A DNA stretch of 64,000 nucleotides. Origin: Glycomyces sambucus (GTDB lineage Bacteria > Actinomycetota > Actinomycetes > Mycobacteriales > Micromonosporaceae). Below the pieces are notes generated by a model that worked only from the letters and a program-made list of their open reading frames with translations, did not search any database and was not told where the DNA came from. The stretch spans positions 186,001-250,000 of the forward strand of contig NZ_FNGF01000004.1 in the NCBI RefSeq assembly GCF_900102815.1, read 5' to 3'. The position numbers and the translations under genes are program-made. Positions within the stretch are counted from its first letter, which is position 1. Every line of letters starts with the position of its first letter. Shown piece after piece: positions 1-64,000 of this stretch.

Positions 1-1812
1 GGCGCGGAGCGACACCGGGGTGTGCAGCACGAGTTCGTCGCCGGGCGCCCAGGTGCGGGTGACGGCGGCGTACTCCCCCGGGGCGGCCGAGAGGTCGAGC
101 AGTTGACCGTTGAGGCGGAGTTCGGGCGCTCCCGCGACCCACGCGGGAATGCGGAGCTGGACCGTCCGCTCGGTGCCATGTGACATGGCATCGTTCGGCG
201 CGATACCGCCCGCATCCTTGCCGACCTGAGTGCCATGTGACATGGCACTGTCCGGCGTAGTGCTGCCCGACTGCATGTCAGCTTGAGTGCCATGTGACAT
301 GGCACCGTCCGGCGCGATGGCGCCCGATTGCCCACCAGCCTGAGTGCCATGTGATGTGGCACTGGGGCCCGTGGCGGCGTGCCCTGCATCCGATGCGGGG
401 TCGAGGGCGGCGAATCGCAGGGTGGTGGATTCGCCCAGGGGGAAGTTCGATCGCTGGGTGACGCGGAGGCCGGCATCGGCCCAGTCGAGGTCGGCGTCGA
501 CGGGGAGGTTGGCGTACAGGGTGCCCGGGGCCGTGAGGAAGACCGTGTCCTGGTACTTGACGTGGTTCTCCAGGCCGGTGCCGCCGCAGCAGGTGCCGAC
601 GTTGTCGTACTCGCGGATCGCGCCCGGGTGGACCGGGAACATGTAGGTGACCTCGGGGCCGGTGTCCGAGCGGACGGCCCGGCGGGAGCCGAGGATGTGG
701 TTGAGGACAGTCCGTTCGTAATATGTCATATATCGCGGGTCCAGCGTGTGCGCGAACAGCTTCCGGGCCAGCTTGAGCAGGTTGTAGCTCGCGCAGGTCT
801 CGGCGTTGCGGTGGCCCACGTCGCCGGCCACCGTGTCCGGCGGCCCCCACAGCTCGCTCTCCCCCGTGCCGCCATGGGCGTAGACGCGGCCCGGGACGAT
901 CTGGTCCCACAGGCCGACCGCGGCGTCGAGGTAGCGGCGCTCGCCGGTCAGCTCGTACTCGTCCACGTAGCCGATGAGCTGCGGCAGATGCTGGTTCGCG
1001 TGCATGTCGGTGAGCACGTCGGTGCGCGAGGCGCCCGCCGCGAGCAGGTCCTCCTGGTCGAAGAACGCGGCGGTCCCGAGGAACCGGGGCTCGTCGGCGG
1101 CGGCGCTCAGGCGGGCCATGGTCTCGTTCATCCCGCCGAACTCGCCCGCGATGTACAGCGACCACATGCGCTGGCGCCGTTCGGGATCGAGCCGCGCCAG
1201 GCGCCCGTGGACCCAGTGCCCCATGGCCGTGGCGACGGCGAGCGCCTGTGCGTTCCCGCACTGCTCGTACGCGTCGAGGAGACCGGCCATGATCTTGTGG
1301 GTGGTGTAGTACGGCGCCCAGATCTCGCCGTAGGGCGCGAAGTCCTCCAGCCGCGAGAACTGCCATTCGCCGTAGGCCGCGAGGAATCCCGGGTGGGAGT
1401 AGCGGCCGGTCGCCGCCAGCGCGGCCTGGACCTCGGCCAGGCCCGCGACGAACTCGTCCACTTTGGCCGCGAGGGACGGGTCCCGCTCCCCCGCCGCGGC
1501 CAGTGCGAGCAGGGACAGGAAGTGGCCCGCGTAGTGCCCGCGCAGGAGGTTCGCGGTCTGGGCGTGCTCGCGGCCGGGGTAGTCGTGCTCACTCCAGGCG
1601 TCCTCGGCCGGGTGCCCGAAGTCCTCCCAGTTGCCGGGCGCGAGCGCGCCGCGGGTGTCGAGTCCGGCGTTGCGCCGGAAGACCGCGAGGAGGCGGTCGA
1701 CCGGGTACACGCGGGCGAGGTGGAGCAGTTCATCGCGGGCGCGGGCGAAGACGCTCGTGTCGGCGATGCGGGCGGCGCCGAGCGGGACGGGGCGCAGGAT
1801 CGGTGCGGTCAT
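1..1812 (-). CDS. GH127 beta-L-arabinofuranosidase (partial, C-terminus beyond window)
   Basis: An open frame runs from ATG at 1812 off the window edge (604 codons seen; family length about 640-660). It matches GH127 (old DUF1680), whose characterised member HypBA1 removes beta-L-arabinofuranose from hydroxyproline-linked arabino-oligosaccharides. The zinc/catalytic set is visible: NAETCASYN places Glu338 and Cys340, and GTCCGGTG places Cys408-Cys409. In HypBA1 the matching residues are E338, C340, C417 and C418. Its ATG overlaps the stop of the aminopeptidase gene (ATGA), making it the last visible gene of a peptide-uptake operon. Residues about 484-547 are a repetitive insertion in the C-terminal part, absent from typical family members. 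No signal peptide is seen, so it should act on imported substrate in the cytoplasm. Family call is firm; substrate is inferred. Confidence 0.9.
   Translation of the reverse strand, partial: MTAPILRPVPLGAARIADTSVFARARDELLHLARVYPVDRLLAVFRRNAGLDTRGALAPGNWEDFGHPAEDAWSEHDYPGREHAQTANLLRGHYAGHFLSLLALAAAGERDPSLAAKVDEFVAGLAEVQAALAATGRYSHPGFLAAYGEWQFSRLEDFAPYGEIWAPYYTTHKIMAGLLDAYEQCGNAQALAVATAMGHWVHGRLARLDPERRQRMWSLYIAGEFGGMNETMARLSAAADEPRFLGTAAFFDQEDLLAAGASRTDVLTDMHANQHLPQLIGYVDEYELTGERRYLDAAVGLWDQIVPGRVYAHGGTGESELWGPPDTVAGDVGHRNAETCASYNLLKLARKLFAHTLDPRYMTYYERTVLNHILGSRRAVRSDTGPEVTYMFPVHPGAIREYDNVGTCCGGTGLENHVKYQDTVFLTAPGTLYANLPVDADLDWADAGLRVTQRSNFPLGESTTLRFAALDPASDAGHAATGPSATSHGTQAGGQSGAIAPDGAMSHGTQADMQSGSTTPDSAMSHGTQVGKDAGGIAPNDAMSHGTERTVQLRIPAWVAGAPELRLNGQLLDLSAAPGEYAAVTRTWAPGDELVLHTPVSLRA
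174..361. repeat. 57-bp in-frame tandem repeat built on a 17-bp palindrome
   Basis: The 17-mer TGCCATGTGACATGGCA (8-bp arms around one central base) occurs at 174-190, 231-247 and 288-304, with a fourth copy differing by two bases at 345-361. The spacing is exactly 57 bp (19 codons), so the reading frame of the GH127 gene is kept. The protein unit starts AMSHGTQ and is rich in Gly, Ser, Ala and Pro. Sequence between the palindromes is more diverged than the palindromes themselves. Confidence 0.95.
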
Positions 1813-3224
1813 CGCTGCTGGGCCTTCGTCCACGCCTCGATGCCGTCGGCGTCGATGGGGAGCCCGGCGGAGAGGACTTCGGAGCCGGCCGCGGTGACGA
1901 GGACGTCGTCTTCGAGCCGCACGCCGATGCCGCGCAGTTCCGGCGGGACGGTGAGGTCGTTGGCGTGGAAGTAGAGCCCGGGTTCGACGGTCATGACGAC
2001 GCCGGGTGCGAGCGGGGCGCCCATGTAGTCCTCGTATTCGGCCTTGCCGCAGTCGTGGACGTCGAGGCCGAGGTGGTGGCCGATGCCGCAGGCGAGGTAG
2101 CGGCGGTGCTGCTGGCCGCCCGGGGAGAGCGCTTCGTCGACGGAGACGGGGAGGAGGCCCCAGTCGTGGAGGCCGGTGGCGATGACTTCCATTGCGGCGA
2201 AGTGGAAGTCGAGGTATTCGGTGCCGGGTCGGATCTGGGCGAGGCCGGCGCGGTGGGCCTTTTCGACGAGGTCGTGGACGTCGCGCTGGCGGGGGCTGAA
2301 GGTGCCGGAGGCGGGGAGGGTGCGGGTGACGTCGGCGGTGTAGAGGCTGCGGGCCTCGACGCCCATGTCGAGGAGGAGGACTTCGTCGGGGAGGACGGGC
2401 CCGTCGCAGCGGACCCAGTGGAGGGTGGGGGCGTGGGGTCCGGAGCCGACGATGGTGGTGTAGCCGGTGCCGTTGCCCTGGGTGCGGGCGTGGCGGTCGA
2501 AGGTGCCTTGGAGCCAGCGTTCGCCGAGGCCGTCGCCGATGGCGCGCGGGATCTCGGCGGCGACGGCGGCGAAGCCGGTGACGGTGGCGTCGACGGCGTC
2601 GCGGAGCTGCTGGATCTCCCAGGGGTCCTTGATCATGCGGAGGCGGGAGAGGTGCCGGTCGAGGAGCGGGGAGGGTTCGAGGCCGTGTTCGGTGACGAGT
2701 GCGGCGCCGGCGCTGCCGGTGGTGAGCGCTCCTGAGGGGACGGTGAGGTCGGCGAGGTCCTGGACGGGGAGGCCGAGGGCGTCGGACCATTCGGGCAGGC
2801 CCGGGGAGGCGCCGACCCAGAGTTCGCCGTGGGCGGCGTCGGCGAAGAAGCCGGTGTCGCCGGGCCGGAATGGCGGCGGCATGTGGAGGCGGGCGTCGTG
2901 GCCGCCGGGCCGGGGGGTCATGACGAGGACGGCGCCTTCGATCTGGCCGCCGGTGAGCCAGGTGAAGTCGCTGTCGGCGCGGAACGGGTAGTCGTTGTCG
3001 TCGTTGCGGACGGGCGCGGTGCCGGAGGCGACGACGACGGCCTGGCCGGGGAGGCGTTCGCTGAGCCGGTCGCGGTGTGCGGCGGCGGCTGCGGCGGCGC
3101 CGGGGACGGTGGTCGCGGGCACGGGTCCGTTGCCCCAGCCTGCGGCGATGTGCTCCGTGAAGGCGGGGGTCTCGGCCAGCCTGGGGTAGCGGGTGCCGGC
3201 GTACGGGGGGCGGGTGTCGGTCAT
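1809..3224 (-). CDS. Xaa-Pro aminopeptidase (aminopeptidase P family, M24B)
   Basis: 471 aa from ATG at 3224, chosen because it overlaps the preceding gene's stop (ATGA); a longer frame upstream is the shadow of the neighbour. It releases the N-terminal residue from peptides with proline in second position. The N-terminal third is the AMP_N-type domain and the C-terminal half the pita-bread metallopeptidase fold. The metal ligands are present in order: Asp in LLLDMG, Asp in YTADVTRT, His in GHHLGLDVHD, Glu in VEPGLY and Glu in RLEDDV. It is cytoplasmic. It sits between a prolyl iminopeptidase-like gene and the GH127 gene, which suggests stepwise trimming of imported proline- or hydroxyproline-rich peptides. 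Confidence 0.92.
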   Translation of the reverse strand: MTDTRPPYAGTRYPRLAETPAFTEHIAAGWGNGPVPATTVPGAAAAAAAHRDRLSERLPGQAVVVASGTAPVRNDDNDYPFRADSDFTWLTGGQIEGAVLVMTPRPGGHDARLHMPPPFRPGDTGFFADAAHGELWVGASPGLPEWSDALGLPVQDLADLTVPSGALTTGSAGAALVTEHGLEPSPLLDRHLSRLRMIKDPWEIQQLRDAVDATVTGFAAVAAEIPRAIGDGLGERWLQGTFDRHARTQGNGTGYTTIVGSGPHAPTLHWVRCDGPVLPDEVLLLDMGVEARSLYTADVTRTLPASGTFSPRQRDVHDLVEKAHRAGLAQIRPGTEYLDFHFAAMEVIATGLHDWGLLPVSVDEALSPGGQQHRRYLACGIGHHLGLDVHDCGKAEYEDYMGAPLAPGVVMTVEPGLYFHANDLTVPPELRGIGVRLEDDVLVTAAGSEVLSAGLPIDADGIEAWTKAQQR

Positions 3225-4525
3225 CGCCGTTCTCCTCCTCGGTCGCGCACCAGGTCGCGCAGGCGGGTGAGGACCCGGCCCGATCCGATGCCGTCGTGTT
3301 CGAACTCGTTGGTGACCCATGCCTGGGCATTGCCGACGCCTTTGAGGGTGTCGAGCTGGAGCCCGGAGTCGACGTACATGTCGTCGAAGTAGACGGCGGC
3401 GGCGACGGGGACCTCGTTGGCGGCGAGGCGGTCGGCGTCGAGGATCGGGCTCCATTCGGTGCGGGCGGCGAGGGCGTGGACGGCGGGCGCGAAGCCGCGC
3501 AGCAGTCTGACCTCGTCGAACATCCAGGGGAAGGCCATCTCGCCGGTGAAGGGGAGGGGCCGGCGGTCCTCGCCGAACTCGGGGCGGCGGTCGCGTTCGC
3601 GCTGAGCGGCCCATGCGGTGGGGCCGTTGGGGCCGTCGCCGTAGATGGACTCCTGGAGGGTCCAGAAGAGGGGGTTGGCGGCGGAGGAGGTGCGGGCGAG
3701 GACGTCGGCGAGGAAGCCTTCGGAGAGGCGGCCGTCGCGGATGAAGGCGTTCTCGACCAGCCAGTGCATGCGTTCGAAGCCGGGTTTCATGCCGAAGTCG
3801 ATGCCGAGGGACTGGAAGCGGCGCACGGTGAGGACGTCGCCGTCGGGGAGGTGGACGGGGTCGGCGGCGAGGCGGTCGGCGATGGCCGCGACCCGGTCGG
3901 CGTCGTGGGGGTAGCGCCGGTAGTACTCGGCGGTCTTGAGGGCGACCCGGTCGAAGGTGCGGCGGTAGACCTCGTCGGCGCTCATGGGGTTGCCGGGGAT
4001 GCCGCCGCACACGTATGCGGCGCTGAGGGCTTCGGGTGCGCGGGAGAGGTAGGCGAGGGTGAGCCAGCCGCCGTAGGACTGGGCGAGCGTCGTCCACTTC
4101 CGTCCGTTGTAGACGGTGGTGCGGACGTGTTCGAGGTCGCGGACGATGGAGTCGGCGCGGAAGTGCGCGAGGAAGTCCGCGCCGGCTTCGGCGTCGCCGG
4201 TCGCGGCGACGATCTGCGCGTCGAGGGGCGTGCTGCGGCCGGTGCCGCGCTGGTCCACGAGGACGACCCGGTAGTCCTTGAGGGCCTCCTCGATCCAGCC
4301 GTCGGCCTTGAGGGGGCGCGGGTTGGCGCCGCCGGGGCCGCCCTGGAGGTAGGTGAGGAGCGGGAGGTCGTCGCCGCGGCGGTCGGGGTCGACGAGTTCG
4401 CGCACGAACACCTCGATCCCGCCCGCGGTCGGGTCGTCCCAGTCGAGGGGGACGGGCACGTGGCGTTCGCTGACGCGCATGCCCGGCATCGAGTACTCGA
4501 CCGTGCCCACTGCTGCCGTGCTCAT
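3221..4525 (-). CDS. Alpha/beta hydrolase, prolyl iminopeptidase family (S33)
   Basis: 434 aa from ATG at 4525, which overlaps the upstream ABC ATPase stop (ATGA); an in-frame ATG 60 nt further up lies inside that ATPase gene. S33 peptidases cleave N-terminal proline from peptides. The oxyanion signature LQGGPGG lies near residue 60, followed by VLVDQRGTGRS and the nucleophile elbow AQSYGG with Ser150. A late His in FEHDG may complete the triad. There is no signal peptide, so it is cytoplasmic. Its place in a peptide-import operon next to an aminopeptidase P supports a proline-peptide role. Exact specificity, including hydroxyproline, cannot be read from sequence. Confidence 0.85.
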   Translation of the reverse strand: MSTAAVGTVEYSMPGMRVSERHVPVPLDWDDPTAGGIEVFVRELVDPDRRGDDLPLLTYLQGGPGGANPRPLKADGWIEEALKDYRVVLVDQRGTGRSTPLDAQIVAATGDAEAGADFLAHFRADSIVRDLEHVRTTVYNGRKWTTLAQSYGGWLTLAYLSRAPEALSAAYVCGGIPGNPMSADEVYRRTFDRVALKTAEYYRRYPHDADRVAAIADRLAADPVHLPDGDVLTVRRFQSLGIDFGMKPGFERMHWLVENAFIRDGRLSEGFLADVLARTSSAANPLFWTLQESIYGDGPNGPTAWAAQRERDRRPEFGEDRRPLPFTGEMAFPWMFDEVRLLRGFAPAVHALAARTEWSPILDADRLAANEVPVAAAVYFDDMYVDSGLQLDTLKGVGNAQAWVTNEFEHDGIGSGRVLTRLRDLVRDRGGERR

Positions 4526-5379
4526 GTCGCGGCCTCCTGTCGTTCGGTGCGGGCGCGCTCGTTGCGGCGCCGCGCGGCGTCCCATTCTGGCCGGATGCGC
4601 GGGACCGCCGCGAGCAGTTTGCGCGTGTACGGGTCCTGCGGGTCGCCGAAGACCTGGTCGCGGTCGCCGGTCTCGACGATGCGGCCGCCGTTCATGACCG
4701 CGACGCGGGTGGCGATCTGGCGGACCACGGCGAGGTCGTGGGCGATGAACAGGTAGCTGAAGCCCTCCTCGTCCTGGAGCCGCCGCAGCAGGTTGACGAC
4801 TTGGGCCTGGACGGAGACGTCGAGGGCGGAGACGGCCTCGTCTGCGATGATGAGCCGCGGCGAGACCGCCAGCGCGCGGGCGATGCCGATGCGCTGGGCC
4901 TGGCCGCCGGAGAACTGGGCGGGGAAGCGCGCGGAGTGGTCGGGGTCGAGGCCGACCCGTTCCATGAGCTCCTTGGTGAAGGCGCGGGCGCCGCCGGGGA
5001 CGGGCCGCTTCTGGTAGACGAGCGGGGCGGTGACGATGCGCTCGACGGAGTGCTTGGGGTTGAGCGAGGAGTACGGGTCCTGGAAGACGACCTGGACTTC
5101 GCCGCGGTAGGCGTGGAGGTCTCTGCCGGTGAGGGCGTGGACTTCGCGGCCGGCGAACTCGATGGTGCCGCTGGTGGTGTCGATGAGGCGGGCGATGAGG
5201 CGCGCGGTGGTGGACTTGCCGGAGCCGGACTCGCCGACGAGCGCGAGGGTCTCGCCGGTGCGGACTTCGAGCGAGACGTCGTCGACGGCGCGGAACCTGG
5301 CGGCGGTGCCGAGGAGGCCGTTGCCGCGGACGGCGAACTCCTTGACGAGGTTCGCGGCGCGGAGCAGGGGTTCGCTCAT
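4522..5379 (-). CDS. Oligopeptide ABC transporter ATP-binding protein (OppF/DppF type)
   Basis: 285 aa. It hydrolyses ATP at the inner face of the membrane to drive peptide uptake together with the partner ATPase encoded just upstream. Visible motifs are Walker [11 protein letters not shown]-loop [14 protein letters not shown] signature [15 protein letters not shown], Walker [13 protein letters not shown] and the H-loop in IAHDLAV. The C-terminal [12 protein letters not shown] stretch is the oligopeptide/dipeptide ATPase tail. Its ATG overlaps the partner's stop (ATGA) and its own stop overlaps the peptidase start. It is one of five transporter genes in the operon. Confidence 0.95.
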
Positions 5380-6269
5380 CGGTCCTCCTCGGTGGTGATG
5401 GTGCGGAGCTGGCCGATCTCGTCGTCGATGCGGGGGACGGCGTCGAGGAGCATGCGGGTGTAGTCGGCCTGCGGGTCGCAGAAGATCCGCTCGGCGGTGC
5501 CCTGTTCGACGAGGTCGCCGCCGCGCATGACGATGATCTGGTCGGCGACCTCGCTGACGACGGCGAGGTCGTGGGTGATGAGGATGAGGCCGGCGCCGGT
5601 GTCGCGGCGGATCTCGGCGAGGAGGTCGAGGATCTGGGCCTGCACGGTGACGTCGAGGGCCGTGGTGGGCTCGTCGGCGATGATGAGGTCGGGTTCCATG
5701 CTCAGGGTCATGGCGATCATGACGCGCTGGCGCATCCCGCCGGAGAACTGGTGCGGGTAGTGGTCGACGCGGCGGGCGGCGTCCTGGATGTGGACGCGTT
5801 CCATGGCCTCGATCGCGATGCGGCGGGCCTGGCGGCGGGTGACGCCGGTGCGGTGGGCGCGGTACGCCTCGGCGATCTGGGTGCCGACGGTGTAGTACGG
5901 GTTGAGCGAGGACAGCGGGTCCTGGAAGACCATGGCGATGCGGTCGCCGCGGACGGCCTGCATCTGGCGCTCGCGCAGGCCGGTGAGTTCGGTGCCGTCG
6001 AGTTCGATGGAGCCGGTGCGCTTGGCGCCCTTGGGGAGCAGGTCCATGATGGCGAGGCTGGTCATGGACTTGCCGGAGCCGGACTCGCCGACGATGCCGA
6101 GGGCGCCGCCGCGCGGGAGGTCGAAGCCGAGGCGCTTGACGACGTCCACGTCGCCGGTGGCGGTGGTGAAGGAGACGGTGAGGTCGCGCACGCGCAGCAG
6201 CGGGCGGTCGGCGGCGGTGCCCGCATCGGGTGCGATGGGCTCGGGTGCGGTCGTTTCGGGCGTGCTCAT
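5376..6269 (-). CDS. Oligopeptide ABC transporter ATP-binding protein (OppD/DppD type)
   Basis: 297 aa from ATG at 6269, which overlaps the permease stop (ATGA). It is the second ATPase of the peptide importer. Motifs seen are Walker [10 protein letters not shown], the signature [15 protein letters not shown], Walker [13 protein letters not shown] and the C-terminal [17 protein letters not shown] peptide-family tail. The first 25 residues are a Pro/Ala/Thr-rich unstructured extension. Heterodimeric pairing with the OppF-type protein is normal for this class. Confidence 0.95.
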
Positions 6270-7264
6270 GTCGCGCTCCCCACTCGCACGCGCGGGTCGA
6301 TGGCGGTGTACAGCAGGTCGACGACCATGTTGCCGACGACGACGAGGAACGCCGCGAGGAGCGTGACGCCCATGATGACGGGCTGGTCGTTCTTCGTGAT
6401 CGAGTCGGAGGCGAGTTTGCCGACCCCGTTGAGGCCGAACACGGTCTCGGTGATGAGGGCGCCGCCGAGGAGCCCGGCGAAGTCCATGCCGAAGATGGTG
6501 ACGATCGGGGTGAGGGCCGGGCGCAGGGCGTGCCGGCGCCACACGAGGCCGGGGCTGAGGCCCTTGGCGCGGGCGGTGCGCACGTAGTTCTCCTGGAGGG
6601 TCTCGATGACGTTGGCGCGCGTGAGTCTGGTGTAGACGGCGGCGGCCCCGATGGAGAGGACGATCCAGGGCATGAGGAAGTTGAGGAACCACCGCCCGGG
6701 GTCCTCGCCGAACGGCACGGCCTGCGGGAACGGCAGCCATCCGAGGGTCACCACCAGTAGGAACTGGAGCAGCAGGGCGAGGACGTAGTTGGGGACGGAC
6801 ATGCCGGTGAGGGTGAGGCCGGTGATGAACCGGTCGGCGAACTTTCCTTCCTTGACGGCGCTGACGAGGCCGGCCGAGACGCCGGCGAGCAGCCACAGCA
6901 CGGCGGCGCCGACGGCGACCGTGGCGGAGACGGGCAGGCGCTGGAGGATCATGTCGGTGACCGGCTGGCTGGTCTGGAACGAGTAGCCGAGGCACGGTGC
7001 GGCGCATTCGATCGCGTTGGCGCCCGTCCCGTAGGTGCGGCCGGCGAACAGGCCGGAGAGGAACGTCCAGAACTGGGTCCAGAACGGCTGGTCGAGGCCG
7101 AGGTTCGCGCGGATCCGGTCGATGGCCTCGGGGTCGCAGTTCTTGCCGCAGATCTGCACGGCCGGGTCGGGCGAGAGGACGAAGAAGATCACGTAGGTGA
7201 ACAGGCACACCAGGAACAGCACGACGGCCATGCCCAGCAGGCGGTTGGCGAGGAAGCGGATCAT
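6266..7264 (-). CDS. Oligopeptide ABC transporter permease (OppB/DppB type)
   Basis: 332 aa integral membrane permease. It begins MIRFLANRLLGMAVVLFLVC, typical of OppB-type proteins, with about six hydrophobic segments and the EAA loop near RTARAKGLSPGLVWRRHALR that contacts the ATPases. The loop after the first helix is enlarged and carries cysteines (QICGKNC and IECAAPCLG), which could form disulfides outside the membrane; this is more than usual for the family. Both ends overlap neighbours by ATGA. Confidence 0.93.
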   Translation of the reverse strand: MIRFLANRLLGMAVVLFLVCLFTYVIFFVLSPDPAVQICGKNCDPEAIDRIRANLGLDQPFWTQFWTFLSGLFAGRTYGTGANAIECAAPCLGYSFQTSQPVTDMILQRLPVSATVAVGAAVLWLLAGVSAGLVSAVKEGKFADRFITGLTLTGMSVPNYVLALLLQFLLVVTLGWLPFPQAVPFGEDPGRWFLNFLMPWIVLSIGAAAVYTRLTRANVIETLQENYVRTARAKGLSPGLVWRRHALRPALTPIVTIFGMDFAGLLGGALITETVFGLNGVGKLASDSITKNDQPVIMGVTLLAAFLVVVGNMVVDLLYTAIDPRVRVGSAT

Positions 7265-8235
7265 GCGCGGCCCTCCCCGGACTCGGCGATCTTCTTGATG
7301 CGGTCGCCGAGGACGGTGAACGACAGCACGAGCAGGAACAGGAACGCGCCCGGGAACAGGAAGTACGCGGGGTCGACGGCGTACCAGGGCACGGAGGAGG
7401 CGATCATCTGGCCCCACGAGGGGGTCGGGGGGACGACGCCGACGCCCAGGAAGGACAGTCCCGCCTCGGTGCCGACGTAGCCGGGCACGGCGAGGGTGGT
7501 CATGACGATGATCGTGGAGGAGAGGTTCGGGAGGATCTCCTTGAAGATGATCTGGGCGCTGGAGGCCCCGGACGCCTTCGCGGACTCGACGAACTCGCGC
7601 TGCTTGAGCGACATGGTCTGGCCGCGCACGATCCTCGCCAGGTAGGGCCAGCCGAAGAAGGAGATCACGACGACCAGGAGCGCCTGTCGGTTCTCGGCCG
7701 GGAGGGCCGAGAGGACGGCGATCATGAAGATGAGGGCCGGGAAGGCCATCAGGAACTCCATGACACGGGAGACCACCATGTCGACGCGCCCGCCGAAGTA
7801 CCCGGCGATGAGGCCGAAGACCACGCCGAGGACGCTGGTGAGCGCGGTGGCGAGGAGCGCGATCGTCATGGACACCCTGGCGCCGTAGACGATCCGGGCG
7901 AAGATGTCGCGCCCGTTGCCGGGCTCGACGCCGAACCAGTGGTCCGCGCCGATCCCGCCGCCCCAGCCGAGCGGGAGCCCGCCGAGGTTGGAGTCGACGG
8001 CGGCCTGGTCGAACTCGAGCGGGCCGTGGCCGCTGAGCGTGACCAGGAGCGGCGCGGTCAACGCCATGAGGACGACGATGAGGATGTAGGCGCTGCACGC
8101 GACCGCGACGCGGTCGTTGAGGAAGGTGCGGACCAGGCGTCGCCCGGAGCGGGGCGGCGAGGCCGACGCGGGGTCGCCGGTCGCCTCACCACCCGCCGCG
8201 CCTTCAGCTTCGAGTGGTGTCGGAGTGAAGGTCAT
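7261..8235 (-). CDS. Oligopeptide ABC transporter permease (OppC/DppC type)
   Basis: 324 aa second permease. A 30-residue hydrophilic N-terminus precedes the first helix near VACSAYILIVVLMALTAPL. The EAA loop is visible at ESAKASGASSAQIIFKEILPN. It forms the channel with the OppB-type subunit. Its start lies 5 bp after the stop of the binding-protein gene and its stop overlaps the next permease start, so the five transporter genes are one transcription unit. Confidence 0.94.
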   Translation of the reverse strand: MTFTPTPLEAEGAAGGEATGDPASASPPRSGRRLVRTFLNDRVAVACSAYILIVVLMALTAPLLVTLSGHGPLEFDQAAVDSNLGGLPLGWGGGIGADHWFGVEPGNGRDIFARIVYGARVSMTIALLATALTSVLGVVFGLIAGYFGGRVDMVVSRVMEFLMAFPALIFMIAVLSALPAENRQALLVVVISFFGWPYLARIVRGQTMSLKQREFVESAKASGASSAQIIFKEILPNLSSTIIVMTTLAVPGYVGTEAGLSFLGVGVVPPTPSWGQMIASSVPWYAVDPAYFLFPGAFLFLLVLSFTVLGDRIKKIAESGEGRA

Positions 8236-8240
8236 CGGAA

Positions 8241-9923
8241 TCAGCCCGCGGACGGGTCCTTGAGCCCGATGATCGTCAGGTCCGTCATGCTGGTGTTGGG
8301 GATGTACCCGGCGACGTTCTCGCCGGGCAGGAAGACGCCCTTCTCCCACAGCAGCGGGGCCATCGGCGCCAGCGCCATGACCTCCTCGTCGAAGTGGCCC
8401 CACTCGACGTTCGCGGCGTCGAGGTCGGTCATGGCCTTGATCTCGTCGATGCGGGCGTTGATGCCCTCGTCGTTGAGCTGGGCGAGGTTGTTGTTGCCCT
8501 TGTCGGTGATGAGGCGGCCGTCGACCAGCGGCGGGACCATCGTGGACGCCGAGGACGCCCAGTCGGGGCACCAGCCGGTGATGGCGGCGTCGGACTGCTG
8601 CGAGGGCGTGCCGATCGTCTCGTAGTAGGTCGAGGTGTCGATGACGTTGAGCTCGACGGTGACGTCGATCTGCGCGAGCGCCTGCTGGATCGACTCGGCC
8701 TGGGCCTGCATGGCCGGCTGGGAGCGGATGTCCAGGGTGAAGGAGAAGCCGTCCTGGAGGCCGACGGAGGCCAGGAGTTCCAGGGCCTTGTCGGGGTCGC
8801 CGGTGCCGTCGTCGCTCGGGTAGAGGTCGAAGTCCTTGTGACCGTTCACCGCCGGAGGCGTGATCGTGGTGGCGGGGTCGGCGAGCTGGTTGCCGCCGGA
8901 GGCGGTCTGGAGGGAGGCGCGGTCGATGGCGTAGTTCATCGCCTGCCGGACCTCGACCTGGTCGAAGGGGGCCTTGGTGGTGTTCATGCCCATGTAGGTG
9001 GTGCAGTAGGCGTCGGCGGTGAGGACCCGGTCGGCGAGGTCCGGGGACTGGAGGCGCGCGAGCGTGGCGGGCTGGATGCGCCCGGAGATCGCGTTCACGT
9101 CGGTGCCCTGGCCGGCCATGAGGCGCTCGTCGATCGTGGCGCCGTCGAGGCCGATCTCGAACTCCCACGCGTCGGGGTACGCCTTGCGGACGTCGTCGGT
9201 GGCCGCGTCCCAGTGCTCGTTGCGGACGAGCTCGATGAGGCTGCCCGGGGTGTAGGTGTCCAGCGTGTAGGGGCCGGAGGCGATGATGTCGTTGATGAAC
9301 TCGTCGCCCGCGCCGGTCCCGACCGGGAACGGCACCGCGTTCGGCTGGGCCAGGACGGAGTCGAACTCGGGGAACGGCGCGATGAGGTGGAAGACGATGG
9401 TGTGCTCGTCGGGGGTCTCGATGCCGGGGTGGTCGCCGGACTGGTACGGGCCGGCGTAGTCGGCGGGGGCATCGACGGTGTTGCGCAGCCACGGGGAGCC
9501 GATGCCGATCTCGGGATCCCACGCGCGGGAGATCCCGAATTCGAGCTCGGCGGAGGTGATGGGGTCGCCGTTGTCGAACTTGAGGCCGTCTTTGAGGGTG
9601 TAGGTCCAGGTGAGGCCGTCTTCGGAGGCTGTACCGAGGCTTTCGGCCATGTCGGGGACGATCGCGTTCGGGTCCTCGGCGTCGCCGGACGCCTGCATGG
9701 TGAGGCCGCGGTAGACGAGGCGGTAGAACGCGTTCACGCCGCCGTCCCAGCCGCGGGCCGGGTCCAGGTACGAGAAGTCGGCGTTCTGCAGCATGTGCAC
9801 GGTCCCGCCGGAGACCGGGTCGTCGCCCGCGGCACCGCCGGCGTCGTTCTGCCCGTTGCAGGCGGTCAGGAGCAGCGCCGCGGCGACGAGGACCGCCGGT
9901 GCGCGCGTGAGCTTCTTCAGCAT
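8241..9923 (-). CDS. Oligopeptide ABC transporter substrate-binding lipoprotein (SBP_bac_5)
   Basis: 560 aa from ATG at 9923, chosen for the AAGGAA ribosome site 8-9 nt upstream and for the signal peptide that follows. The N-terminus is Lys/Arg, hydrophobic core, then the lipobox LLTAC with Cys22, so it is a lipid-anchored extracellular protein. The mature part matches cluster C peptide-binding proteins (for example GGTVHMLQNADFSYLDPA near its start). It captures peptides or glycopeptides for the ABC importer. It is the promoter-proximal gene of the operon. Confidence 0.94.
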   Translation of the reverse strand: MLKKLTRAPAVLVAAALLLTACNGQNDAGGAAGDDPVSGGTVHMLQNADFSYLDPARGWDGGVNAFYRLVYRGLTMQASGDAEDPNAIVPDMAESLGTASEDGLTWTYTLKDGLKFDNGDPITSAELEFGISRAWDPEIGIGSPWLRNTVDAPADYAGPYQSGDHPGIETPDEHTIVFHLIAPFPEFDSVLAQPNAVPFPVGTGAGDEFINDIIASGPYTLDTYTPGSLIELVRNEHWDAATDDVRKAYPDAWEFEIGLDGATIDERLMAGQGTDVNAISGRIQPATLARLQSPDLADRVLTADAYCTTYMGMNTTKAPFDQVEVRQAMNYAIDRASLQTASGGNQLADPATTITPPAVNGHKDFDLYPSDDGTGDPDKALELLASVGLQDGFSFTLDIRSQPAMQAQAESIQQALAQIDVTVELNVIDTSTYYETIGTPSQQSDAAITGWCPDWASSASTMVPPLVDGRLITDKGNNNLAQLNDEGINARIDEIKAMTDLDAANVEWGHFDEEVMALAPMAPLLWEKGVFLPGENVAGYIPNTSMTDLTIIGLKDPSAG

Positions 9924-10031
9924 GGGGGATTTCCTTTTCGGTTGTTCGCGCCGATGACCGCTCCTTTGACCCGGGGGGCGGGCGTGGTCGGAGCCGTCTC
10001 GCCGGTGCGTTGCGGCGCCGGCTCGCAGTAA

Positions 10032-10052
10032 CATATCACATATCACATATCA
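10032..10052. promoter_or_regulatory. Three tandem CATATCA heptamers, probable operator
   Basis: CATATCA occurs three times without gaps at 10032-10038, 10039-10045 and 10046-10052, an AT-rich block in GC-rich DNA. It lies in the 265-bp space between the divergent peptide-uptake operon (start 9923) and the MFS gene (start 10189). CAGT and ACTG flank the block at 10026-10029 and 10052-10055. It could be a regulator binding site for either gene; no adjacent regulator gene is present. Confidence 0.55.
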
Positions 10053-10188
10053 CTGATCCGGAGTGAGATTCGGCGGCGGATCGGCGGCGACCGCGCCGGT
10101 CCCGACCGATGAATTCCGGGGCCGGGCCCGGTCTTAGGGGGAGAGACGGTTCAGAGCGAACCGGACCCCTGCCGAAAGGACCACTCCG

Positions 10189-11592
10189 ATGACCGAGGCG
10201 ACGATGGACCCGCACTCCCCCGCACCGGGAAGGGCCGTGCCTCCCAACGGGTTCCGGACCTTCCTCCACGTGCTGGCGAACACCGCCGTCGCCAACGTGA
10301 CGACCAGCTTCCTGTGGTTCGCGCTGACGTTCTGGATCTACGTCGAGACGCGCAACGTCATCGCCACCGGCGTGATCGGCGCGTCGTACATGCTGTTCCT
10401 CGCGGTGTTCGGGATGTTCTTCGGGACGCTGGTCGACCGGTTCCGCAAGAAGGCCGTGATGATGTGGGCCACGGTCGCCGCGCTCGGGGTCTTCGTCCTC
10501 GACGCCCTGTTCTTCTTCGCGGCGGGCGCCGACCGCATCAAGGACCTGGGCGCGCCGTGGTTCTGGATCTTCGCCGTGGTGATGCTCGCCGGCGCGGTCG
10601 TGGAGCAGCTGCGCGGCATCGCGCTGTCGACCACGGTCACGCTCCTGGTCCCCCAGGAGCGCCATGCGAACGCGAACGGGATGGTCGGCACCGTCCAGGG
10701 CGTCGCGATGCTCGTCACGAGCGTCCTCAGCGGACTGTCGGTCGGGTTCCTGGGCATGGGCTGGACCCTCGTCATCGGCATCACCGCGCTCGCGCTGACC
10801 CTCGTCCACCTGATCCCGCTGCCGATCCCCGAGGAGCGGGCCGAGCGGTCGGGGCCGGTCGAGAAGTGGGTCGACGTGCGCGGCGGCTGGCTCGCGGTCC
10901 GGGCCGTGCCCGGCCTGCTGGCGCTGGTCCTGTTCTCCTCGTTGAACAACCTGTTCGGCGGGGTCGCGATGGCGGTCATGGACCCGTACGGGATCGACAT
11001 GTTCGGCGTGGAGGGCTGGGGCTTCTGGTTCGCCGTGGCCTCCACGGGGTTCATCGCGGGCGGCGCGGTGGTCGCCAAGTGGGGCATCGGGAAGAACCCG
11101 ATCCGCACCATCCTGATCGTGGTGATCGTCCTCGGCGCGGCGGGCGCGGTCTCGACCCTCCGCGAGTGGGCGTGGCTGTACATCGCCGGCGTGTGGCTGT
11201 TCATGGCGCTCATCCCCGCGGCCGAGGCCGCCGAGCAGACCGTCATCCAGCGCGTGGTGCCGTTCGAGAAGCAGGGCAGGGTCTTCGGGTTCGCGATGAC
11301 CTTCGAGGCCGCCGCCGCGCCGATCACCGCGCTGTTCATCGCGCCGCTCGCCGAGCTGCTGGTGATCCCCTACATGAGGACGGATGACGGCCAGCGCCAG
11401 TGGGAGTGGCTGCTCGGCACCGGCGAGAGCCGCGGCATCGCGCTGCTGCTCCTCATCGGCGGCGTCGCCACCGCGGCCTTCGCCTGCGTCGCGCTCCTGG
11501 CGCCGCAGTACCGCCTGCTCAGCGAGCGCTACCAGGCCGCCGCGGCGAAGGAGACCGCCGAGGCCGAGGAGCATGAGAAGGTCCCGGCGTAG
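10189..11592 (+). CDS. MFS transporter
   Basis: 467 aa with about 12 hydrophobic segments after a 30-residue cytoplasmic N-terminus. The loop between helices 2 and 3, FGTLVDRFRKKAVMM, is a variant of the MFS motif (G-x3-D-R-x-R-R). It resembles the MFS_3/enterobactin-exporter-like group of drug or small-molecule exporters. The start is supported by AAAGGA about 10 nt upstream. It is transcribed alone, divergently from the peptide-uptake operon. Substrate unknown. Confidence 0.88.
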   Translation: MTEATMDPHSPAPGRAVPPNGFRTFLHVLANTAVANVTTSFLWFALTFWIYVETRNVIATGVIGASYMLFLAVFGMFFGTLVDRFRKKAVMMWATVAALGVFVLDALFFFAAGADRIKDLGAPWFWIFAVVMLAGAVVEQLRGIALSTTVTLLVPQERHANANGMVGTVQGVAMLVTSVLSGLSVGFLGMGWTLVIGITALALTLVHLIPLPIPEERAERSGPVEKWVDVRGGWLAVRAVPGLLALVLFSSLNNLFGGVAMAVMDPYGIDMFGVEGWGFWFAVASTGFIAGGAVVAKWGIGKNPIRTILIVVIVLGAAGAVSTLREWAWLYIAGVWLFMALIPAAEAAEQTVIQRVVPFEKQGRVFGFAMTFEAAAAPITALFIAPLAELLVIPYMRTDDGQRQWEWLLGTGESRGIALLLLIGGVATAAFACVALLAPQYRLLSERYQAAAAKETAEAEEHEKVPA

Positions 11593-11637
11593 CGCGAACG
11601 GCATGGCTCAATCGGGTCGGCCCGGTTCCATCGGGTC

Positions 11638-11655
11638 GGCCCGTCCGACCGGGCC
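11638..11655. terminator. Short GC hairpin between convergent genes
   Basis: GGCCCG (11638-11643) pairs with CGGGCC (11650-11655) over a 6-nt loop between the ends of the MFS gene and the MerR gene. An ATCGGGTCGGCCCG direct repeat lies just upstream. No U-tract is present, as is usual in GC-rich actinomycetes. Confidence 0.45.
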
Positions 11656-11671
11656 CTTGCGATCAGCCCGG

Positions 11672-12664
11672 TCAGCCCCGTTCGATCAGGTCCGCGAGGG
11701 CCGCGGCCGTGCGTGCCACGGCCGGGTCCTCGTCAAGGGCCGCAACATGAAGCAGCTCCAGCGCGAGCGGAGCCGGGAGCTCCGCGAGGGCCTGGACGAT
11801 CCGCAGCCGAACCGCCGCGTCCCCAGTGGACGCGGCGAGTTCGCCTGTCAGGGCCGCTTTGATCCGGTCCGGCCCCTCCCCCGCCAGCGCGCCCAGCACC
11901 TCGGCGGCCTCCACGTCGTTCGCGCCCTCGACCACCATGCGGACCAGCACGGGCACCGCCTCGGGCCGGCCGCGCGAGCCGAGCGCGAGGGCCGCGTGGG
12001 CGCGCACCCGCGCGTCCGGGTCGTCGAGGGCGCCGGTCAGTGCGGTCGCGGCCTCGTCGTCGGGGAGTTCGGCGAGGGCGAGGACCGCGCGCCGCCGCAC
12101 CTCCACGTCGCCGGAGGCCAGCCCGGGGGCCAGGCTCGCCGCGACGTCGTGGTCGGCGCGTGCGAGCGCCCAGCGCAGCGCGCCCGCGACGTTGGTGTCG
12201 GCCTCGGTGAGGATCGCCTCCGCCAGCGCGGGCGCGGGCACGTCGGCGGCGGGGGCAAGGACGGCCTGCTGGCGGCGGGCGGCGTCGGGCGAGGCGAGGC
12301 CGTGGAGGAGTTCGACGATGCGCAGGACCTCCTCCCATCCGGCGGGTTCGCTGGAGTCGACGGCCTTGAGCCGCTTGAGGAGTTCGCGTTCGCGCTGGAG
12401 GCGGTGCTCGGTGGCCGCGATGAGGTCGCCGATGAGCGCGGCGGGCGCGAACCCGGGGTCGTCGAGGACGCGGCCGATCTGGCGCAGCGACAGGCCCAGG
12501 GTGCGCAGGCTCTCGACGTGGAAGATCCGGCGGATGTCCTCGTCGGAGTATTCGCGGTAGCCCCCGACGGTGCGGCCCGTGGGCCGCACCAGTCCGAGGG
12601 TGTCGTAGTGCCTGAGCATCCTGGTGCTGACGCCGGACCGGCGCGCGACCTCACCGATCAGCAT
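11672..12664 (-). CDS. MerR-family regulator with HEAT-repeat sensor domain
   Basis: 330 aa from ATG at 12664. Residues 1-70 are a MerR DNA-binding domain (MLIGEVARRSGVSTRMLRHYDTLG, then GGYREYSDEDIRRI), followed by a dimerisation helix to about residue 120. The rest is a chain of Ala/Leu-rich HEAT repeats (units such as DVEVRRRAVLALAELPDDEAATALTGAL broken here by Asp-Pro turns). HEAT arrays bind proteins or peptides, so the signal is probably macromolecular rather than a metal. Its start overlaps the end of a second HEAT gene by 14 bp, so the two are co-expressed. Target genes unknown. Confidence 0.88.
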   Translation of the reverse strand: MLIGEVARRSGVSTRMLRHYDTLGLVRPTGRTVGGYREYSDEDIRRIFHVESLRTLGLSLRQIGRVLDDPGFAPAALIGDLIAATEHRLQRERELLKRLKAVDSSEPAGWEEVLRIVELLHGLASPDAARRQQAVLAPAADVPAPALAEAILTEADTNVAGALRWALARADHDVAASLAPGLASGDVEVRRRAVLALAELPDDEAATALTGALDDPDARVRAHAALALGSRGRPEAVPVLVRMVVEGANDVEAAEVLGALAGEGPDRIKAALTGELAASTGDAAVRLRIVQALAELPAPLALELLHVAALDEDPAVARTAAALADLIERG

Positions 12665-13325
12665 CGGGTTCCCTGCCGCCGAGGGCGAAGGCGCGCTTGG
12701 CGGTGCCGACGTTGAGCTCGAACGCGGCCTCGGGGTCGCGCAGGAGCCGTTCGGTGGCCTTGGCGTGCGCGGCGACCTCAGGGTCGGTGCTGTCGAGCGC
12801 AATGCGGATCGCGGGTTCGGCGTGCTCGCCGAGGGCGACGAGGGCGCGGCTCAGGCTGAGCCGCACCTCCCGGTCGCCGCGCGCGAGCTGCCGGGCGAGT
12901 TCGGCCGCGAGCGCCTGCTCCTGCCCTTCGGGGACGAGGACGACGGCGGCGCGCCAGGCGGCGCGGGCGACCTCGTCGTCCGGGTCGCGCAGGAGGCCGG
13001 TGGTGACCGCGGGCCAGGTGCTCGGGTCGCCGATCTTGGACAGCGTGTGGAGCGCCTGGCTGCGGGCCTGGCTCCGGTCGGCGCCGAGTTCGGCGAGGAG
13101 CTTCGGCACGGTGGCCGCGGCGGGGAACCGGGTGAGCGCCCATGTGAGCATGTCGCGCACGTAGAAGTCCGGCTCGACGCCGCACCGGGCCACGAGCGCG
13201 TCGACGTACGCGGGCTCGGGGTCGGTCCCGGCCGCCAGCGCGGCCTTGAGGCGGGTGGACGCGTCCTTTGCGCCCAGCGCGTCGATCAGGCCGATGGCCT
13301 GCGGATTCGTGTGTGACGTGTGCAT
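12651..13325 (-). CDS. HEAT-repeat protein
   Basis: 224 aa from ATG at 13325; upstream in-frame sequence lacks a good start. It consists almost entirely of HEAT-like alpha-helical pairs (repeated Ala-Leu rich units, each opened by Asp-Pro or Asp-Arg). No catalytic motif is seen. It precedes and overlaps the MerR-HEAT regulator gene, so it may be that regulator's partner, a competing sensor or the regulated product. The promoter region in front carries a MerR-like palindrome. Confidence 0.8.
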   Translation of the reverse strand: MHTSHTNPQAIGLIDALGAKDASTRLKAALAAGTDPEPAYVDALVARCGVEPDFYVRDMLTWALTRFPAAATVPKLLAELGADRSQARSQALHTLSKIGDPSTWPAVTTGLLRDPDDEVARAAWRAAVVLVPEGQEQALAAELARQLARGDREVRLSLSRALVALGEHAEPAIRIALDSTDPEVAAHAKATERLLRDPEAAFELNVGTAKRAFALGGREPDADR

Positions 13326-13658
13326 CGGGTAAGCACCTCCGCAACCAAGGAAACACCTTGTCACCGTGTCAATGTCAAGCCTTTCCCGAATCGGGTCCGC
13401 GTTCGCGCCTCGCGGGGCGCGCATCCGGCCGCGCGGGGCTCGTTCGGCGCTGTCCGACGGGCCGGGGCGCCTGGCGTGCGTGCGGTGTTCCTGCCGCTGT
13501 CTTGCCGGTGTTCGGCCTTGTTCGGGGCGTGCACCGGCGCCAGACTGATTGCTGCGGCGACGGCCCGGCCTGGTCGTCGCGCCCGGTGGGCCGGGTCTTG
13601 GATTCGGGTCTCCTCCTGGGAGAGCGGACTGCGCAACGATTGCAGCGGAAGGAACACG
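13326..13658. other. 333-bp intergenic region
   Basis: It separates the divergent HEAT/MerR operon and the small secreted-protein gene. It holds the MerR-like dyad at 13357-13379. Short frames in the remainder have no ribosome site and look non-coding. A promoter for the secreted protein must lie in its right half, but I cannot place it confidently. Confidence 0.5.
13357..13379 (-). promoter_or_regulatory. MerR-like palindromic promoter of the HEAT/MerR operon
   Basis: On the minus strand a 23-bp interrupted palindrome with outer arms CTTGACA and TGACAAG starts 32 bp before the HEAT gene. It contains a consensus -35 hexamer TTGACA (13373-13378). MerR regulators bind dyads between spaced -35 and -10 boxes, so autoregulation by the co-encoded regulator is likely. 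No clear -10 hexamer is visible. Confidence 0.55.
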
Positions 13659-14018
13659 ATGTCCCTCAACAGCGTTCTCAAAGACAGCGTCTTCAAAGGC
13701 AGTGTCCTCGAAGGCAGTGTCTTCAAGAGCGGCGTCCGAAGGGTCTCGGCGACGCTCGTCGGGCTCGTGATGGCGGGGTCCCTCGCGGGAGTCGCCGTCG
13801 CCGGCAGTGCTTCGGCGGCTCCCGATGCCGATCCGGCCTCGCCAGTCACCGGCGAGTACACGGCCCAGGTGCAGTGGTTCTACGAGTCCTACTTCGCCCG
13901 CCGCGTCACCTGCGTGACGAAGGGCGAGATCTACGAGGACGAGGGCTATCTCTACCAGTGCCGGACGGCGGAGCGCAACAACCGGGTCGTCTACGAGCTG
14001 TGGCTCGGCATCGGCTGA
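13659..14018 (+). CDS. Small secreted protein with repetitive N-terminus
   Basis: 119 aa from ATG at 13659, preceded by AAGGAA at 6-7 nt. The first 25 residues are built from a repeated S-V-F/L-K/E-x-G/D pentapeptide, then a signal peptide core (VSATLVGLVMAGSLAGVAVA) and a likely cleavage site after ASA at about residue 50. The mature part of about 70 residues has two cysteines and is Tyr/Glu rich (YTAQVQWFYESYF). No known family recognised. Its secretion is well supported, its role unknown. Confidence 0.75.
   Translation: MSLNSVLKDSVFKGSVLEGSVFKSGVRRVSATLVGLVMAGSLAGVAVAGSASAAPDADPASPVTGEYTAQVQWFYESYFARRVTCVTKGEIYEDEGYLYQCRTAERNNRVVYELWLGIG
13668..13727 (+). repeat. Four 15-bp tandem repeats in a signal-peptide coding region
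   Basis: Four in-frame 15-bp units (for example GGCAGTGTCTTCAAG) occupy 13668-13682, 13683-13697, 13698-13712 and 13713-13727, coding five-residue steps in the N-terminus of the secreted protein. A fifth, decayed unit may follow. Confidence 0.85.
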
Positions 14019-14037
14019 CGCCGTTCCCACGATGCGT

Positions 14038-14071
14038 CGAGGGCCCCGGGGCGCAAGCCCCGGGGCCCTCG
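14038..14071. terminator. Strong bidirectional terminator hairpin
   Basis: A perfect 14-bp GC stem (14038-14051 with 14058-14071) closes a CGCAAG hexaloop between the convergent secreted-protein and alpha/beta hydrolase genes. Confidence 0.85.
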
Positions 14072-14090
14072 GCGGCGGTGGGCCGGGCGC

Positions 14091-14963
14091 TCAGCGGGCC
14101 AGGAGTGAGCGCAGGGCCCCGGTGATCTCCGCCGGAGCCTCTTCGGCCATGAAGTGGCCGGCGGTGGTGAGGCGGTGGTCGAGGTCGGGGGCCCAGGCGC
14201 GCCAGAGGGCGGCGGCGTCGTAGCCGAGGGCGGCGCCCCAGTCCTGCTGGACGACGGTGACCGGCATGGTGAAGGCGGCACCGGCGGCGAGGTCGGCGCG
14301 GTCGTGGTCGATGTCGACGCCCGCGGAGGCGCGGTAGTCGGCGACGATCGAGGGGACGGCGGCGGCCGAGGCGCGGAGGTACTCGGCGCGGACGGCGGGC
14401 GGGATCGCGGCCGGGTCGCGGGTCCAGACGTCGAGGAAGTGGCCGAAGAAGGCGTCGGCCTCGGCGGCGATCATGCGCTCGGGGAGGCCGGGCGGCTGGG
14501 CCATGAGGTACAGGTGGAAGGCGACGGCGGCGCCGGCGCCGTGGAGGACGTCCCACATGTCGAGGGTGGGGACGACGTCGAGCATCGCCAGGTGGGTGAC
14601 GGCGCCGGGGTGGTCGAGCCCGGCCCGGAAGGCGACGAGGGCCCCGCGGTCGTGTCCGGCGAGGGCGAAGCGCTCGTGGCCGAGCGCGCGGGCGAGGGCG
14701 GTGACGTCGGCGGCCATGGTGCGCTTGCTGTAGGTGTCGGGCCCGGCCGCGGCGGGTTTGTCGCTGTCGCCGTAGCCGCGCAGGTCGGGGCAGATGACGG
14801 TGTGGTCGGCGGCGAGGTCGGCGGCGACGTGGCGCCACATGAGGTGGGTCTGCGGGAAGCCGTGCAGGAGCACCACCGGGCTGCCGGTGCCGCCGACGGC
14901 CGCGTTGAGCGCGACGCCGTCGGCGACGGGGACGCGGTGCCGCGTGAAGCCGGGGATCGTCAT
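14091..14963 (-). CDS. Alpha/beta hydrolase, haloacetate dehalogenase-like
   Basis: 290 aa from ATG at 14963 with AAGGAGA 8 nt upstream. It has the signature of the haloalkane/haloacetate dehalogenase and epoxide hydrolase group: HGFPQTHLMW oxyanion loop, CPDLRGYGDSDKP, nucleophile Asp in GHDRGA and a final His in TAGHFMAEEAP. In characterised fluoroacetate dehalogenases a His-Trp pair in the cap holds the halide. Here the matching place reads FHLYLMAQP, with Leu for Trp, so defluorination is doubtful and an epoxide hydrolase or other role is possible. It is divergent from a SARP regulator gene and probably its target. Confidence 0.82.
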   Translation of the reverse strand: MTIPGFTRHRVPVADGVALNAAVGGTGSPVVLLHGFPQTHLMWRHVAADLAADHTVICPDLRGYGDSDKPAAAGPDTYSKRTMAADVTALARALGHERFALAGHDRGALVAFRAGLDHPGAVTHLAMLDVVPTLDMWDVLHGAGAAVAFHLYLMAQPPGLPERMIAAEADAFFGHFLDVWTRDPAAIPPAVRAEYLRASAAAVPSIVADYRASAGVDIDHDRADLAAGAAFTMPVTVVQQDWGAALGYDAAALWRAWAPDLDHRLTTAGHFMAEEAPAEITGALRSLLAR

Positions 14964-15009
14964 GGTGGTCTCCTTCGTGTTCGGTGGGTCCGTTCGATCG
15001 TCTCCGGCC

Positions 15010-15031
15010 TCGATGAGCGTTCGATGAGCGA
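15010..15031. promoter_or_regulatory. 11-bp direct repeat, probable SARP binding site
   Basis: TCGATGAGCGT at 15010-15020 is followed immediately by TCGATGAGCGA at 15021-15031. SARP proteins bind direct repeats with 11-bp period overlapping the -35 region, and this one lies between a SARP gene and a divergent hydrolase gene. A possible -10 TAGGTT follows at 15032-15037. Confidence 0.65.
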
Positions 15032-15061
15032 TAGGTTGGGCGTCGGCGGGAGGGGTGCGCG

Positions 15062-17005
15062 GTGCGGGTGGGTTTCGGGGTGCTGGGGCCGGTGGCGGCG
15101 TGGGACGGCGAGGGCCGGGCGCTGGCGCTGCGGGGCGCGCGGCACCGGTCGGTGCTGGCGCGGCTGATCGCGGCGCGGGGCCGGACAGTGTCGGTGGAGC
15201 GCCTGGTGGAGGACGTGTGGGAGGTGCCGCCGGACGGGGCGGTGGGCGCGGTGCGCACGTTCGTGGCCGCGCTGCGCCGGGCGGTGGAGCCGGAGCGGGC
15301 GCCGCGCGCGCCGGCGCGGGTGATCGTCACGGACGGGCGCGGGTACGCGCTGCGGGCCGGGGACGGCGCGGTGGACGCGTGGCGGTTCGAGGCCGCGGTG
15401 GCGGCGGCCGCTGAGGCGGGCCCGCAATCGGTGTTCACGGGTCTCGATGCGGCGCTGGGCTGGTGGCGCGGCGGCGCGTACGCGGATCTGGAGGACCGGC
15501 CGTGGGTGCTCGCCGAGCGCCGCCGCCTTGAGGAGCTGCGGTTGGACGCGGTGGAGCGGCGGGCCGGGGCGCTCGTGGCGCTGGGCCGGGCCGGGGAGGC
15601 GGTCGCTGAGCTGGACGCGCATGTGGAGGGCCACCCGTGGCGGGAGGAGGCGTGGCGGCTGCTGGCGCTCGCGCTGCACCGGAGCGGGCGGCAGGCGGAG
15701 GCGCTGGAGGTGGTGCGGCGGGGCGGCGCGCTGATCCGGGACCGGTTGGGGCTCGATCCCGGTCCGCGCCTGCGGGATCTGGAGGTGGAGCTGCTGCGCG
15801 GGGGCGGGCCCGCCGCCGACGCGCACGCGGCGGTGTGGGCGCAGGCGGCGGCGTCGCTGGACGGTTCGGTGGGGGCGCGGGCGGTGCTCGACTCGACGGT
15901 GGGCCTGCTGCGGCACCTGGCGGTGACGGGCGCGGGCGGCCTGGAAGCGGCGGGGGCGCGGCGGATCGAGGCGATCGAAGCGGCCGAACGGCTCGGCGAT
16001 CCGGTGCTGACGGCGCGGGTCATCGGCGCGTACGACGTGCCGGCGGTCTGGACGCGGTCGGACGATCCGGCCCGGGCGGCTCGGATCGTCGCGGCGGCCG
16101 AGCGGACCCTGGACGCGCTCGGCACAGACGCGTCGGCGGTGACGCGGGCGCGCCTGCTGGCAACGGTCGCAATGGAGTCGAGGGGCACCGGAGGCCCGCG
16201 CGCACTGGCGGCGGCGCGGAGTGCCGAGACGATCGCGCGGGAGCTGGGCGATCCGCCGCTGCTGGCGTTCGCGCTCAACGGGGTCTTCATGCAGTCGTGC
16301 CACCGCGCGGGGCTCGCGGCGGTGCGAGACGCGGTCGGCGCGGAGCTGACCGCGCTCGCCGCCCGGCACGACCTGGCCTCCTACGAGGTCCTGGGGCGGC
16401 TGGTGCGGATGCAGGCGCGGAGCGCGCTCCGGGACTTCGCGGGCGCGGACGCCCACGCGGGCGCCGCGGACGCGCTCGCCGACCGCCACGAGCGGCCGCT
16501 CACGCGGGTGTTCACGGCCTGGTACGCGGCGATGCGCGCGGCCGCGACCGGCGGCCCGGAGGAGGCCCGGGAGGCGTACGCCGCCGCGGCGGACCGGCTC
16601 GCGGGGGCCGGGATGCCGGGCGTGGAACGGGGTCTGGAGCCGCTGGCGCGCCTGTGCACGATCATCCACTTCGGACTGCCGGTGGAGGCGCGGAGCGGGG
16701 AGGACTGGGGCCCGTACCGCCCCTGGGCGGCGCCGCTGCTGGCCCTGGCGCGCGGGGACCGGGACGGGGCGGCCGCGGCGCTGGAGCGGGTGCCCGCGCC
16801 CCCGGGCGACCTCATGCTCGAAGCACTGTGGACACTGACGGCGCGGGCCGCGATCGGCCTGCGGCACAGGGACGGCATCGAGCGGTCGCTCGCCGCGCTC
16901 GGGCCGGCCGCCGCCGAACTCGCCGGGGCGGGTTCGGGAATGCTCACGGCGGGACCGGTGGCCCGGCACCTCGCCGATCTGCGGCGCGCGCGAGCGGAAT
17001 CGTGA
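15062..17005 (+). CDS. SARP-family regulator (winged helix, BTAD, helical repeats)
   Basis: 647 aa from GTG at 15062 with a GGGAGGGG ribosome site. Residues 1-95 form the OmpR-like winged-helix DNA-binding domain (VLGPVAAW, LLAR-type core, IVTDGRGYAL). Residues 100-250 are the bacterial transcriptional activation domain (AYADLEDRPWVLAERRRL; GLDPGPRLRDLE). The remaining 390 residues are Ala/Arg-rich alpha helices with TPR-like character and no Walker motif, so it lacks the NTPase module of AfsR. The divergent hydrolase gene and an 11-bp repeat between them suggest local regulation. Confidence 0.88.
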   Translation: MRVGFGVLGPVAAWDGEGRALALRGARHRSVLARLIAARGRTVSVERLVEDVWEVPPDGAVGAVRTFVAALRRAVEPERAPRAPARVIVTDGRGYALRAGDGAVDAWRFEAAVAAAAEAGPQSVFTGLDAALGWWRGGAYADLEDRPWVLAERRRLEELRLDAVERRAGALVALGRAGEAVAELDAHVEGHPWREEAWRLLALALHRSGRQAEALEVVRRGGALIRDRLGLDPGPRLRDLEVELLRGGGPAADAHAAVWAQAAASLDGSVGARAVLDSTVGLLRHLAVTGAGGLEAAGARRIEAIEAAERLGDPVLTARVIGAYDVPAVWTRSDDPARAARIVAAAERTLDALGTDASAVTRARLLATVAMESRGTGGPRALAAARSAETIARELGDPPLLAFALNGVFMQSCHRAGLAAVRDAVGAELTALAARHDLASYEVLGRLVRMQARSALRDFAGADAHAGAADALADRHERPLTRVFTAWYAAMRAAATGGPEEAREAYAAAADRLAGAGMPGVERGLEPLARLCTIIHFGLPVEARSGEDWGPYRPWAAPLLALARGDRDGAAAALERVPAPPGDLMLEALWTLTARAAIGLRHRDGIERSLAALGPAAAELAGAGSGMLTAGPVARHLADLRRARAES

Positions 17006-17018
17006 CCGGATTCGCGCA

Positions 17019-17046
17019 ATGCAAGCGCTACCACTGTGGATCGCTT
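17019..17046. terminator. Possible hairpin after the SARP gene
   Basis: GCAAGCG (17019-17025) pairs with CGCTTGC (17040-17046) over 14 nt, just beyond the SARP stop. The stem is short, so it may be a terminator or a protein-binding dyad. Confidence 0.35.
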
Positions 17047-17120
17047 GCGCATTCCGAATGATACCGACAGGTAACACTTCGGCCGACCGAATACAAGTCG
17101 CACGGATCGCGCGAGACCTA

Positions 17121-17150
17121 TTGAATCCCTTCGTATTCACGCAATAGACT
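17121..17150 (+). promoter_or_regulatory. Promoter for leaderless Hsp70-like gene
   Basis: TTGAAT (17121-17126), an 18-bp spacer and TAGACT (17145-17150) are followed 7 nt later by the ATG at 17158. No ribosome site fits in between, so the mRNA should be leaderless. Confidence 0.7.
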
Positions 17151-17157
17151 CACGGGC

Positions 17158-18648
17158 ATGCCTTCCTCCCCCCGAACGGTCGCCGTCGGCGTCGACCTCG
17201 GCTCGGCGACCACCACCGTGTCCACCCGCCGCGACGGCGGCGCCGCGGAGGACGTGCACCAGAGCCCCACCACCGCGAACGGCGAGGAGCCGCAGCCGAT
17301 CCCGGCGGACGAGCCCGCGCTCATCGGGCTCGCCGTCCCTGCCACCTGGAGCACCACCCGGCGCCGCGCCCACGCCGAGGCCGCCGCGAACGCGGGGTTC
17401 GACGCGGCGTTCCTGGTCTCCGAGCCCGAGGCCGCCGCCAGGCACTACGCGGCCGTCCAGGGGCGCCGGCTCGAAGCCGGTGCGCCCCTGGTGGTCTGCA
17501 ACCTAGGCGCGGCCTCATGCCATGCGGCCGTGGTGCGCCGCGAGGGCGAGCGGTACCAGATCGAGGCCGCGAAGACCGCCGACGACATCGGCGGGCGGGC
17601 CTTCGACCAGCTCCTGCTCGACCACCTCGCGGAGCGGCTGCGCCGCACCGACCCCGATTATCTGGCGCGCGTGCAGAACCCGGGCGAGACCGCGCTGCGC
17701 GCCGCCGTGCTCGACGAGGTGCGGCGGGCCCGCGAGCGCCTGTCGGACCACCCCTCGGCCACGGTCGGGCTCCCCGGGCTCGACCGCGAGCTGCGCCTGA
17801 CGCGCGAGGACGCCGACCAGTGCCTGACCCCGGCGGCGCTGCGCACGGTGAGCCTCATCGAGGAGGCGATGCGCGACGCCGGGATCGAGGCCGACCAGAT
17901 CGCGGCGCTGCTCCTGGTGGGCGGGGCGAGCCGCACGCCGCTGCTCGCCGACGTCATCGGCCACCACTTCGGGGTCGCGCCGGTGCTCCCCGACCTGCCC
18001 GACCTCGTGATCGCCGAGGGCGCCGCGCTCGCGGGCCTGGCGCGGATCGGCGACGGGGACGAGGAGGAGTCGGCCGCGGCGGCGCCGTTCATCCGGATGC
18101 GCACGAGCCCCGAGGTGATCGTGACGATGATGGTCGTGGTGCTCGCGGTCCTGTCCTTCGCCGGGGTCGCGCTGCTCAACCGCGAGGGCCCGGACGTGCA
18201 GGACGTGGACGCCGCCACCGAGACCCCGCTGCCGGAGACCGGCGGCGAGGAGTCGGTCGAGCCCACTGCCGCAGGCGCCCAACCGGAGTCGGACCAGATC
18301 GAGGAACCGGAGCCCACGGCGCCGGTCGAGGAGGACGCGCCCGCCTCGCCGACCCCCGAGACCTCCGCGACCCCGTCGCCGGAGCCGACGAACCGCTCGG
18401 CGACGCCCGCGGGCGAGAACGGCGTCGCGGTCCCCGACGTGCTGGGCGAGTCCCTGGAAGCGGCGCGGGCGATCCTCGCGGAGGCGGGGTTCACCGCCGT
18501 CACGGCCACCGGGGAGCAGCGCGAGGGCAACGGCCAGGACGCCAAGAACTGCGAGGTCACGGACCAGACGCCGGGCGGCGGCGCGGCGCACTTCGCCGAC
18601 GAGCCGATCGCGCTCACCTACGCCTACACCGGGAACGATTCCTGCTGA
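17158..18648 (+). CDS. Membrane-anchored Hsp70-like ATPase with extracellular PASTA domain
   Basis: 496 aa. Residues 8-310 follow the Hsp70/actin ATPase fold: phosphate-1 GVDLGSATTTVS, connect-1 VSEPEAAARHYA, phosphate-2 NLGAASCHAAV and adenosine motif LLLVGGASRTPLL. The DnaK phosphate-2 DLGGGT is changed to NLGAAS, and the segment between phosphate-1 and connect-1 is shortened. There is no peptide-binding domain. A single membrane helix at about 319-339 leads to a Pro/Glu/Thr linker and a C-terminal PASTA-like domain (NGVAVPDVLGESLEAARAIL) with two cysteines. PASTA domains bind cell-wall fragments, so this could be a wall-sensing or scaffold ATPase. Confidence 0.85.
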   Translation: MPSSPRTVAVGVDLGSATTTVSTRRDGGAAEDVHQSPTTANGEEPQPIPADEPALIGLAVPATWSTTRRRAHAEAAANAGFDAAFLVSEPEAAARHYAAVQGRRLEAGAPLVVCNLGAASCHAAVVRREGERYQIEAAKTADDIGGRAFDQLLLDHLAERLRRTDPDYLARVQNPGETALRAAVLDEVRRARERLSDHPSATVGLPGLDRELRLTREDADQCLTPAALRTVSLIEEAMRDAGIEADQIAALLLVGGASRTPLLADVIGHHFGVAPVLPDLPDLVIAEGAALAGLARIGDGDEEESAAAAPFIRMRTSPEVIVTMMVVVLAVLSFAGVALLNREGPDVQDVDAATETPLPETGGEESVEPTAAGAQPESDQIEEPEPTAPVEEDAPASPTPETSATPSPEPTNRSATPAGENGVAVPDVLGESLEAARAILAEAGFTAVTATGEQREGNGQDAKNCEVTDQTPGGGAAHFADEPIALTYAYTGNDSC

Positions 18649-18675
18649 GCGTTCAGGCGGCGCACGGAGCACGGT

Positions 18676-19422
18676 TCAGGCGGTGCACGCCTGGACGAGC
18701 GCGGGGACGAGGAGGCGCAGCATGGCCTCGTCGGGGTCCGAGGCGGGGTCCGCTGCGGACGGCGCGTACTCGGTGATGCCGATCCCGGCGATCTCGTGGC
18801 GGGAGGCGAGGCCGATGACGGCTTCGAGCAGCGCCTTCGGGGTGAGGCCGCCCGGTTCGGGGTAGCAGACCGCGGTGATCCCGTCGAGCACGTCGAGGTC
18901 CACGTGGACGTAGACGACCGCGTCGGGGTCGAGGGTGTCGAGCCCGCCGATGCCGTGGCGGGCGATGTGCTCGGCCTCGCCGGGGTCGATCGAGCGGGCG
19001 CCGGCCAGCGCGATGCGCGAGGGCCGGAGCGCGGGCGCGGCGGTGAGGCCGTCGGGGCCCTCGCCTTGCAGCGCACGGAGGATCATGCCGTGGAACGCGC
19101 CGGAGGGCGAGGTCTCGGGGGTGTTCATGTCGGGGTGGGCGTCGAACCAGGCGACGGCGAGGCGGTCGCCGTGGCGTTCGAGGGCGGCCTGGATCGCGGC
19201 GAGTTCGATCCCGCAGTCGCCGCCGACGGTGCAGGTGAAGTCGTCGTCGGGCAGGGCGGCGCGGACGCGTGCGGCGGTGTCGGCGAGGGTCGCGCCGGGT
19301 TCGACGCGCACGTGCCGGTCGGCGGGGATCATGGCCGCGAGGCGGGCGGCGCCGGTGGCGAGCCGGGCGGCGTCCGGGGCGGTGGAGCCGCGGTGCTCGG
19401 GCACTTCGACGACGGTGGTCAT
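18676..19422 (-). CDS. Arginase/agmatinase-family hydrolase with Cys in a metal site
   Basis: 248 aa. Ureohydrolases use two Mn ions to split guanidino or formimino groups. The usual ligand motifs are seen as WFDAHPDMN (Asp-His-Asp) and VHVDLDVLD (Asp, Asp), but the first His ligand of GGDH is a Cys here (VGGDCGIELA). The protein is about 50 residues shorter than typical arginases. Actinobacterial arginase-like proteins with this change exist, and their activity is unclear. It is convergent with the Hsp70-like gene and stands alone, so no pathway is indicated. Confidence 0.8.
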   Translation of the reverse strand: MTTVVEVPEHRGSTAPDAARLATGAARLAAMIPADRHVRVEPGATLADTAARVRAALPDDDFTCTVGGDCGIELAAIQAALERHGDRLAVAWFDAHPDMNTPETSPSGAFHGMILRALQGEGPDGLTAAPALRPSRIALAGARSIDPGEAEHIARHGIGGLDTLDPDAVVYVHVDLDVLDGITAVCYPEPGGLTPKALLEAVIGLASRHEIAGIGITEYAPSAADPASDPDEAMLRLLVPALVQACTA

Positions 19423-19456
19423 GGGGTCCCCTCTCGTTGCGGCCCAGCGTATCGGG

Positions 19457-20386
19457 TCAGGCCACGCTGGTGAGGGCGGTGGTGGTGAGGGCGGTGGTGC
19501 GGGCGGCGGCCTCGGCGGCGGCGAGCGCGGCGAAGGCGTCGACGGCGGCGGTGTTCTCGCCCGCGCGCCAGACGAGGCCGTAGCGGACGGGTTCGGCGTC
19601 GACGACCGGGACGTGGGCGACTCCGGGCCGGGCGTGGTAGGTGCCGGTGTGGGCGGCGGTGAGGAGGGCGCCCTTGTCCGCGGCGACGAACATGAGGGCT
19701 TCCTGGAGGCTGGAGACGTCGGGTCCGGCGGGCACGGGCAGGCCCGCGGGGGTGCGGCGCGGGGCCTGGAGGGCGCGGCGGTAGTCGGGGATGTCGCCGT
19801 CGATGCCGATGAGGCTGGCGCCGGGGAGGTCTTCCATGGTGAGCCAGGGCCGGGCGGCGTAGGGGTGGGCGGCGGCGACGGCGAGCATGCGGGCCTCGGT
19901 GAGGATGGTGGGGCTCTTGGCGAGGTCGTCTTCGCGGACGGGCAGCTCCATGAGCAGGACGTCGTAGTAGCGGTCGCGCAGCTGCGCGTACGGGTCGTTG
20001 AAGGACATCTCGCAGATCTCGACGGCGAGTTCGGGGTGCTCGGCGCGGAGGGCGTCGACCGCGCGCATGGCGATCTCGCCGGTGAACGGGGCGGAGAAGC
20101 CGACGCGGAGGGTGCCGCCGAAGCCGCGGGCGGCGGCCGCGGTGCGGGCGAGGGCCTGCTCGATGGCGCGGTGGTGGGGTTCGACGTCGGCGCGGAAGCG
20201 GGCGCCGAGCTCGGTGAGGACGACGGTGCGGCTGGTGCGTTCGAACAGGGGCGCGCCGAGGCGCCGTTCGAGCCGCTGGACGAGCTGGCTGACGCGGGCG
20301 CGGGAGAGGCGCATGCGCACGGCGGTGCGCCCGAAGTGCAGTTCCTCGGCCAGGATCAGGAAGCACTCGAGTTCGTCGCGTTCCAT
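19457..20386 (-). CDS. LysR-family transcriptional regulator
   Basis: 309 aa from ATG at 20386 with GGAGGA upstream. The first 60 residues are the LysR winged helix (MERDELECFLILAEELHFGRTA, SRARVSQLVQRLERRLGAPLFER), followed by the linker helix and a two-lobe effector domain starting near GGTLRVGFSAPFTGE. Transcribed divergently from the adjacent MFS exporter gene, the usual arrangement for control of that gene. The last 20 residues are a Thr/Ala-rich tail. Confidence 0.9.
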   Translation of the reverse strand: MERDELECFLILAEELHFGRTAVRMRLSRARVSQLVQRLERRLGAPLFERTSRTVVLTELGARFRADVEPHHRAIEQALARTAAAARGFGGTLRVGFSAPFTGEIAMRAVDALRAEHPELAVEICEMSFNDPYAQLRDRYYDVLLMELPVREDDLAKSPTILTEARMLAVAAAHPYAARPWLTMEDLPGASLIGIDGDIPDYRRALQAPRRTPAGLPVPAGPDVSSLQEALMFVAADKGALLTAAHTGTYHARPGVAHVPVVDAEPVRYGLVWRAGENTAAVDAFAALAAAEAAARTTALTTTALTSVA

Positions 20387-20505
20387 GGCGTCCTCCGTAT
20401 CGGTAAGTCTGACTGAATGAACGTTGCCGCGATCGCCGTTGTTCCCGCGCCGGTCCCGACCGACGATTGCACGACCACCGCAACTGCGTTCGTCAAGGAG
20501 ACACC

Positions 20506-21906
20506 GTGAAAGCCCGTGAATGGGGTGTGCTGCTCGTCCTTTCAGGAGCGATCTTCCTGGAGGGCATCGACATCGCCATGCTCAACATCGCCCTGCCCTC
20601 GATCCGCGACGACCTGGGCCTCTCGACCGGGTCGCTCCAGTGGGTGGTGAGCGCCTACGTCCTCGGCTACGGCGGCTTCATGCTGCTGGGCGGCCGGACC
20701 GCCGACCTGCTGGGGCGCCGCCGGGTGTTCCTCATCGCGCTCCTGGTGTTCCTGCTGTTCTCCGGCCTCGGCGGGCTCGCCGAGAACGGGGCCACGCTCA
20801 TCGCCGCCAGGTTCGTCACCGGCCTCGCCGCCGCGTTCATGACCCCGGCGGGCCTGTCGATCATCACCACCGGGTTCGAGGAGGGCCCCAAGCGCGACCG
20901 GGCCCTGATGGTCTACGGCGCCATCGGCGCCGGGGGCTTCACCCTCGGCATGGTCATCGGCGGCCTGCTCACGACGCTGGACTGGCGCTGGGTGTTCTTC
21001 ATGCCGGTGGGCCTGTCGCTGGTGCTGCTCATCGCCGCGTCGGTGCTGATCCCGCGGTCGCCGCGCCCCGACCGCACCGGCAAGCGGTTCGACCTGCTCG
21101 GCGGGCTCACGATCACCGCGGCCGTGGTGCTGCTGGTGCTCGGCGTCGAGCGCGCCACGCATGTGGGGGTCGGCTGGACGGTCGGCGCGATCGCGGCGAG
21201 CCTGGCGCTCGTCGGGGCGTTCGTCGCCGTCGAGCGGCGCACCGCCTCGCCGCTGGTGCGGCTGGGGATCTTCCGCTCCGGTTCGCTGGTGCGCGCCAAC
21301 GTGATCGGCATGATGTTCATCGCCGGGTTCTTCGGCTTCCAGTTCCTGGTGGTGCTGTACCTCCAGGAGCTGCGCGGCTGGTCGACGATCGAGGCGAGCC
21401 TGGCGATGCTCATCATGGGCATCGACGTGGCGCTGGCCCCGACGCTGACGCCGAGGCTGGTGCGCCGCTTCGGGAACGCCCCGGTGCTGCTGGCCGGGCT
21501 GGTGTTCGCGCTCCTCGGGTTCGCGCTGTTCCTCACCGCCGGGACGGGCACCTCGTACTGGGGGATGCTGCCGAGCCTGGTGTCGATGGGGATGGCGTTC
21601 ACGCTGGCGTACGGCCCGCTGACCATCATCGCCACCAACGGGATCGACGAGGAGGAGCAGGGGCTCGCGGGCGGGCTGCTGTACACCTCGTTCCAGTTCG
21701 GCGCCGCGATCGGCCTCGCGGGGGTCGCGGCGGTCAACGTCGCCGCCACCGCGTCGGGGGCCGACCAGGACCTCCTCGCCGGCTACCGGGCCGCCATGGT
21801 CGTCCCGCTCGCCGCGGCCGTGATCGCGGTCGTGGTGGGGGCGTTCAACCTCCGGGGCCGGGCCAAGGAGGCGGCGGCCGAACCGGAACTGGTCGGCGTC
21901 GCGTAA
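20506..21906 (+). CDS. DHA2-family MFS drug exporter (14 TM)
   Basis: 466 aa from GTG at 20506, chosen over an in-frame ATG 39 nt upstream because AAGGAG ends 5 nt before it. About 14 hydrophobic segments and motif C-like and A motifs (LGGRTADLLGRRRVF) place it with the drug:H+ antiporter-2 family (EmrB/QacA type). Helix 1 carries the typical LEGIDIAMLNIALPSI. A LysR gene is divergent from it and probably regulates it. Substrate unknown. Confidence 0.9.
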   Translation: MKAREWGVLLVLSGAIFLEGIDIAMLNIALPSIRDDLGLSTGSLQWVVSAYVLGYGGFMLLGGRTADLLGRRRVFLIALLVFLLFSGLGGLAENGATLIAARFVTGLAAAFMTPAGLSIITTGFEEGPKRDRALMVYGAIGAGGFTLGMVIGGLLTTLDWRWVFFMPVGLSLVLLIAASVLIPRSPRPDRTGKRFDLLGGLTITAAVVLLVLGVERATHVGVGWTVGAIAASLALVGAFVAVERRTASPLVRLGIFRSGSLVRANVIGMMFIAGFFGFQFLVVLYLQELRGWSTIEASLAMLIMGIDVALAPTLTPRLVRRFGNAPVLLAGLVFALLGFALFLTAGTGTSYWGMLPSLVSMGMAFTLAYGPLTIIATNGIDEEEQGLAGGLLYTSFQFGAAIGLAGVAAVNVAATASGADQDLLAGYRAAMVVPLAAAVIAVVVGAFNLRGRAKEAAAEPELVGVA

Positions 21907-21928
21907 GGGACGAGGCCAGCGCCTGAGC

Positions 21929-21964
21929 GGGGCGCCGGTGCCGCGGAAGCGGGACCGGCGCCCC
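21929..21964 (+). terminator. Hairpin terminator after MFS gene
   Basis: GGGGCGCCGGT (21929-21939) pairs perfectly with ACCGGCGCCCC (21954-21964) over 14 nt, 22 bp after the MFS stop. Confidence 0.75.
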
Positions 21965-22067
21965 TGGTCGTGTGCGGCGACGCGGGCCGAGGGCGCCTCC
22001 CGCCGTCGTGATGTGACCGCTCGTCCCACTTACCGGTCGGCAGGGTGGTGTGCGGCGGCGGGGGCTC

Positions 22068-22073
22068 TAGGAT
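22068..22073 (+). promoter_or_regulatory. -10 element of leaderless hydroxyacid dehydrogenase gene
   Basis: TAGGAT lies 7 nt before the ATG at 22081 and no ribosome site is visible, so transcription likely starts at the start codon. The -35 region is weak. Confidence 0.5.
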
Positions 22074-22080
22074 TGGCCGC

Positions 22081-22983
22081 ATGAAGGTCTGGATCCCTCA
22101 CGAAGCAGGGCTCGCCTACCTGGGCGTGCTCCCCGAAGACGTCGACGTCGAGATCTGGGAGGGCGGCGCGCACCCCTCCGACCCCGGGGACGTGCGGCTC
22201 CTCGTCCCGCCCGGCGGCCCGACTCCTGAGCAGGTCTTCGCCGACCTGCCCGCGCTGGAGGCCGTGCAGCTGCTCAGCGCCGGCGCCGAGCAGTGGGTGC
22301 CGCACACGCCCGACCGGATCGCCCTGTGCGACAACCGGGGCGCGCACACCGAGGCCACCGCCGAGTGGATCCAGACCGCCACGCTCGCGTCGATCCGGCG
22401 CTTCGACGCCTTCGCGCGGCGGCAGGCCGAGCGCGACTGGGCGCCGACCCGCACCGGGTCGCTCACCGGCGCGACCGCGCTCATCGTCGGCGCCGGGTCC
22501 ATCGGCGAGTCCGTGGCCAGGCGCTTCGAGGCGTGCGGCACCGAGGTCCTCAAGATCGCCCGCACCGCCCGCGCGGGCGTCCACACCCTCGCCGACCTCC
22601 CCGACCTGCTCCCCAAGGCCGATGTCGTGGTCGTCATCGTGCCGCTGACCCCCGAGACCGAGCGCCTGGTCGACGCGGCGTTCCTCGCGCAGATGCGCGA
22701 CGGCGCGCTGCTGGTCAACGCCGCGCGGGGCCGCGTGGTCGACACCGACGCGCTCACCCGCGAGGTCGCCTCCGGGCGGCTGCGGTGCGCGCTCGACGTC
22801 ACCGAGCCCGAACCGCTCCCGGCCGACCACGAGCTGTGGGGCCTCGAAGGCGCCCTCATCACCCCGCACGTCGGCGGCGCCGTCGAGGGCTTCCTCGGGC
22901 GCGTCTACCCGCTCGTGGGCGACCAGATCCGCCGCCTCGCCGCCGGGGAGCCGCTGGCGCACGTCATCGAGAACGGGTACTGA
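22081..22983 (+). CDS. D-2-hydroxyacid dehydrogenase, NAD-binding
   Basis: 300 aa from ATG at 22081; an ATG 36 nt upstream is less likely because a -10 box lies between. It interconverts 2-hydroxy and 2-oxo acids using NAD(P). The Rossmann motif VGAGSIGESVARR, the NAARGRVVD stretch with catalytic Arg, the Glu in DVTEPEPLP and the His in ITPHVGG are all present. The N-terminal substrate domain is short (about 95 residues), as in the glyoxylate/hydroxypyruvate reductase-like group. It is a single gene, so the substrate is unknown. Confidence 0.88.
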   Translation: MKVWIPHEAGLAYLGVLPEDVDVEIWEGGAHPSDPGDVRLLVPPGGPTPEQVFADLPALEAVQLLSAGAEQWVPHTPDRIALCDNRGAHTEATAEWIQTATLASIRRFDAFARRQAERDWAPTRTGSLTGATALIVGAGSIGESVARRFEACGTEVLKIARTARAGVHTLADLPDLLPKADVVVVIVPLTPETERLVDAAFLAQMRDGALLVNAARGRVVDTDALTREVASGRLRCALDVTEPEPLPADHELWGLEGALITPHVGGAVEGFLGRVYPLVGDQIRRLAAGEPLAHVIENGY

Positions 22984-23052
22984 CCGGAGGGTAGGGCGGG
23001 CCGTACCCCGGTTCGGGGGGCTCGCATCATCGTCGCGTCCCGTTGCGGGCCA

Positions 23053-23058
23053 TAGTGT
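23053..23058 (+). promoter_or_regulatory. -10 element of leaderless serine hydrolase gene
   Basis: TAGTGT stands 7 nt before the ATG at 23066, with no ribosome site between, matching the leaderless pattern of other genes here. Confidence 0.5.
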
Positions 23059-23065
23059 TCGATCA

Positions 23066-24247
23066 ATGAGAAAACGAACCGCCATCACCGCCGCGGTCGC
23101 CGCGGTCGGACTCGTCGGCGCACTCGCGGCCACGCAGGTCGCGAACGCCGGGACCGACCGCGACCGCGGCCCCGACACCGCGCTCCTGGAGGACCGCCTC
23201 GCGGACTTCGCCGCGCTCACCGACGGCTCGGTCCTCGTCGAGGTCCGCGACGGCCGCCACACCTGGCGCGAGGCCGAGGGCCCGCGGAGCCTGGACGAGG
23301 ACGCCCGCGACGCGCGGCCGGGCGACCGGGTCCGCATCGGCAGCGTCACCAAGTCGATGGTCGCCGCGGTCGTCCTCCAGCTCGAAGCCGAGGGCGAGGT
23401 CGACCTCGACGCCGCGATCGACGCGTACCTGCCGGGCCTGCTCCCCTACGACGAGCAGCCCACGGTCCGCCAGCTCCTCCAGCACACCGGCGGCGTCCCC
23501 GACTGGGTGCAGCTCGCGTACCCGGGCATGGAGGAGGGCGACCTCACCGAAGTCCGCGCGGGCCTGGGCGAGTACTACGAGCCCGAGGAGCTGGTGGCGA
23601 TCGCCGCCGCCGAGGACCCGCTGTTCCCCCCGGGCGAGGGCTGGGCGTACTCCAACACCGGGTACACGCTCCTGGGGCTGCTCGTCGAGGACCGCACCGG
23701 GCACAGCCTGCGGCACGAACTCCGCGAGCGGGTCTTCGAGCCGGTCGGCATGGACGACACGGAGCTGCCGCGGCCGGACACCGCGGGCGTCCGCGGCGCG
23801 CACTCGGTCCCGTACCTCACCACCGGCGACCCCGCCGACCCGTACTTCGACGCGACCGGGGCGTCCAACTCGCAGCTCTGGGCCTCCGGCGGCGTCGTCT
23901 CCACCGTGCGCGACGTGAACGACTTCTACGACGCGCTCACCGACGGCACCCTCGTCTCCGCGGATCAGCTCGCCGAGGCCACCGCCTTCACCGACACCGG
24001 CGCCGGGTTCCAGTACGGGCTCGGCCTCGGCGGGGTCGCGCTCGGCTGCCCCGAGGCGCCGGAGGAGGTCTTCCTCGGCCACGTGGGCGACGGCATGGGC
24101 CACCAGACCCAGACCTTCCACTCCTTCGACGGCGACCGCCAGATCACTATCTCCTGGAGCATCGACGACAAGCACGGCTACCACGACCCCGACGCGTTCG
24201 ACCAGGCGCTCTTCGGGCTCTTGAGCGCGGGGCTCTGCGAAGCCTGA
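23066..24247 (+). CDS. Secreted serine hydrolase, beta-lactamase/DD-peptidase fold
   Basis: 393 aa. A signal peptide (RKRT, then AAVAAVGLVGALAATQVANAG, cut near residue 29) directs export. The class C beta-lactamase/DD-carboxypeptidase motifs are Ser93-Val-Thr-Lys96, Tyr195-Ser-Asn and the late GHVGDG in place of KTG. Such proteins are mostly D-Ala-D-Ala carboxypeptidases or esterases acting on wall material, and true beta-lactamases are rare among them. Two cysteines (GCPEAP and the C-terminal GLCEA) may form a disulfide. It is a single gene convergent with the DUF2786 gene. Confidence 0.87.
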   Translation: MRKRTAITAAVAAVGLVGALAATQVANAGTDRDRGPDTALLEDRLADFAALTDGSVLVEVRDGRHTWREAEGPRSLDEDARDARPGDRVRIGSVTKSMVAAVVLQLEAEGEVDLDAAIDAYLPGLLPYDEQPTVRQLLQHTGGVPDWVQLAYPGMEEGDLTEVRAGLGEYYEPEELVAIAAAEDPLFPPGEGWAYSNTGYTLLGLLVEDRTGHSLRHELRERVFEPVGMDDTELPRPDTAGVRGAHSVPYLTTGDPADPYFDATGASNSQLWASGGVVSTVRDVNDFYDALTDGTLVSADQLAEATAFTDTGAGFQYGLGLGGVALGCPEAPEEVFLGHVGDGMGHQTQTFHSFDGDRQITISWSIDDKHGYHDPDAFDQALFGLLSAGLCEA

Positions 24248-24259
24248 GCGCGCGGTGCG

Positions 24260-24286
24260 GGGCCGCCTCCGGGTCGGGGGCGGCCC
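24260..24286. terminator. Bidirectional hairpin
   Basis: GGGCCGCC (24260-24267) pairs with GGCGGCCC (24279-24286), between convergent serine hydrolase and DUF2786 genes. Confidence 0.7.
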
Positions 24287-24287
24287 T

Positions 24288-25532
24288 TCAGCGCCGGGCG
24301 ATGGGCTCCTGGGCGCTGAGGCGGGCGGCGTCGGCCGCGGCGAGGCCGGCCACGTGGCCCTCGTAGTTGGTGATGCGCGTGGAGCGGCCGAACTTCAAGC
24401 GCGGGAACAGCTCCTCGGTGCGCGCGTCCACCCGCTGGTCGCGTTCGCGCATGACCGGGACGAGGTCGGTGCCGGTCTCCTCGGCCACCTCGCGGGCGGT
24501 GTCGTCGGCCGACTCGCGCAGGCGCTCGCCGATGCGCATCGCGAAGGAGGCCAGGAACGACTGCCGGAACGAGCGGGTCTGGGACTTGCCGCCGCGCTTG
24601 GCGGAGGCCGAACCGACCCGGGACATCGCGGAGGTCGCCTGGACCAGCAGCGAGTGGTACAGCAGCTCGACCGAGCGCAGGTCGGCCCGGTCGCCGATGA
24701 GCGTGGTGAACCCGCCGTCGGGCCAGTACACCGAGCGGCAGTGGTTGGCGTCGGCGATCTGCGCGATGAGCTCGGACTTGGGCTGCTCGTAGGGGCGCTC
24801 GACGACCACGCGCAGCGCCTCGGGCTCGCGCTTCGCCTCCCCGGACTCGGCGAGCAGGGCCTCGTTGATGCTGTGGCGGGCGATGAGCTCCTGGGCCTTG
24901 GCGGTGAACGCCTCGGCCTCGGCGTCGGAGTCGGTGGACTCGGCCTTCGCCAGGAGCGCGCGGATCTTCTGGTACTCGCGGGAGGACTCGGCGACGCCGA
25001 GCGCGTGCGCGATCAACGGCGTGCCGGGCAGGGGCTCGACGCGCGGGATCTTCGGGAGGGCGCCGATGAACTCGAGGGCTTCGAGGACGGCCGCCCACAG
25101 GACGATCCGGTCCCAGCGGCCCTCCCCGGCGGCCGCCTCGGCGACCCCGGCGAACTGGACGGCGGCGGCCAGCTCCTCGCGGTGGACGTTCCAGCGGTCG
25201 CTCAACTGCGACTCGCTGTAGCGCCGGAGCTGGCCGCGCATCATGACGGCGCCGGCCCTGGCCGCCTCGGGGGTGAGGGACTTGCGCAGGGCGCTGGTGA
25301 CCTCGCGGGGCATCCAGCCCCACTCCCAGGAGCGGAGGACGGCGTCGTCGCCGAGTTCGTCGAAGACGCGGGCGAGCGCGGCGGGCCAGCCGGGCTCGTC
25401 GGAGGCGCCTTCGAGGGCGGAGGCGGCGTCGACCCAGTCGGTGCGGACGCTGCGGGCGCGCTGGAGGACGCCGAGCACGGCGTGCCGTGCGCGGCCTTCG
25501 GGCGGCAGCCCGCCGAGTTCGTCCTGTTCCAC
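24288..25532 (-). CDS. DUF2786-domain protein
   Basis: 414 aa from GTG at 25532. The recognisable part is the DUF2786 helical motif near the middle (KIRALLAKAESTD, then AFTAKAQELIARHSI). An N-terminal helical region precedes it, and a C-terminal region of about 180 residues contains conserved-looking pairs such as NHCRSVYW and SFLASFAMRIGERL. The family is common in actinobacteria and phages and its function is not established. No signal peptide. The gene follows the TRAP-like permease block by 50 bp but need not be part of it. Confidence 0.8.
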   Translation of the reverse strand: MEQDELGGLPPEGRARHAVLGVLQRARSVRTDWVDAASALEGASDEPGWPAALARVFDELGDDAVLRSWEWGWMPREVTSALRKSLTPEAARAGAVMMRGQLRRYSESQLSDRWNVHREELAAAVQFAGVAEAAAGEGRWDRIVLWAAVLEALEFIGALPKIPRVEPLPGTPLIAHALGVAESSREYQKIRALLAKAESTDSDAEAEAFTAKAQELIARHSINEALLAESGEAKREPEALRVVVERPYEQPKSELIAQIADANHCRSVYWPDGGFTTLIGDRADLRSVELLYHSLLVQATSAMSRVGSASAKRGGKSQTRSFRQSFLASFAMRIGERLRESADDTAREVAEETGTDLVPVMRERDQRVDARTEELFPRLKFGRSTRITNYEGHVAGLAAADAARLSAQEPIARR

Positions 25533-25582
25533 CGGTCCCCCGAACGTCGCGAGCGCGAAAGGGCCGAGTCTACCTGCGGGTC

Positions 25583-25837
25583 TCAGGCTTCGTCGGTGTC
25601 GATGTCGTCGCGGGTGACGTCGGCCCTGCCCTCCTCGGTGTACATGCGCAGGAACGCGAAGATCCCGGCGAGTCCGGCGATGACGCAGACGGGCGCGAAG
25701 AGGGTGGTGCCGCCGAAGATCACCGTGTCGGCGTCGCCGATCGCGATGCCGATCACCTGGGTGAAGGTGACGACGAAGCCCCCGAGGACGAGGACGACGA
25801 TGCAGATCCGCGACGCGGCGGAGAGCAGGCTGCTCAT
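25583..25837 (-). CDS. Small two-helix membrane protein
   Basis: 84 aa with two hydrophobic segments (ICIVVLVLGGFVVTFTQVIG and LFAPVCVIAGLAGIFAFLRM) and an acidic C-terminal tail. AGGAGA precedes the ATG. It begins 25 bp after the TRAP-like permease stop, so it is very likely co-transcribed and may be a small partner subunit. It is too short to be a normal four-helix DctQ subunit. Confidence 0.65.
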   Translation of the reverse strand: MSSLLSAASRICIVVLVLGGFVVTFTQVIGIAIGDADTVIFGGTTLFAPVCVIAGLAGIFAFLRMYTEEGRADVTRDDIDTDEA

Positions 25838-25862
25838 GGGTCGGTTCTCCTGACTTTCCGGC

Positions 25863-27215
25863 TCACGGGACCCAGGCGATGCCGACGGCCATGAGGACGC
25901 CGAGCACGAACGTGGGGATGAGGTAGTAGGCGATCACGGGCTTGAAGGTCTTGACCGGGTTGACGTCGGCGATGCCGGCCGCGACGTAGAGCGGCGCGGC
26001 CCCCGGCGGCGAGGCGCTTTCGGAGGCGGCCCAGACCAGGACCGAGGCGTACGCGGCGACGGGAGCGACCCCGACCGCGGTGAGCGCGGCGTAGCCGACG
26101 CCGCCGACGGCCGCGATGGTGCCGGTGGTGCTCAGCGGCCCGGCGATGACGATGATGAGCGCGCCGACGACGATCGCGGCGACGACGGTGGGGACCCCGC
26201 CGAGCCGTTCGAGGATCGGGGCGAGCTGCTCCCCCAGGCCGAGCTCCGAGATGACCTCGGAGGCGGAGAACGCGGCGATCATGGTGACCGCGACCAGGCC
26301 GAGCTTGGGGCTGACGTCGCCGAGGAAGTCCCACCACGCGCGGGTCGTCTTCGGCAGGAGCCTGCGTCCGACGATGAGGCCGGGGATGAGCATGGCGACC
26401 GGGAGCCAGAAGAGCACCGGGATGGTGTCGGCGGCCTCGGTACCGATGCGGGCGGTGACGGCCTCGCCGGAGGAGCCGTTCGTGGCGAGGATGGGCACGG
26501 CAATGGCGAGGAGCACGATGAACGACGACCAGCCCGCTTTCGCGGTGCGCCGCAGCGGCTGGAGGTCGGCGGGGTCCATGGCGCCGACGCCGCGTTTGCG
26601 GATCATCACGTACGCGGCGATGACGCGGGAGGCGAGGAACCACAGGGCGGCGATGAACATGGTCAGGATGACGTCGTTCGAGGAGAGGTCGCCGACGACC
26701 GTGGGGAAGGCCAGGAGCAGGAAGAACGCACCACTGAAGGGGAAGACCGCGCCGATGCCGGCGTTGCCGCCGAGGACGGTGGCGGCGGTCTCGCCGCTGG
26801 CGTTGGAGCGCTTGATCCACGGGATCGTGATCGAGCCGACCGTGGCGGCGGTGGCCGCGCCGTTGTGGGCGACCGCGCCGAACAGGGCCGAGCCGAGGGT
26901 CGCGGCGTAGATCGAGCCGCCGCGGAAGCGGCCGATCATGGAGCTGAGGACGTCGACGATGCGCTGGACGACGCCGACGCGGACCAGGAGCTCGCCGACG
27001 ATGACGAACGCGAGGGCCGCGTAGGTGACCTCGTTCATGAGCCCGGAGAGCAGGCCGGTCCACAGGGCGGGGAGGAAGTCGGCGCCGGCGAACAGGGCGC
27101 TCACGACGAACCCGGCGGTCATGGACTCGCCGATGTTGCGCTTGAGGACCACGTTCCACACGACGATGGTGCCGATGAAGGCGGCGAGGGCGATGACCGC
27201 GATGTAGTCGCTCAC
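25863..27215 (-). CDS. TRAP-like large permease (DctM family)
   Basis: 450 aa from GTG at 27215 with about 12 or more hydrophobic segments. The DctM pattern is seen in RGGSIYAATLGSALFGAVA, ATVGSITIPWIKRS and the C-terminal SPPGAAPLYVAAGIADVNP. TRAP transporters take up organic and sugar acids by ion gradient. The start is inferred from GTGA overlap with the stop of a 20-codon leader frame; an alternative start upstream in the same frame has no ribosome site. No normal DctP binding protein or DctQ subunit lies beside it. Its upstream site matches one before the tetronate operon, suggesting that it imports that substrate. Confidence 0.78.
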   Translation of the reverse strand: MSDYIAVIALAAFIGTIVVWNVVLKRNIGESMTAGFVVSALFAGADFLPALWTGLLSGLMNEVTYAALAFVIVGELLVRVGVVQRIVDVLSSMIGRFRGGSIYAATLGSALFGAVAHNGAATAATVGSITIPWIKRSNASGETAATVLGGNAGIGAVFPFSGAFFLLLAFPTVVGDLSSNDVILTMFIAALWFLASRVIAAYVMIRKRGVGAMDPADLQPLRRTAKAGWSSFIVLLAIAVPILATNGSSGEAVTARIGTEAADTIPVLFWLPVAMLIPGLIVGRRLLPKTTRAWWDFLGDVSPKLGLVAVTMIAAFSASEVISELGLGEQLAPILERLGGVPTVVAAIVVGALIIVIAGPLSTTGTIAAVGGVGYAALTAVGVAPVAAYASVLVWAASESASPPGAAPLYVAAGIADVNPVKTFKPVIAYYLIPTFVLGVLMAVGIAWVP

Positions 27216-27274
27216 GAGGCGGCTCGCGGGGCGGGCGGGCCCGGGTCGGACCGAGGGGTACGGGGACGGGACAT
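27212..27274 (-). CDS. 20-residue leader peptide coupled to the permease gene
   Basis: ATG at 27274 has a strong GTGGAGG ribosome site 7 nt upstream and reads MSRPRTPRSDPGPPAPRAAS before TGA. The TGA overlaps the permease GTG as GTGA, so the permease, which has no ribosome site of its own, would be translated by re-initiation. A leader with four Pro-rich or Arg-rich clusters could modulate expression. The alternative is a frameshift that hides the true N-terminus of the permease. Confidence 0.5.
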   Translation of the reverse strand: MSRPRTPRSDPGPPAPRAAS

Positions 27275-27322
27275 GGTCTGGCCTCCACTTTGAAACCGGA
27301 TTGGGCTGTTGCCCGATCGACA

Positions 27323-27354
27323 ATACTATAGTTTGAATCAAGATCAAACAGTAT
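27323..27354. promoter_or_regulatory. Probable GntR operator upstream of the permease
   Basis: ATACTATAGTTTGA (27323-27336) faces TCAAACAGTAT (27344-27354) as an imperfect inverted repeat; GTTTGA/TCAAAC is the exact core. The left half carries ACTATAGT, which recurs before the tetronate operon. Confidence 0.6.
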
Positions 27355-27405
27355 CGAGCCCTGAATTCCAGCGCGTCGTCCTCCGGGATGCACGCACGCC
27401 GAAAC

Positions 27406-27431
27406 CCGGCCCGTCGCGGTGGACGGGCCGG
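27406..27431 (-). terminator. Hairpin after the GntR gene
   Basis: CCGGCCCGTC (27406-27415) pairs perfectly with GACGGGCCGG (27422-27431) over a 6-nt loop, just beyond the GntR stop. Confidence 0.8.
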
Positions 27432-27456
27432 TGAGGCGGTGCGGAGGAGTGCGGAA

Positions 27457-28122
27457 CTAGGCGAGGACGCGGAGCTTGGCGCCCTCGATGTGGCCCTTCA
27501 TGAGTGCGGCCGCGCGCTCGGCGTCGCGGGCGAGGAGCGCGTCGAGGATGAGGCGGTGCTCGCGGGCGGCGTCGCCGACCCCGGTGCGCCCGCGCTTGGT
27601 GAACAGGCGGAACCGCTGCATCTGGCCGTCGAGGGAGTGGAGCGCCTGCTCCAGGAACGGGTTGTCGCTCTGAGCGGCGATGAGCCGGTGAAAGGCGTCG
27701 TCGGAGGTCCAGTAGTGCCGGAAGCCCTCGGGGTCCTCGTCGGCGTGCGGGACGGTGGCGTCGAGGTCGTCCACGGTGGCGCGCAGCTCGTCCAGGAACT
27801 CGGGGGTGGTGCGCAGGCCCGCCTGGAGCGCCAGCTCGGGCTCGATCACCATGCGCGCCTCCATGAGCTTGGCGACCTCGCGGTCGGTGAGGGCGTCGGC
27901 GACCTGGTAGCCCTTGAGCGCTTCGCGGCGCACGAGGCCGGTGTGCTCCAGCCGTGCGAGTGCTTCGCGCAGCGGGGTCTGGGAGACCTCGAGTTCGCGG
28001 GAGAGGGCGCCGATGTTCAGCGGCTCGCCCGCGGTGCGCCGGCCGTCGAGGAGCTGCTGGAGGAGCACCCCGTACATCCGGTCCGCCACCGGTTCGCGGG
28101 TCGACCGCCTGCTCGTGACCAC
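27457..28122 (-). CDS. GntR-family regulator, FadR/FCD subgroup
   Basis: 221 aa from GTG at 28122, preferred because AAGGAG lies 7 nt upstream; an ATG 39 nt earlier has no such site. The N-terminal winged helix is clear (YGVLLQQLLDGRRTAG, LSRELEVSQTPLREALARLEHTGLV). The all-helical FCD effector domain follows, with the metal-ligand pattern DDAFHRLI, EHRLILDAL and KGHIEGA. FCD regulators usually respond to organic or sugar acids, fitting its place between the TRAP-like permease and the tetronate operon, and it probably represses both through the ACTATAGT sites. Confidence 0.9.
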   Translation of the reverse strand: MVTSRRSTREPVADRMYGVLLQQLLDGRRTAGEPLNIGALSRELEVSQTPLREALARLEHTGLVRREALKGYQVADALTDREVAKLMEARMVIEPELALQAGLRTTPEFLDELRATVDDLDATVPHADEDPEGFRHYWTSDDAFHRLIAAQSDNPFLEQALHSLDGQMQRFRLFTKRGRTGVGDAAREHRLILDALLARDAERAAALMKGHIEGAKLRVLA

Positions 28123-28206
28123 TGGAACGCTCCTTCTCCTTCGGACCCCCGATTCTGCCATACAGGATCGGGCCGGATTCGATACCAGTGGCGGCGATCC
28201 CCGAGC

Positions 28207-28231
28207 GCGGAGGCCGCCGGGCGGCCTCCGC
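28207..28231 (-). terminator. Hairpin after the tetronate operon
   Basis: GCGGAGGCCG and CGGCCTCCGC arms within 28207-28231 form a near-perfect stem with a very short loop, directly after the last gene of the operon. Confidence 0.75.
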
Positions 28232-28237
28232 GGCGCG

Positions 28238-28930
28238 CTACGCGACGGGTTCGAGGTTGGTCTGCCCGTAGGCCGCGGCGGCGGTCGGGCCGGTCAGGTA
28301 CCGCACGAGCGCTTGGGCCGCTTCGGAGGCGGGGCCGGCGCTGAGGGTCGCGGAGAACTCGGTGTAGTGCTGGACCTCGGGCGGGAACGGGCCGACGATC
28401 TTGGCCGCGGGCACGAAGAGCAGTTCGCTCAGCTGCTGGATCGCGATGTCGGCGCGCCCGTCCACGACGGCTTCGGCGATGAAGCCCTTCTCGATGATCG
28501 TGGCGCGCTGGTTGAGGCGGTCGGCGATGCCGAGGTCCTCGATGAGCTGCGCGAAGTAGATGCCGCTGGCGCCGGTGACGGAGTAGGCGACGCTGCGGGC
28601 GTCCAGGAGCGCCTGCACGAACGCGTCCTTGGTGGCGATGTCGGGCTCGGGCGCGTCCGAGGTGACGGCGAGGCCGATGCCGCTGCGCGCGATGGGGGTG
28701 CGGGAGGCGAGGTCCACGATGCCGCGCTCGGCGAGCGGGTCGAAGGAGCCGGTCACCCCGATCATGACGTCGAAGGTCTCGCCCGCGTCGATGCGGCGCA
28801 CGAGCTGCACGGTCGGGTCGAACACGGTGGTGACCTCGATGCCGGTCTCGGCGGTGAACGCGGCGAGGACGACGTCGTCGAGGGCCTTGCGGACGGCGAG
28901 GGTGGAGAACAGCGTGATGGGGCCGGACAT
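28238..28930 (-). CDS. Type 2 periplasmic-binding-fold protein without signal peptide
   Basis: 230 aa beginning MSGPITLFSTLAVRKALDDV. It has the ModA-like two-lobe fold (GIEVTTVFDPTVQLVRRI, GETFDVMIGVTG, GRADIAIQQLSEL). There is no signal peptide or lipobox, and AAGGAAA sits at the proper distance before this ATG, so the start is not misplaced. It is probably cytoplasmic, perhaps a ligand sensor or carrier for a sugar acid rather than a transporter component. It ends the tetronate operon, 42 bp after the OtnC-like gene. Confidence 0.75.
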   Translation of the reverse strand: MSGPITLFSTLAVRKALDDVVLAAFTAETGIEVTTVFDPTVQLVRRIDAGETFDVMIGVTGSFDPLAERGIVDLASRTPIARSGIGLAVTSDAPEPDIATKDAFVQALLDARSVAYSVTGASGIYFAQLIEDLGIADRLNQRATIIEKGFIAEAVVDGRADIAIQQLSELLFVPAAKIVGPFPPEVQHYTEFSATLSAGPASEAAQALVRYLTGPTAAAAYGQTNLEPVA

Positions 28931-28972
28931 GGCGGTTTCCTTCGGTCGGTTGGTGATCGGGAACGGCTGGGA

Positions 28973-29596
28973 CTAGGACGGGCGCAAGGCGGCGGCCTGC
29001 GCGGCGGTGAGTGGCCGGGTCGGGGAGCCGCGCAGGAGCAGGTGGAGTTTCGCGGTCTCCTCCAGTTCCTCGACGGCTTCGACGGCCGCGGCGAGGCTGC
29101 GGCCGGAGACGACCGGGCCGTGGTTGCTGAGCAGCATCGCGTGGTGCCCGCGGGCGGTGGCCTCGGCGAGCGCTTCGAGCGAGGCGTCGCCGGGCGCGTG
29201 GTACGGCAGCAGCGGCAGGCGCCCGATCCGCATGGCGTAGTAGGCGGTCAGCGGCGGCAGCGCGTCGTCGGGATCGAGCCCGTCCAGGCACGAGACGGCG
29301 GCGGCGTATGTCGAGTGCGTGTGCACGACCGCGCCGTCACCGGGCCGGGCGCGGAGCACGGCCGCGTGCAGGAACGCCTCTTTGGACGGCCGCGGGCCGT
29401 CGAGGTGCGCGCCGTCGGCGCCGATGAGCGAGAGGTCGGCGGCGGTGACGGTGCCGAGGCTGGAGCCGGTGGGTGTGATGAGGATGCCGTCGGCGGTGCG
29501 TACCGAGAGGTTCCCGGTGCTGCCGTGGGTGAGTCCGCGGCCGAACAGGGAGCGCGCGGCGGCGACGATCTGGTCTGCGGCGGTGTCGGTGGTCAT
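28973..29596 (-). CDS. otnC: Class II aldolase, 3-oxo-tetronate 4-phosphate decarboxylase-like (OtnC)
   Basis: 207 aa from ATG at 29596 (ATGA overlap with the kinase stop). Class II aldolase/adducin fold with zinc ligands in VVHTHSTYAAA and SNHGPVV, and the GNLSVR phosphate loop near residue 29. OtnC enzymes decarboxylate 3-oxo-tetronate 4-phosphate to dihydroxyacetone phosphate, the last step of C4 sugar-acid breakdown. A ribulose- or fuculose-phosphate aldolase would look similar, but the adjacent OtnK and OtnI genes support the OtnC call. Confidence 0.85.
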   Translation of the reverse strand: MTTDTAADQIVAAARSLFGRGLTHGSTGNLSVRTADGILITPTGSSLGTVTAADLSLIGADGAHLDGPRPSKEAFLHAAVLRARPGDGAVVHTHSTYAAAVSCLDGLDPDDALPPLTAYYAMRIGRLPLLPYHAPGDASLEALAEATARGHHAMLLSNHGPVVSGRSLAAAVEAVEELEETAKLHLLLRGSPTRPLTAAQAAALRPS

Positions 29597-30831
29597 CGCG
29601 CCTCCGAGGCGGTGAGCAGGAGGTCCGGTTCGCCGAAGTTCCCGGACTTGAGCAGCACGTCGAGGCCCCGGCCGGTGTGGATCCAGGGCACGCCCCGGGC
29701 GGCCTCGGCGCCGATCACGCCGCCGTCGACGCCGAGCGCGGCGACGATCGCCCCGGAGGTCTCGCCTCCGGCGCACACGAAGCGGGTGACGCCCCTGTCC
29801 TTGAGGCCCAGGGCGACGCGCGCGATGGCGGCTTCGAGGACCTGCGCGGAGCGCTCGGTGCCGAGGGCGTCCTGGACGGCGGCGAGGTCGCCCGGCGGCA
29901 GGGAGGAGTAGACGAGCGGCGCGGGGCCGGGCGCGAGCGCGTCGTACCAGGAGAGGGCGGTCGCGGCCAGCGCGTCGGGGTCCGGGGAGGCGAGCGCGTC
30001 GAGCCGGTGGGCGGGGCGCCCGGCGCGTTGCAGGTGCGCGATCTGTTCGAGGGTGCGCGCCGAGCAGCTTCCGGCGAGGACGGCGGCGGGGCCGCCGGGG
30101 GGTTCGGGGTGTGCGTCGGCGGCGGTGCCGCGGCGTTCGGCGGCGACGGCGGCGAGGGCTCCGGCGAGGCCGGCGCCGCCGCCGGTGAGCGGTTCGTCGG
30201 CGACGGCCCGGGCGACGGCGAGCAGGTCGGCGTCGGTGAGGGCGTCGGGGAACAGGTAGCGGGAAGTCCGGCGTGCCTTGGTGATCGCGGCGGCGATCGC
30301 TGCGGTGCCTTCGCGGACGACGGCGTAGGGGACGGCGGCGCTGCCTGGGGCGGCGGTCTGGGCGTCCATGAGGCGCGGCAGGTTCGCGTCGCGCATGGGG
30401 GTGAGCGGGTGGTCGCGCATGGGCGAGTCGGAGAGGAGCCGGTCGTGGACGAACAGGTGCCCTTGGTAGGCGGTGCGGCCGTGCTCGGGCGAGGCCGGGG
30501 TGTGGACCACGGCGTCGGTGCCGGTGAAGGCGGTGAGCGCGTCGAGGACGGGGCCGATGTTGCCTTGGGAGGTGGAGTCGAAGGTGGAGCAGTACTTGAA
30601 GTAGAGCCGGTCGGCGCCCGCGGCGCGCAGGCGCGCGGCGGCGGCGAGGCTGTCGGCGACGGCGTCGTCGGCGGGGGCGGTCCGGGTCTTGAGCGCGATG
30701 ACGACGGCGTCGAGGTCCGGGTCGACGGCCTCTGGGAGTCCGAAGTAGACGGCGGTGCGGAGTCCCTGGCGGCGGAAGGCGACGGCGGCGTCGGTGCCGC
30801 CGGTGACGTCGTCGGCGATGGCGCCGATCAT
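29593..30831 (-). CDS. otnK: Four-carbon acid sugar kinase, 3-oxo-tetronate kinase (OtnK, DUF1537)
   Basis: 412 aa. The N-terminal domain begins MIGAIADDVTGGTDAA, the DUF1537 signature, and contains YFKYCSTFDST, which binds the sugar acid. The C-terminal nucleotide-binding domain has the ETSGAIVAALGV stretch and GVPW. It phosphorylates 3-oxo-tetronate at C4 with ATP in the cytoplasm. Both ends overlap neighbours by ATGA. Family assignment is firm; whether the stereoisomer is threonate or erythronate cannot be read from sequence. Confidence 0.9.
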   Translation of the reverse strand: MIGAIADDVTGGTDAAVAFRRQGLRTAVYFGLPEAVDPDLDAVVIALKTRTAPADDAVADSLAAAARLRAAGADRLYFKYCSTFDSTSQGNIGPVLDALTAFTGTDAVVHTPASPEHGRTAYQGHLFVHDRLLSDSPMRDHPLTPMRDANLPRLMDAQTAAPGSAAVPYAVVREGTAAIAAAITKARRTSRYLFPDALTDADLLAVARAVADEPLTGGGAGLAGALAAVAAERRGTAADAHPEPPGGPAAVLAGSCSARTLEQIAHLQRAGRPAHRLDALASPDPDALAATALSWYDALAPGPAPLVYSSLPPGDLAAVQDALGTERSAQVLEAAIARVALGLKDRGVTRFVCAGGETSGAIVAALGVDGGVIGAEAARGVPWIHTGRGLDVLLKSGNFGEPDLLLTASEAR

Positions 30832-31490
30832 GACCCCTCCTCGGTGAGGAGGCGGCGCAGGGCGGCGGCGGCGCTGGCGGGGCCGGAGACGACCGGGAGG
30901 CCGATGGCCGCGCTGAGCCGGTCCCCCGCGGGGGCGAGGGAGTACTGGGCGAGGAAGACCGCGTCCACGTCGGCGGCGAGGGGGCGGCAGGCGTCGGTCA
31001 GGGCGCTGACGAGTCCGTCGTGGTCGCCGGCCTTGGTGGCGGTCATGGCGGCGGGGACGGCGACGCCGGTGACCTCGGTGGCATCGCCGAGGGCGGCGGT
31101 GAGGCGGGCGGCGGAGTCGTCCTTGGCGGTGTCGAAGGAGGCGACGACGAGGACGCGGCGGTAGCCGGCGGCGGCGATGTCGGCGACGGCGTCCTCGTCG
31201 GGGGCGAGGACGGGCTTGTCGGCGGTGAAGGCTTGGGCCACTTGGCCGTAGAGGGAGCAGGTGAGCAGGACGCCGTCGGCGCCGCCGGCGAGGGCGAGGG
31301 TGATGAGGCGGTTCATGCGCTCGCGCAGGTCGTCGTCGAGGCCGCCGCGGGCGTCGGCGTCGGTGAGGAGGCGGTCGTCGAGGAGGTTCCACACCTCGGC
31401 CTGCGGGAACACCTTGGCGAGGGCGTCCTGGGCGGGCGGGATGGAGGCGGGGACGGCGTTGATGAGGGCGATCCTCGGTGCGGTGCTCAT
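30828..31490 (-). CDS. Aspartate/glutamate racemase-like protein
   Basis: 220 aa from ATG at 31490 (ATGA overlap with the isomerase stop). The fold of the Asp/Glu/hydantoin racemase superfamily is suggested by IALINAVPASIPPA at the N-terminus, a cysteine in VLLTCSLYGQVAQAF and the AAGYRRVLVVASFDTA repeat of the first domain. The usual second catalytic Cys is not evident; FLAQYSLAP stands where it is expected. In a sugar-acid operon it may epimerise or isomerise the substrate, or be non-catalytic. Such a protein is not part of the described Otn pathways. Confidence 0.75.
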   Translation of the reverse strand: MSTAPRIALINAVPASIPPAQDALAKVFPQAEVWNLLDDRLLTDADARGGLDDDLRERMNRLITLALAGGADGVLLTCSLYGQVAQAFTADKPVLAPDEDAVADIAAAGYRRVLVVASFDTAKDDSAARLTAALGDATEVTGVAVPAAMTATKAGDHDGLVSALTDACRPLAADVDAVFLAQYSLAPAGDRLSAAIGLPVVSGPASAAAALRRLLTEEGS

Positions 31491-32272
31491 GCGGTGTACT
31501 CCTTCATCCAGGCCAGGCCCGGGACGGTCTCGTTGCGGGGGCGGTATTCGCAGCCGATCCAGCCGGTGTACCCGGATTCGGCGATCGCGGAGAACAGTGC
31601 GCGCCAGCCGATCTCGCCGGTGCCGGGCTCGTGCCGCGAGGGCGGGTCGGCGATCTGGAGGTGGAGGACGAGGTGCTGGAGCCGCTGGTAGGTGCGGATG
31701 AGGTCGCCTTCGTCGATCTGCGCGTGGTAGAAGTCGAGGAGGAGGCCGGCCCGGTCGGGGCCGACGGCCTCGACCACGGCGGCGGCCTGGTCCTGGGTCT
31801 CCAGGACGAACCCGGGGGCGTCGCGCTTGTTCTGGGCTTCGAGGAGCAGGCGCACGCCGGTGCCGGCGGCCTGGTCTGCGGCCCAGGCGATGTTGGCGGT
31901 GTAGCGGGCGAAGGCGCGGTCGCGGGTGACGCCGTCGGGGACGATGCCGCCGACGACGTGGAGGAAGGGCGCGCCGAGCGCGGTGGCGTACTCGAGGCCG
32001 CGCAGGACGCCGTCGCGGTACTCCCCCACCGCGTCGGGCAGGCACGCGAGTCCTTGGCGGGTGGGCGATCCGGCGGGGCCCATGGGGGTGTTGACGAGGA
32101 TCTGCTCGAGGCCGTTGTCGGTGAGGAGGCGCGCGAGGCGCGCGGGCTCGTACTCGTAGGGGGAGGGGTACTCGACGGCGGTGAACCCGGCGTTCGCGGC
32201 GGCGGCGAAGCGGTCTTCGAAGGCGTGCTCGGTGAAGAGCCACTTGAGGTTGGCGTCGAAGCGGAGTGTCAT
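31487..32272 (-). CDS. otnI: Hydroxypyruvate isomerase family, 2-oxo-tetronate isomerase-like (OtnI)
   Basis: 261 aa TIM-barrel of the xylose isomerase-like group. It begins FDANLKWLFTEHAFEDRFAAA, as Hyi/OtnI do, and has metal-ligand residues in LLLEAQNKRDAPGF (Glu), LLLDFYHAQI (Asp, His) and IGCEYRP (Glu). OtnI converts 2-oxo-tetronate to 3-oxo-tetronate before OtnK. The ATG has GAGGAG upstream, and only 10 bp separate it from the dehydrogenase gene. Hydroxypyruvate isomerase is the alternative, but context favours OtnI. Confidence 0.87.
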   Translation of the reverse strand: MTLRFDANLKWLFTEHAFEDRFAAAANAGFTAVEYPSPYEYEPARLARLLTDNGLEQILVNTPMGPAGSPTRQGLACLPDAVGEYRDGVLRGLEYATALGAPFLHVVGGIVPDGVTRDRAFARYTANIAWAADQAAGTGVRLLLEAQNKRDAPGFVLETQDQAAAVVEAVGPDRAGLLLDFYHAQIDEGDLIRTYQRLQHLVLHLQIADPPSRHEPGTGEIGWRALFSAIAESGYTGWIGCEYRPRNETVPGLAWMKEYTA

Positions 32273-32282
32273 GGCGGGCTCC

Positions 32283-33269
32283 TCAGGGGGCGGTGCGGGC
32301 GTCGGCGCACTCGGGGTTGACGGTCTGCGGCGGGATGAGTCCCCTGAGTCCGTCCACAACGGACTGTGCGGCCATCATGCCCGAGCGGGCGCGGGATTCG
32401 ACGGTGGCGGCGCCGATGTGCGCGGTGACGAGGAGGTTGTCGAGGCCGCGGAGGGGGCTGTCGGCGGGGAGGGGTTCGGTCTCGACGGTGTCGAGGGCGG
32501 CCCCGGCGAGCCTGCCGGAGGCGAGGGCGGCGGCGAGGGCGTCCTCGTCCACGACGCCGCCGCGGGCGGCGTTGATGAGGTAGGCGCCGTCCTTCATGCG
32601 CGCCATGGCGTCCGCGTCGATGAGGTGGTGGGTCTCGGGGGTGAGGAAGAGGTGGAGGCTGACGAAGTCGGCTTCGGCGAGGAGGTCGTCGAGGGTGGCT
32701 TCGCGGATGCCGTGCGCGTCTGCGAAGGCGCGGTCGAAGTAGGGGTCGTAGGCCACGACCCGCATGCCGATCCCCTGGGCCATGGTGGCGACGAGCTTGC
32801 CGATGGCGCCGAGGCCGACCACGCCGAGGACGGCGCCGCCGAGTTCGCGGCCGGAGACCTGGTCCCAGCCGCCGGCGCGCACGGTGGCGACGTTCTGGGG
32901 GATGGTGCGGGCGGCGGCGAGGAGGAGGCCGATGGTGTGCTCGGCGACGGATTGGCGGTTGACGCCGGGGGTGGGGCAGACGGCGATGCCGCGGGCGGTG
33001 GCGGCGGGGACGTCGATGTTGTCGTAGCCGACGCCGGTGCGGCCGATGACGCGGAGGTTCGGCGCGGCGTCGAAGAGCTCGGGGGTGAAGGGGTCGGTGC
33101 CGGCGACGATGGCGTCGAAGGGGCCGACGAGGTCGACCAGGCGCTCGCCGGTCTCGGCGCGGTCCTTGAAGGAGCTGTGCACGACGTCGAGGCCGGCGTC
33201 GCGGAGGTGGCGGTCCACCGCGTCCCCCGGTCGCAGCCATGCCGTGGTGACGAGTACGCGTCCAGTCAT
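32283..33269 (-). CDS. D-2-hydroxyacid dehydrogenase, first step of the tetronate operon
   Basis: 328 aa. Rossmann motif VVGLGAIGKLVATMAQG, the NAARGGVVDEDAL stretch with catalytic Arg, Glu in DTVETEPLP and His in TAHIGA mark a phosphoglycerate dehydrogenase-like enzyme. It should oxidise C2 of a C4 sugar acid to the 2-oxo acid for OtnI. In described threonate/erythronate pathways this step is done by LtnD, of another dehydrogenase family, so this is a substitution. It is the first gene of the operon, 39 bp after an ACTATAGT operator. Confidence 0.88.
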   Translation of the reverse strand: MTGRVLVTTAWLRPGDAVDRHLRDAGLDVVHSSFKDRAETGERLVDLVGPFDAIVAGTDPFTPELFDAAPNLRVIGRTGVGYDNIDVPAATARGIAVCPTPGVNRQSVAEHTIGLLLAAARTIPQNVATVRAGGWDQVSGRELGGAVLGVVGLGAIGKLVATMAQGIGMRVVAYDPYFDRAFADAHGIREATLDDLLAEADFVSLHLFLTPETHHLIDADAMARMKDGAYLINAARGGVVDEDALAAALASGRLAGAALDTVETEPLPADSPLRGLDNLLVTAHIGAATVESRARSGMMAAQSVVDGLRGLIPPQTVNPECADARTAP

Positions 33270-33307
33270 CTCCGTCGGTCCTTCCGTCGCATCCGAACGT
33301 TAATAAA

Positions 33308-33319
33308 ATACTATAGTAG
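33308..33319. promoter_or_regulatory. Probable GntR operator of the tetronate operon
   Basis: AATACTATAGTA contains the perfect 10-bp palindrome TACTATAGTA (33310-33319). The 11-mer AATACTATAGT is identical at 27322-27332 before the TRAP-like permease, with the GntR gene between the two sites. Confidence 0.65.
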
Positions 33320-33401
33320 TCGTTCGTATCGTACACGACAGCCGCGGCACACGCGTGCCACGGCGGATCGCAGTTCTGGAGGACGGGGCTGGACGAGGCG
33401 A

Positions 33402-33986
33402 CTAGGTGAGGACGGGGCCGACCACCGAGGCGGTCATCTTGCGCACGGCCGCGGCGTCGGGCCGGGCGTCGCGGTCGGCGAACAGCAGGTGGGCGGTGCC
33501 GATGAGGGTCGGGGCGAGGCCGTCGACCTCGGCCTCGGGCGCGATGCGGCCGAGGTCCCGCTCCTCGGCGAGGTAGGCGGCGACCATCTCGACGCCCTCG
33601 GTCAGCACGGGCACGCCCACGGGCCACGCCTCGCGCAGGCGCGCGCGGAGCTGGACGCGGAAGGTCAGGAGCGGCACGATCGCCACGGCGACCGAGCCGA
33701 ACAGCGCGGTGACCGCCTCGGCGAGGTTGTCGACGACGTTCCCGGTGCCGGCCGCCGTGCGGAGCGCGGCGGCCTGGGCGTCGAGGCGCTCGACCCGGTC
33801 GATGACGAACCCGGCGAGGAAGTCGTCGAAGTCAGTGAAGTGGCGGTGCAGGACGCCCTTGGCGACCTGGGCCTCGTCGGTGACGGCGCGGCTGGTCAGG
33901 GCGCTGGGGCCGTCGCGCAGCAGGACGCGCTCGGCCGCGTCGAACAGCTGCGTCCGCGGATCGCGGAGGGCCACCCCTGTCGGCAC
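33402..33986 (-). CDS. TetR-family regulator
   Basis: 194 aa from GTG at 33986, chosen for AGGGAGG 6 nt upstream. The N-terminal helix-turn-helix is seen in RTQLFDAAERVLLRDGPSALTSRAVTDEAQVAKGVLHRHF shortened here to its parts; the FTDFDDFLAGFV end of the domain is typical. The C-terminal ligand domain is Ala/Val rich. It is divergent from a methyltransferase gene and a palindrome lies in that gene's promoter, so it probably represses it. Confidence 0.85.
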   Translation of the reverse strand: MPTGVALRDPRTQLFDAAERVLLRDGPSALTSRAVTDEAQVAKGVLHRHFTDFDDFLAGFVIDRVERLDAQAAALRTAAGTGNVVDNLAEAVTALFGSVAVAIVPLLTFRVQLRARLREAWPVGVPVLTEGVEMVAAYLAEERDLGRIAPEAEVDGLAPTLIGTAHLLFADRDARPDAAAVRKMTASVVGPVLT

Positions 33987-34027
33987 CGCGCGCCTCCCTT
34001 GCCTCGGTTCCCCCGAATTCTGCCAGA

Positions 34028-34057
34028 TTGACAAGTGGGCAATCGCCCATTTAGAGT
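34028..34057 (+). promoter_or_regulatory. Consensus promoter with embedded palindrome, leaderless
   Basis: TTGACA (34028-34033), 18-bp spacer, TAGAGT (34052-34057), then ATG 6 nt later at 34064. The spacer holds an inverted repeat TGGGC/GCCCA (34036-34049). A repressor bound there would block the promoter; the divergent TetR is the obvious candidate. Confidence 0.75.
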
Positions 34058-34063
34058 GGGCGC

Positions 34064-34870
34064 ATGACCACTCCTGTACCCGAACCCCACCAGGTGCGCG
34101 AGGCCGCGGAGTCCTTCGGGGTCGACGCCGCCCGCTACGACCGCACCCGTCCCTCCTATCCGGACGACATGATTGGCCGCATCGCGGCGGCGGCCCCCGG
34201 CCCCGACCTGCTCGACGTCGGCTGTGGCACCGGGATCTCCTCGCGGCGGTTCGCGGCGGCGGGCTGCCGCGTGCTCGGCCTCGACGCGGACGCGCGCATG
34301 GCGGCCTTCGCCGAGCGCGCGGGCACCGAGGTCGAGGTGGGGCGGTTCGAGGAGTGGGAGGCACGAAGCCGCACCTTCGACGCGGTCGCCGCGGCCCAGA
34401 CCTGGCACTGGGTCGAGCCCGTCGCGGGGGCGGTGAAGGCCGCGGAGCTGCTGCGGCCCGACGGCATCCTGGTCGCGATGTGGAACGTGGCCCAGCCGCC
34501 GCCGGACCTGAGCCGCGCCTTCGCCGAGGCGAGCCGCGAGGCCATGCCGCCGCAGCTCGCGCAGTTGCTCGCGGGGTCGAACGCGGGGAAGTCCGCGATG
34601 GACGGCTACCGGCCGATGTTCGACACTGCGGCCGAGGGGATCAGGGCCTCGGGCGCGTTCACCGGGCCCGAGGAGTGGCGCACCGCCTGGGAGCGCGAGT
34701 ACACCCGGGACGAATGGCTCGACCAGCTCCCCACCAGCGGGATCTTCACGCGACTCCCCCGCGCCCGGCTCGACCCGCTGCTCGCGGCGGTCGGCGCGGT
34801 GATCGACGCGGCGGGCGGCGCGTTCACGGTGGCGTACACGACCGTCGCGGTAGTGGCCGTGCGCGCCTAG
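34064..34870 (+). CDS. Class I SAM-dependent methyltransferase
   Basis: 268 aa. The SAM-binding motif I is LLDVGCGTGISSRRF, the acidic residue after beta-2 is in VLGLDADARMA, and motif III is FDAVAAAQTWHWVEP, the methyltransferase_11 pattern with the common AQxxHW segment. Residues 1-35 include the VDAARYDRTRPSYP stretch found in this group. Substrate unknown. Regulation by the divergent TetR is likely. Confidence 0.87.
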   Translation: MTTPVPEPHQVREAAESFGVDAARYDRTRPSYPDDMIGRIAAAAPGPDLLDVGCGTGISSRRFAAAGCRVLGLDADARMAAFAERAGTEVEVGRFEEWEARSRTFDAVAAAQTWHWVEPVAGAVKAAELLRPDGILVAMWNVAQPPPDLSRAFAEASREAMPPQLAQLLAGSNAGKSAMDGYRPMFDTAAEGIRASGAFTGPEEWRTAWEREYTRDEWLDQLPTSGIFTRLPRARLDPLLAAVGAVIDAAGGAFTVAYTTVAVVAVRA

Positions 34871-34900
34871 AACCCAAGTGCGCCTTGGACTCCGGCACGC

Positions 34901-35515
34901 CTAGTCCCCCAGCGAGTCCAGGGTCGTCAGGGCGATCGCGGCGGCGCGGCGCATGGCCTCGGTGACGGCGGCCGGGTCGCCGTCCTCGCGCAGGGCCGCC
35001 ATGGCGGCGGCGCTGACGGCCCCGACGACCGCGCCGAGCACGGCGGCGGCCGTGGTGCGGTCGAGCTCATCGGGGTAGGCGTCGAGGAGGGCGTCGGCGA
35101 TGCGGGCTTGGCCGGCGAAGGCGGTGTGGAGGACCCGGGCCTGGACGGCGGGCGACTCCACGATGAGGCGGGCGCGGAGCGCGGCCATGCCGGTGGGCAG
35201 GTCGCGCGCGGCGGTGTCGTCGATCATCGCGGCGAGCGAGGCGGCGAGGGCGTCGCGCAGCGGCGTGCCGGGCGCGCGCTCCTCGATGACGCGGATCGCG
35301 AGGTCGAGGCGGGCCCGGCCGTCGCTGAGGAGCACGTCCTCCTTGGTCGGGAAGTGGAGGAAGAAGGTGCGCTTGGAGACGTCGGCGGCCTCGGCGATGT
35401 CGGCCACGCCGGTGGCCTCGTAGCCGCGCTCCTGGAACAGCCTTGCGGCCGTGGCGATCAGGGTGTCCCTGGTCTGCTGCTTCTTGCGTTCGCGGCGCCC
35501 CGGTCCCTCCGTCAC
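34901..35515 (-). CDS. TetR-family regulator
   Basis: 204 aa from GTG at 35515. A TATGCT hexamer on the minus strand lies 6 nt before it, which suggests a leaderless message. The helix-turn-helix domain is clear (RDTLIATAARLFQERGYEA, VADIAEAADVSKRTFFLHFPTK). The C-terminal domain is helical with an acidic/Ala-rich end. It is divergent from an SDR gene with 17-bp direct repeats in between. Confidence 0.87.
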   Translation of the reverse strand: MTEGPGRRERKKQQTRDTLIATAARLFQERGYEATGVADIAEAADVSKRTFFLHFPTKEDVLLSDGRARLDLAIRVIEERAPGTPLRDALAASLAAMIDDTAARDLPTGMAALRARLIVESPAVQARVLHTAFAGQARIADALLDAYPDELDRTTAAAVLGAVVGAVSAAAMAALREDGDPAAVTEAMRRAAAIALTTLDSLGD

Positions 35516-35538
35516 CGGGCCAGCATAGTGCAGCCCGG

Positions 35539-35588
35539 ATATCGTTGCACCCGGAATATCAATGCACTCGGTATACTCATATACTCGG
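35539..35588. promoter_or_regulatory. 17-bp spaced direct repeats between TetR and SDR genes
   Basis: The elements TGCACCCGG, TGCACTCGG and TATACTCGG end at 35554, 35571 and 35588, exactly 17 bp apart, within longer similar units (ATATC-N2-TGCAC at the first two). The block is AT-rich for this genome and covers the divergent promoter area. Confidence 0.6.
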
Positions 35589-35629
35589 ATCACTGAACGC
35601 GCGGTCGCGCGGCACGAGAGGAGTACGCG

Positions 35630-36604
35630 ATGGGGAGCATGGACGGGCGCACGGTGCTGGTCACGGGCGCCGGAAGGGGCATCGGGCGGGCGGAGGCGCT
35701 GCACCTCGCCTCGCTCGGCGCGAACGTGGTCGTGAACGACCCGGGCGTGGACACCGACGGCCGGGGCGGTGACGCGGGGGTGGCCCAGGCGGTGGTCGAC
35801 GAGATCACCGCCCTCGGCGGCCGGGCGGTGGCCGACCGCGGCAGCGTCGCCGACTGGGGCGGCGCCGAGCGCATGGTCGAGCGGGCCGTCGCCGAGTTCG
35901 GCGACCTCCACGCGGTGGTCAACAACGCCGCCACCGAGGTGAACAAGGGCGTCGAGCGCCTGGAGGAGGCCGAGTTCGACGACGTGGTCGCCGTCAAGCT
36001 CAAGGGCACCTTCGCGGTCAGCCGCTGGGCCGCCGTCCACTGGCGCCGCCGCTGGGAGGCCGGGGACCGCGCGCCCCGCGCGATCGTGAACACCGCCTCG
36101 GGCTCGGGGCTGTTCAACTCCCTTCCCGCCCAGTCGAACTACGCCGCCGCGAACGCGGGCGTCGCGGCCCTGACCACGGTCCACGCCCTCGAACTCGGGC
36201 GCCTGGGCGTGCGCGTCAACTGCGTCGCGCCCTCGATGGTCCGCACCCGGCTCACGCACGGCGTCCCGGGCATGGACGAGGCCCCCGCCGAGGGCCCGGA
36301 CCCGAATGACCCCGCGATGGTCGCGCCGCTCGTGGCCTACCTCGCCGGTCCCGACTGCGCGTTCACCGGGCAGGTGCTCTCGATCCGCGGCGGCACCGTC
36401 CTCGCCTCGCACCCGTGGACCCTCGGCGAGCACGTCCACAAGGAGGACGGCGCCTGGACGGTTGAGGAGCTGGCCGAACGCCTCCCGGGGCTCCCCCTGG
36501 ACGACCCGTTCGACACCCTCGCCGCGGCCCTCGGCGCCGCGCTCGGCGAGCACGGCCGCGAGGCGATCCAGGCGATGGTCGCCGCCGAGCTCGACAAGCC
36601 CTGA
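35630..36604 (+). CDS. SDR-family oxidoreductase lacking the catalytic Lys
   Basis: 324 aa. NAD(P)-binding motif VTGAGRGIGRAEAL, NNAATEV, a Ser in NTASGSG and the Tyr in SNYAAANAG mark a short-chain dehydrogenase of the type found in fatty-acid or steroid side-chain oxidation. In YxxxK the Lys is replaced by Asn (codon AAC at 36151-36153). The C-terminal 75 residues after LSIRGG extend beyond the usual 250-residue fold and resemble the C-terminus of multifunctional-enzyme-type SDRs. Activity may be lost or altered. The divergent TetR is the likely regulator. Confidence 0.83.
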   Translation: MGSMDGRTVLVTGAGRGIGRAEALHLASLGANVVVNDPGVDTDGRGGDAGVAQAVVDEITALGGRAVADRGSVADWGGAERMVERAVAEFGDLHAVVNNAATEVNKGVERLEEAEFDDVVAVKLKGTFAVSRWAAVHWRRRWEAGDRAPRAIVNTASGSGLFNSLPAQSNYAAANAGVAALTTVHALELGRLGVRVNCVAPSMVRTRLTHGVPGMDEAPAEGPDPNDPAMVAPLVAYLAGPDCAFTGQVLSIRGGTVLASHPWTLGEHVHKEDGAWTVEELAERLPGLPLDDPFDTLAAALGAALGEHGREAIQAMVAAELDKP

Positions 36605-36616
36605 CCTGCGGACCGG

Positions 36617-36655
36617 CCGCCCCTGACGTGCCGCGGGAGGCACTGTCAGGGGCGG
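36617..36655 (+). terminator. Strong hairpin after SDR gene
   Basis: CCGCCCCTGAC (36617-36627) pairs with GTCAGGGGCGG (36645-36655), and the inner GTGCC/GGCAC extends the stem with one bulge. Confidence 0.85.
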
Positions 36656-36750
36656 TCAGCGCGGTGTCAGTGCGGTGTCAGGAGGCGGCCCCATAGTTGC
36701 CTCATCAAGGCGAACCGCCACCGAGAACACCGCTTGAAGGAGCACCCGAG

Positions 36751-37155
36751 ATGACGACCACCACCTTCTCCGCCCAGGACGTCACCACCATCCGCACCGC
36801 CGCGTGGGGCGCCGTGTCGCTCATGTCCGCCGCCGGGATCGCCGGGTCCGCGCACCGGGTCGGCACCGATGCCTCCCTGGCGCTCGTCGCCGCCACCGGC
36901 CCCGTCGGCCACGTGGTCGCCAGCGCCAAGGGCGCCAAGCTCAAGGGCAAGTCCACCGCCGAGCTGGCCGACCAGGTCTTCCCCGCGCTCACCGCGAGCG
37001 TCGCGCTCCTGGAGGCGCGCGACCCGGCCGAGGCCGAGGAGTTCCGCTCGCTGATCGGCATCGTCGTGGAGGCCGCGAACCGCGCCCACCGCGGCGGGCC
37101 CAGCCCGGTCATGGACGACATGTCCCGCAAGATCGCCGAGGCGATGAACGCGTAA
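36751..37155 (+). CDS. Conserved small protein of unknown function
   Basis: 134 aa from ATG at 36751 with GAAGGAG 8 nt upstream. It is soluble, mostly helical, with a Gly/Ala-rich centre (LMSAAGIAGSAHRVGTDASL) and a basic GAKLKGKS loop. No signal peptide or catalytic motif is visible. I believe similar single-domain proteins occur in other actinomycetes, but I cannot name a family. Confidence 0.7.
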   Translation: MTTTTFSAQDVTTIRTAAWGAVSLMSAAGIAGSAHRVGTDASLALVAATGPVGHVVASAKGAKLKGKSTAELADQVFPALTASVALLEARDPAEAEEFRSLIGIVVEAANRAHRGGPSPVMDDMSRKIAEAMNA

Positions 37156-37211
37156 CCGCCACCTCCCCGGTGAACGAGGGGGCCGACCGCACTGCGGCCG
37201 GCCCCTCGTCT

Positions 37212-37259
37212 TGTTCCGGGGCGCAGTCGTGTTCTGGGGCGCAGTCGTGTTCCGGGCGG
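37212..37259. repeat. 18-bp tandem repeat
   Basis: TGTTCCGGGGCGCAGTCG (37212-37229) is followed by a copy with one change (37230-37247) and a decayed third copy. It lies in the 196-bp gap before the DUF4383 gene. Confidence 0.75.
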
Positions 37260-37351
37260 TGCGGTTGCGGACGGCGGGTCGCGTTCGCGCCGATGTGTTC
37301 CCGGGGCTCCCTTCGGGTACCCGGCCGGGGCCACACCGAGAGGAGATCGCC

Positions 37352-37879
37352 ATGAACTCGCGACCGATGTCGACGACGGGGCACCACTGGTGGGAGGCGG
37401 AGCGGCGGCGCACCACCGCCGTCCAGCAGGGGCTGAACGCCGTCTCCTGGGTCTTCCTCGTGATCGGTGTCATGGGCTTCGTCCCCCTGTTCACCTCCGA
37501 CTTCTCCGGGCTCGCGTTCGCCGGCCCGGACTCCACCGCCGAGCTGTTCGGGGTCTTCGCGACCTCCGTGCTCGCCAACCTGGTCCACCTGCTGTTCGGC
37601 GTGCTGGGCTTCATCATGTCGTGGATGGCGCGGTTCGCGCGCCGCACGCTCATCGGCGGCGGCGTGCTCTTCGCGGTCCTGGGCCTGATCGGACTGATCG
37701 CGGATGCGGCCGGCGACGGCGGCTTCCTGCCCTCGAACTGGGCCACGGGCCTGCTGCACCTGGGCCTGGGCGTCCTGATGCTGGTCATGGGCTTCGTGCT
37801 GCACCGCCGCCTCCCCCGCGAGAGCGAGGCGCGCGGCGAGGGCGACTTCGGCGAGACCAACCGCGGCGCGGCGCGTTGA
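37352..37879 (+). CDS. DUF4383 four-helix membrane protein
   Basis: 175 aa from ATG at 37352 with GAGAGGAG upstream. Four hydrophobic segments and the stretch LFGVFATSVLANLVHLLFGVLG match DUF4383, a family of actinobacterial membrane proteins of unknown function. The stop overlaps the TTG start of the next hydrolase gene (TTGA), so at least three genes here are co-translated. Confidence 0.85.
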   Translation: MNSRPMSTTGHHWWEAERRRTTAVQQGLNAVSWVFLVIGVMGFVPLFTSDFSGLAFAGPDSTAELFGVFATSVLANLVHLLFGVLGFIMSWMARFARRTLIGGGVLFAVLGLIGLIADAAGDGGFLPSNWATGLLHLGLGVLMLVMGFVLHRRLPRESEARGEGDFGETNRGAAR

Positions 37880-38805
37880 CCGCCTTCTTCCCCGGCTTCG
37901 AGGAGTGGGACGTCGAGGCGACGCCGGGCGTGGTCCTGCACGGGCGCTCGGGCGGGTCGGGCCCGCCGGTGGTCCTGCTCCACGGCCATCCGCGCACGCA
38001 CACGACCTGGCACCGGGTCGCCCCGGCCCTGGCCGCGGGCGGGTTCACGGTGGTGTGCCCCGATCTGCGCGGCTACGGCCGCTCCTCGAAGCCCGATCCG
38101 GACGCCGAGCACCTGCTGTACAGCGACCGCGCGATGGCCGCCGACGTCGCGGGGCTCATGAGCGTGCTCGGACATGAGCGGTTCGCGGTGGCGGGGCACG
38201 ACCGGGGCGCGTACGCGGCGTTCCGGACCGCGATGGACTTCCCCGAGCGGGTCGCGGCCCTCGCGGTGTGCGACGGCGTGCCGATCCTGGAGGCGCTGGA
38301 CCGGGCGGACGCACGGTTCGCGGCGCGGTGGTGGCACTGGTTCTTCTACGGGGCCTCCCCGCACGCCGAGCGGGTCATCAACGCCGATCCGCTGGCCTGG
38401 TACGGGTTCGACGCGGCGGCCATGGGCGAGGAGAACCACGCTGACGCGGTTGCGGCGGTGGGCGATCCGCTGACGGTGCGGGCGATGCTGGAGGACTACC
38501 GGGCCGGGCTCACGCGCGACCGGGAGCACGACGCGTCCGACCGGGCGATGGGTCTGCGCCTGCAGGCGCCGGTGCTGGCGATGTGGTCGCGCTTCGACGA
38601 CATGGAGGCGCTGTACGGGGACCCGGCGGAGGTGTGGGCGCCGTGGTGCGAGCTGCCGGTCCGCAGGGCCGTGATCGACTCGGGGCACCACATGGCCGAG
38701 GAGGCGCCGGACCAGGTGGCGGCGGCGCTGGCGGGGTTCTTCGACGCGGTGCGCCCGGACGGGCCCCGTTTAGGCGCCCGCGTGCGGGGCACGTTGACCG
38801 CATGA
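37876..38805 (+). CDS. Alpha/beta hydrolase, fluoroacetate dehalogenase-like
   Basis: 309 aa from TTG at 37876, the only start fitting the TTGA overlap with the previous stop. Motifs: HGHPRTHTTWH, CPDLRGYGRSSKP, nucleophile Asp in GHDRGAYAAFR with following Arg, and catalytic His in DSGHHMAEEAP. Unlike the paralogue at 14091-14963, the cap holds RWWHWFFYG, including the His-Trp pair that binds halide in known fluoroacetate dehalogenases, and DYRAG further on. A dehalogenase role is plausible; an epoxide hydrolase is the alternative. The stop overlaps the next gene (ATGA). Confidence 0.82.
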   Translation: MTAFFPGFEEWDVEATPGVVLHGRSGGSGPPVVLLHGHPRTHTTWHRVAPALAAGGFTVVCPDLRGYGRSSKPDPDAEHLLYSDRAMAADVAGLMSVLGHERFAVAGHDRGAYAAFRTAMDFPERVAALAVCDGVPILEALDRADARFAARWWHWFFYGASPHAERVINADPLAWYGFDAAAMGEENHADAVAAVGDPLTVRAMLEDYRAGLTRDREHDASDRAMGLRLQAPVLAMWSRFDDMEALYGDPAEVWAPWCELPVRRAVIDSGHHMAEEAPDQVAAALAGFFDAVRPDGPRLGARVRGTLTA

Positions 38806-39227
38806 GCGACGCCCCTGGTACGACCGACACCGCGACGGCCACGATGCCTTCGGACGTGGACAGGCGAGTGGGCCGGTTCGACCGGTTCTCCTCGCTGGCG
38901 TCGAAGGTGGCCAGCCGCCCCGGCTACTTCGCGTTCTGCGTGCTGCTGGTCCTCATCTGGGCGCCGACGTTCTTCTTCTTCGACAAGCTGACCTGGCACC
39001 TGCTCATCGACACGGTCACCACGATCATCACGTTCCTGACGGTGGCGCTGCTGCAGAACAGCGAGACGCGGAACGAGGCGGCGCTCCAGCACAAGCTGAA
39101 CGCGGTCGCGGCCGGTCTGGCGGACATCATGGACCGCCTCTCTGACGGCGAGGAGCCCGAGGAGATGAGGAAGCGCCGCACTGAGCTTCTCCGAGCTGTG
39201 GGGCTGGAGGAGGACGAGAGCGTCTAG
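38802..39227 (+). CDS. Low-affinity iron permease-like membrane protein
   Basis: 141 aa with two hydrophobic segments (YFAFCVLLVLIWAPTFFFF; LLIDTVTTIITFLTVALLQ) followed by the amphipathic ALQHKLNAVAAGLADIM helix. This pattern matches the low affinity iron permease family (PF04120), whose bacterial members are of unproven function. It is the last gene of the operon that starts with DUF4383 or earlier, and it is convergent with Ku. Confidence 0.8.
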   Translation: MSDAPGTTDTATATMPSDVDRRVGRFDRFSSLASKVASRPGYFAFCVLLVLIWAPTFFFFDKLTWHLLIDTVTTIITFLTVALLQNSETRNEAALQHKLNAVAAGLADIMDRLSDGEEPEEMRKRRTELLRAVGLEEDESV

Positions 39228-39241
39228 GCCGACGAGAGGGT

Positions 39242-40159
39242 CTAGGCGCTCTTGCGCCTGGCCGCCGCCGATTTCTTGGCGGCGGCCTTTTTCACTGTCC
39301 GCTTGCGGGCCGTGGTCTGCTTGGCCGCGGTCTTGCGAGCGGACTTCTTGGCGGCCTTCTTCGCCGTCTTCTTCGCGGCCTTCGCGCCCTTGGGCGCGTT
39401 CTTGGCGTCGACGCTCTTCTGGAGGGCGTCCATGAGGTTGATGACCTTGGCCTTGGGCGCGGCCTTCGCCTTCTTGCCGGGCGCGGCGCGCCCGCTCGCC
39501 TTGGCGGCGATGAGGTCTTGGAGGGCTTCGCGGTAGGCGTCGGTGTAGTCCTCGGGGTTGAAGTCGGCGGTCATCGACTCGATGAGCGTGCCGGCCATCG
39601 CCAGCTCCTGCTTGCGCGCCTCGCCCGCGACGGTGGCGAACTGGGGCTTGCGGATCTCGTCGGGCCAGAGCATGGTGTGGACGACGAGGAGTTCGTCCCG
39701 GGGCCGCAGCACGGCCAGGGTCTCCCTGCGGCGCAGGGTGATCCGCACGATGGCGAGCTTGTCGGCGTCGAGCAGGGCCTGGCGCAGGAGCACGTAGGGC
39801 TTCTCGGCGCCCTCGGCGGGCTCGGCGTAGTAGGACTTCTCGTAGTGGATGGGGTCGATCTGCTCGGCGGGCACGAACTCGACCACCTCGGCGGTCTTGG
39901 AGGAGCTGACGGGCAGTTCGGCGAGGTCGTCGTCGTCGAGCATGACGATCTCGTCGTCGACCTCGACGCCCTTGACGATCTCGTCGGGCGGCACGACCTC
40001 CTCGTCGAGCTCGCAGACCTTCCAGTAGCGGATGCGCCCGCCGTCCTCGGCGTGGTACTGGTGCAGCGACGGGTCGTGGCTGCTCGTCGCGGTGTGCAGC
40101 TTGACCGGGATGCTCACCAGCCCGAACGCGATGGTCCCGCTCCAAATCCCCCCTGGCAT
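39242..40159 (-). CDS. ku: Ku protein, non-homologous end joining
   Basis: 305 aa from ATG at 40159 (MPGGIWSGTIAFGLVSIPVKL, the standard bacterial Ku start). The core of about 230 residues contains IDPIHYEKSYYAEP and RETLAVLRPRDELL. It dimerises into a ring on DNA ends and recruits LigD. The tail from about residue 235 is Lys/Ala-rich with about 12 basic clusters, as in other actinobacterial Ku proteins, and probably binds DNA. It is divergent from the LigD-type genes, the usual NHEJ arrangement. Confidence 0.96.
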   Translation of the reverse strand: MPGGIWSGTIAFGLVSIPVKLHTATSSHDPSLHQYHAEDGGRIRYWKVCELDEEVVPPDEIVKGVEVDDEIVMLDDDDLAELPVSSSKTAEVVEFVPAEQIDPIHYEKSYYAEPAEGAEKPYVLLRQALLDADKLAIVRITLRRRETLAVLRPRDELLVVHTMLWPDEIRKPQFATVAGEARKQELAMAGTLIESMTADFNPEDYTDAYREALQDLIAAKASGRAAPGKKAKAAPKAKVINLMDALQKSVDAKNAPKGAKAAKKTAKKAAKKSARKTAAKQTTARKRTVKKAAAKKSAAARRKSA

Positions 40160-40288
40160 GTCCACAGCATGACACCGGCGGGCGCCTCGGCACCGAGATA
40201 TGTCATCTTCTCGCATTTTTGGCGGGCGGCTCCCGCCCGGCGCGCCGAGGCGGCGTTTGCAGCTGCGCGCGGCGGGTATCTGGCGCGC

Positions 40289-40864
40289 ATGGCACGGGGG
40301 CGCGGCCTGGACGAATACCGGGCGAAGCGCGACTTCCGCAAGACCGGGGAGCCGCGCGGCGGGCGCGTGCGCGGGAAGGGCGACCGGTTCGTGGTCCAGC
40401 GCCACGAGGCGACCTGGCTCCACTTCGACTTCCGGCTCCAGGTGGGTGGCGTGCTCGTCTCCTGGGCCGTCCCCAAGGGCCCCTCGCTGCACCCGGCCGA
40501 CAAGCGCCTCGCCGTCCGCACCGAGGACCACCCCCTCGACTACGCCGAGTTCGAGGGCCTGATCCCCGAGCCGGAGTACGGCGCGGGCACCGTGATCGTC
40601 TGGGACGCGGGCTACTACCTCAACCTCACCGAGAAGCGGGGCGAACCGGTGGCGATCGAGGACGCGGTCGAGCACGGCCACGTCAAGGTCTGGGTCGAGG
40701 GCGAGAAGATCTCCGGCGGGTTCGCGTTCTCGCGCATGGGCGAGGGCAAGGAGTGGATCCTGGTCAAGCTCGACGACGACGGCGCCGACCGCCGCCGCAA
40801 GCCCGCCAAGACCCAGCTCGCGTCCGTCCTGTCCGGGCGCACCAACCGCGACCTGCGGGGCTGA
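40289..40864 (+). CDS. LigD 3'-phosphoesterase domain protein
   Basis: 191 aa from ATG at 40289. It is a free-standing PE domain: FVVQRHEATWLHFDFRL contains the His-x-Asp-x-Arg motif, and GPSLHPADKRLAVRTEDHPLDY the second active-site part. The enzyme trims 3' ends during end joining. In many species this domain is fused into LigD; here it is a separate gene, 1 bp before the polymerase gene. Confidence 0.92.
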   Translation: MARGRGLDEYRAKRDFRKTGEPRGGRVRGKGDRFVVQRHEATWLHFDFRLQVGGVLVSWAVPKGPSLHPADKRLAVRTEDHPLDYAEFEGLIPEPEYGAGTVIVWDAGYYLNLTEKRGEPVAIEDAVEHGHVKVWVEGEKISGGFAFSRMGEGKEWILVKLDDDGADRRRKPAKTQLASVLSGRTNRDLRG

Positions 40865-40865
40865 C

Positions 40866-41957
40866 ATGGCGCCGACGGTGCACGTGGACGGCCACGACAT
40901 CACGCTCTCCAAGCTCGACAAGGAGCTGTTCCCCGACGACCGCCTGAGCAAGGACGACCTGCTCGTGCACTACCTCGCCGTCGCCGGGGCGATGGTCCCC
41001 CACCTGGCCGGGCGGCCCCTGACGCTGCTGCGCCACCCGCACGGGATCGGGCGCGACGGGTTCTTCCAGAAGGACGCGGCCGACTACTACCCCGACTGGG
41101 TCCGCACGATCGAGGTCCCGCACCGCCGCAGCGAGGGCAACGCCCGCTACGCCGTCTGCGACGACACCGCGACCCTCCTCTACCTCGCGAACCTGGCGAC
41201 GATCGAGTTCCACATCTGGACCGCCACCGCGGCGGACATCGAGCGCCCCGACCGGCTCGTCCTGGACCTCGACCCACCCGAGAGCACAACGGTCGCCGAG
41301 CTGCGGTCGGTCGCGCGCCGCGCCCGCGACCTGTACACCGAGCTGGGCCTGACCCCGTACGTGCAGGCCACGGGCGGCCGCGGCTACCACGTGGTCGCGC
41401 CGCTGGACCGCGGCCGCGACTTCAAGGCCGTGCGCGAGCTGGCCGGGGCCCTCGCCGCGCACCTCGCCGCCGACGACCCCGAGCGCCTGACCACGGCGCA
41501 CCGCAAGGACAAGCGCGGCGACCGGATCTTCCTCGACGCCAACCGGAACGGCCACGCGCAGACGTTCATCGCGCCCTACTCGCTGCGGGCCCGGCCCGGG
41601 GCCGCCGTCGCGACCCCGCTCGACTGGGACGAGCTGGGCCGGTCCACCCCGAACGGCTACAGCCCGGCCGCGATCCGCCGCCGCCTCGCTCGCAAGGCCG
41701 ACCCCTGGGCCGGCATGGACCGGCACGCCGCCGACGCGGGCGAGGCGCGGGCCCGGCTCGACACCCTTCGAGTGCGCTTATCGCCGAACCGGAGCCACGG
41801 CCCGTGCCGCCGTCTTAGGCTCGGTCGGTGGACCTGCCCGGACCGATGCTGGCGACCGCCGGACCGCTGCCGACGGCGAGCGGCTGGGCGTACGAGTTCA
41901 AGTGGGACGGGGTCCGCGTCCTGTGCGAGACCGGCGGCGGGACGTGGCGCCTGGTGA
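40866..41957 (+). CDS. LigD polymerase/primase domain protein with odd C-terminal tail
   Basis: 363 aa. The archaeo-eukaryotic primase-type polymerase core ends near residue 305; it has YYPDWVRTIEV, the metal-binding LVLDLDPP and the late HRKDKRGDRIFLDANRN stretch. It adds nucleotides at broken ends. The final 55 residues (after ARLDTLRVRL) are Arg/Cys-rich and read through the start of the ligase gene in another frame (overlap of 130 bp), which looks like a lost stop codon or a frameshift. Confidence 0.9.
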   Translation: MAPTVHVDGHDITLSKLDKELFPDDRLSKDDLLVHYLAVAGAMVPHLAGRPLTLLRHPHGIGRDGFFQKDAADYYPDWVRTIEVPHRRSEGNARYAVCDDTATLLYLANLATIEFHIWTATAADIERPDRLVLDLDPPESTTVAELRSVARRARDLYTELGLTPYVQATGGRGYHVVAPLDRGRDFKAVRELAGALAAHLAADDPERLTTAHRKDKRGDRIFLDANRNGHAQTFIAPYSLRARPGAAVATPLDWDELGRSTPNGYSPAAIRRRLARKADPWAGMDRHAADAGEARARLDTLRVRLSPNRSHGPCRRLRLGRWTCPDRCWRPPDRCRRRAAGRTSSSGTGSASCARPAAGRGAW

Positions 41958-42700
41958 CCCGCCGCGGCACCGACGTCACCGCGAAGTTCCCCGAACTGGC
42001 CGAGATCGCCGACGCGGGCGACGCCCTGTTCGACGGCGAGCTCACCGTCTTCGACGGCCGGCTCCCCGACTTCAACGCCACCGTGAGCCGCCTGCGCGCC
42101 GAGCCCCGCAAGGTCGACGACCTCGCCGCCTCCATGCCCGCGACGGTCCTCGTGTTCGACCTGCTGCGCTTCGACGGCACCGACCTGCGCCGCGAGCCGT
42201 ACCTCCACCGCCGGGTCACGCTCGACGGCCTGGGGCTGCGCGGCGAGCGGTGGGCGGTGCCGCCGTGGTCGGACGACCGGCTCACGATCATCGCGACCAG
42301 CCTCGCCCACGGGCTCGAAGGCGTGGTCGCCAAGAAGCTGAACAGCCCGTACGTGAGCGGGCGCTCGCGCCTGTGGATCAAGGAGCGGCACGCGAACGTG
42401 GTCGACACCGTGGTCGCGGGCTGGCTGCGCACCCCTTCGGGGCAGGTGTCGATCCTGCTCGCCGAGGCGACCGAGGAGGGGCTGGAGTACCGGGGCCGGT
42501 GCCCGGCGCCGCTCGACGTGCTCGCGGCCCTCGAACCGCTCGCGTCAAGCGTCCCCACGGTCGACATCCCGGACGCGCCCGAAGGCGTGCAGTGGGTGCG
42601 TCCGGAACTGCAGGTCGAGGTCACGGCCGCGTCGCGGCGCCCGGACGGGCGCCTGCGGCAGCCCAAGTTCGTGCGGGCCCGCTTCGATCAGCTCGGCTAG
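41828..42700 (+). CDS. ATP-dependent DNA ligase (LigD ligase part)
   Basis: 290 aa from GTG at 41828. The nucleotidyl-transferase Lys25 lies in YEFKWDGVRV (motif I), with motif III VLVFDLLRFDG, IV EGVVAKKLNSPY and V WIKERH following. A shortened OB-fold ends in VRARFDQLG. It seals breaks after Ku, PE and polymerase action. TAGGCT 6 nt before the GTG, inside the polymerase gene, could give a leaderless second transcript. Confidence 0.93.
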   Translation: MDLPGPMLATAGPLPTASGWAYEFKWDGVRVLCETGGGTWRLVTRRGTDVTAKFPELAEIADAGDALFDGELTVFDGRLPDFNATVSRLRAEPRKVDDLAASMPATVLVFDLLRFDGTDLRREPYLHRRVTLDGLGLRGERWAVPPWSDDRLTIIATSLAHGLEGVVAKKLNSPYVSGRSRLWIKERHANVVDTVVAGWLRTPSGQVSILLAEATEEGLEYRGRCPAPLDVLAALEPLASSVPTVDIPDAPEGVQWVRPELQVEVTAASRRPDGRLRQPKFVRARFDQLG

Positions 42701-42768
42701 TCCGCATGAACGGCCCGGCCCGGGGTAGCCGTCGGGGACGAACACCCGACGACGAGAGGGGACGGAAC

Positions 42769-43326
42769 GTGAGCGGCGACGTAGTCGACCTGATCATGGC
42801 CGACCACCGCGAGGTGGAGCGGCTGTTCGAGGAGCTGAAGCGGTTCCCTGAGAAGCGGCCCTTGGTGGTGCCGGTGCTGTCGGCCCTGCTGACCGCCCAC
42901 AGCCGCGCGGAGGAGGCCGAGGTCTACCCGGTCGCCATCGCCGAGGCGGGCGAGACGGAGGAGGTCGCGCACTCCCAGGAGGAGCACGAGCAGGCCGAGG
43001 AGCTGCTGGTCAAGCTCACCGAGACCGATCCCGCCTCCCCGGAGTTCGACAAGGCGCTCAAGGAGCTGGTCGACTCGGTGACCCACCACGTCGAGGAGGA
43101 GGAGAGCACGGTCCTCCCCGGGATGAAGACGGGCCTCGCCGAGGCCCGCCGGATGGAGCTGGGCGCCGCCTTCGCCGCCAGCCGCGCGGAGCACCTGGGC
43201 GACAAGCCCGGCGAGGCGAGCCGCAAGGAGCTGGAGATGCAGGCGCGCAACATGAACCTGACCGGCACCTCGGACATGAACAAGGCCAGGCTGGCCGAGG
43301 AGCTGAAGCAGCAGGCGAAGTCCTGA
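42769..43326 (+). CDS. Hemerythrin-like HHE protein with Rho_N/SAP-like tail
   Basis: 185 aa from GTG at 42769 with GAGAGGGG upstream; an ATG at 42706 is less likely. The four-helix HHE domain has ligand candidates in DHREVERLFEEL, HSRAEEAEVYP, HSQEEHEQAEEL and HHVEEEESTVLP, fit for a diiron site. It may sense or bind oxygen, NO or iron. The last 40 residues (ASRKELEMQARNMNL, then TSDMNKARLAEEL) resemble the Rho_N/SAP helix-extended-loop-helix that binds nucleic acids. It follows the end-joining genes but has its own ribosome site. Confidence 0.87.
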   Translation: MSGDVVDLIMADHREVERLFEELKRFPEKRPLVVPVLSALLTAHSRAEEAEVYPVAIAEAGETEEVAHSQEEHEQAEELLVKLTETDPASPEFDKALKELVDSVTHHVEEEESTVLPGMKTGLAEARRMELGAAFAASRAEHLGDKPGEASRKELEMQARNMNLTGTSDMNKARLAEELKQQAKS

Positions 43327-43336
43327 CCCAGTGCTC

Positions 43337-43376
43337 GCCGGGGCCGCGTGTTGTAGAGGGCTGACGCGGCCCCGGC
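43337..43376 (+). terminator. Strong hairpin after hemerythrin gene
   Basis: GCCGGGGCCGCGT (43337-43349) pairs perfectly with ACGCGGCCCCGGC (43364-43376) over 14 nt, then TTT. Confidence 0.85.
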
Positions 43377-43436
43377 TTTCCGCTGTCTCGCAACGAAGCA
43401 GGGGCGCCCCCTCGCGGGAGCGCCCGCTTCAGCGGG

Positions 43437-43925
43437 CTACTTGCCCGACCACCCCCAGAGGACCTCTTCCTGGATCCTGTAGTACGTCTCCACGTAGCCG
43501 GCCGACGCGCTGTGCAGGGCGTCCTCGGTCCAGTTGAAATTGCACTTCGCCCAGGTGTCGTACCCGTGGTTGTTGCGGCAGATCCGGCTGTTGACCGAGC
43601 CCCTGGTGCTGAACACGAAGCCGATCGCGGAGTGGCCGTCGGCCTGGCCGTCGTGCACGTAGACGTAGTCGCCGCTGTAGTCGACGCAGATCGTCGTGTA
43701 GTTCCCCTGCGACCCCGCCGACATGCAGTCGCCCTCCACCAGCACGTTCGTCACGCCGGTCTGGCAGCTGAACGTGGAGAACGTGCAGCTCTCGTAGAAG
43801 TTGTCCTCGGCCATGGCCGCGGCGGGCAGTGCGAACACCGCGAGCGCGGCCGCAGCCACGAACACCACCGTGCGCGCGACGGTCCGGCTCACTCTGCGCC
43901 GCAGGCGGTCTGCGTAATCCCTCAT
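43437..43925 (-). CDS. Secreted cysteine-rich protein
   Basis: 162 aa from ATG at 43925 with GAGAGGAC upstream. An Arg-rich N-terminus and VVFVAAAALAVFALPAAAMA form a signal peptide with cleavage near residue 40. The mature part of about 120 residues has six cysteines in SC, SC, DC, IC, IC and KC contexts, likely three disulfides, and many Tyr, Asn and Gly. No family recognised. It is the last gene of a secreted-protein trio headed by a metzincin. Confidence 0.75.
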   Translation of the reverse strand: MRDYADRLRRRVSRTVARTVVFVAAAALAVFALPAAAMAEDNFYESCTFSTFSCQTGVTNVLVEGDCMSAGSQGNYTTICVDYSGDYVYVHDGQADGHSAIGFVFSTRGSVNSRICRNNHGYDTWAKCNFNWTEDALHSASAGYVETYYRIQEEVLWGWSGK

Positions 43926-43942
43926 GAACTCGTCCTCTCAGG

Positions 43943-44707
43943 TCACTCGCAGGAGTTCGCCGCGGCGAACTCCTGCACTTCGGTCAGTGCGGCGGTGTCC
44001 GCCGTCGCCTCGGTCAGGGCCGCGACGATCGCGTCGGCGCCTTCGCCGACGAGGAGTTCTTCGACCCCCTCGTCGAGGTGGACGTCGGGGCTCTCCGCGA
44101 AGGCCGCCGCGTCCTGCACGGTCCCCTCGGACTCGCCGTTGCCGAGGACGCCCTCGTCGAACGGCACCTCCGAGCCCTCGCCGAGGCCGCGCCACTGGGC
44201 CGGGACGCCGTCGCCGTCGTCGGTGCAGACGGCCTCCTCCCAGCGGATCGCCATCACGTACTCGTGGCCGACCTCGACCCGGGGGAAGCCGTCGAGGGCC
44301 ATCTCGATCGGGTCCTCCAGGTCCCCGTCGGTGAAGGTCCAGCCGAGGCCCGAGTACTCCCAAGTCGCGGGGGCCGGCTGCGGCGCGCCCTCGCGCGACC
44401 ACAGCACGTCCTCGACGGTGAGGGAGACGATGCGGCCGATGACGCCCTCGCCGCGCTCGACCTCCACCGCGTCGGGTTCGAGGGCCTGCTCGGACACGGC
44501 CTCGACGACGACCACGTGGTCGGCGTAGGTGACCCAGTCGTCGGCGGTGATGCTCGGGAGGTGGTCGGAGCCCTGGCCGAGCAGGACCTCCTCGGCCGCC
44601 TCCGGGCCGTCGGGGGCGGGCGCGGCGAGGGCCGCGACGGCGATGCCGGTGGCGGAGGCGACCGCCATGACGCCGGCCGCGGCTGCGATACGGGTGCGGA
44701 TGCGCAT
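43943..44707 (-). CDS. Secreted acidic protein of unknown function
   Basis: 254 aa from ATG at 44707 with GAGGAGG upstream. The signal peptide is MRIRTRIAAAAGVMAVASA and so on, cleaved near residue 29. The mature part is strongly acidic (runs such as DDGDGVP, EGSEVPFDEG, DEGVEELLVGEG) and contains a beta-rich core (VVVVEAVSEQAL, VSLTVEDVLWSREG). Only two cysteines. No catalytic motif. It lies 17 bp from one secreted gene and 9 bp from the other, so all three are co-transcribed. Confidence 0.72.
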   Translation of the reverse strand: MRIRTRIAAAAGVMAVASATGIAVAALAAPAPDGPEAAEEVLLGQGSDHLPSITADDWVTYADHVVVVEAVSEQALEPDAVEVERGEGVIGRIVSLTVEDVLWSREGAPQPAPATWEYSGLGWTFTDGDLEDPIEMALDGFPRVEVGHEYVMAIRWEEAVCTDDGDGVPAQWRGLGEGSEVPFDEGVLGNGESEGTVQDAAAFAESPDVHLDEGVEELLVGEGADAIVAALTEATADTAALTEVQEFAAANSCE

Positions 44708-44716
44708 GGGTCCTCC

Positions 44717-45370
44717 TCAGTAGGTGGCGTTGATGTTGGCGATGTTGTTGGCCTGCAGGCCCTCGTCGGAGCTCGTGGGAGTCTCCATGCAGCCCAGGGC
44801 CTCGTCGGTCTTGCTCTTCTGCGGCGACGCCTGGTTGCCGTGCACCAGGCCGACCGCGTGGCCGGTCTCGTGGCAGGTGAGCCCCTTGACGAAGTGGCCG
44901 CCGCCGCGGATGCGCACGTACTGCTGGTCGCAGCGCAGGCTGTCGGCGGCGTTGTTGCAGAACGTCACGCCGTCGGCGCTGGCCGAGACACCGGTCGAGC
45001 TCTCCTGGTAGACGATGTCGGTCTCGGCGCCGCCGGAGAACGAGGGCGTCGAGTCGTAGCTCACGGAGAAGTCCGTCGGTCCGTACACATTGGTCATGAC
45101 GTTGTTGACGGCGTTGCGGTCCACCGTCTCCAGCTTGTTCGAGCCGGAGCTGTCCATGTAGTACGTGAGCGTGGCGTTGTCGGTCTGGCAGGAGACCTTC
45201 CCGTCTGGGCCGTTCTCGTCGTGGCAGCCCAGGTTCGCGTACGGCGTCGGGTACATGTTGTCCGTGTACGCCGCCCAGGCGACGCCGGCGGTGACCGCGA
45301 CGGTTGTGAAGGTGACGGCGGCCAGGCATATCGCCCGGACGCTCAGGCGCCTGGCAGGAGTGCTCGGCAT
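44717..45370 (-). CDS. Secreted metzincin-type zinc metalloprotease
   Basis: 217 aa from ATG at 45370 with AAAGGAAG upstream. A signal peptide (RAICLAAVTFTTVAVTAGVAWA) ends near residue 33. The zinc motif is HETGHAVGLVHG, a full HExxHxxGxxHG with His167, His171 and His177 as ligands and Glu168 as base; CMETP about 20 residues later could be the Met-turn. Six cysteines suggest disulfides. The closest type is the small snapalysin/matrixin-like group; the exact family is unsettled. It is first in the secreted trio and divergent from a SARP gene. Confidence 0.85.
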   Translation of the reverse strand: MPSTPARRLSVRAICLAAVTFTTVAVTAGVAWAAYTDNMYPTPYANLGCHDENGPDGKVSCQTDNATLTYYMDSSGSNKLETVDRNAVNNVMTNVYGPTDFSVSYDSTPSFSGGAETDIVYQESSTGVSASADGVTFCNNAADSLRCDQQYVRIRGGGHFVKGLTCHETGHAVGLVHGNQASPQKSKTDEALGCMETPTSSDEGLQANNIANINATY

Positions 45371-45504
45371 GGGGGGCTTCCTTTCTAGGCCGGTCCGGGT
45401 CGGCGCCCGCGCACCGCCGATCAGGCGGTACGGAGGCGGGGGGAAGTGGGTGTGCGGAGAGGCGGGACCGGCTGCCGCCAGCGTAGGGAGCCGCCCGCAC
45501 AAGC

Positions 45505-45526
45505 AGCGCATACGAAGCGCATACAC
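45505..45526. promoter_or_regulatory. 11-bp direct repeat, probable SARP site
   Basis: AGCGCATACGA (45505-45515) is followed directly by AGCGCATACAC (45516-45526), an 11-bp period in the 249-bp gap between the secreted-protease operon and the SARP gene. A weaker CGCACA lies one period upstream. Confidence 0.65.
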
Positions 45527-45606
45527 CGCTCCGCGACGCAGGTGAACGCCCTGGTCACGGACGGTGCGGCCCACAGTGCACCGGTCGATTCCCCGACCCG
45601 TCCTGT

Positions 45607-45612
45607 TAACCT
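45607..45612 (+). promoter_or_regulatory. -10 element of leaderless SARP gene
   Basis: TAACCT lies 7 nt before the ATG at 45620, no ribosome site is present, and the -35 region is weak. Confidence 0.5.
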
Positions 45613-45619
45613 GTGCGCC

Positions 45620-48403
45620 ATGCGCTTCAGGGTGCTGGGACCGCTTCGCGCGGACGCTGACGGCCGCCCGCTCCGGCTCGGCGGGCCCCGCCAGCGCGCG
45701 GTCCTGGCGGCACTCCTCACCAGCCCGAACCGGACGCTGAGCCGCACCCGCCTGATCGAACTGGTCTGGGACGAGCCGCCGCCCTCCGCCGAGGCCAACC
45801 TCCGCAGCTTCGTGTGGAAGCTGCGGACCCTCCTGGCCGAACCGGGCGACGAGGTCCCGCGCATCCTGCACGAGCAGGGGTTCCGCCTCCGCGTCGAACC
45901 CGGGGAGCTCGACCTGTGGGACTTCGACCGGCACGCCGAGCAGGCCCGGCGGGCCCGCGGCGAGGGCCGCGCGGCCGACGCCGCCGCGGCCTACGGGCGG
46001 GCGCTGGAGCTGGTGCGCGGCGAGCCCTTCCAGGACATCGAGGCCGGGGCCCGCTTCGACTGGATCCGTGCGGCGCTCCGGGAGCGCCTCGACCAGGTCG
46101 CCGAGCAGCACATCGACCTCGGCATGGACCTCGGCGCCCACGCGGGGCTCGTCGCCGAGCTGCGCGACCGGCTCGCCCAGCGGCCCCTGCGGGAGCACTT
46201 CGCGGCGCAGCTCATGCTCGCGCTGGCGCGGTCGGGGCGCCGGGGCGAGGCGCTGGCCGTCTACCGCGAGACGCGCGCGGTCCTGATCGAGACCCTTGGG
46301 GCCGAACCGGACCGGGAACTCCAGGAGGTCCACCGCCAGGTCCTGGACGGCCGGGTCGCGGCGGTCCCCGCGGCCCCGGTTCGGACGGTGCCGCCCGCCG
46401 CGCCCGTCGACCTGCTGCCGTTCGACCTGCGCGTCTTCTCGGGCCGGGAGGCGGAGCTCAAGCAGCTCGAGGCGCTGGCCGACCCGGGTTCGGCGGCGCG
46501 GATCGCGGTGGTCTCGGGGAGCGCGGGCATGGGCAAGACGGCCGTCGCGGTCCACTGGGCGCACCGGGCCGCGGCCGGGTTCCCCGACGGGCGCCTGTAC
46601 GCGGACCTGCGCGGTTTCGGCCCCGGCGAGAGCGCCGCCGACCCGGGCGAGGTGCTGCGCTCGTTCATCGAGGCGCTGGGCGACGCCCCGGCGGCGGTAC
46701 CGGCGGGCACCGAGCAGCGGGCGGCCCGGTTCAGGCGCCTGCTCGCGGACAAGCGGGTGCTCCTGCTGCTCGACAACGCGCGGGACCCGGCGCAGGTGCG
46801 GCCGCTGCTGCCCGGCGCGGCCGACTGCGCGGTGGTGGTGACCAGCCGCAACCGCCTCACGGGCTTGATCGCCTCCACCGGGGCGATGGTGGTCCCGCTG
46901 GAGGCCATGCCGCAGCCGCAGGCGCGAGCGGTCCTGGCGGGCCGGCTCGGTGCCGAACGGCTGGCCGACCGCGATGCGGTGCAGCGCCTCCTGGACGTCT
47001 GCCGCGGACTCCCGCTCGCCCTGTCCGTGGTCGCCGCGACCGCGGCCTCACGGCCCGGTGACGGGCTCGATGTGCTCGCAGATGAACTCGACGCCGCCGC
47101 GACCCCCCTGGACGGCCTCGCCGCCGCCGACCCCGAGACCGATCCCCGCACCCTGCTCGACTGGTCGTACCGGCAGCTCTCGCCCGAGACGGCGCGCCTG
47201 CTCCCGCTTCTGGCCCTCCATCCGGGCCCCGACTGGACGGCCCCGGCCGCCGCGAGCCTGGCCGGCACCGGACTGCGTCCGACCCGGGCGGCCCTGGCCG
47301 AACTGGTCGAGGCGAACCTGCTCCTGTGGACGCCGCAGCACCGGTACGGCTTCCACGACCTGGTGCGCGCCTTCGCACTCGAACTCGCGGACCGCGAGCC
47401 GGAGGAGCGCGACGCGGCCCGGCTCCGGATGCTCGACCACTACCTGCACACCGCCTTCGCCGCCGACCGGCTGCTCGATCCGACGCGCAGCCCGATCCGC
47501 CTGTCCCCCGTCCCCGCGGGTGTCGAGCCCGAGCGGATCGCGGACGGCGACGCGGCGATGCGCTGGTTCAGCGCCGAGGACGCGGTCCTGGCGGCGCTGG
47601 TCGACCGCTCCGCCGCGCTCGGCCATGACGCCCACTGCTGGCAGTTGGTCTGGACCCTGCTCGATTATCTCAACCGGCGGGGCCGCACGCATGGCCTCGT
47701 GCTCGTCAGCGAGCGGGCTCTGAAGGCCGCGACCCGGATCGGCGACACCGAAGCGCAGACGCGCGCGCTCCGCGACCTCGGCCAGACCTCCGCCCGCCTG
47801 GACCGGTTCACCGACGCTCGGGAGTACCTGGAGCGGGCGCTCGCGCTGTCCGAGCGGGTGGACGACGAGCGCGGCCAGGCGCTCGCCCATCATCTCCTCG
47901 GGCGGCTCTGGCGGCGGCAGCGGCGACTGCCCGAAGCGCTCGACGCCACCCGCCGGGCGCTCGCCCTGTTCGAGTCCACCGGCGACCGGGTCGGCCGGGC
48001 CCGGTCCCTCCAGGCGATCGGCTACCACCACCTCGTCGTCGGCGAGCACGCCGCCGCGCTGCCGTACAGCGAGCAGGCCAGGGCCCTGTTCCGAGAGCTC
48101 GGCGATCCGGCCAGTGAGGCCGCTGTGCGCGACGACATCGCCTCGGTCCACCACCATCTCGGGGACTTTCCTAGGGCCGTCGCAGAGTTCGAGGGCGCAT
48201 TCGCTCAGTTCCATGAGCTGGGCTTCCGGCGCGGTGAAGCCGAGGTCCTGGTCCACCTCGGCGAGACCCATGTCGCGGCGGGCTCCCCCGAGGCCGCTCG
48301 CCGCGTCTGGGAGGCGGCCTTGGTGATCTTCGACGACTTGGACCATCCTGGGGCGCAGGAGCTTCGGACTCGGCTGAGCGCGCTCGACGGGTCTGAGGAC
48401 TGA
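45620..48403 (+). CDS. AfsR-type SARP regulator with NTPase and TPR domains
   Basis: 927 aa from ATG at 45620 (the longer frame lacks a start signal). Residues 1-95 are the winged helix (MRFRVLGPLRADADGRPLRL, RILHEQGFRLRV), 100-250 the BTAD domain, and 280-560 an NB-ARC-type NTPase with Walker A VSGSAGMGKTAVA, Walker B RVLLLLDNARD and GLPLAL. TPR repeats fill residues 690-920. ATP binding likely controls DNA binding. It is divergent from the secreted metzincin operon across an 11-bp direct repeat, so that operon is its probable target. Confidence 0.93.
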   Translation: MRFRVLGPLRADADGRPLRLGGPRQRAVLAALLTSPNRTLSRTRLIELVWDEPPPSAEANLRSFVWKLRTLLAEPGDEVPRILHEQGFRLRVEPGELDLWDFDRHAEQARRARGEGRAADAAAAYGRALELVRGEPFQDIEAGARFDWIRAALRERLDQVAEQHIDLGMDLGAHAGLVAELRDRLAQRPLREHFAAQLMLALARSGRRGEALAVYRETRAVLIETLGAEPDRELQEVHRQVLDGRVAAVPAAPVRTVPPAAPVDLLPFDLRVFSGREAELKQLEALADPGSAARIAVVSGSAGMGKTAVAVHWAHRAAAGFPDGRLYADLRGFGPGESAADPGEVLRSFIEALGDAPAAVPAGTEQRAARFRRLLADKRVLLLLDNARDPAQVRPLLPGAADCAVVVTSRNRLTGLIASTGAMVVPLEAMPQPQARAVLAGRLGAERLADRDAVQRLLDVCRGLPLALSVVAATAASRPGDGLDVLADELDAAATPLDGLAAADPETDPRTLLDWSYRQLSPETARLLPLLALHPGPDWTAPAAASLAGTGLRPTRAALAELVEANLLLWTPQHRYGFHDLVRAFALELADREPEERDAARLRMLDHYLHTAFAADRLLDPTRSPIRLSPVPAGVEPERIADGDAAMRWFSAEDAVLAALVDRSAALGHDAHCWQLVWTLLDYLNRRGRTHGLVLVSERALKAATRIGDTEAQTRALRDLGQTSARLDRFTDAREYLERALALSERVDDERGQALAHHLLGRLWRRQRRLPEALDATRRALALFESTGDRVGRARSLQAIGYHHLVVGEHAAALPYSEQARALFRELGDPASEAAVRDDIASVHHHLGDFPRAVAEFEGAFAQFHELGFRRGEAEVLVHLGETHVAAGSPEAARRVWEAALVIFDDLDHPGAQELRTRLSALDGSED

Positions 48404-48428
48404 GCGTTCGCGGGCTTACAGACGCGCG

Positions 48429-48455
48429 AGGGGCGCTCCCGGCGGGAGCGCCCCT
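48429..48455. terminator. Bidirectional hairpin
   Basis: AGGGGCGCTCCC (48429-48440) pairs perfectly with GGGAGCGCCCCT (48444-48455) over GGC, between the convergent SARP and DUF397 genes. Confidence 0.85.
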
Positions 48456-48471
48456 GAACGGTTGTCGGATC

Positions 48472-48723
48472 TCACGCGCGGCGTGCGGCGCGGAGCAGTC
48501 CGGTGAAGTCGCCTTCGGGGAGATCGAAGATCGGGGAACCTTCACCGAGCTTGCTGTCCCGGACCTGGAATCCGGAAGCAGCGGGGCGGGCCTCGACGCA
48601 GTCGCTGTTCGCCGTGGCCTGGCTCCGGCTGGCCTTCCGCCAGGGAGCCACCCGTGCCTCGACGCAGTTGCTGTTCTCGGCGGCGTTGCTCCGACTCGAC
48701 TTGCGCCACCCATCCTGGCTCAT
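48472..48723 (-). CDS. DUF397 protein with duplicated N-terminal motif
   Basis: 83 aa. DUF397 proteins are small actinobacterial partners of adjacent XRE/DUF5753 regulators, as in BldB- and WhiJ-like systems. The usual start W-R-K-S-S-R-S...NCVEA appears twice: WRKSSRS with NCVEAR, then WRKASRS with DCVEAR 22 residues later. The end, VRDSKLGEGSPIF, is standard. The ATG overlaps the XRE gene's stop (ATGA). Confidence 0.9.
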   Translation of the reverse strand: MSQDGWRKSSRSNAAENSNCVEARVAPWRKASRSQATANSDCVEARPAASGFQVRDSKLGEGSPIFDLPEGDFTGLLRAARRA

Positions 48724-49529
48724 CGATGGAACTCCTTCAGAGGCTTGGCTTGAAGGAACCCGGTTTCGAGGATCTGGTGATACATGCCCACCGCATCGCG
48801 CCTCTCGTAGAAGCGGCGCTCGTAGGGACTCTCCAGATACACGATGCTGGGCTCCTCGGGTTCTCTGAAGGATAGTACGGAGAACGGCACATCCAACATC
48901 GGATATGGTCCTGCCCCGAACGGCAGGTACTTGATGGTTACGTTCTCCCAGCTCGCTGCCTCGAGCAGTCGGGCGAACTGCTGATCATCACAACCATGCC
49001 GCAGAACAGCTTCATCCAGGAGGAATTGGACCACCGGGGCTGGGCGTCGAGACCAGAACAGGTCCTGCCTCTCTAGTCGCTTGTCGATGAGGTCTGAGAA
49101 GGTCGCGGGATCATCGAACGAGTTCTTCGCAAAGAAGCGTCGTAGGTACTCCTCGGTTTGCAGGAGGCCCGGAACCACCTTGGTCTGATACAGGTAGAGC
49201 GCGACTGCGAGCTGTTCGAACTCCAGATAAGAGTCCCATCCCGAGTTGGCGATCGCATGGCTGGGCTGGGCCCAGATCTTGGCATCGGCCAGGCGCCACA
49301 GGCGCTCCAGCTCGTACTTGACCTGTGCTGGCGCGCCGTAGTAGTCGCAGAGTCGACCGACCTGCGAGAAGTTGACCCGTGTTCTTACCCCCTGTTCGAC
49401 CCTCTTCAGCGATCGCGACGATCCGACGATCGCGCAAGCCTCCGGGTCGTTGGTGCTCTTTCCGGCCCGATCGCGATGCTTCCGCAAGGCACGGCCGACG
49501 ATCACGAGAAGTTCTGATTCGGTCGCCAT
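48720..49529 (-). CDS. XRE-family regulator with DUF5753 domain
   Basis: 269 aa. The N-terminal helix-turn-helix (residues 5-65) is diverged but recognisable (VIVGRALRKHRDRAGKST, SLKRVEQGVRT). The DUF5753 domain follows, with EQLAVALYLYQTKVVPGLLQTEEYLRR typical of the family. These WhiJ-type proteins repress development- or antibiotic-linked genes together with DUF397 partners. Its promoter is leaderless-like and carries a CGGCAGTT/AACTGCCG dyad, suggesting autoregulation. GC content is lower than its neighbours, consistent with transfer. Confidence 0.9.
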   Translation of the reverse strand: MATESELLVIVGRALRKHRDRAGKSTNDPEACAIVGSSRSLKRVEQGVRTRVNFSQVGRLCDYYGAPAQVKYELERLWRLADAKIWAQPSHAIANSGWDSYLEFEQLAVALYLYQTKVVPGLLQTEEYLRRFFAKNSFDDPATFSDLIDKRLERQDLFWSRRPAPVVQFLLDEAVLRHGCDDQQFARLLEAASWENVTIKYLPFGAGPYPMLDVPFSVLSFREPEEPSIVYLESPYERRFYERRDAVGMYHQILETGFLQAKPLKEFHR

Positions 49530-49535
49530 CCGTTC

Positions 49536-49563
49536 ATTATCACAGCTTTCGGCGAATCCACAA
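49536..49563 (-). promoter_or_regulatory. Promoter of XRE gene
   Basis: On the minus strand TTGTGG (49558-49563), a 16-bp spacer and GATAAT (49536-49541) stand 6 nt before the ATG; no ribosome site, so leaderless. Confidence 0.65.
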
Positions 49564-49577
49564 CGGCCCGAAACGGT

Positions 49578-49616
49578 CGGCAGTTAGGCACGCAAAACTG
49601 CCGATCATTACTGCCG
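49578..49616. promoter_or_regulatory. XRE operator candidates
   Basis: CGGCAGTT (49578-49585) and AACTGCCG (49596-49603) form an inverted repeat with 10-bp spacer, and CTGCCG recurs at 49611-49616. The block is just upstream of the XRE promoter's -35 box. Confidence 0.55.
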
Positions 49617-49752
49617 ATGCATTGTGTCCCTGTCCAACTGCCCCACCCTCTACCAGGCGATTCGTACTTGTGGAGGCTTCTCCGCCGACCTACTCTCAAT
49701 CCATCGCGGGCGGTACATGCGGCCCACAGGGGTCTGAAGTGGAGGACATGCG

Positions 49753-50082
49753 ATGGACAGACAAAGCCGCGGGCGCAATCCGAGCCCCGGGGAACTCGAA
49801 CGGGGGCGGTTCAGCGATGGGCACACCGACTTCACGGTCCGCGCGTCGAGCGTCGACGCGCCGGACTCGTTCCAGGTGTCGGCGGAGGGCAATCCGGCGG
49901 ACATCGTGCTGATCGTCTCGGGGATCAACTCCGGCCGGCTGCATGCGACTTGGGGCCAGGGTTGGCGCTCGTTCGCGCCCGACTGGAAGGTCTGGGTCGA
50001 GGACGCCGCGTTCAAGGTCTTCTACAACGGGGTGACCATCGGCGACCGCCGCCAGGGGAAGGTCCGGTTCTGTGACGGCTGA
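49753..50082 (+). CDS. Small protein of unknown function
   Basis: 109 aa from ATG at 49753 with GGAGG 8 nt upstream. It is likely beta-rich (FTVRASSVDAPDSFQVSAEG; KVWVEDAAFKVFYNGVTIG), with no signal peptide or membrane segment. No family recognised. It overlaps the next gene by 11 bp, so the two are co-translated. It is divergent from the XRE regulator and may be its target. Confidence 0.6.
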   Translation: MDRQSRGRNPSPGELERGRFSDGHTDFTVRASSVDAPDSFQVSAEGNPADIVLIVSGINSGRLHATWGQGWRSFAPDWKVWVEDAAFKVFYNGVTIGDRRQGKVRFCDG

Positions 50083-50374
50083 GGCGGCGTTCGCCGAGAC
50101 CGACCCGGGCAGGGACGGCTGGCTCGGCGACTTCAGAAGAGGCCCTGCGGTGTTCGCGCTGTTCCAGGTGGGCCCCGAGTCCGGCGGTCATCCGCTCGGA
50201 CCGCCCGAGTACCGGATCGAGTGCAACGACGGGGCGGGGCCGCGCGAGATCTGCCGGTTCTTCGACGAGCCCGATCCCGTCCCGGAGTGGCGCGGCGCCT
50301 GGCGCGGCGACGAGTGGTGCCCCTGGATCCTCGACCGCGCCCACGCCCTCATCGCCCGGCCCGAGAACACCTGA
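50072..50374 (+). CDS. Small protein of unknown function
   Basis: 100 aa from GTG at 50072, within the end of the preceding gene. Acidic and Trp/Pro-rich (EWRGAWRGDEWCPWILDRAH), with three cysteines, no signal peptide. No family recognised. Its overlap suggests that it works with the previous protein. Confidence 0.58.
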   Translation: MTAEAAFAETDPGRDGWLGDFRRGPAVFALFQVGPESGGHPLGPPEYRIECNDGAGPREICRFFDEPDPVPEWRGAWRGDEWCPWILDRAHALIARPENT

Positions 50375-50490
50375 GCCCGGTGCGGCGGGCGGGCCGCGGT
50401 CGCGGAACCCCCAGGCCGCGCAAGCACGCGGCCTCTCAACGCCGCCGCACCTCCCCCGCGCGGGGCCGACGTTCACACGGCCCGCGCGGA

Positions 50491-50530
50491 CGGGGCCGGC
50501 CGATCCCGGGTGGAGGATCGACCGGCCCCG
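50491..50530. terminator. Long bidirectional hairpin
   Basis: A 16-bp stem with one mismatch joins 50491-50506 to 50515-50530, in the 169-bp gap between the unknown pair and the convergent MFS gene. It is the likely end of the PknG operon. Confidence 0.8.
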
Positions 50531-50543
50531 GTTCTGTCCCGGT

Positions 50544-51821
50544 TCAGTCCGCGGCGGGCGCCGGGGACATCGCCAGGCCGAGGAGCGTGATCCCCAGGGC
50601 CGCACTCGTGTAGAGGGCGATCGCACCGGTCCCGAAGGCGCCGTACAGGCCGATCGCGATGAGCGGGGCCAGCGCGCCACCGGGCACGCCCGCGAGCTGG
50701 TAGCCGAGCGAGGTCCCCGAGTAGCGCACCCGGGTGGCGAAGCGCTCGGCGATGAACGCCGCCTGCGGTCCGTACATCGCGGCGTGCGCGACCAGTGCGA
50801 CGATCACGGCCACCGCGATGAACGCGGTCGAGCCGGTGTCGAGGAGCGGGAAGAACAGCCAGGCCCACACTCCGGCCGCCACGGTGCCCGCGGCCATGAT
50901 GCCCTTGCGGCCCATGCGGTCCGAGAGCCGCACGAACCAGGGTATGAGCAGGAGCTGCACGGCCGATCCGGCCAGGACCGCGCCGAGGCCCACGTCCTGG
51001 CCGACGCCGACCACCTCCGTGAGGTAGGTGATGAGGTAGAGCGTGAAGACGTAGAAGGCCACATCGACACCGATGCGGGTGCAGAACGCCGCGAGCAGGG
51101 CGCGCTTGTGGGTGCGGAAGACCTCGCCGAGCGGGTTGGCGGGGACCGCGCGGATCGAGGCGAACAGGGGCGACTCGGCGACGTTGCTCCGGATCCACAG
51201 GCCCACCAGGGAGAGCAGGGCCGACACGAGGAACGCGAGGCGCCAGCCCCAGGTCATGAAGGCGGCGTCGCTGAGGATCAGGTTCGATCCGGCGAGCACG
51301 CCCGCGGCGAGGAGGTTGCCCGCGGGGACGCCGAGCTGGACCCAGGCGGCGGCCGCGCCCCAGCGGTCGCGGCGGTCGTGCTCCATGGAGAGCAGGACCG
51401 CGCCGCCCCATTCGCCGCCGAGGCTGAGCCCTTGCAGGAAGCGCAGGAGGACGAGGATGACCGGCGCGGCGAGGCCGATGCTGTTGTAGGTGGGGAGGAT
51501 GCCGATGAGGAAGGTCGACATGCCCATGAGCAGCAGCGAGACCGCGAGGACGTTGCGGCGCCCGACCCGGTCGCCGAGGTGTCCGAAGAGGATGCCGCCG
51601 ATCGGGCGGGCGGCGAAGCCGATCCCGTAGGTGGCGAAGGCGAGGAGGGTTCCGGCGGCCGGGGAGGCCGAGGGGAAGAACAGGGGGCCGAAGACGAGGG
51701 CGGCGGCGGTGCCGTAGAGGAAGAAGTCGTACCACTCCAGGGAGGTGCCGACGGCGCAGGCGGCGATGACCGCGCGGGGCGAGCGGGCGGTGCCGGGCTT
51801 GGCGGTGAGGACGGCCATCAT
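50544..51821 (-). CDS. MFS transporter, metabolite:H+ symporter (MHS) type
   Basis: 425 aa from ATG at 51821 (ATGA overlap with the GlnH-like stop). The N-terminus CAVGTSLEWYDFFLYGTAAAL and FGHLGDRVGRRNVL with LLRFLQGLSLGGEWGGAVLL are characteristic of the MHS family, which includes 2-oxoglutarate, proline/betaine, citrate and shikimate permeases. Twelve hydrophobic segments. Being last in a PknG operon, which in relatives controls 2-oxoglutarate dehydrogenase, it may carry 2-oxoglutarate or another dicarboxylate; this is inference only. Confidence 0.87.
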   Translation of the reverse strand: MMAVLTAKPGTARSPRAVIAACAVGTSLEWYDFFLYGTAAALVFGPLFFPSASPAAGTLLAFATYGIGFAARPIGGILFGHLGDRVGRRNVLAVSLLLMGMSTFLIGILPTYNSIGLAAPVILVLLRFLQGLSLGGEWGGAVLLSMEHDRRDRWGAAAAWVQLGVPAGNLLAAGVLAGSNLILSDAAFMTWGWRLAFLVSALLSLVGLWIRSNVAESPLFASIRAVPANPLGEVFRTHKRALLAAFCTRIGVDVAFYVFTLYLITYLTEVVGVGQDVGLGAVLAGSAVQLLLIPWFVRLSDRMGRKGIMAAGTVAAGVWAWLFFPLLDTGSTAFIAVAVIVALVAHAAMYGPQAAFIAERFATRVRYSGTSLGYQLAGVPGGALAPLIAIGLYGAFGTGAIALYTSAALGITLLGLAMSPAPAAD

Positions 51822-52642
51822 GCGCACCCTTCGTACTGGGGGATCGGGATCGATTCGAGGTCCATCCCGGCGGGCGCGAACCACTGGCGCATGAGGAGTT
51901 CGGCGGTGCCGTCGGCGTACATGTCGGTGATCGCGCGGTTGACGGCCTCGCAGCCGGCCGTGTCGCCCTGCTGCATGCCGATGCCCAGGCGCTCTTCGGA
52001 GTAGCCGGCGCCGACGAGGCGGGCGGCGCCGCCGGACTGCCAGGCGAGGCCGGCGAGGATGCGGTCGTCGGTGGCGAGGACGTCGACCTCCCCGGCGATC
52101 AGCATCTCCAGGCAGGCGATCGAGTCCTCGGCCTCGACCGGGACGGCCGAGACGCCGTGCTCCACGGTGATGCGGTCGGCGACGTTGGAGCCGCGCGCGG
52201 AGCAGAGGCGGCGGCCCTCGATGTCGGCGAGGCCGGTGATCGTGGTGTCGTCGGCGCGCACGAGGAGGTCCTGGTGGGCGATGGCGTAGGGACCGGCGAA
52301 GGCGATGTCGCGCTTGCGTTCCTGGGTGATGGAGAAGGAGGCGATGGTGAGGTCGGCGCGGTCCTCGAGGAGCACGGTCTCGCGGTCGGCGGTGAGGATC
52401 GGGACCCACTCGATCTCCTTGCCGAGGCTTTCGGCGATGTAGCGGGCGGTGTCGACGTCGAAGCCCTCGTACCGGCCCTCGTCGTTCTCCCAGCCGATGA
52501 GCGGCTGGTCGGTCTGGACGGCGATGCGGAGCACGTCGCCGTCCAGGATGGAGTCGTGGTCGGCGGCGCAGCCGGAGGCGGCGAGCGGGAGGGCGCAGAG
52601 GGCGGCGAGGAGCGGGGCCGTGCGCCGGAACGTCGGTGTCAT
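51818..52642 (-). CDS. glnH: GlnH-like amino-acid-binding lipoprotein
   Basis: 274 aa. Signal peptide with lipobox LAASGC, Cys25, so a lipid-anchored extracellular protein. SBP_bac_3 fold: LRIAVQTDQPLIGWEND, YEGFDVDTARYIAESLG, ADLTIASFSITQERKRDIAF. In mycobacteria and corynebacteria GlnH binds Asp or Glu and signals through GlnX to PknG. No ABC permease or ATPase is near, which supports a sensing rather than a transport role. It is coupled to its neighbours at both ends by ATGA. Confidence 0.9.
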   Translation of the reverse strand: MTPTFRRTAPLLAALCALPLAASGCAADHDSILDGDVLRIAVQTDQPLIGWENDEGRYEGFDVDTARYIAESLGKEIEWVPILTADRETVLLEDRADLTIASFSITQERKRDIAFAGPYAIAHQDLLVRADDTTITGLADIEGRRLCSARGSNVADRITVEHGVSAVPVEAEDSIACLEMLIAGEVDVLATDDRILAGLAWQSGGAARLVGAGYSEERLGIGMQQGDTAGCEAVNRAITDMYADGTAELLMRQWFAPAGMDLESIPIPQYEGCA

Positions 52643-54048
52643 CGGAACTCCCTGAGTCTGGGGGCGATGCCCGTGAAGGTGAAGGCGGCCAGCGCGACCA
52701 TCGCGGCGGGCAGGAGGAACGCGAAGTCGGCGATGGCCTGCTCGCCCTCCTCGATCCCGGCGCGGAAGGTGCCCAGGTGCTCCTCGGAGAGGGCCGCCAG
52801 CGCGGTGTCGTAGTCGATGTACGCCTCGCGGACCGAGGCGAGGCGTTCGGCGGCGGTGCCGTCGCCTTCGCGCATGGCGGCGTCGGCGTTCATGAGGGTC
52901 TGCCAGGCGCGGGCGGCGTCCCAGGTGGCGTCGCTGCCGGTGAAGGCTTCGGAGAGCAGGCCCGGGGTGCGTTCGGGCGCGGCGAGGGGCGCGTTCCACG
53001 CTTCGGCGAGGAGGTCGCGGTACTCGCCGAGGTTGCCGGCCTCCCGGTAGTGGAGGGCCTGGGCCTTGTCGAAGAGGGTCTGCTCGTAGATGGCGGCGCG
53101 CTCGGCGTCGAGGAGGTAGCGGACCTGGTCCACGTACAGGGCGTTGGAGACGGCGTTGGCGCGGGCGAGGGACAGGGCGTTGTCGAAGCCGCCCTCCTTG
53201 GCGGTCTGCTGGGCGGACTGCTCGGCGTTCAGGACCGCGAGGCCGGTGCCGAGGTAGAGGAGGCAGACGGCGGTGGCGACCAGGAGGGAGGGGTTGAAGA
53301 CGCGGCCGTAGCCGCGGGCGAGGTGGATCTGGAGCCAGACGAGGGCGGCGAGGGCGATCGCTCCGGCGACGGCGACGACGAGGAGGCCGGTGTCGATGCG
53401 GTTCTCGGCGCGGTCGTACGCCTCGCGGACGGCGGTGGCGTTCTCCAGGGTGAGGTTGTAGGACAGCGGGAGGAGCTGGCCGCTCATTAGGTCGCCGGCC
53501 TCGCGGTAGGCGGCGACGACGTCGGGCGGGGCCTCGCCCTGGGGGTAGGCGGCCTGCTCGGCGAGGAGGAGGGCTTCGGCGGCCAGCTGCTCGTAGCGGC
53601 CGTAGTGCTCCATGACGGTCTCGATGGTGGTGCGCTGGGCGGCGTCGTCGCCGGCGAGGCGGTGGGCTTCGAGGAGGGCGGCGGCGATCTCGCCGCGGCG
53701 CTGGTCGTAGCGGGCGCGGGCCTCGTCGGTGCCGGCCTGGTCGGAGGTGCCGAGGAGCAGGAGGGTGGCGACTTGGGCGTCGGCGTCGGAGAGGGCGAAG
53801 TAGAGGTCGGTGGTAGCGACGACCTGGGGCCCGGCCTCGTGGCCGATGACGTCGAGGGCGTCGTTGGCGGCGGCCGCGGCCACGGCGAGGGCGGTGAGCA
53901 TGGCCGCGAGGGCGGCCACGGCGGCGACGGCGCGGACCAGGAGCTTGGAGGGCGAGGCGGTCTTGTAGACGAGTTCGAGGCGGGCGGTGAGGGGGTCCTC
54001 GTCGAGGCGGGTGACCGCGCGGCGGGCGAGGACGGGGGTGCTCCTCAT
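52639..54048 (-). CDS. glnX: GlnX-like four-helix membrane sensor
   Basis: 469 aa. Four membrane helices are visible: about residues 38-62, 222-243, 250-273 and 443-463, leaving two large extracellular helical domains of about 160 and 170 residues. The extracellular parts are Ala/Glu-rich four-helix-type, like chemoreceptor sensor domains, and no kinase or methyl-accepting region is present. In relatives GlnX links GlnH to PknG inside the cell. Synteny (glnX next to glnH and pknG) is the main evidence. Confidence 0.85.
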   Translation of the reverse strand: MRSTPVLARRAVTRLDEDPLTARLELVYKTASPSKLLVRAVAAVAALAAMLTALAVAAAAANDALDVIGHEAGPQVVATTDLYFALSDADAQVATLLLLGTSDQAGTDEARARYDQRRGEIAAALLEAHRLAGDDAAQRTTIETVMEHYGRYEQLAAEALLLAEQAAYPQGEAPPDVVAAYREAGDLMSGQLLPLSYNLTLENATAVREAYDRAENRIDTGLLVVAVAGAIALAALVWLQIHLARGYGRVFNPSLLVATAVCLLYLGTGLAVLNAEQSAQQTAKEGGFDNALSLARANAVSNALYVDQVRYLLDAERAAIYEQTLFDKAQALHYREAGNLGEYRDLLAEAWNAPLAAPERTPGLLSEAFTGSDATWDAARAWQTLMNADAAMREGDGTAAERLASVREAYIDYDTALAALSEEHLGTFRAGIEEGEQAIADFAFLLPAAMVALAAFTFTGIAPRLREFR

Positions 54049-55118
54049 CGGTTGTCCTCCTTTCCTATGCGGCGCAGGCGGATCGCGGTCCAGGCGCCGA
54101 GGTGGATCGGGGTGCCCTCGGGGAGCGGGACGGGGACGTTGGCTTCGAGGCGGCGCCCGCCGAGGCGGGTGCCGTTGTAGGAGCCGAGGTCCACGATGGA
54201 CCAGGTGTCGCCTGTGCGCATGAGGACGGCGTGGAGGTGGGAGACGCCGATGTCGGCGGGTGCGGCGGCGAGGTCGATCTCCGGGCGGTCGCCGCCGTCG
54301 CGGCGGCCCCGGCCGATGCGGACCTGGTCGCCGCGCAAGGAGATCGTGCGGTCGGGGGCGTAGGGCGGGAAGGGGAGCGAGTCGCTGTCGGCGTGGACGG
54401 CGAGCCGGTCGTAGAAGTCGCGGTCGGCGGAGACGAGGACTTCGAAGGCGGGGCCGGGAGGGGCGGCTCCGCGGGCGGGGTCGCCGGGGCGGGCCGGTCC
54501 GCCGCTCGCGGCGGCGTCGGCTCCAGGCGATCGAGCGGGTCCGCCGCTGCGGGCGGGGTCGGGCCGCCGCACCGCCCCGGAAGCCGTGCCAGGGTCCCGG
54601 TCCGAATCGGGCCCACCGCCCGCGGCGCCGCCCGGCGATCGGTCCGAGTCAGGTGCCCGTACCGCCCCGGAGGCCGCGCCAGGATCCCGGTCCGAATCCG
54701 GCCCGCCGCTGGGCGATCGGTCCTGCTCGGACCCGTTGCCCGGGGCCGGGTCCGGCCACCGCACCGCCGCCGCGGCCGGATCGGGGTCGGTCCCGCCGCC
54801 CGGGGCGTCGGTTCCGGCCGGGCCGGAGTGCCCGTCCGCGTGCGGGTCGGCGACGGCCGCAGCCGCATCCGAGGCGAACGTCGTGTGGCCGCTGATCGGG
54901 CTCGGGCCCGGGTCGTCGCCCTCGAAGTTGTAGCCGCACGCCTGGCAGAAGCGGCCCAGGCGCCGCTCCCCGCAGGCGGGGCAGCGGGGCTGGGGCAGGA
55001 TCGGGCCGGTGGCGTGGAGCGGCAGCGCCGCGTCGCCGCCGGCGAGGGGGCGGCCGCAGTGGTCGCACCACTCGGTGTCGGCGGACTCGCCGTCGCAGCT
55101 CGGGCAGGTGACGGTCAC
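54045..55118 (-). CDS. Zinc-ribbon and FHA-domain protein
   Basis: 357 aa from GTG at 55118 (GTGA overlap with the VWA stop). Two zinc ribbons open it (CPSC/CDHC and CPAC/CQAC, residues 4-65). A Gly/Pro/Asp/Ser-rich linker of about 150 residues follows, with a repeated GPDSDRDPG...SGAVR unit. The C-terminal FHA domain (about residues 260-350) has RIGRGRR, SHLHAV and YNGTRLGG, the phosphothreonine-binding pattern. It could be a target or adaptor of the PknG-like kinase, taking the place of GarA/OdhI, which are FHA proteins. Confidence 0.88.
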   Translation of the reverse strand: MTVTCPSCDGESADTEWCDHCGRPLAGGDAALPLHATGPILPQPRCPACGERRLGRFCQACGYNFEGDDPGPSPISGHTTFASDAAAAVADPHADGHSGPAGTDAPGGGTDPDPAAAAVRWPDPAPGNGSEQDRSPSGGPDSDRDPGAASGAVRAPDSDRSPGGAAGGGPDSDRDPGTASGAVRRPDPARSGGPARSPGADAAASGGPARPGDPARGAAPPGPAFEVLVSADRDFYDRLAVHADSDSLPFPPYAPDRTISLRGDQVRIGRGRRDGGDRPEIDLAAAPADIGVSHLHAVLMRTGDTWSIVDLGSYNGTRLGGRRLEANVPVPLPEGTPIHLGAWTAIRLRRIGKEDNR

Positions 55119-56398
55119 GTGAGCTCCGTTCGCGAGGTGGGCGTGCGGACCGTGCGGTCGGTGCCCACGTCGATGGCGAGCCGGTCCTCCTCGGTCACGC
55201 CCTGCTTGAGGCGGGCGGTGCCGGTCCCCGGGTCGAAGTCGATGATGCGCTCGATGAGGCGCGCGGTGGCGCGGTTGCCGGCCTCCTCGGCGAGGGTGCG
55301 GGCCGTGGCGAGGTGGCGGGTGGCGGTCGGCGGGTCGCCCGCGCGGAGGGCGGCGAGGCCGGTGCGCACGTGCGCGGCCAGCTGCTCCTGCCCGGTGTGG
55401 ACGGCGACCTTGGCGTTCACCTCGGTGTTCAGGACCGGGTCGTCGGTCCAGCACACGAGGAGGTTGCCGCGGGCCAGGACCTCGTGGTCGGGGCCGCGCA
55501 CGAGGAGGACCTGCGCGGCGCGGCGCTCCTCCCCCACCGGCCAGGCCGGGGCGGCCACGTCCAGCATGTACTCGCGGGTCTCGGTGCCCCACGCGGCCAG
55601 CGGGAACAGGGCGCTGCGGGCGTCGAGGTCGCGGCGGTGGCCCGCGAGGTCCTGGAGGGTCGGGTAGACCTGTCGCAGCGACCCGATCGCCACGTCGGCG
55701 GGGGTGCGGACCAAGAGCGCGACGTCGCCGTACGCCTTGCCCATGGCCTTGCCGCAGACCTCGGTGAAGTAGTCGGTGAGGTCGGCGAGGTCCTCGATGA
55801 AGGCGCGGGTGCCCTGGAAGCGGTCGGCGATGTGCTTGAGCTGGTCGGGGTCCCAGTCGATGCCGATGCCGACCGCGTCGCACGCGAACCTGCCCTCGCA
55901 GTAGTCGAGGTCGGCGGTGTAGGAGGCGCTGTCCTGGTTGACCATCCCGTCGGTGAGGAGCAGCACGTGGCCGATCGCGCCGGGGCGGGAGGCGAGCAGG
56001 TCGGCGGCGCAGCGCAGCCACACGCCGGTGTAGGTGAGGTTGCCGAGCGTCATGCGGTCGATGGCGTTCGCGGCGGCCTTGCGGTGCCTCGGGATCGCGG
56101 TGGCGAGGGCGCCGCCCCCGGGGTAGAGCTGGGTGGCGTCGTGGCCGCCCGCGACGATCGCGAAGTAGGCGTCCTCGCGGAGGGCGTCCAGGGCGGCCTT
56201 GGCGGCGCGCTTGGCCTCGGCGAGCTTGACGCCGCCCATCGACGGGGAGCGGTCGATGACGATGACCTCGGCGACCTCGGCCGCGGCGGACTCCGTGGTG
56301 CGGCACTCGATGCCGAGCACGGCCGCCATCTCGGCGGTGCCGGGCGGCACGAACTTGTTCTGGTCCACGGTGAGGGTGAAGGCGGTGGTGTCGGTCAT
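55115..56398 (-). CDS. VWA-domain protein
   Basis: 427 aa from ATG at 56398 with GAAGGGAA upstream. The von Willebrand A domain (about residues 40-220) has the metal-adhesion site DRSPS at 49-53 (DxSxS), GNLTYTGVWL and LLLTDGMVNQ. A beta-sandwich region follows to about 350, then helical repeats. No signal peptide, so it is cytoplasmic. VWA proteins act as metal-dependent protein-interaction modules and in TerY-type systems stand next to kinases. It lies between pknG-like and FHA genes in the operon. Confidence 0.87.
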   Translation of the reverse strand: MTDTTAFTLTVDQNKFVPPGTAEMAAVLGIECRTTESAAAEVAEVIVIDRSPSMGGVKLAEAKRAAKAALDALREDAYFAIVAGGHDATQLYPGGGALATAIPRHRKAAANAIDRMTLGNLTYTGVWLRCAADLLASRPGAIGHVLLLTDGMVNQDSASYTADLDYCEGRFACDAVGIGIDWDPDQLKHIADRFQGTRAFIEDLADLTDYFTEVCGKAMGKAYGDVALLVRTPADVAIGSLRQVYPTLQDLAGHRRDLDARSALFPLAAWGTETREYMLDVAAPAWPVGEERRAAQVLLVRGPDHEVLARGNLLVCWTDDPVLNTEVNAKVAVHTGQEQLAAHVRTGLAALRAGDPPTATRHLATARTLAEEAGNRATARLIERIIDFDPGTGTARLKQGVTEEDRLAIDVGTDRTVRTPTSRTELT

Positions 56399-56438
56399 CT
56401 CGGGTTCCCTTCGAGCGGAGTGGGGCGGCGGGGGCGGG

Positions 56439-58859
56439 TCACAGCCAGGTCCGGGGGCGCACGCGGTTGGCCTCCCCGACGATCGACCAGCGCACCCGCG
56501 GCGAGGGGGTCCTCGCGGCGATGCGGCGCAGGACCGCCTCGCGGGCGGTGCCGACCGCCTCGGCGGTGAACGGGACCCCGTACAGGACCGTGTCGGGTTC
56601 GGGGCCGGTGCGGTCGAGCACGTCGGCGGCCGTGCTCCAGAGTTCGGCTTCGAGCAGGTCGGCCTCGGCCCTGTCCAGTGTGGTCAGTCCTTCAAGGAGC
56701 GCGGCGGCGCGCTTGAGGCCGGCGAGGGTCGGCACGGGCTCGCGGACGAGCCGCGCCAGCAGCGCCTGGCGGGCGGCGGCGTGGCTCGACGAGGACGCCG
56801 GGACCGCCTCCAGGGCCGCGAAGTCGCCCGCGCCGCGGGCGAGACCGAATGCGGCGCTGGTGAAACCGCGGTCGGTGCGCCACACGCGGGCGTGGTGCGC
56901 GGTGCCGCCGCCGAGGGCTTCGGCGCTGATCGCCAGCGCCTGCAACGGGGCCAGCTCGCCGGGGAGGTGGGCGCGGACGCGGGAGAACCAGTAGGCCGCG
57001 TCCGGTCGGCGGTCGGTGTCGCCCAGGGCGGCCACCCCGCGGTACCAGTCCAGGCGCCAGTCCGCGCCGAGTTCGGCGGCGGCCTCGACCAGGAGCGGGT
57101 CGGTGCGCTCGGAGCGGGTCTCGGCGGCGAGGCGGAGCTGCGCCAGGCGGGCCTCGGGCGTGCGCGGCAGGGCCTCCACCAGGGGGAGCGCGGTCTCGGG
57201 CGGCTCGGCGGCGAGGCCGGCCAGGGCGACCGCCGCGGGATCGGCGGGGTCGGTGAGCGGGGCGGGCAGCAGGCGGCGGGCGTGGAGGGGGTCGGCGGGG
57301 GCGAGGACCTGCGAGGGGGCGGGGCTGACGGCGCTGGCGTAGGCGCCGCGCTCGGGTCCGAAGTGGGCGGACACGGCGGGGTAGGGGGTGTCGTCGAGTC
57401 CGGCGCGGATCTGGCGCAGGACGCCGGTGAGCTGGTCGGCCATGTCGGCGGCGGAGGCGAAGCGGGAGCGCGGGTCGGGGTGGCAGGCGCGTTCGAGGAG
57501 GAGGTACAGGGATTCGTCGAAGCCTTCGGGGCGCGGCGGGAGCGGCACGGCGACGGGGACGCCCGAGGCGCCGCGGGCGGCGGGGACGTGGGCGAGGGTG
57601 AGGACGGCGAGGGTGCGGCCGACGGTGAAGAGGTCGGAGGCGACGTCGGGGAAGCGGTCGCCGGTGATCTCGGGGGCCTGGTAGCCGATGGTGCCCCAGA
57701 CGTCGCCGCCCGTGTCGCCGATGCGGCGCATGGCGCCGAGGTCGATGAGGCGGATGCGGTCGCCGACCTGGATCAGGTTGGCGGGCTTGAGGTCGCAGTA
57801 GACCATGCCGGAGGCGTGGAGGTGGCCGAAGGCGGCGAGGGCTTCGAGGATGCAGGGGATCGCCCACTCGGGGGGCATCGGGCCGCGGCGCTCGGCGAGG
57901 CGGGTGCGGAGCTGGTCGCCGAGGGAGACGCCGCCGATGTACTCCATGACGAGGTAGCCGGAGAGGGTGCCGTCGCGGGGGTCGCGGTGCTGCACGAAGT
58001 TGTGGATCTTGACGATGCCGGGGTGGTCGACGGCGATGAGGAAGCGGCGCTCGGCCTCGGCAGCGGCGAGGGCCGCGGCGTCGGTGGTGTTGAGCAGTCC
58101 CTTGAGGACGACCCACTTGCCGTCGAGGTTCCGGTCGGCGGCGAGGTAGATCCAGCCGAGGCCGCCGTGGGCGATGCAGCCGCGGATCTCGTACTGGCCG
58201 GCGACGAGGTCGCCGGGCTTGAGGGCGGGCGTGAAGTCGAAGGCGGCGCCGCACTCGGGGCAGAACCCGGCGGCGCGGTCGACGTGGCCGAGTCGGTGGC
58301 CGTTGGCGCAGCGGCGGTCCCCGGCGGGGACGGCCGGGTCGGTCATGAGCGCGGAGGTGGGGTCGGTGACGGGGACCGAGGGCAGGTCGGCGAGCCCGGT
58401 GCCGAGGCGGCCGGCGGAGCGGCGGGAGGAGGTGGAGGGAGCGGAGGGGGTCGAAGGGGTGCTGTTGAAAGAAGGGGCGGCGGCGGGCGCGGGGGCGGCG
58501 GGGCGGCCGCAGTCATCGCAGTAGCCGTCCGGGTCGAAGGCCCCGCCGCAGTGGGAGCAGGTGGTGGGCGGGGCGGAGGCGTTGGCGGGCTGCGCGGCGA
58601 GGCCGGCGCCCGGATTGGCGGCGTGCGACGGCTGCGCGGCGGGCCCGGCGCCGGGAGCGTATGCGGGCTGCGGTGCGGCGCCGGGCGCGGGCGGGCCGGC
58701 GCCGGGTCCGTACTGCGGCGGACCCGCGGGCGGGGTCGGCCCGCCCGAGAACATCGGACCGGTGGCGAAGGGCGCGGACGGCAGGGCCTGGAGGCCGCAG
58801 TCGTCGCAGTAGCCGTCGGCGTCGATGGCGCCGCCGCAGCGGGTGCAGGGGTCGGTCAT
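56439..58859 (-). CDS. pknG: PknG-like serine/threonine kinase with zinc ribbons and TPR domain
   Basis: 806 aa from ATG at 58859 (ATGA overlap with the upstream gene). Three CxxC zinc-knuckle pairs come before the kinase (CTRCGG/CDDCG, CSHCGG/CDDCGR, CANG/CPECG), one more than in mycobacterial PknG, with Pro/Ala linkers. The kinase has Gly-loop IAHGGLGWIYLA, Lys in WVVLKG, catalytic Asp356 in YCDLKPANL, and DLG in place of DFG as in PknG. A TPR-type helical domain fills about 530-806. It should phosphorylate FHA proteins controlling 2-oxoglutarate dehydrogenase and glutamate metabolism. Confidence 0.93.
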   Translation of the reverse strand: MTDPCTRCGGAIDADGYCDDCGLQALPSAPFATGPMFSGGPTPPAGPPQYGPGAGPPAPGAAPQPAYAPGAGPAAQPSHAANPGAGLAAQPANASAPPTTCSHCGGAFDPDGYCDDCGRPAAPAPAAAPSFNSTPSTPSAPSTSSRRSAGRLGTGLADLPSVPVTDPTSALMTDPAVPAGDRRCANGHRLGHVDRAAGFCPECGAAFDFTPALKPGDLVAGQYEIRGCIAHGGLGWIYLAADRNLDGKWVVLKGLLNTTDAAALAAAEAERRFLIAVDHPGIVKIHNFVQHRDPRDGTLSGYLVMEYIGGVSLGDQLRTRLAERRGPMPPEWAIPCILEALAAFGHLHASGMVYCDLKPANLIQVGDRIRLIDLGAMRRIGDTGGDVWGTIGYQAPEITGDRFPDVASDLFTVGRTLAVLTLAHVPAARGASGVPVAVPLPPRPEGFDESLYLLLERACHPDPRSRFASAADMADQLTGVLRQIRAGLDDTPYPAVSAHFGPERGAYASAVSPAPSQVLAPADPLHARRLLPAPLTDPADPAAVALAGLAAEPPETALPLVEALPRTPEARLAQLRLAAETRSERTDPLLVEAAAELGADWRLDWYRGVAALGDTDRRPDAAYWFSRVRAHLPGELAPLQALAISAEALGGGTAHHARVWRTDRGFTSAAFGLARGAGDFAALEAVPASSSSHAAARQALLARLVREPVPTLAGLKRAAALLEGLTTLDRAEADLLEAELWSTAADVLDRTGPEPDTVLYGVPFTAEAVGTAREAVLRRIAARTPSPRVRWSIVGEANRVRPRTWL

Positions 58860-60238
58860 GGGCGGTCTCCGTTCACGGACGCGGCGAGGGCGTCGACGGC
58901 CTTGCGGGCCTCGGGAAGTGAACAGGGGGCGGTCCACAGGACGGTTCGGGCGCGTTCCCAGGCGGTGCGGAACCGCGGGTCGGAGGCGAGTCCGAGGCGG
59001 TCGGCGCGGGCGCGGTAGGCCTCGGCCTCGCTGCGGAGGCGGTTGCGGTGGTGCAGGGGCTCGTTGCAGGCGGCGAGGGCGTCGGCGACGCGGCGCTCGG
59101 CGGCGTCGATGTTGCGGGACAGGCGCTTGCGGACGCGGGTGGTCTCGGTCCAGCCGGGCTCGCCCAGGGCGGGGATGTCGGCGAGGCGCCCGCGAAGGGA
59201 CCCGGCGGCGGTCCTCGGGCGGGGGACGCGGGGGTCGCTGATGCGGGCGCGGGTCTCGGCCCAGCGGGCGAGGGCCTGCGACTCTTGGGCTTCGAGGGCG
59301 TCGAGCCGGGAGACGAGGGGGTCGGTCCCGTCGAGCGCCGCCTGGGCGAAGGCGGCCTCGATCTCGTCGAGGAGGTCGGAGACGGTCCGGAAGCGGTCGG
59401 CCAGCACGGCGAGCACGCCGTCGTGGCGGAGCCGGGTCCCGGTCGGCTCGCCGCCCCCGGGACGCCCCACGCCGAACCCGGGAGGCGCGCCGAGCTCCGG
59501 TCGGAGGGCGAATCCGAAGGCGCCCAGGTGAACATCGGCCGAGTCCGCCCCCGACCAATTCGCGCCAGGCCCACCGCTAGCCGAATCGCCTCCCGCACGA
59601 GACCCACCGACACCGCTCGCCGAGTCCACCCCGAGATGCGGCACACCGCCAGCGGCCGGGTTCGAGCCGCGGCCGCCCGCGCCCCCAGCCGATCCGGCGG
59701 CGTCAGCCGAGCCGGCCGCCGAGTCCGCTCCGGGGCGCGGCGCGCCACCGGCACTCGGGTTCGAACCGGGGCCACCCGCACTTCCGGACGAATCGGGCGG
59801 GTCAGGCGGGCCGGCCGAATGCGCCGAAGCCGCCGAGCCGGTCGGGTCGGCCGAGCCCTCCCGACCGCCCGCCTCGTGTGGCGCCGGCCGAGGGGCGTCA
59901 CCCCTCCCTCGCAACTCCGGCTCCGGGTCCGGGTCTATGAAGTGGCCGTTGAGCATCGCTTCCGCCACATCCGCGGCCCGGCCGAGGCGGCCCTTCCCGT
60001 CGCGGAGGGCGGCGATCTCTCGCAGGCGGGCGTCCCAGGAGCGGAACAGGGCCCAGAGGCGGTCCCACTCCCCCAGCGCCCTCGCGCAGCGGCCGCCCGC
60101 GGCGGCGTCCGCCTCCAGCCGCAGCCACCCGAAGGAGGTGCGGGCCTCGCAGTCGAGGAGGAGGGCGGCGACCTGGTCGCGGTCGGCGAGGCGGTCGTCG
60201 AGGGCCTGCTCGACCGCGTCGCGGTCTGTGGGTGCCAT
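58856..60238 (-). CDS. Linker-rich protein of unknown function, first gene of the PknG operon
   Basis: 460 aa from ATG at 60238 with AAGGAGGT 5 nt upstream, the strongest ribosome site in the region; a TTG 21 nt earlier overlaps that site. Residues 1-100 and 270-460 are helical, Arg/Ala/Leu-rich, and coiled-coil-like. A Gly/Ser/Ala/Pro linker of about 150 residues (DSSGSAGG, NPSAGGAP type units) connects them. No catalytic or metal motif. It overlaps the kinase gene and opens the operon, so it may be a scaffold of the kinase complex. Confidence 0.75.
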   Translation of the reverse strand: MAPTDRDAVEQALDDRLADRDQVAALLLDCEARTSFGWLRLEADAAAGGRCARALGEWDRLWALFRSWDARLREIAALRDGKGRLGRAADVAEAMLNGHFIDPDPEPELRGRGDAPRPAPHEAGGREGSADPTGSAASAHSAGPPDPPDSSGSAGGPGSNPSAGGAPRPGADSAAGSADAAGSAGGAGGRGSNPAAGGVPHLGVDSASGVGGSRAGGDSASGGPGANWSGADSADVHLGAFGFALRPELGAPPGFGVGRPGGGEPTGTRLRHDGVLAVLADRFRTVSDLLDEIEAAFAQAALDGTDPLVSRLDALEAQESQALARWAETRARISDPRVPRPRTAAGSLRGRLADIPALGEPGWTETTRVRKRLSRNIDAAERRVADALAACNEPLHHRNRLRSEAEAYRARADRLGLASDPRFRTAWERARTVLWTAPCSLPEARKAVDALAASVNGDRP

Positions 60239-60393
60239 GTCGACCTCCTTCCGCTGCAACCGGTTCCTGTGTCCTATGCGACAGCGTAGTGCGGGAGGGC
60301 CCGGCAGGGGTACCGTCGAATCCGCCCCGATTCGCCTACTACCAGGGCAAACTGGTCATCCGGCGAGGTCGGCGGTGACCGGCTGTGAAGAAA

Positions 60394-63096
60394 TCATGAG
60401 CCGGTCATGCGCCGCAGGCTCGCCCGCGACTGCGCGTGCCGCCCCCAAGCCCGGTAGACCTCGGCGAGATGCGCATGGACCTCGCGGGCGCCAGCCGGAT
60501 CGCCGCCCCGATCGAAGCGGGCGAGCGCCGGGACGAGGGCCTGTTCGGCGGCGGCGAAGTCCCGCATCCGGTAGTGGAGCCAGCCGAGGGTCATGCTCAT
60601 GACCCCCGCGTCCGCTTCGCGGCCAGCGCTTTCCGCGGCGTCCAGAGCGGAGGCCAGCAGCGGCAGCGCTTCGCGCTCCCGGCCGAGCCGGGCCAGCGCG
60701 GTCGCGAGGTTCGCGCGGGCGCTGCCGTACCGGTCGCCGTGCTCGGTGCGCTCCATCGCCTCGAGCGCGGCCCTGCCGTACTCCTCGGCCTTGGCCAGCG
60801 CCCCGCGCGCGTACGCGGCGACCGCCACGAGGTTCCGGTGGCGGGCGAGGTGCAGCGGGTCCACACCGCTGAGGATAGAAGCGTCCCCACCCGAGTCCGG
60901 TCCGGCGGCCGTGCCGCCGGCCGCCGCTCCGGGTCCGCCTGAGCCACTGCCGACTCCGCCGAGCCCTGGTCCGCCGCCGGCCACCGTATTCGGTCCGGCC
61001 GAGTCCCTGACGGAACCCGGCCCGCTCCCGGTCGCCGTCTCCGTGCGACCGGCCGCCATCGCGCCGGCCGGCCCGGCGGCACCGGGCGCTCCGGCCTGCC
61101 CGTCAGGGCCGATCGCAGCCAGTGCGGCCTCGCCCAGCCGCTCCAGCTCCTCGGGCCGGTGGCCTCGTTTCGCGAAGCCGCACAGCACATCCGCGAGCGC
61201 GGCGCCCTCCGGGAAGGCCGCCCAGGCGCGATACGCGGCCGTCAGGAAGCCGTACTCCGCCAGCGGCGCCGGGGCGCGCAGGTCGCGGAACGCCGCCACC
61301 GCCCGCTCGCGCAGCGCCCGCTCCTCGTCCGGCGTGGCGGGCTCCTTCGCCCGCGCGTACTCCCCTACCAGCCGGTGCAGCCGGTACCGGCCGTCCGCCC
61401 CCGCGCGCAGCAGGTGCGCCGCGACCAGTGCCGCCAAGACCGCCTCGCCGTCGGCGCCCGAGGCCGAGGCCAGCCGCAGCGCCGTGCGCTCGCCGATGTC
61501 CGGGCCCGGCAGCAGCGCCAGGTCGCGGAGGCACCGGCGCTCCTCCGCTTCGAGTCCCGCGTACGAGAGGTCGAAGACGCGGGCGATCTCCCCGCGCTCG
61601 CCCGCCTGCCACAGGCGGCCGTCGCCGAGGCGCTTCGCCAAGCCCGCCAACCCGAGTGCGGGCCGGTCGTCCAGCAGCCCGGCGGCGATCCGCAGCGCCA
61701 GCGGCAGGCCGCCGCAGTGGGCCGCGACGGCAGCGGCGTCGGCCTCCCGCGCGGCGGTGTCGCCCGTCAGGCCCCGCAGCAGCGCGATGGCATCGGGTTC
61801 GGGGAGTTCGGCGATCTCGACCGTGACGGCGTCGCTCACGTGCCGCAGCCGGTCGAACCGCGCCCGCCCGGTGACCACCAGCGCCGAGCCGCCCGCGCCG
61901 GGCAGCAGGGGGCGCACCTGGTCGGCGTCCCGGGCGTTGTCGAGGAAGACCAGGAAGCGGCGGCCGGCCAGGAGCGCGCGGTAGTTCGCGGCGGCCTGGC
62001 CGGGGTCGTCGGGGAGGTCGGCCTGGCGGGTGCCGAGGGCGCGCAGGAAGCCGTGCAGCACCGCGAGGGGGTCGGCGGCCCCGGCGGCGTCGCCGCCGCG
62101 CAGGTCGGCGTGGAGCTGGCCGTCGGGGAAGTCGGCGGTGCGGCGCCGGGCCCACTCCAGGCCGAGGGAGGTCTTGCCCGCGCCGCCGATGCCGGTGATG
62201 GCGACGACCAAGGGGCTCTTGGCGTCGCGTCCGGTCCACCGCGCGTCGATGCGTCCGAGTTCGACGGCGCGGCCCACGAAGCCGGGGACGGGCGCCGGCA
62301 GCTGGCGCGGGACCGGCGCCGGGCGCCGCACCGAGGGCTCGCCGGTGCGGGTGTGCGGGTCGAGGTTGCCTTGGAGCACGTCGAGGTGCGTGCGCCGCAC
62401 CTGCGGGCCGGGGTCGGCGCCGAGCGTGTCGGCGAGGGCCCGGCGCAGGTGCTCGAACGCCTCCAGCGCCTCGGCCGTGCGGCCGGTGGCGTGGAGGCCG
62501 ATCATGAGCTGGCAGACCAGGCGCTCGCGGAACGGGTGGTCGGCGAGCAGGGCCCGCGCCTCGATGGCGGCCTGGTCGAAGCGGCGGAGGTAGAGGAGGA
62601 GGTCGAGGCGTTCCTCCACGACCTCCATCCGGGACTCCTCCAGGACGGCCGCGCCGTGCTCGATGAGGCGCCCGGCGATCCCCGCGAAGGCGGGCCCGCG
62701 CCACAGCTTCAGCGCCCGGTCGTAGACCGCGAGGGCCTCGACGGGGTCGCCGTCCTCCATGAGCGAGTGGGCGAAGGCGCGGGCGGACTCGAAGCGGTCG
62801 ACGTCGATCCCGCCGGGGCCGACCTGGAGCCGGTAGGCGGCGCCGATGGTCTCCAGGGCGCACCCGGGGTCGTCGGCGATGAGGCTGCGGATCTCGGCGA
62901 CCCGGTTCTGGATCTGCCGCAGGGCCGTGCGGGGCGGCTCGTCCCAGGCGGCCTCGATGAGGCGGCCGGTGCCGACGGGACGGTTGCGTTCGAGCAGGAG
63001 CACGGCGAGGATGGCGGCGGTCTTGCCGAGGAGCGGGCGCGGCTCCGGCGCTCCGTCGACGGCGATCTGGAGCGGGCCGAGGACCATGAACCGCAT
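60394..63096 (-). CDS. AfsR-type SARP regulator with NTPase and TPR domains
   Basis: 900 aa. Winged helix (MRFMVLGPLQIAVDGAPEPR), BTAD to about residue 245, then an NB-ARC NTPase with Walker A ITGIGGAGKTSLGL, Walker B RFLVFLDNARD and GGLPLALR. The helical repeat part is split by a Gly/Ser/Ala insertion of about 70 residues (near 680-750). It lies 155 bp upstream of the PknG operon on the same strand, so it may influence it. No biosynthetic cluster is adjacent. Confidence 0.92.
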   Translation of the reverse strand: MRFMVLGPLQIAVDGAPEPRPLLGKTAAILAVLLLERNRPVGTGRLIEAAWDEPPRTALRQIQNRVAEIRSLIADDPGCALETIGAAYRLQVGPGGIDVDRFESARAFAHSLMEDGDPVEALAVYDRALKLWRGPAFAGIAGRLIEHGAAVLEESRMEVVEERLDLLLYLRRFDQAAIEARALLADHPFRERLVCQLMIGLHATGRTAEALEAFEHLRRALADTLGADPGPQVRRTHLDVLQGNLDPHTRTGEPSVRRPAPVPRQLPAPVPGFVGRAVELGRIDARWTGRDAKSPLVVAITGIGGAGKTSLGLEWARRRTADFPDGQLHADLRGGDAAGAADPLAVLHGFLRALGTRQADLPDDPGQAAANYRALLAGRRFLVFLDNARDADQVRPLLPGAGGSALVVTGRARFDRLRHVSDAVTVEIAELPEPDAIALLRGLTGDTAAREADAAAVAAHCGGLPLALRIAAGLLDDRPALGLAGLAKRLGDGRLWQAGERGEIARVFDLSYAGLEAEERRCLRDLALLPGPDIGERTALRLASASGADGEAVLAALVAAHLLRAGADGRYRLHRLVGEYARAKEPATPDEERALRERAVAAFRDLRAPAPLAEYGFLTAAYRAWAAFPEGAALADVLCGFAKRGHRPEELERLGEAALAAIGPDGQAGAPGAAGPAGAMAAGRTETATGSGPGSVRDSAGPNTVAGGGPGLGGVGSGSGGPGAAAGGTAAGPDSGGDASILSGVDPLHLARHRNLVAVAAYARGALAKAEEYGRAALEAMERTEHGDRYGSARANLATALARLGREREALPLLASALDAAESAGREADAGVMSMTLGWLHYRMRDFAAAEQALVPALARFDRGGDPAGAREVHAHLAEVYRAWGRHAQSRASLRRMTGS

Positions 63097-63183
63097 GGGA
63101 CTCCGGTGGTTGCTGGGGAGGGGGACCCGGAGGGACCAGGGTACCGGACTCCCGTCGCCGTCGGCAGCGGCCCGCTCACCCGA

Positions 63184-63726
63184 TCAGGCGGCGGCCTTCA
63201 CTCTGGAGCCGAGGCGGATGGCCGAGACCAGGAAGAAGATCCCGCCGACCGTGGCGTATCCGGCGAGGGCGCTCAGGGACGCGTTGTCGCCGGAGGACAT
63301 GAGGATGAATCCGGTGCCCGCGAACGTGGAGAGCCCGCCAGAGAGGATCATCGCCCACTGCCCGCCGAGGCGGTAGCGGCGGATCGCGACGACGAGCTGG
63401 ACGACGCCGGCGGCGATCGCCCACGCACCCCAGGTCACGAGCGCGGCCGGGATGCCGGAGGCGACGGCGAAGGCGAGGCCCGCGGCGGTGGCGAGGCTCA
63501 GGGTGAGGTTGACGCCGAGCAGGGCGCGCGGGGCCTCGGGGTCGGAGGTGCGGAAGTCGACCACGGCGGCGGCCGCGTCGAACAGCGGGTAGAGCACGAG
63601 CAGGGCGATGCTGACCGGCCCCAGCGAGGAGGCGGTCAGGGCGAGCGCGGCGGCCCAGACGAGGGCGAAGCCGAAGCGGACGAAGTAGAGCCGGCGGAGG
63701 GCGGCGGGTGCGGCGGCGGTGGTCAC
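63184..63726 (-). CDS. DUF308-like membrane protein
   Basis: 180 aa from GTG at 63726. Six hydrophobic segments; the pattern (LLVLYPLFDAAAAVVDF, AWAIAAGVVQLVVAIRRYR) resembles HdeD/DUF308-type proteins of unknown function. It is divergent from a TetR gene across a 26-bp palindrome, and so is probably under TetR control. Confidence 0.75.
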   Translation of the reverse strand: MTTAAAPAALRRLYFVRFGFALVWAAALALTASSLGPVSIALLVLYPLFDAAAAVVDFRTSDPEAPRALLGVNLTLSLATAAGLAFAVASGIPAALVTWGAWAIAAGVVQLVVAIRRYRLGGQWAMILSGGLSTFAGTGFILMSSGDNASLSALAGYATVGGIFFLVSAIRLGSRVKAAA

Positions 63727-63795
63727 GGTGGCCTTCTTTCGTGGTGGCGTGCGGTGCGCGGTGGGCGTGGGCCGTGGATGCGGCCCGGCCGTGCG

Positions 63796-63821
63796 AGGTA
63801 GAATGACTAGTAACTCTACCT
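63796..63821. promoter_or_regulatory. 26-bp palindrome, probable TetR operator
   Basis: Outer arms AGGTAGA (63796-63802) and TCTACCT (63815-63821) are perfect, the centre is ACTAGT, and only three symmetric pairs mismatch. It is between divergent membrane-protein and TetR genes. Confidence 0.75.
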
Positions 63822-63879
63822 AAGGCGAGCATAGACCACCACCGGACGATCCGCAAGCGCGGTGCGGGAGGGACGTAGC

Positions 63880-64000
63880 ATGGCCACCGTGAACAATCCG
63901 ATGCGCGAACGCCTGCTCGAAGCCGCGGCCGAATTGTTCTACGCCCGCGGCCTGCGGGCAGTGAGCGTCGACAAGGTCATCGAGAAGGCCCGGACCACGA
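63880..64000 (+). CDS. TetR-family regulator (partial, truncated by window end)
   Basis: 40 codons from ATG at 63880 with GGGAGGGA upstream. MRERLLEAAAELFYARGLRAVSVDKVIEKA is the first helix pair of a TetR helix-turn-helix, split here into its N-terminal helix (ERLLEAAAELFYARG) and turn. The rest lies beyond the window. A palindrome upstream supports autoregulation. Confidence 0.85.
   Translation, partial: MATVNNPMRERLLEAAAELFYARGLRAVSVDKVIEKARTT

Follow-up and report, generated by a model that had tools for sequence, protein, structure and literature searches.

The window analysed here, a stretch of 64,000 nucleotides from Glycomyces sambucus, carries seven genes that were confirmed at their given positions, all on the minus strand and free of internal stops, and that appear to form one operon (Table 1). 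Five of the six gene junctions are ATGA or GTGA overlaps, which indicates tight coupling, and the pknG-VWA junction is the sole non-overlapping one, with a gap of about 40 bp. A first-pass annotation had placed homologues of GlnH, GlnX and PknG in this single operon, and the family profiles, the intact reading frames and the gene packing bear this out. The hairpin behind the transporter gene is strong (z -4.11, with 1 of 200 shuffles equally good; minimum free energy -44.8 kcal/mol for 50480-50545, without a T-run) and probably marks the operon end. At the other side, no promoter or terminator pattern was found in 60200-60500, between the scaffold gene and the gene of an AfsR-like BTAD regulator, which is likely to belong to the locus. 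Both the regulator gene and the hairpin are additions to the first-pass annotation.

Table 1 Genes and features of the operon and its flanks, by position in the window
Feature	Position	Strand	Length (aa)	Properties
Hairpin, probable operon end	50491..50530	-		uninterrupted 17-pair stem, just past the transporter gene
MHS-family (MFS) transporter	50544..51821	-	425	MFS_1 91.3 bits, above cut-off; TIGR00883 378.6 bits, cut-off 443
GlnH-like lipoprotein	51818..52642	-	274	SBP_bac_3 99 bits, above cut-off; altered ligand pocket (pocket comparison)
GlnX-like transducer	52639..54048	-	469	four hydrophobic segments after merging overlaps (hydropathy)
Zinc-ribbon/FHA protein	54045..55118	-	357	two ribbons aa 5-62, low-complexity linker, FHA aa 266-341
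VWA protein	55115..56398	-	427	intact MIDAS; Pfam VWA_3 and VWA_3_C, both above cut-off
VWA C-terminal tail, aa 412-427	55118..55165	-		predicted disordered, pLDDT <50 for 412-427
VWA Thr416, candidate PknG phosphosite	codon 55151-55153	-		near-invariant Thr in the tail
pknG paralogue	56439..58859	-	806	two N-terminal zinc ribbons, degenerate rubredoxin, kinase, TPR
PknG zinc ribbon 2, aa 101-117	58509..58559	-
PknG zinc ribbon 1, aa 5-21	58797..58847	-
Linker-rich "scaffold"	58856..60238	-	460	N-terminal helical bundle, ~150-residue linker, C-terminal helical domain
BTAD/NB-ARC/TPR AfsR-like (SARP) regulator	60394..63096	-		directly upstream, same strand; Pfam BTAD 125.6 bits

The kinase combines a rubredoxin-type region, a kinase domain and the PknG TPR in one chain, all above the Pfam cut-offs (PknG_rubred, PF16919, 52.2 bits; Pkinase, PF00069, 80.8; PknG_TPR, PF16918, 156.3). 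Its residues 151-804 align to the Mycobacterium tuberculosis PknG structure 2pzi (E 3.9e-115) and its kinase motifs are intact, with one rubredoxin CxxC reading CANGH. The GlnX-like protein matches nearly the whole NF058618 model at 210.5 bits (E 4.6e-62) and is regarded as a divergent homologue because the cut-off of 250 is not reached; the canonical GlnX paralogue of the same genome scores 372.7 bits. The MIDAS residues of the VWA protein (D49, S51, S53, T122 and D150) are present in 57/57 rows of the first alignment and then in 26/26 new rows. In the FHA protein the Pfam FHA match is above the cut-off (44.9 bits) and the double zinc ribbon match below it. The residues expected of a phosphothreonine reader (GR, SxxH, NG) are present and conserved as R270, S293, H296, N315 and G316, with R270, S293 and N315 each in 58 of 59 rows, which is consistent with phosphothreonine binding.

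The scaffold protein had no Pfam or NCBIfam match at the limits used and no fold match at E up to 0.001. A protein search returned at least seven rows including the protein itself, and among the matches listed the three with an organism name are all Glycomyces. AlphaFold2 predicts ordered ends around a low-confidence linker of Gly/Ala/Pro/Ser, the ten-residue mean pLDDT being above 80 outside 101-270. In a local profile search of fetched loci, a homologue was found close upstream of pknG at 26 of 30 host-family loci.

An accessory paralogue of the PknG locus

Elsewhere in the same genome lie a canonical glnX-glnH-pknG-PP2C-FHA locus and, apart from it, a GarA gene; neither appears in the first-pass annotation.

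Relative to the nutrient-sensing PknG locus of actinobacteria, the window operon is a paralogue of accessory type that diverged long ago. Such operons occur in 8 of the 22 Glycomyces genomes, and the seven accessory kinases in the PknG tree form one clade. The tree was built from 71 of 123 sequences, with Amycolatopsis reduced to 4 and near-duplicates and short pieces left out; the canonical Glycomyces loci were fetched for 16 of the 22. An origin by recent duplication from the canonical operon of Glycomyces was rejected, since one clade of accessory and ten canonical kinases gave an AU p of 9e-100, a value that comes from a quick tree with flagged long branches and from a group named after tree inspection. 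Any deeper placement of the accessory clade is tentative, with a branch support of 87-88 in this quick tree.

Accessory loci lack PP2C (none among the window operon proteins by Pfam, none found at the other accessory loci), have glnXH shifted downstream and encode an altered GlnH pocket. The MHS transporter occurs in 7 of the 8, the window included. A BTAD homologue lies upstream of pknG in five, again with the window, and one of the other three (L111) has little upstream sequence. The scaffold was found in three loci, and zinc ribbons in the kinase are confined to this sub-group; therefore neither is essential. The two N-terminal ribbons of the window kinase, counted among the window-type traits, are closer to those of the operon PP2C phosphatases than to those of the FHA protein, so that the proposed sharing of zinc-ribbon modules by kinase and FHA protein is not supported. 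No VWA homologue was found in six tested of the 14 Glycomyces genomes that lack the accessory operon, and for this reason the VWA gene seems tied to it.

Part of this distribution would be expected if the operon were a mobile or decaying passenger of little function, with an incidental transporter and regulator beside it: the occurrence is patchy (8/22), the scaffold was not found in 5/8 loci, the MHS gene in 1/8 and the BTAD gene in 3/8, and the VWA reading frame seems shifted in one genome (L054/L114). We regard this as very improbable, because the seven window genes are intact and tightly packed, the kinase motifs, MIDAS and FHA residues are conserved, and gene order is retained even in copies whose kinases share only 48-55% identity with that of the window.

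The MHS gene was also considered as a general partner of PknG. In Amycolatopsis an MHS gene adjoins pknG, on the same strand at 20 of 34 loci. The best of these is about 37% identical to the window transporter, which is below the other four MHS matches in the window genome (49, 45, 44 and 38%), and an opposite-strand ORF lies between MHS and pknG in both loci inspected (L020 and L027); the Amycolatopsis gene was therefore treated as unrelated and the general partnership rejected.

Conserved partners of pknG in other genomes

Comparison of pknG loci revealed a conserved order, glnX-glnH-scaffold-pknG-PP2C-VWA-FHA. This seven-gene set is complete at 21 of 30 pknG loci of the host family outside the genus Glycomyces and at all three main loci of family f4. 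For the host family, 35 of the 38 pknG loci above the cut-off were examined, two of them from the window genome, and the three in fragmented assemblies were left out. Chance can hardly account for the gene set, since other genomes have the same sets at pknG. The reported association of FHA, VWA and linker-rich genes with pknG is thus seen in several families, and among the additional genes of the set checked for synteny these three are conserved with pknG, with the MHS transporter falling outside the widespread locus. The transporter is at most a putative output of the complex.

Judged from gene neighbourhoods, pknG has long had VWA, zinc-ribbon/FHA and scaffold genes as partners in many actinobacteria; they are not additions, and mycobacteria, with three genes, seem to have a reduced form. 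The description of the operon as "expanded" probably has the direction wrong, because the partners are the rule at the host-family and f4 loci examined. Some pknG loci have a VWA gene with no separate FHA gene found, and several of these VWA proteins end in a zinc ribbon. The PknG studies in the literature searched deal with mycobacteria and corynebacteria, which have the three-gene form, and no description of the seven-gene locus was found there. Should the seven-gene form prove common in other groups, PknG would have conserved partners of unexplored role.

Ligand, phosphosite and output

The passages on the ligand site of M. tuberculosis GlnH (PMC6069109) give R147, T162, W232 and a water-linked K161 as the side-chain contacts to Asp/Glu. 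The window protein has R, S, S and A at R147, T162, W232 and K161, which is not the pattern of an Asp/Glu-specific GlnH. Because the K161 equivalent is A in all eight accessory proteins and W occurs at 232 in none, the Asp/Glu sensing first proposed cannot be assumed. All eight carry S and R at the S164 and R169 equivalents, as in the amino-acid-binding SBP family 3, and of the two positions taken to correspond to D250 the first is D in each.

GarA was found in 61/61 host-family genomes (68 matches, of which 30 were fetched and 27 were readable by anchor), and elsewhere all 20 matches from 18 chosen genomes were fetched, 18 being readable. The gene of the window genome (at C6) scores 196.6 bits, just below the 200-bit cut-off. 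The operon FHA protein is not a GarA/OdhI (NF041660 20.6 bits against a cut-off of 200, no N-terminal ETTS), and with a GarA gene present the suggestion that it replaces GarA is not borne out in this genome. The first Thr of ETTS, which we take to be equivalent to the PknG site of GarA/OdhI, is V (26) or A (1) in 27/27 readable host-family rows of our alignment. GarA here thus seems to be without the threonine that PknG phosphorylates, and the textbook output therefore cannot be assumed. As a caution, action of PknG through GarA Thr21 should not be taken for granted in antibiotic-producing actinobacteria. A clean rule tying the loss to the operon FHA protein was rejected: Amycolatopsis has lost the Thr with no FHA found, and f4 and Pseudonocardia acaciae have the FHA and keep the Thr.

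These data bear on a mycobacteria-like scheme in which GarA is the target of both PknGs and the partners do no more than adjust how the kinase assembles or how stable it is. The universal GarA would suit it, and amino-acid binding is plausible from the conservation of GlnH R147, S164, R169 and one D250 position. The replaced ETTS threonine argues against it, as does the finding of pknG in only 31 of the 61 genomes that all have GarA, and we consider this scheme unlikely.

The strongest lead to another substrate lies in the VWA tail. The Thr416 position is T in 51, S in 4 and neither in 2 of the 57 rows and T in 26/26 new rows, although the rows share ancestry and other causes of the conservation are possible. 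The new rows derive from 46 matches, of which 30, mostly the best-scoring, were fetched and 4 had already been seen; 15 of the 26 come from four families (f56, f62, f63 and f71) and 11 from f4, which was in the first set already. By eye and without a statistic, the f4 tail DEMTLETRS resembles the peptide DEVTVETTS in the GarA passage of PMC8546545; the Thr matched in this way is not the invariant one of the VWA tail, and this likeness was not used as evidence.

From these features we infer a PknG-VWA-FHA mechanism. An extracellular small ligand, perhaps not Asp/Glu, would bind the GlnH-like lipoprotein, and GlnX would relay the signal through the membrane to the TPR and kinase of PknG, which would phosphorylate Thr416 in the disordered VWA tail. 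The operon FHA domain would then bind this phosphothreonine, giving a kinase-scaffold-VWA-FHA complex that zinc ribbons may partly hold together. The mark would be erased by PP2C at canonical loci and, for the accessory operon, by a phosphatase in trans, such as the canonical PP2C. The target of the complex would be the co-encoded transporter, the BTAD regulator or both, instead of 2-oxoglutarate dehydrogenase via GarA Thr21. We give this reading of the accessory paralogue a probability of about 0.4.

The FHA protein itself may instead be the PknG substrate in the manner of GarA, through a Thr in its zinc-ribbon or linker region, with the VWA protein as a separate adaptor and the FHA domain docking on an autophosphorylated Thr of the kinase N-terminus or on its own phosphothreonine. 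Recruitment of FHA substrates through phosphothreonine in the N-terminal extension of PknG, as reported in the relevant passages of PMC8546545, and the intact FHA residues agree with this. Moreover, canonical Glycomyces loci and the relatives L097 and L099 keep the FHA gene with no VWA gene at the locus, which requires further partners for FHA. Such a role appears rather unlikely given the missing ETTS, the 20.6 bits to OdhI and a linker that varies greatly in length and composition and nearly vanishes in L111-L113; no conserved linker Thr was seen by eye across the accessory copies.

Returning to phosphorylation of the VWA tail, its single conserved threonine offers a direct and cheap test of the partner wiring. 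A wider form, possible if doubtful, is that in much of the actinobacterial class PknG writes a VWA-tail Thr, FHA reads it and PP2C erases it, with GarA as one branch; Glycomyces would then hold a second copy that lacks the phosphatase, differs in ligand and is connected to a transporter and an AfsR-like regulator. The accessory copy would be a natural experiment in sensor re-targeting.

Comparison with known systems

As described in the passages of PMC6069109 and PMC8546545 on mycobacteria and Corynebacterium, the GlnH-GlnX-PknG system shares with the window its three core proteins, the intact kinase motifs and the expected signal path, in which the lipoprotein comes first, the membrane transducer second and the kinase last. 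Unlike the system portrayed there, the window has scaffold, VWA, FHA, MHS and BTAD genes, and its kinase bears two additional zinc ribbons and its GlnH an altered pocket. The window operon is also a second copy beside a canonical locus, in a family whose GarA seems to be without the PknG threonine.

In type VI secretion, PppA is a PP2C and the threonine phosphorylation pathway has a periplasmic input. Passages on this pathway report that PpkA is a kinase with a vWA domain (PMC1262709) and that in Agrobacterium it phosphorylates TssL Thr14, the phosphothreonine being bound by Fha (PMC3953482), which is a precedent for the reading of a marked VWA tail proposed above. The widespread seven-gene locus likewise has a Ser/Thr kinase, VWA, PP2C, an FHA reader and periplasmic input. 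In contrast, its kinase is of the PknG type, its VWA is a separate gene, the window copy is without PP2C and no secretion genes were seen among the 13 window ORFs run against Pfam, which sets the operon outside this pathway. The resemblance is one of logic and not necessarily of descent.

The main text of PMC7159879 on GAP1-N2 systems does not name PknG, and its passage on the GAP1-N2 triads has no GlnX, GlnH or FHA partner. What these triads share with the PknG loci is a kinase, often with a zinc ribbon, a PP2C and a free vWA in adjoining genes.

Layout of the operon and the partners of pknG

The seven genes read in the first-pass annotation were confirmed at their positions, with corrected spans and all on the minus strand, and their names matched the Pfam and NCBIfam results, although neither GlnX nor the zinc ribbons reached the cut-offs curated for them. 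Five of the six gene junctions overlap, and a strong hairpin follows the MHS transporter gene, the last of the operon. Two AfsR-like regulators (BTAD/NB-ARC/TPR) flank the operon at 45446-48403 and 60394-63096; conservation with the operon was examined for the upstream one (60394-63096).

Genes of the pknG operon in the window
Gene	Position	Strand
scaffold (linker-rich protein)	60238-58856	minus
pknG	58859-56439	minus
VWA	56398-55115	minus
zinc-ribbon/FHA	55118-54045	minus
glnX	54048-52639	minus
glnH	52642-51818	minus
MHS transporter	51821-50544	minus

The operon had also been viewed as an unusual expansion of the amino-acid-sensing genes glnH, glnX and pknG, which was not borne out. At 30 pknG loci from the window's GTDB family outside Glycomyces, glnX was found at 29, glnH at 29, the scaffold at 26, PP2C at 25, VWA at 27 and FHA at 24, and all six together at 21. 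To be counted, a partner had to share the strand of pknG and lie no more than 8 kb away (1.5 kb for the scaffold), thresholds that we set ourselves. The order of full loci was glnX-glnH-scaffold-pknG-PP2C-VWA-FHA. All six partners were present at each of f4's three main loci (a family of large genomes, probably Streptomyces) and at 6 of 18 loci in Pseudonocardiales outside Amycolatopsis, where VWA was found at 15. The loci of f2 (mycobacterium-like and relatives) carried glnX and glnH at 5/6 and none of the scaffold, PP2C, VWA or FHA genes (0/6); glnX and glnH were present at 32 of the 34 Amycolatopsis pknG loci, and PP2C, VWA and FHA were found near pknG at 0/34. Those loci that were collected through their likeness to the window kinase form a biased sample. 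Judged by this gene context, the VWA, FHA and scaffold genes are old partners of pknG. At a second class of pknG loci (L108, L109, L093, L058, L062, L067, L089, L095 and L096) the scaffold and VWA were present but neither PP2C nor a separate FHA gene was found, and the VWA protein terminates in a zinc-ribbon-like stretch.

The published description of the operon gives three genes and wide conservation (PMC6069109), and no description of the seven-gene form with PknG was found in the open-licence literature searched. The partner set is conserved and, it appears, so far undescribed, and the window operon is a variant of a known sensor with one sharp testable prediction.

Two PknG systems in one genome

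The nearest named relatives belong to Glycomyces, and the window is accordingly assigned to that genus. Its genome, 5.6 Mb in 16 contigs, carries a second pknG on contig C11, in a canonical glnX-glnH-pknG-PP2C-FHA locus (PknG_TPR 234 bits vs 160 bits for the window pknG), and a GarA-like gene on contig C6. The canonical-type kinase was present in 22/22 Glycomyces genomes, and eight of them additionally carried the window-type, or accessory, kinase. The window and canonical kinases are 39% identical. The seven accessory kinases included in the tree formed a single clade (SH-aLRT 100), and their grouping with ten canonical Glycomyces kinases was rejected by a tree topology test. On these grounds the window operon was either imported or is a paralogue of long standing, and is no fresh copy of the canonical one.

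VWA, GlnX and GlnH were each found at all eight accessory loci (the window included, two contigs of genome G215 merged as one), as was FHA, with the L114 copy identified by direct reading outside the scored count; MHS was found at 7/8, BTAD at 5/8, the scaffold at 3/8 and PP2C at 0/8. Of the 14 Glycomyces genomes that lack the accessory operon, 6 were tested for VWA and none gave a homologue, nor did two related genera. In Glycomyces artemisiae (L054 11979-13892; L114), the VWA frame seems shifted near the C-terminal part, with the FHA gene in the same frame as the VWA start, which may be a sequencing error or a real lesion. Upstream of the pknG match, at about 0.6-1.3 kb, L111 and L112 each have a small ORF in the place where other accessory loci carry BTAD and the scaffold; the two ORFs share the C-terminal stretch HQxETKDGxQSNFFRLENPSREDA.

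Two zinc ribbons occupy the N-terminal part of the window kinase. A scan of 115 other kinases with a single pattern recovered 2, the near relative at L110 and an unconvincing stretch at L112; the G215 kinase also has a matching N-terminal stretch. When the two window-kinase ribbons were compared with 87 ribbons from operon phosphatases, their mean scores were 48 and 45 (best 77 and 82), vs 34 and 33 (best 42 and 52) against 20 ribbons from operon FHA proteins. In the window FHA protein the second ribbon belongs to the FHA type. A phosphatase-type ribbon appears, by inference, to have moved to the kinase upon loss of the phosphatase gene.

The GlnH pocket and the GarA motif

Mtb GlnH grips the side chain of aspartate through R147, T162 and W232, with K161 contributing via water (PMC6069109). 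The window GlnH has R, S, S and A at R147, T162, W232 and K161. All eight accessory copies have A at position 161, and their residue at position 232 is S, A, Y or F. At position 232 the 101 other copies carry W in 64 cases and F in 16; at position 161, R or K occurs in 77. Retention of S164 and R169 makes amino-acid binding by the accessory GlnH plausible, but Asp/Glu specificity should not be assumed.

The PknG target, GarA Thr21 or its equivalent OdhI Thr14, lies within an ETTS motif (PMC8546545, PMC12321487). GarA of the window's family reads DVTST or DVTAT in 26 of 27 readable rows and DATAT in one. Taking Thr21 to be the first of the two Thr in ETTS, these readings suggest loss of the first Thr and retention of the second by our own alignment, which is arguable at so short a stretch. 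Among 18 readable rows outside the family, Pseudonocardiales have ERTS (6) or ETTS (1), the Actinomadura row has ESTS, and f2, Nocardia, f4 and Streptantibioticus retain ETTS (10). At five loci of f4, Streptantibioticus and Actinomadura (L178-L181, L172), GarA begins with a stretch that looks like a zinc ribbon (CSNCGAPL or CSNCGTPL, N-terminal), an architecture that resembles the operon FHA protein. In the family sample, pknG was present in 31/61 genomes and GarA in 61/61; PknG may therefore be lost frequently in genomes that keep GarA.

A candidate switch on the VWA tail

The VWA tail (residues 412-427) is predicted to be disordered, with pLDDT below 50. Among the 20 final columns, Thr416 shows the strongest conservation (57 rows: T 51, S 4), and Thr was found there in all 26 fresh rows from genomes drawn across the class (families f4 11, f63 8, f62 4, f71 2, f56 1). 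Position 413 is S in 43/57 rows and 26/26 new rows, and T in the window. In the operon FHA domain, the phosphothreonine residues R, S and N are each present in 58/59 rows. With a kinase, a near-invariant tail Thr, a phosphothreonine reader and, in full loci, PP2C in one operon, the simplest wiring would be that PknG writes phosphothreonine on Thr416, the FHA domain reads it and PP2C, where present, erases it. This putative circuit resembles a type VI secretion pathway in which the same scheme uses Thr14 of TssL (PMC3953482).
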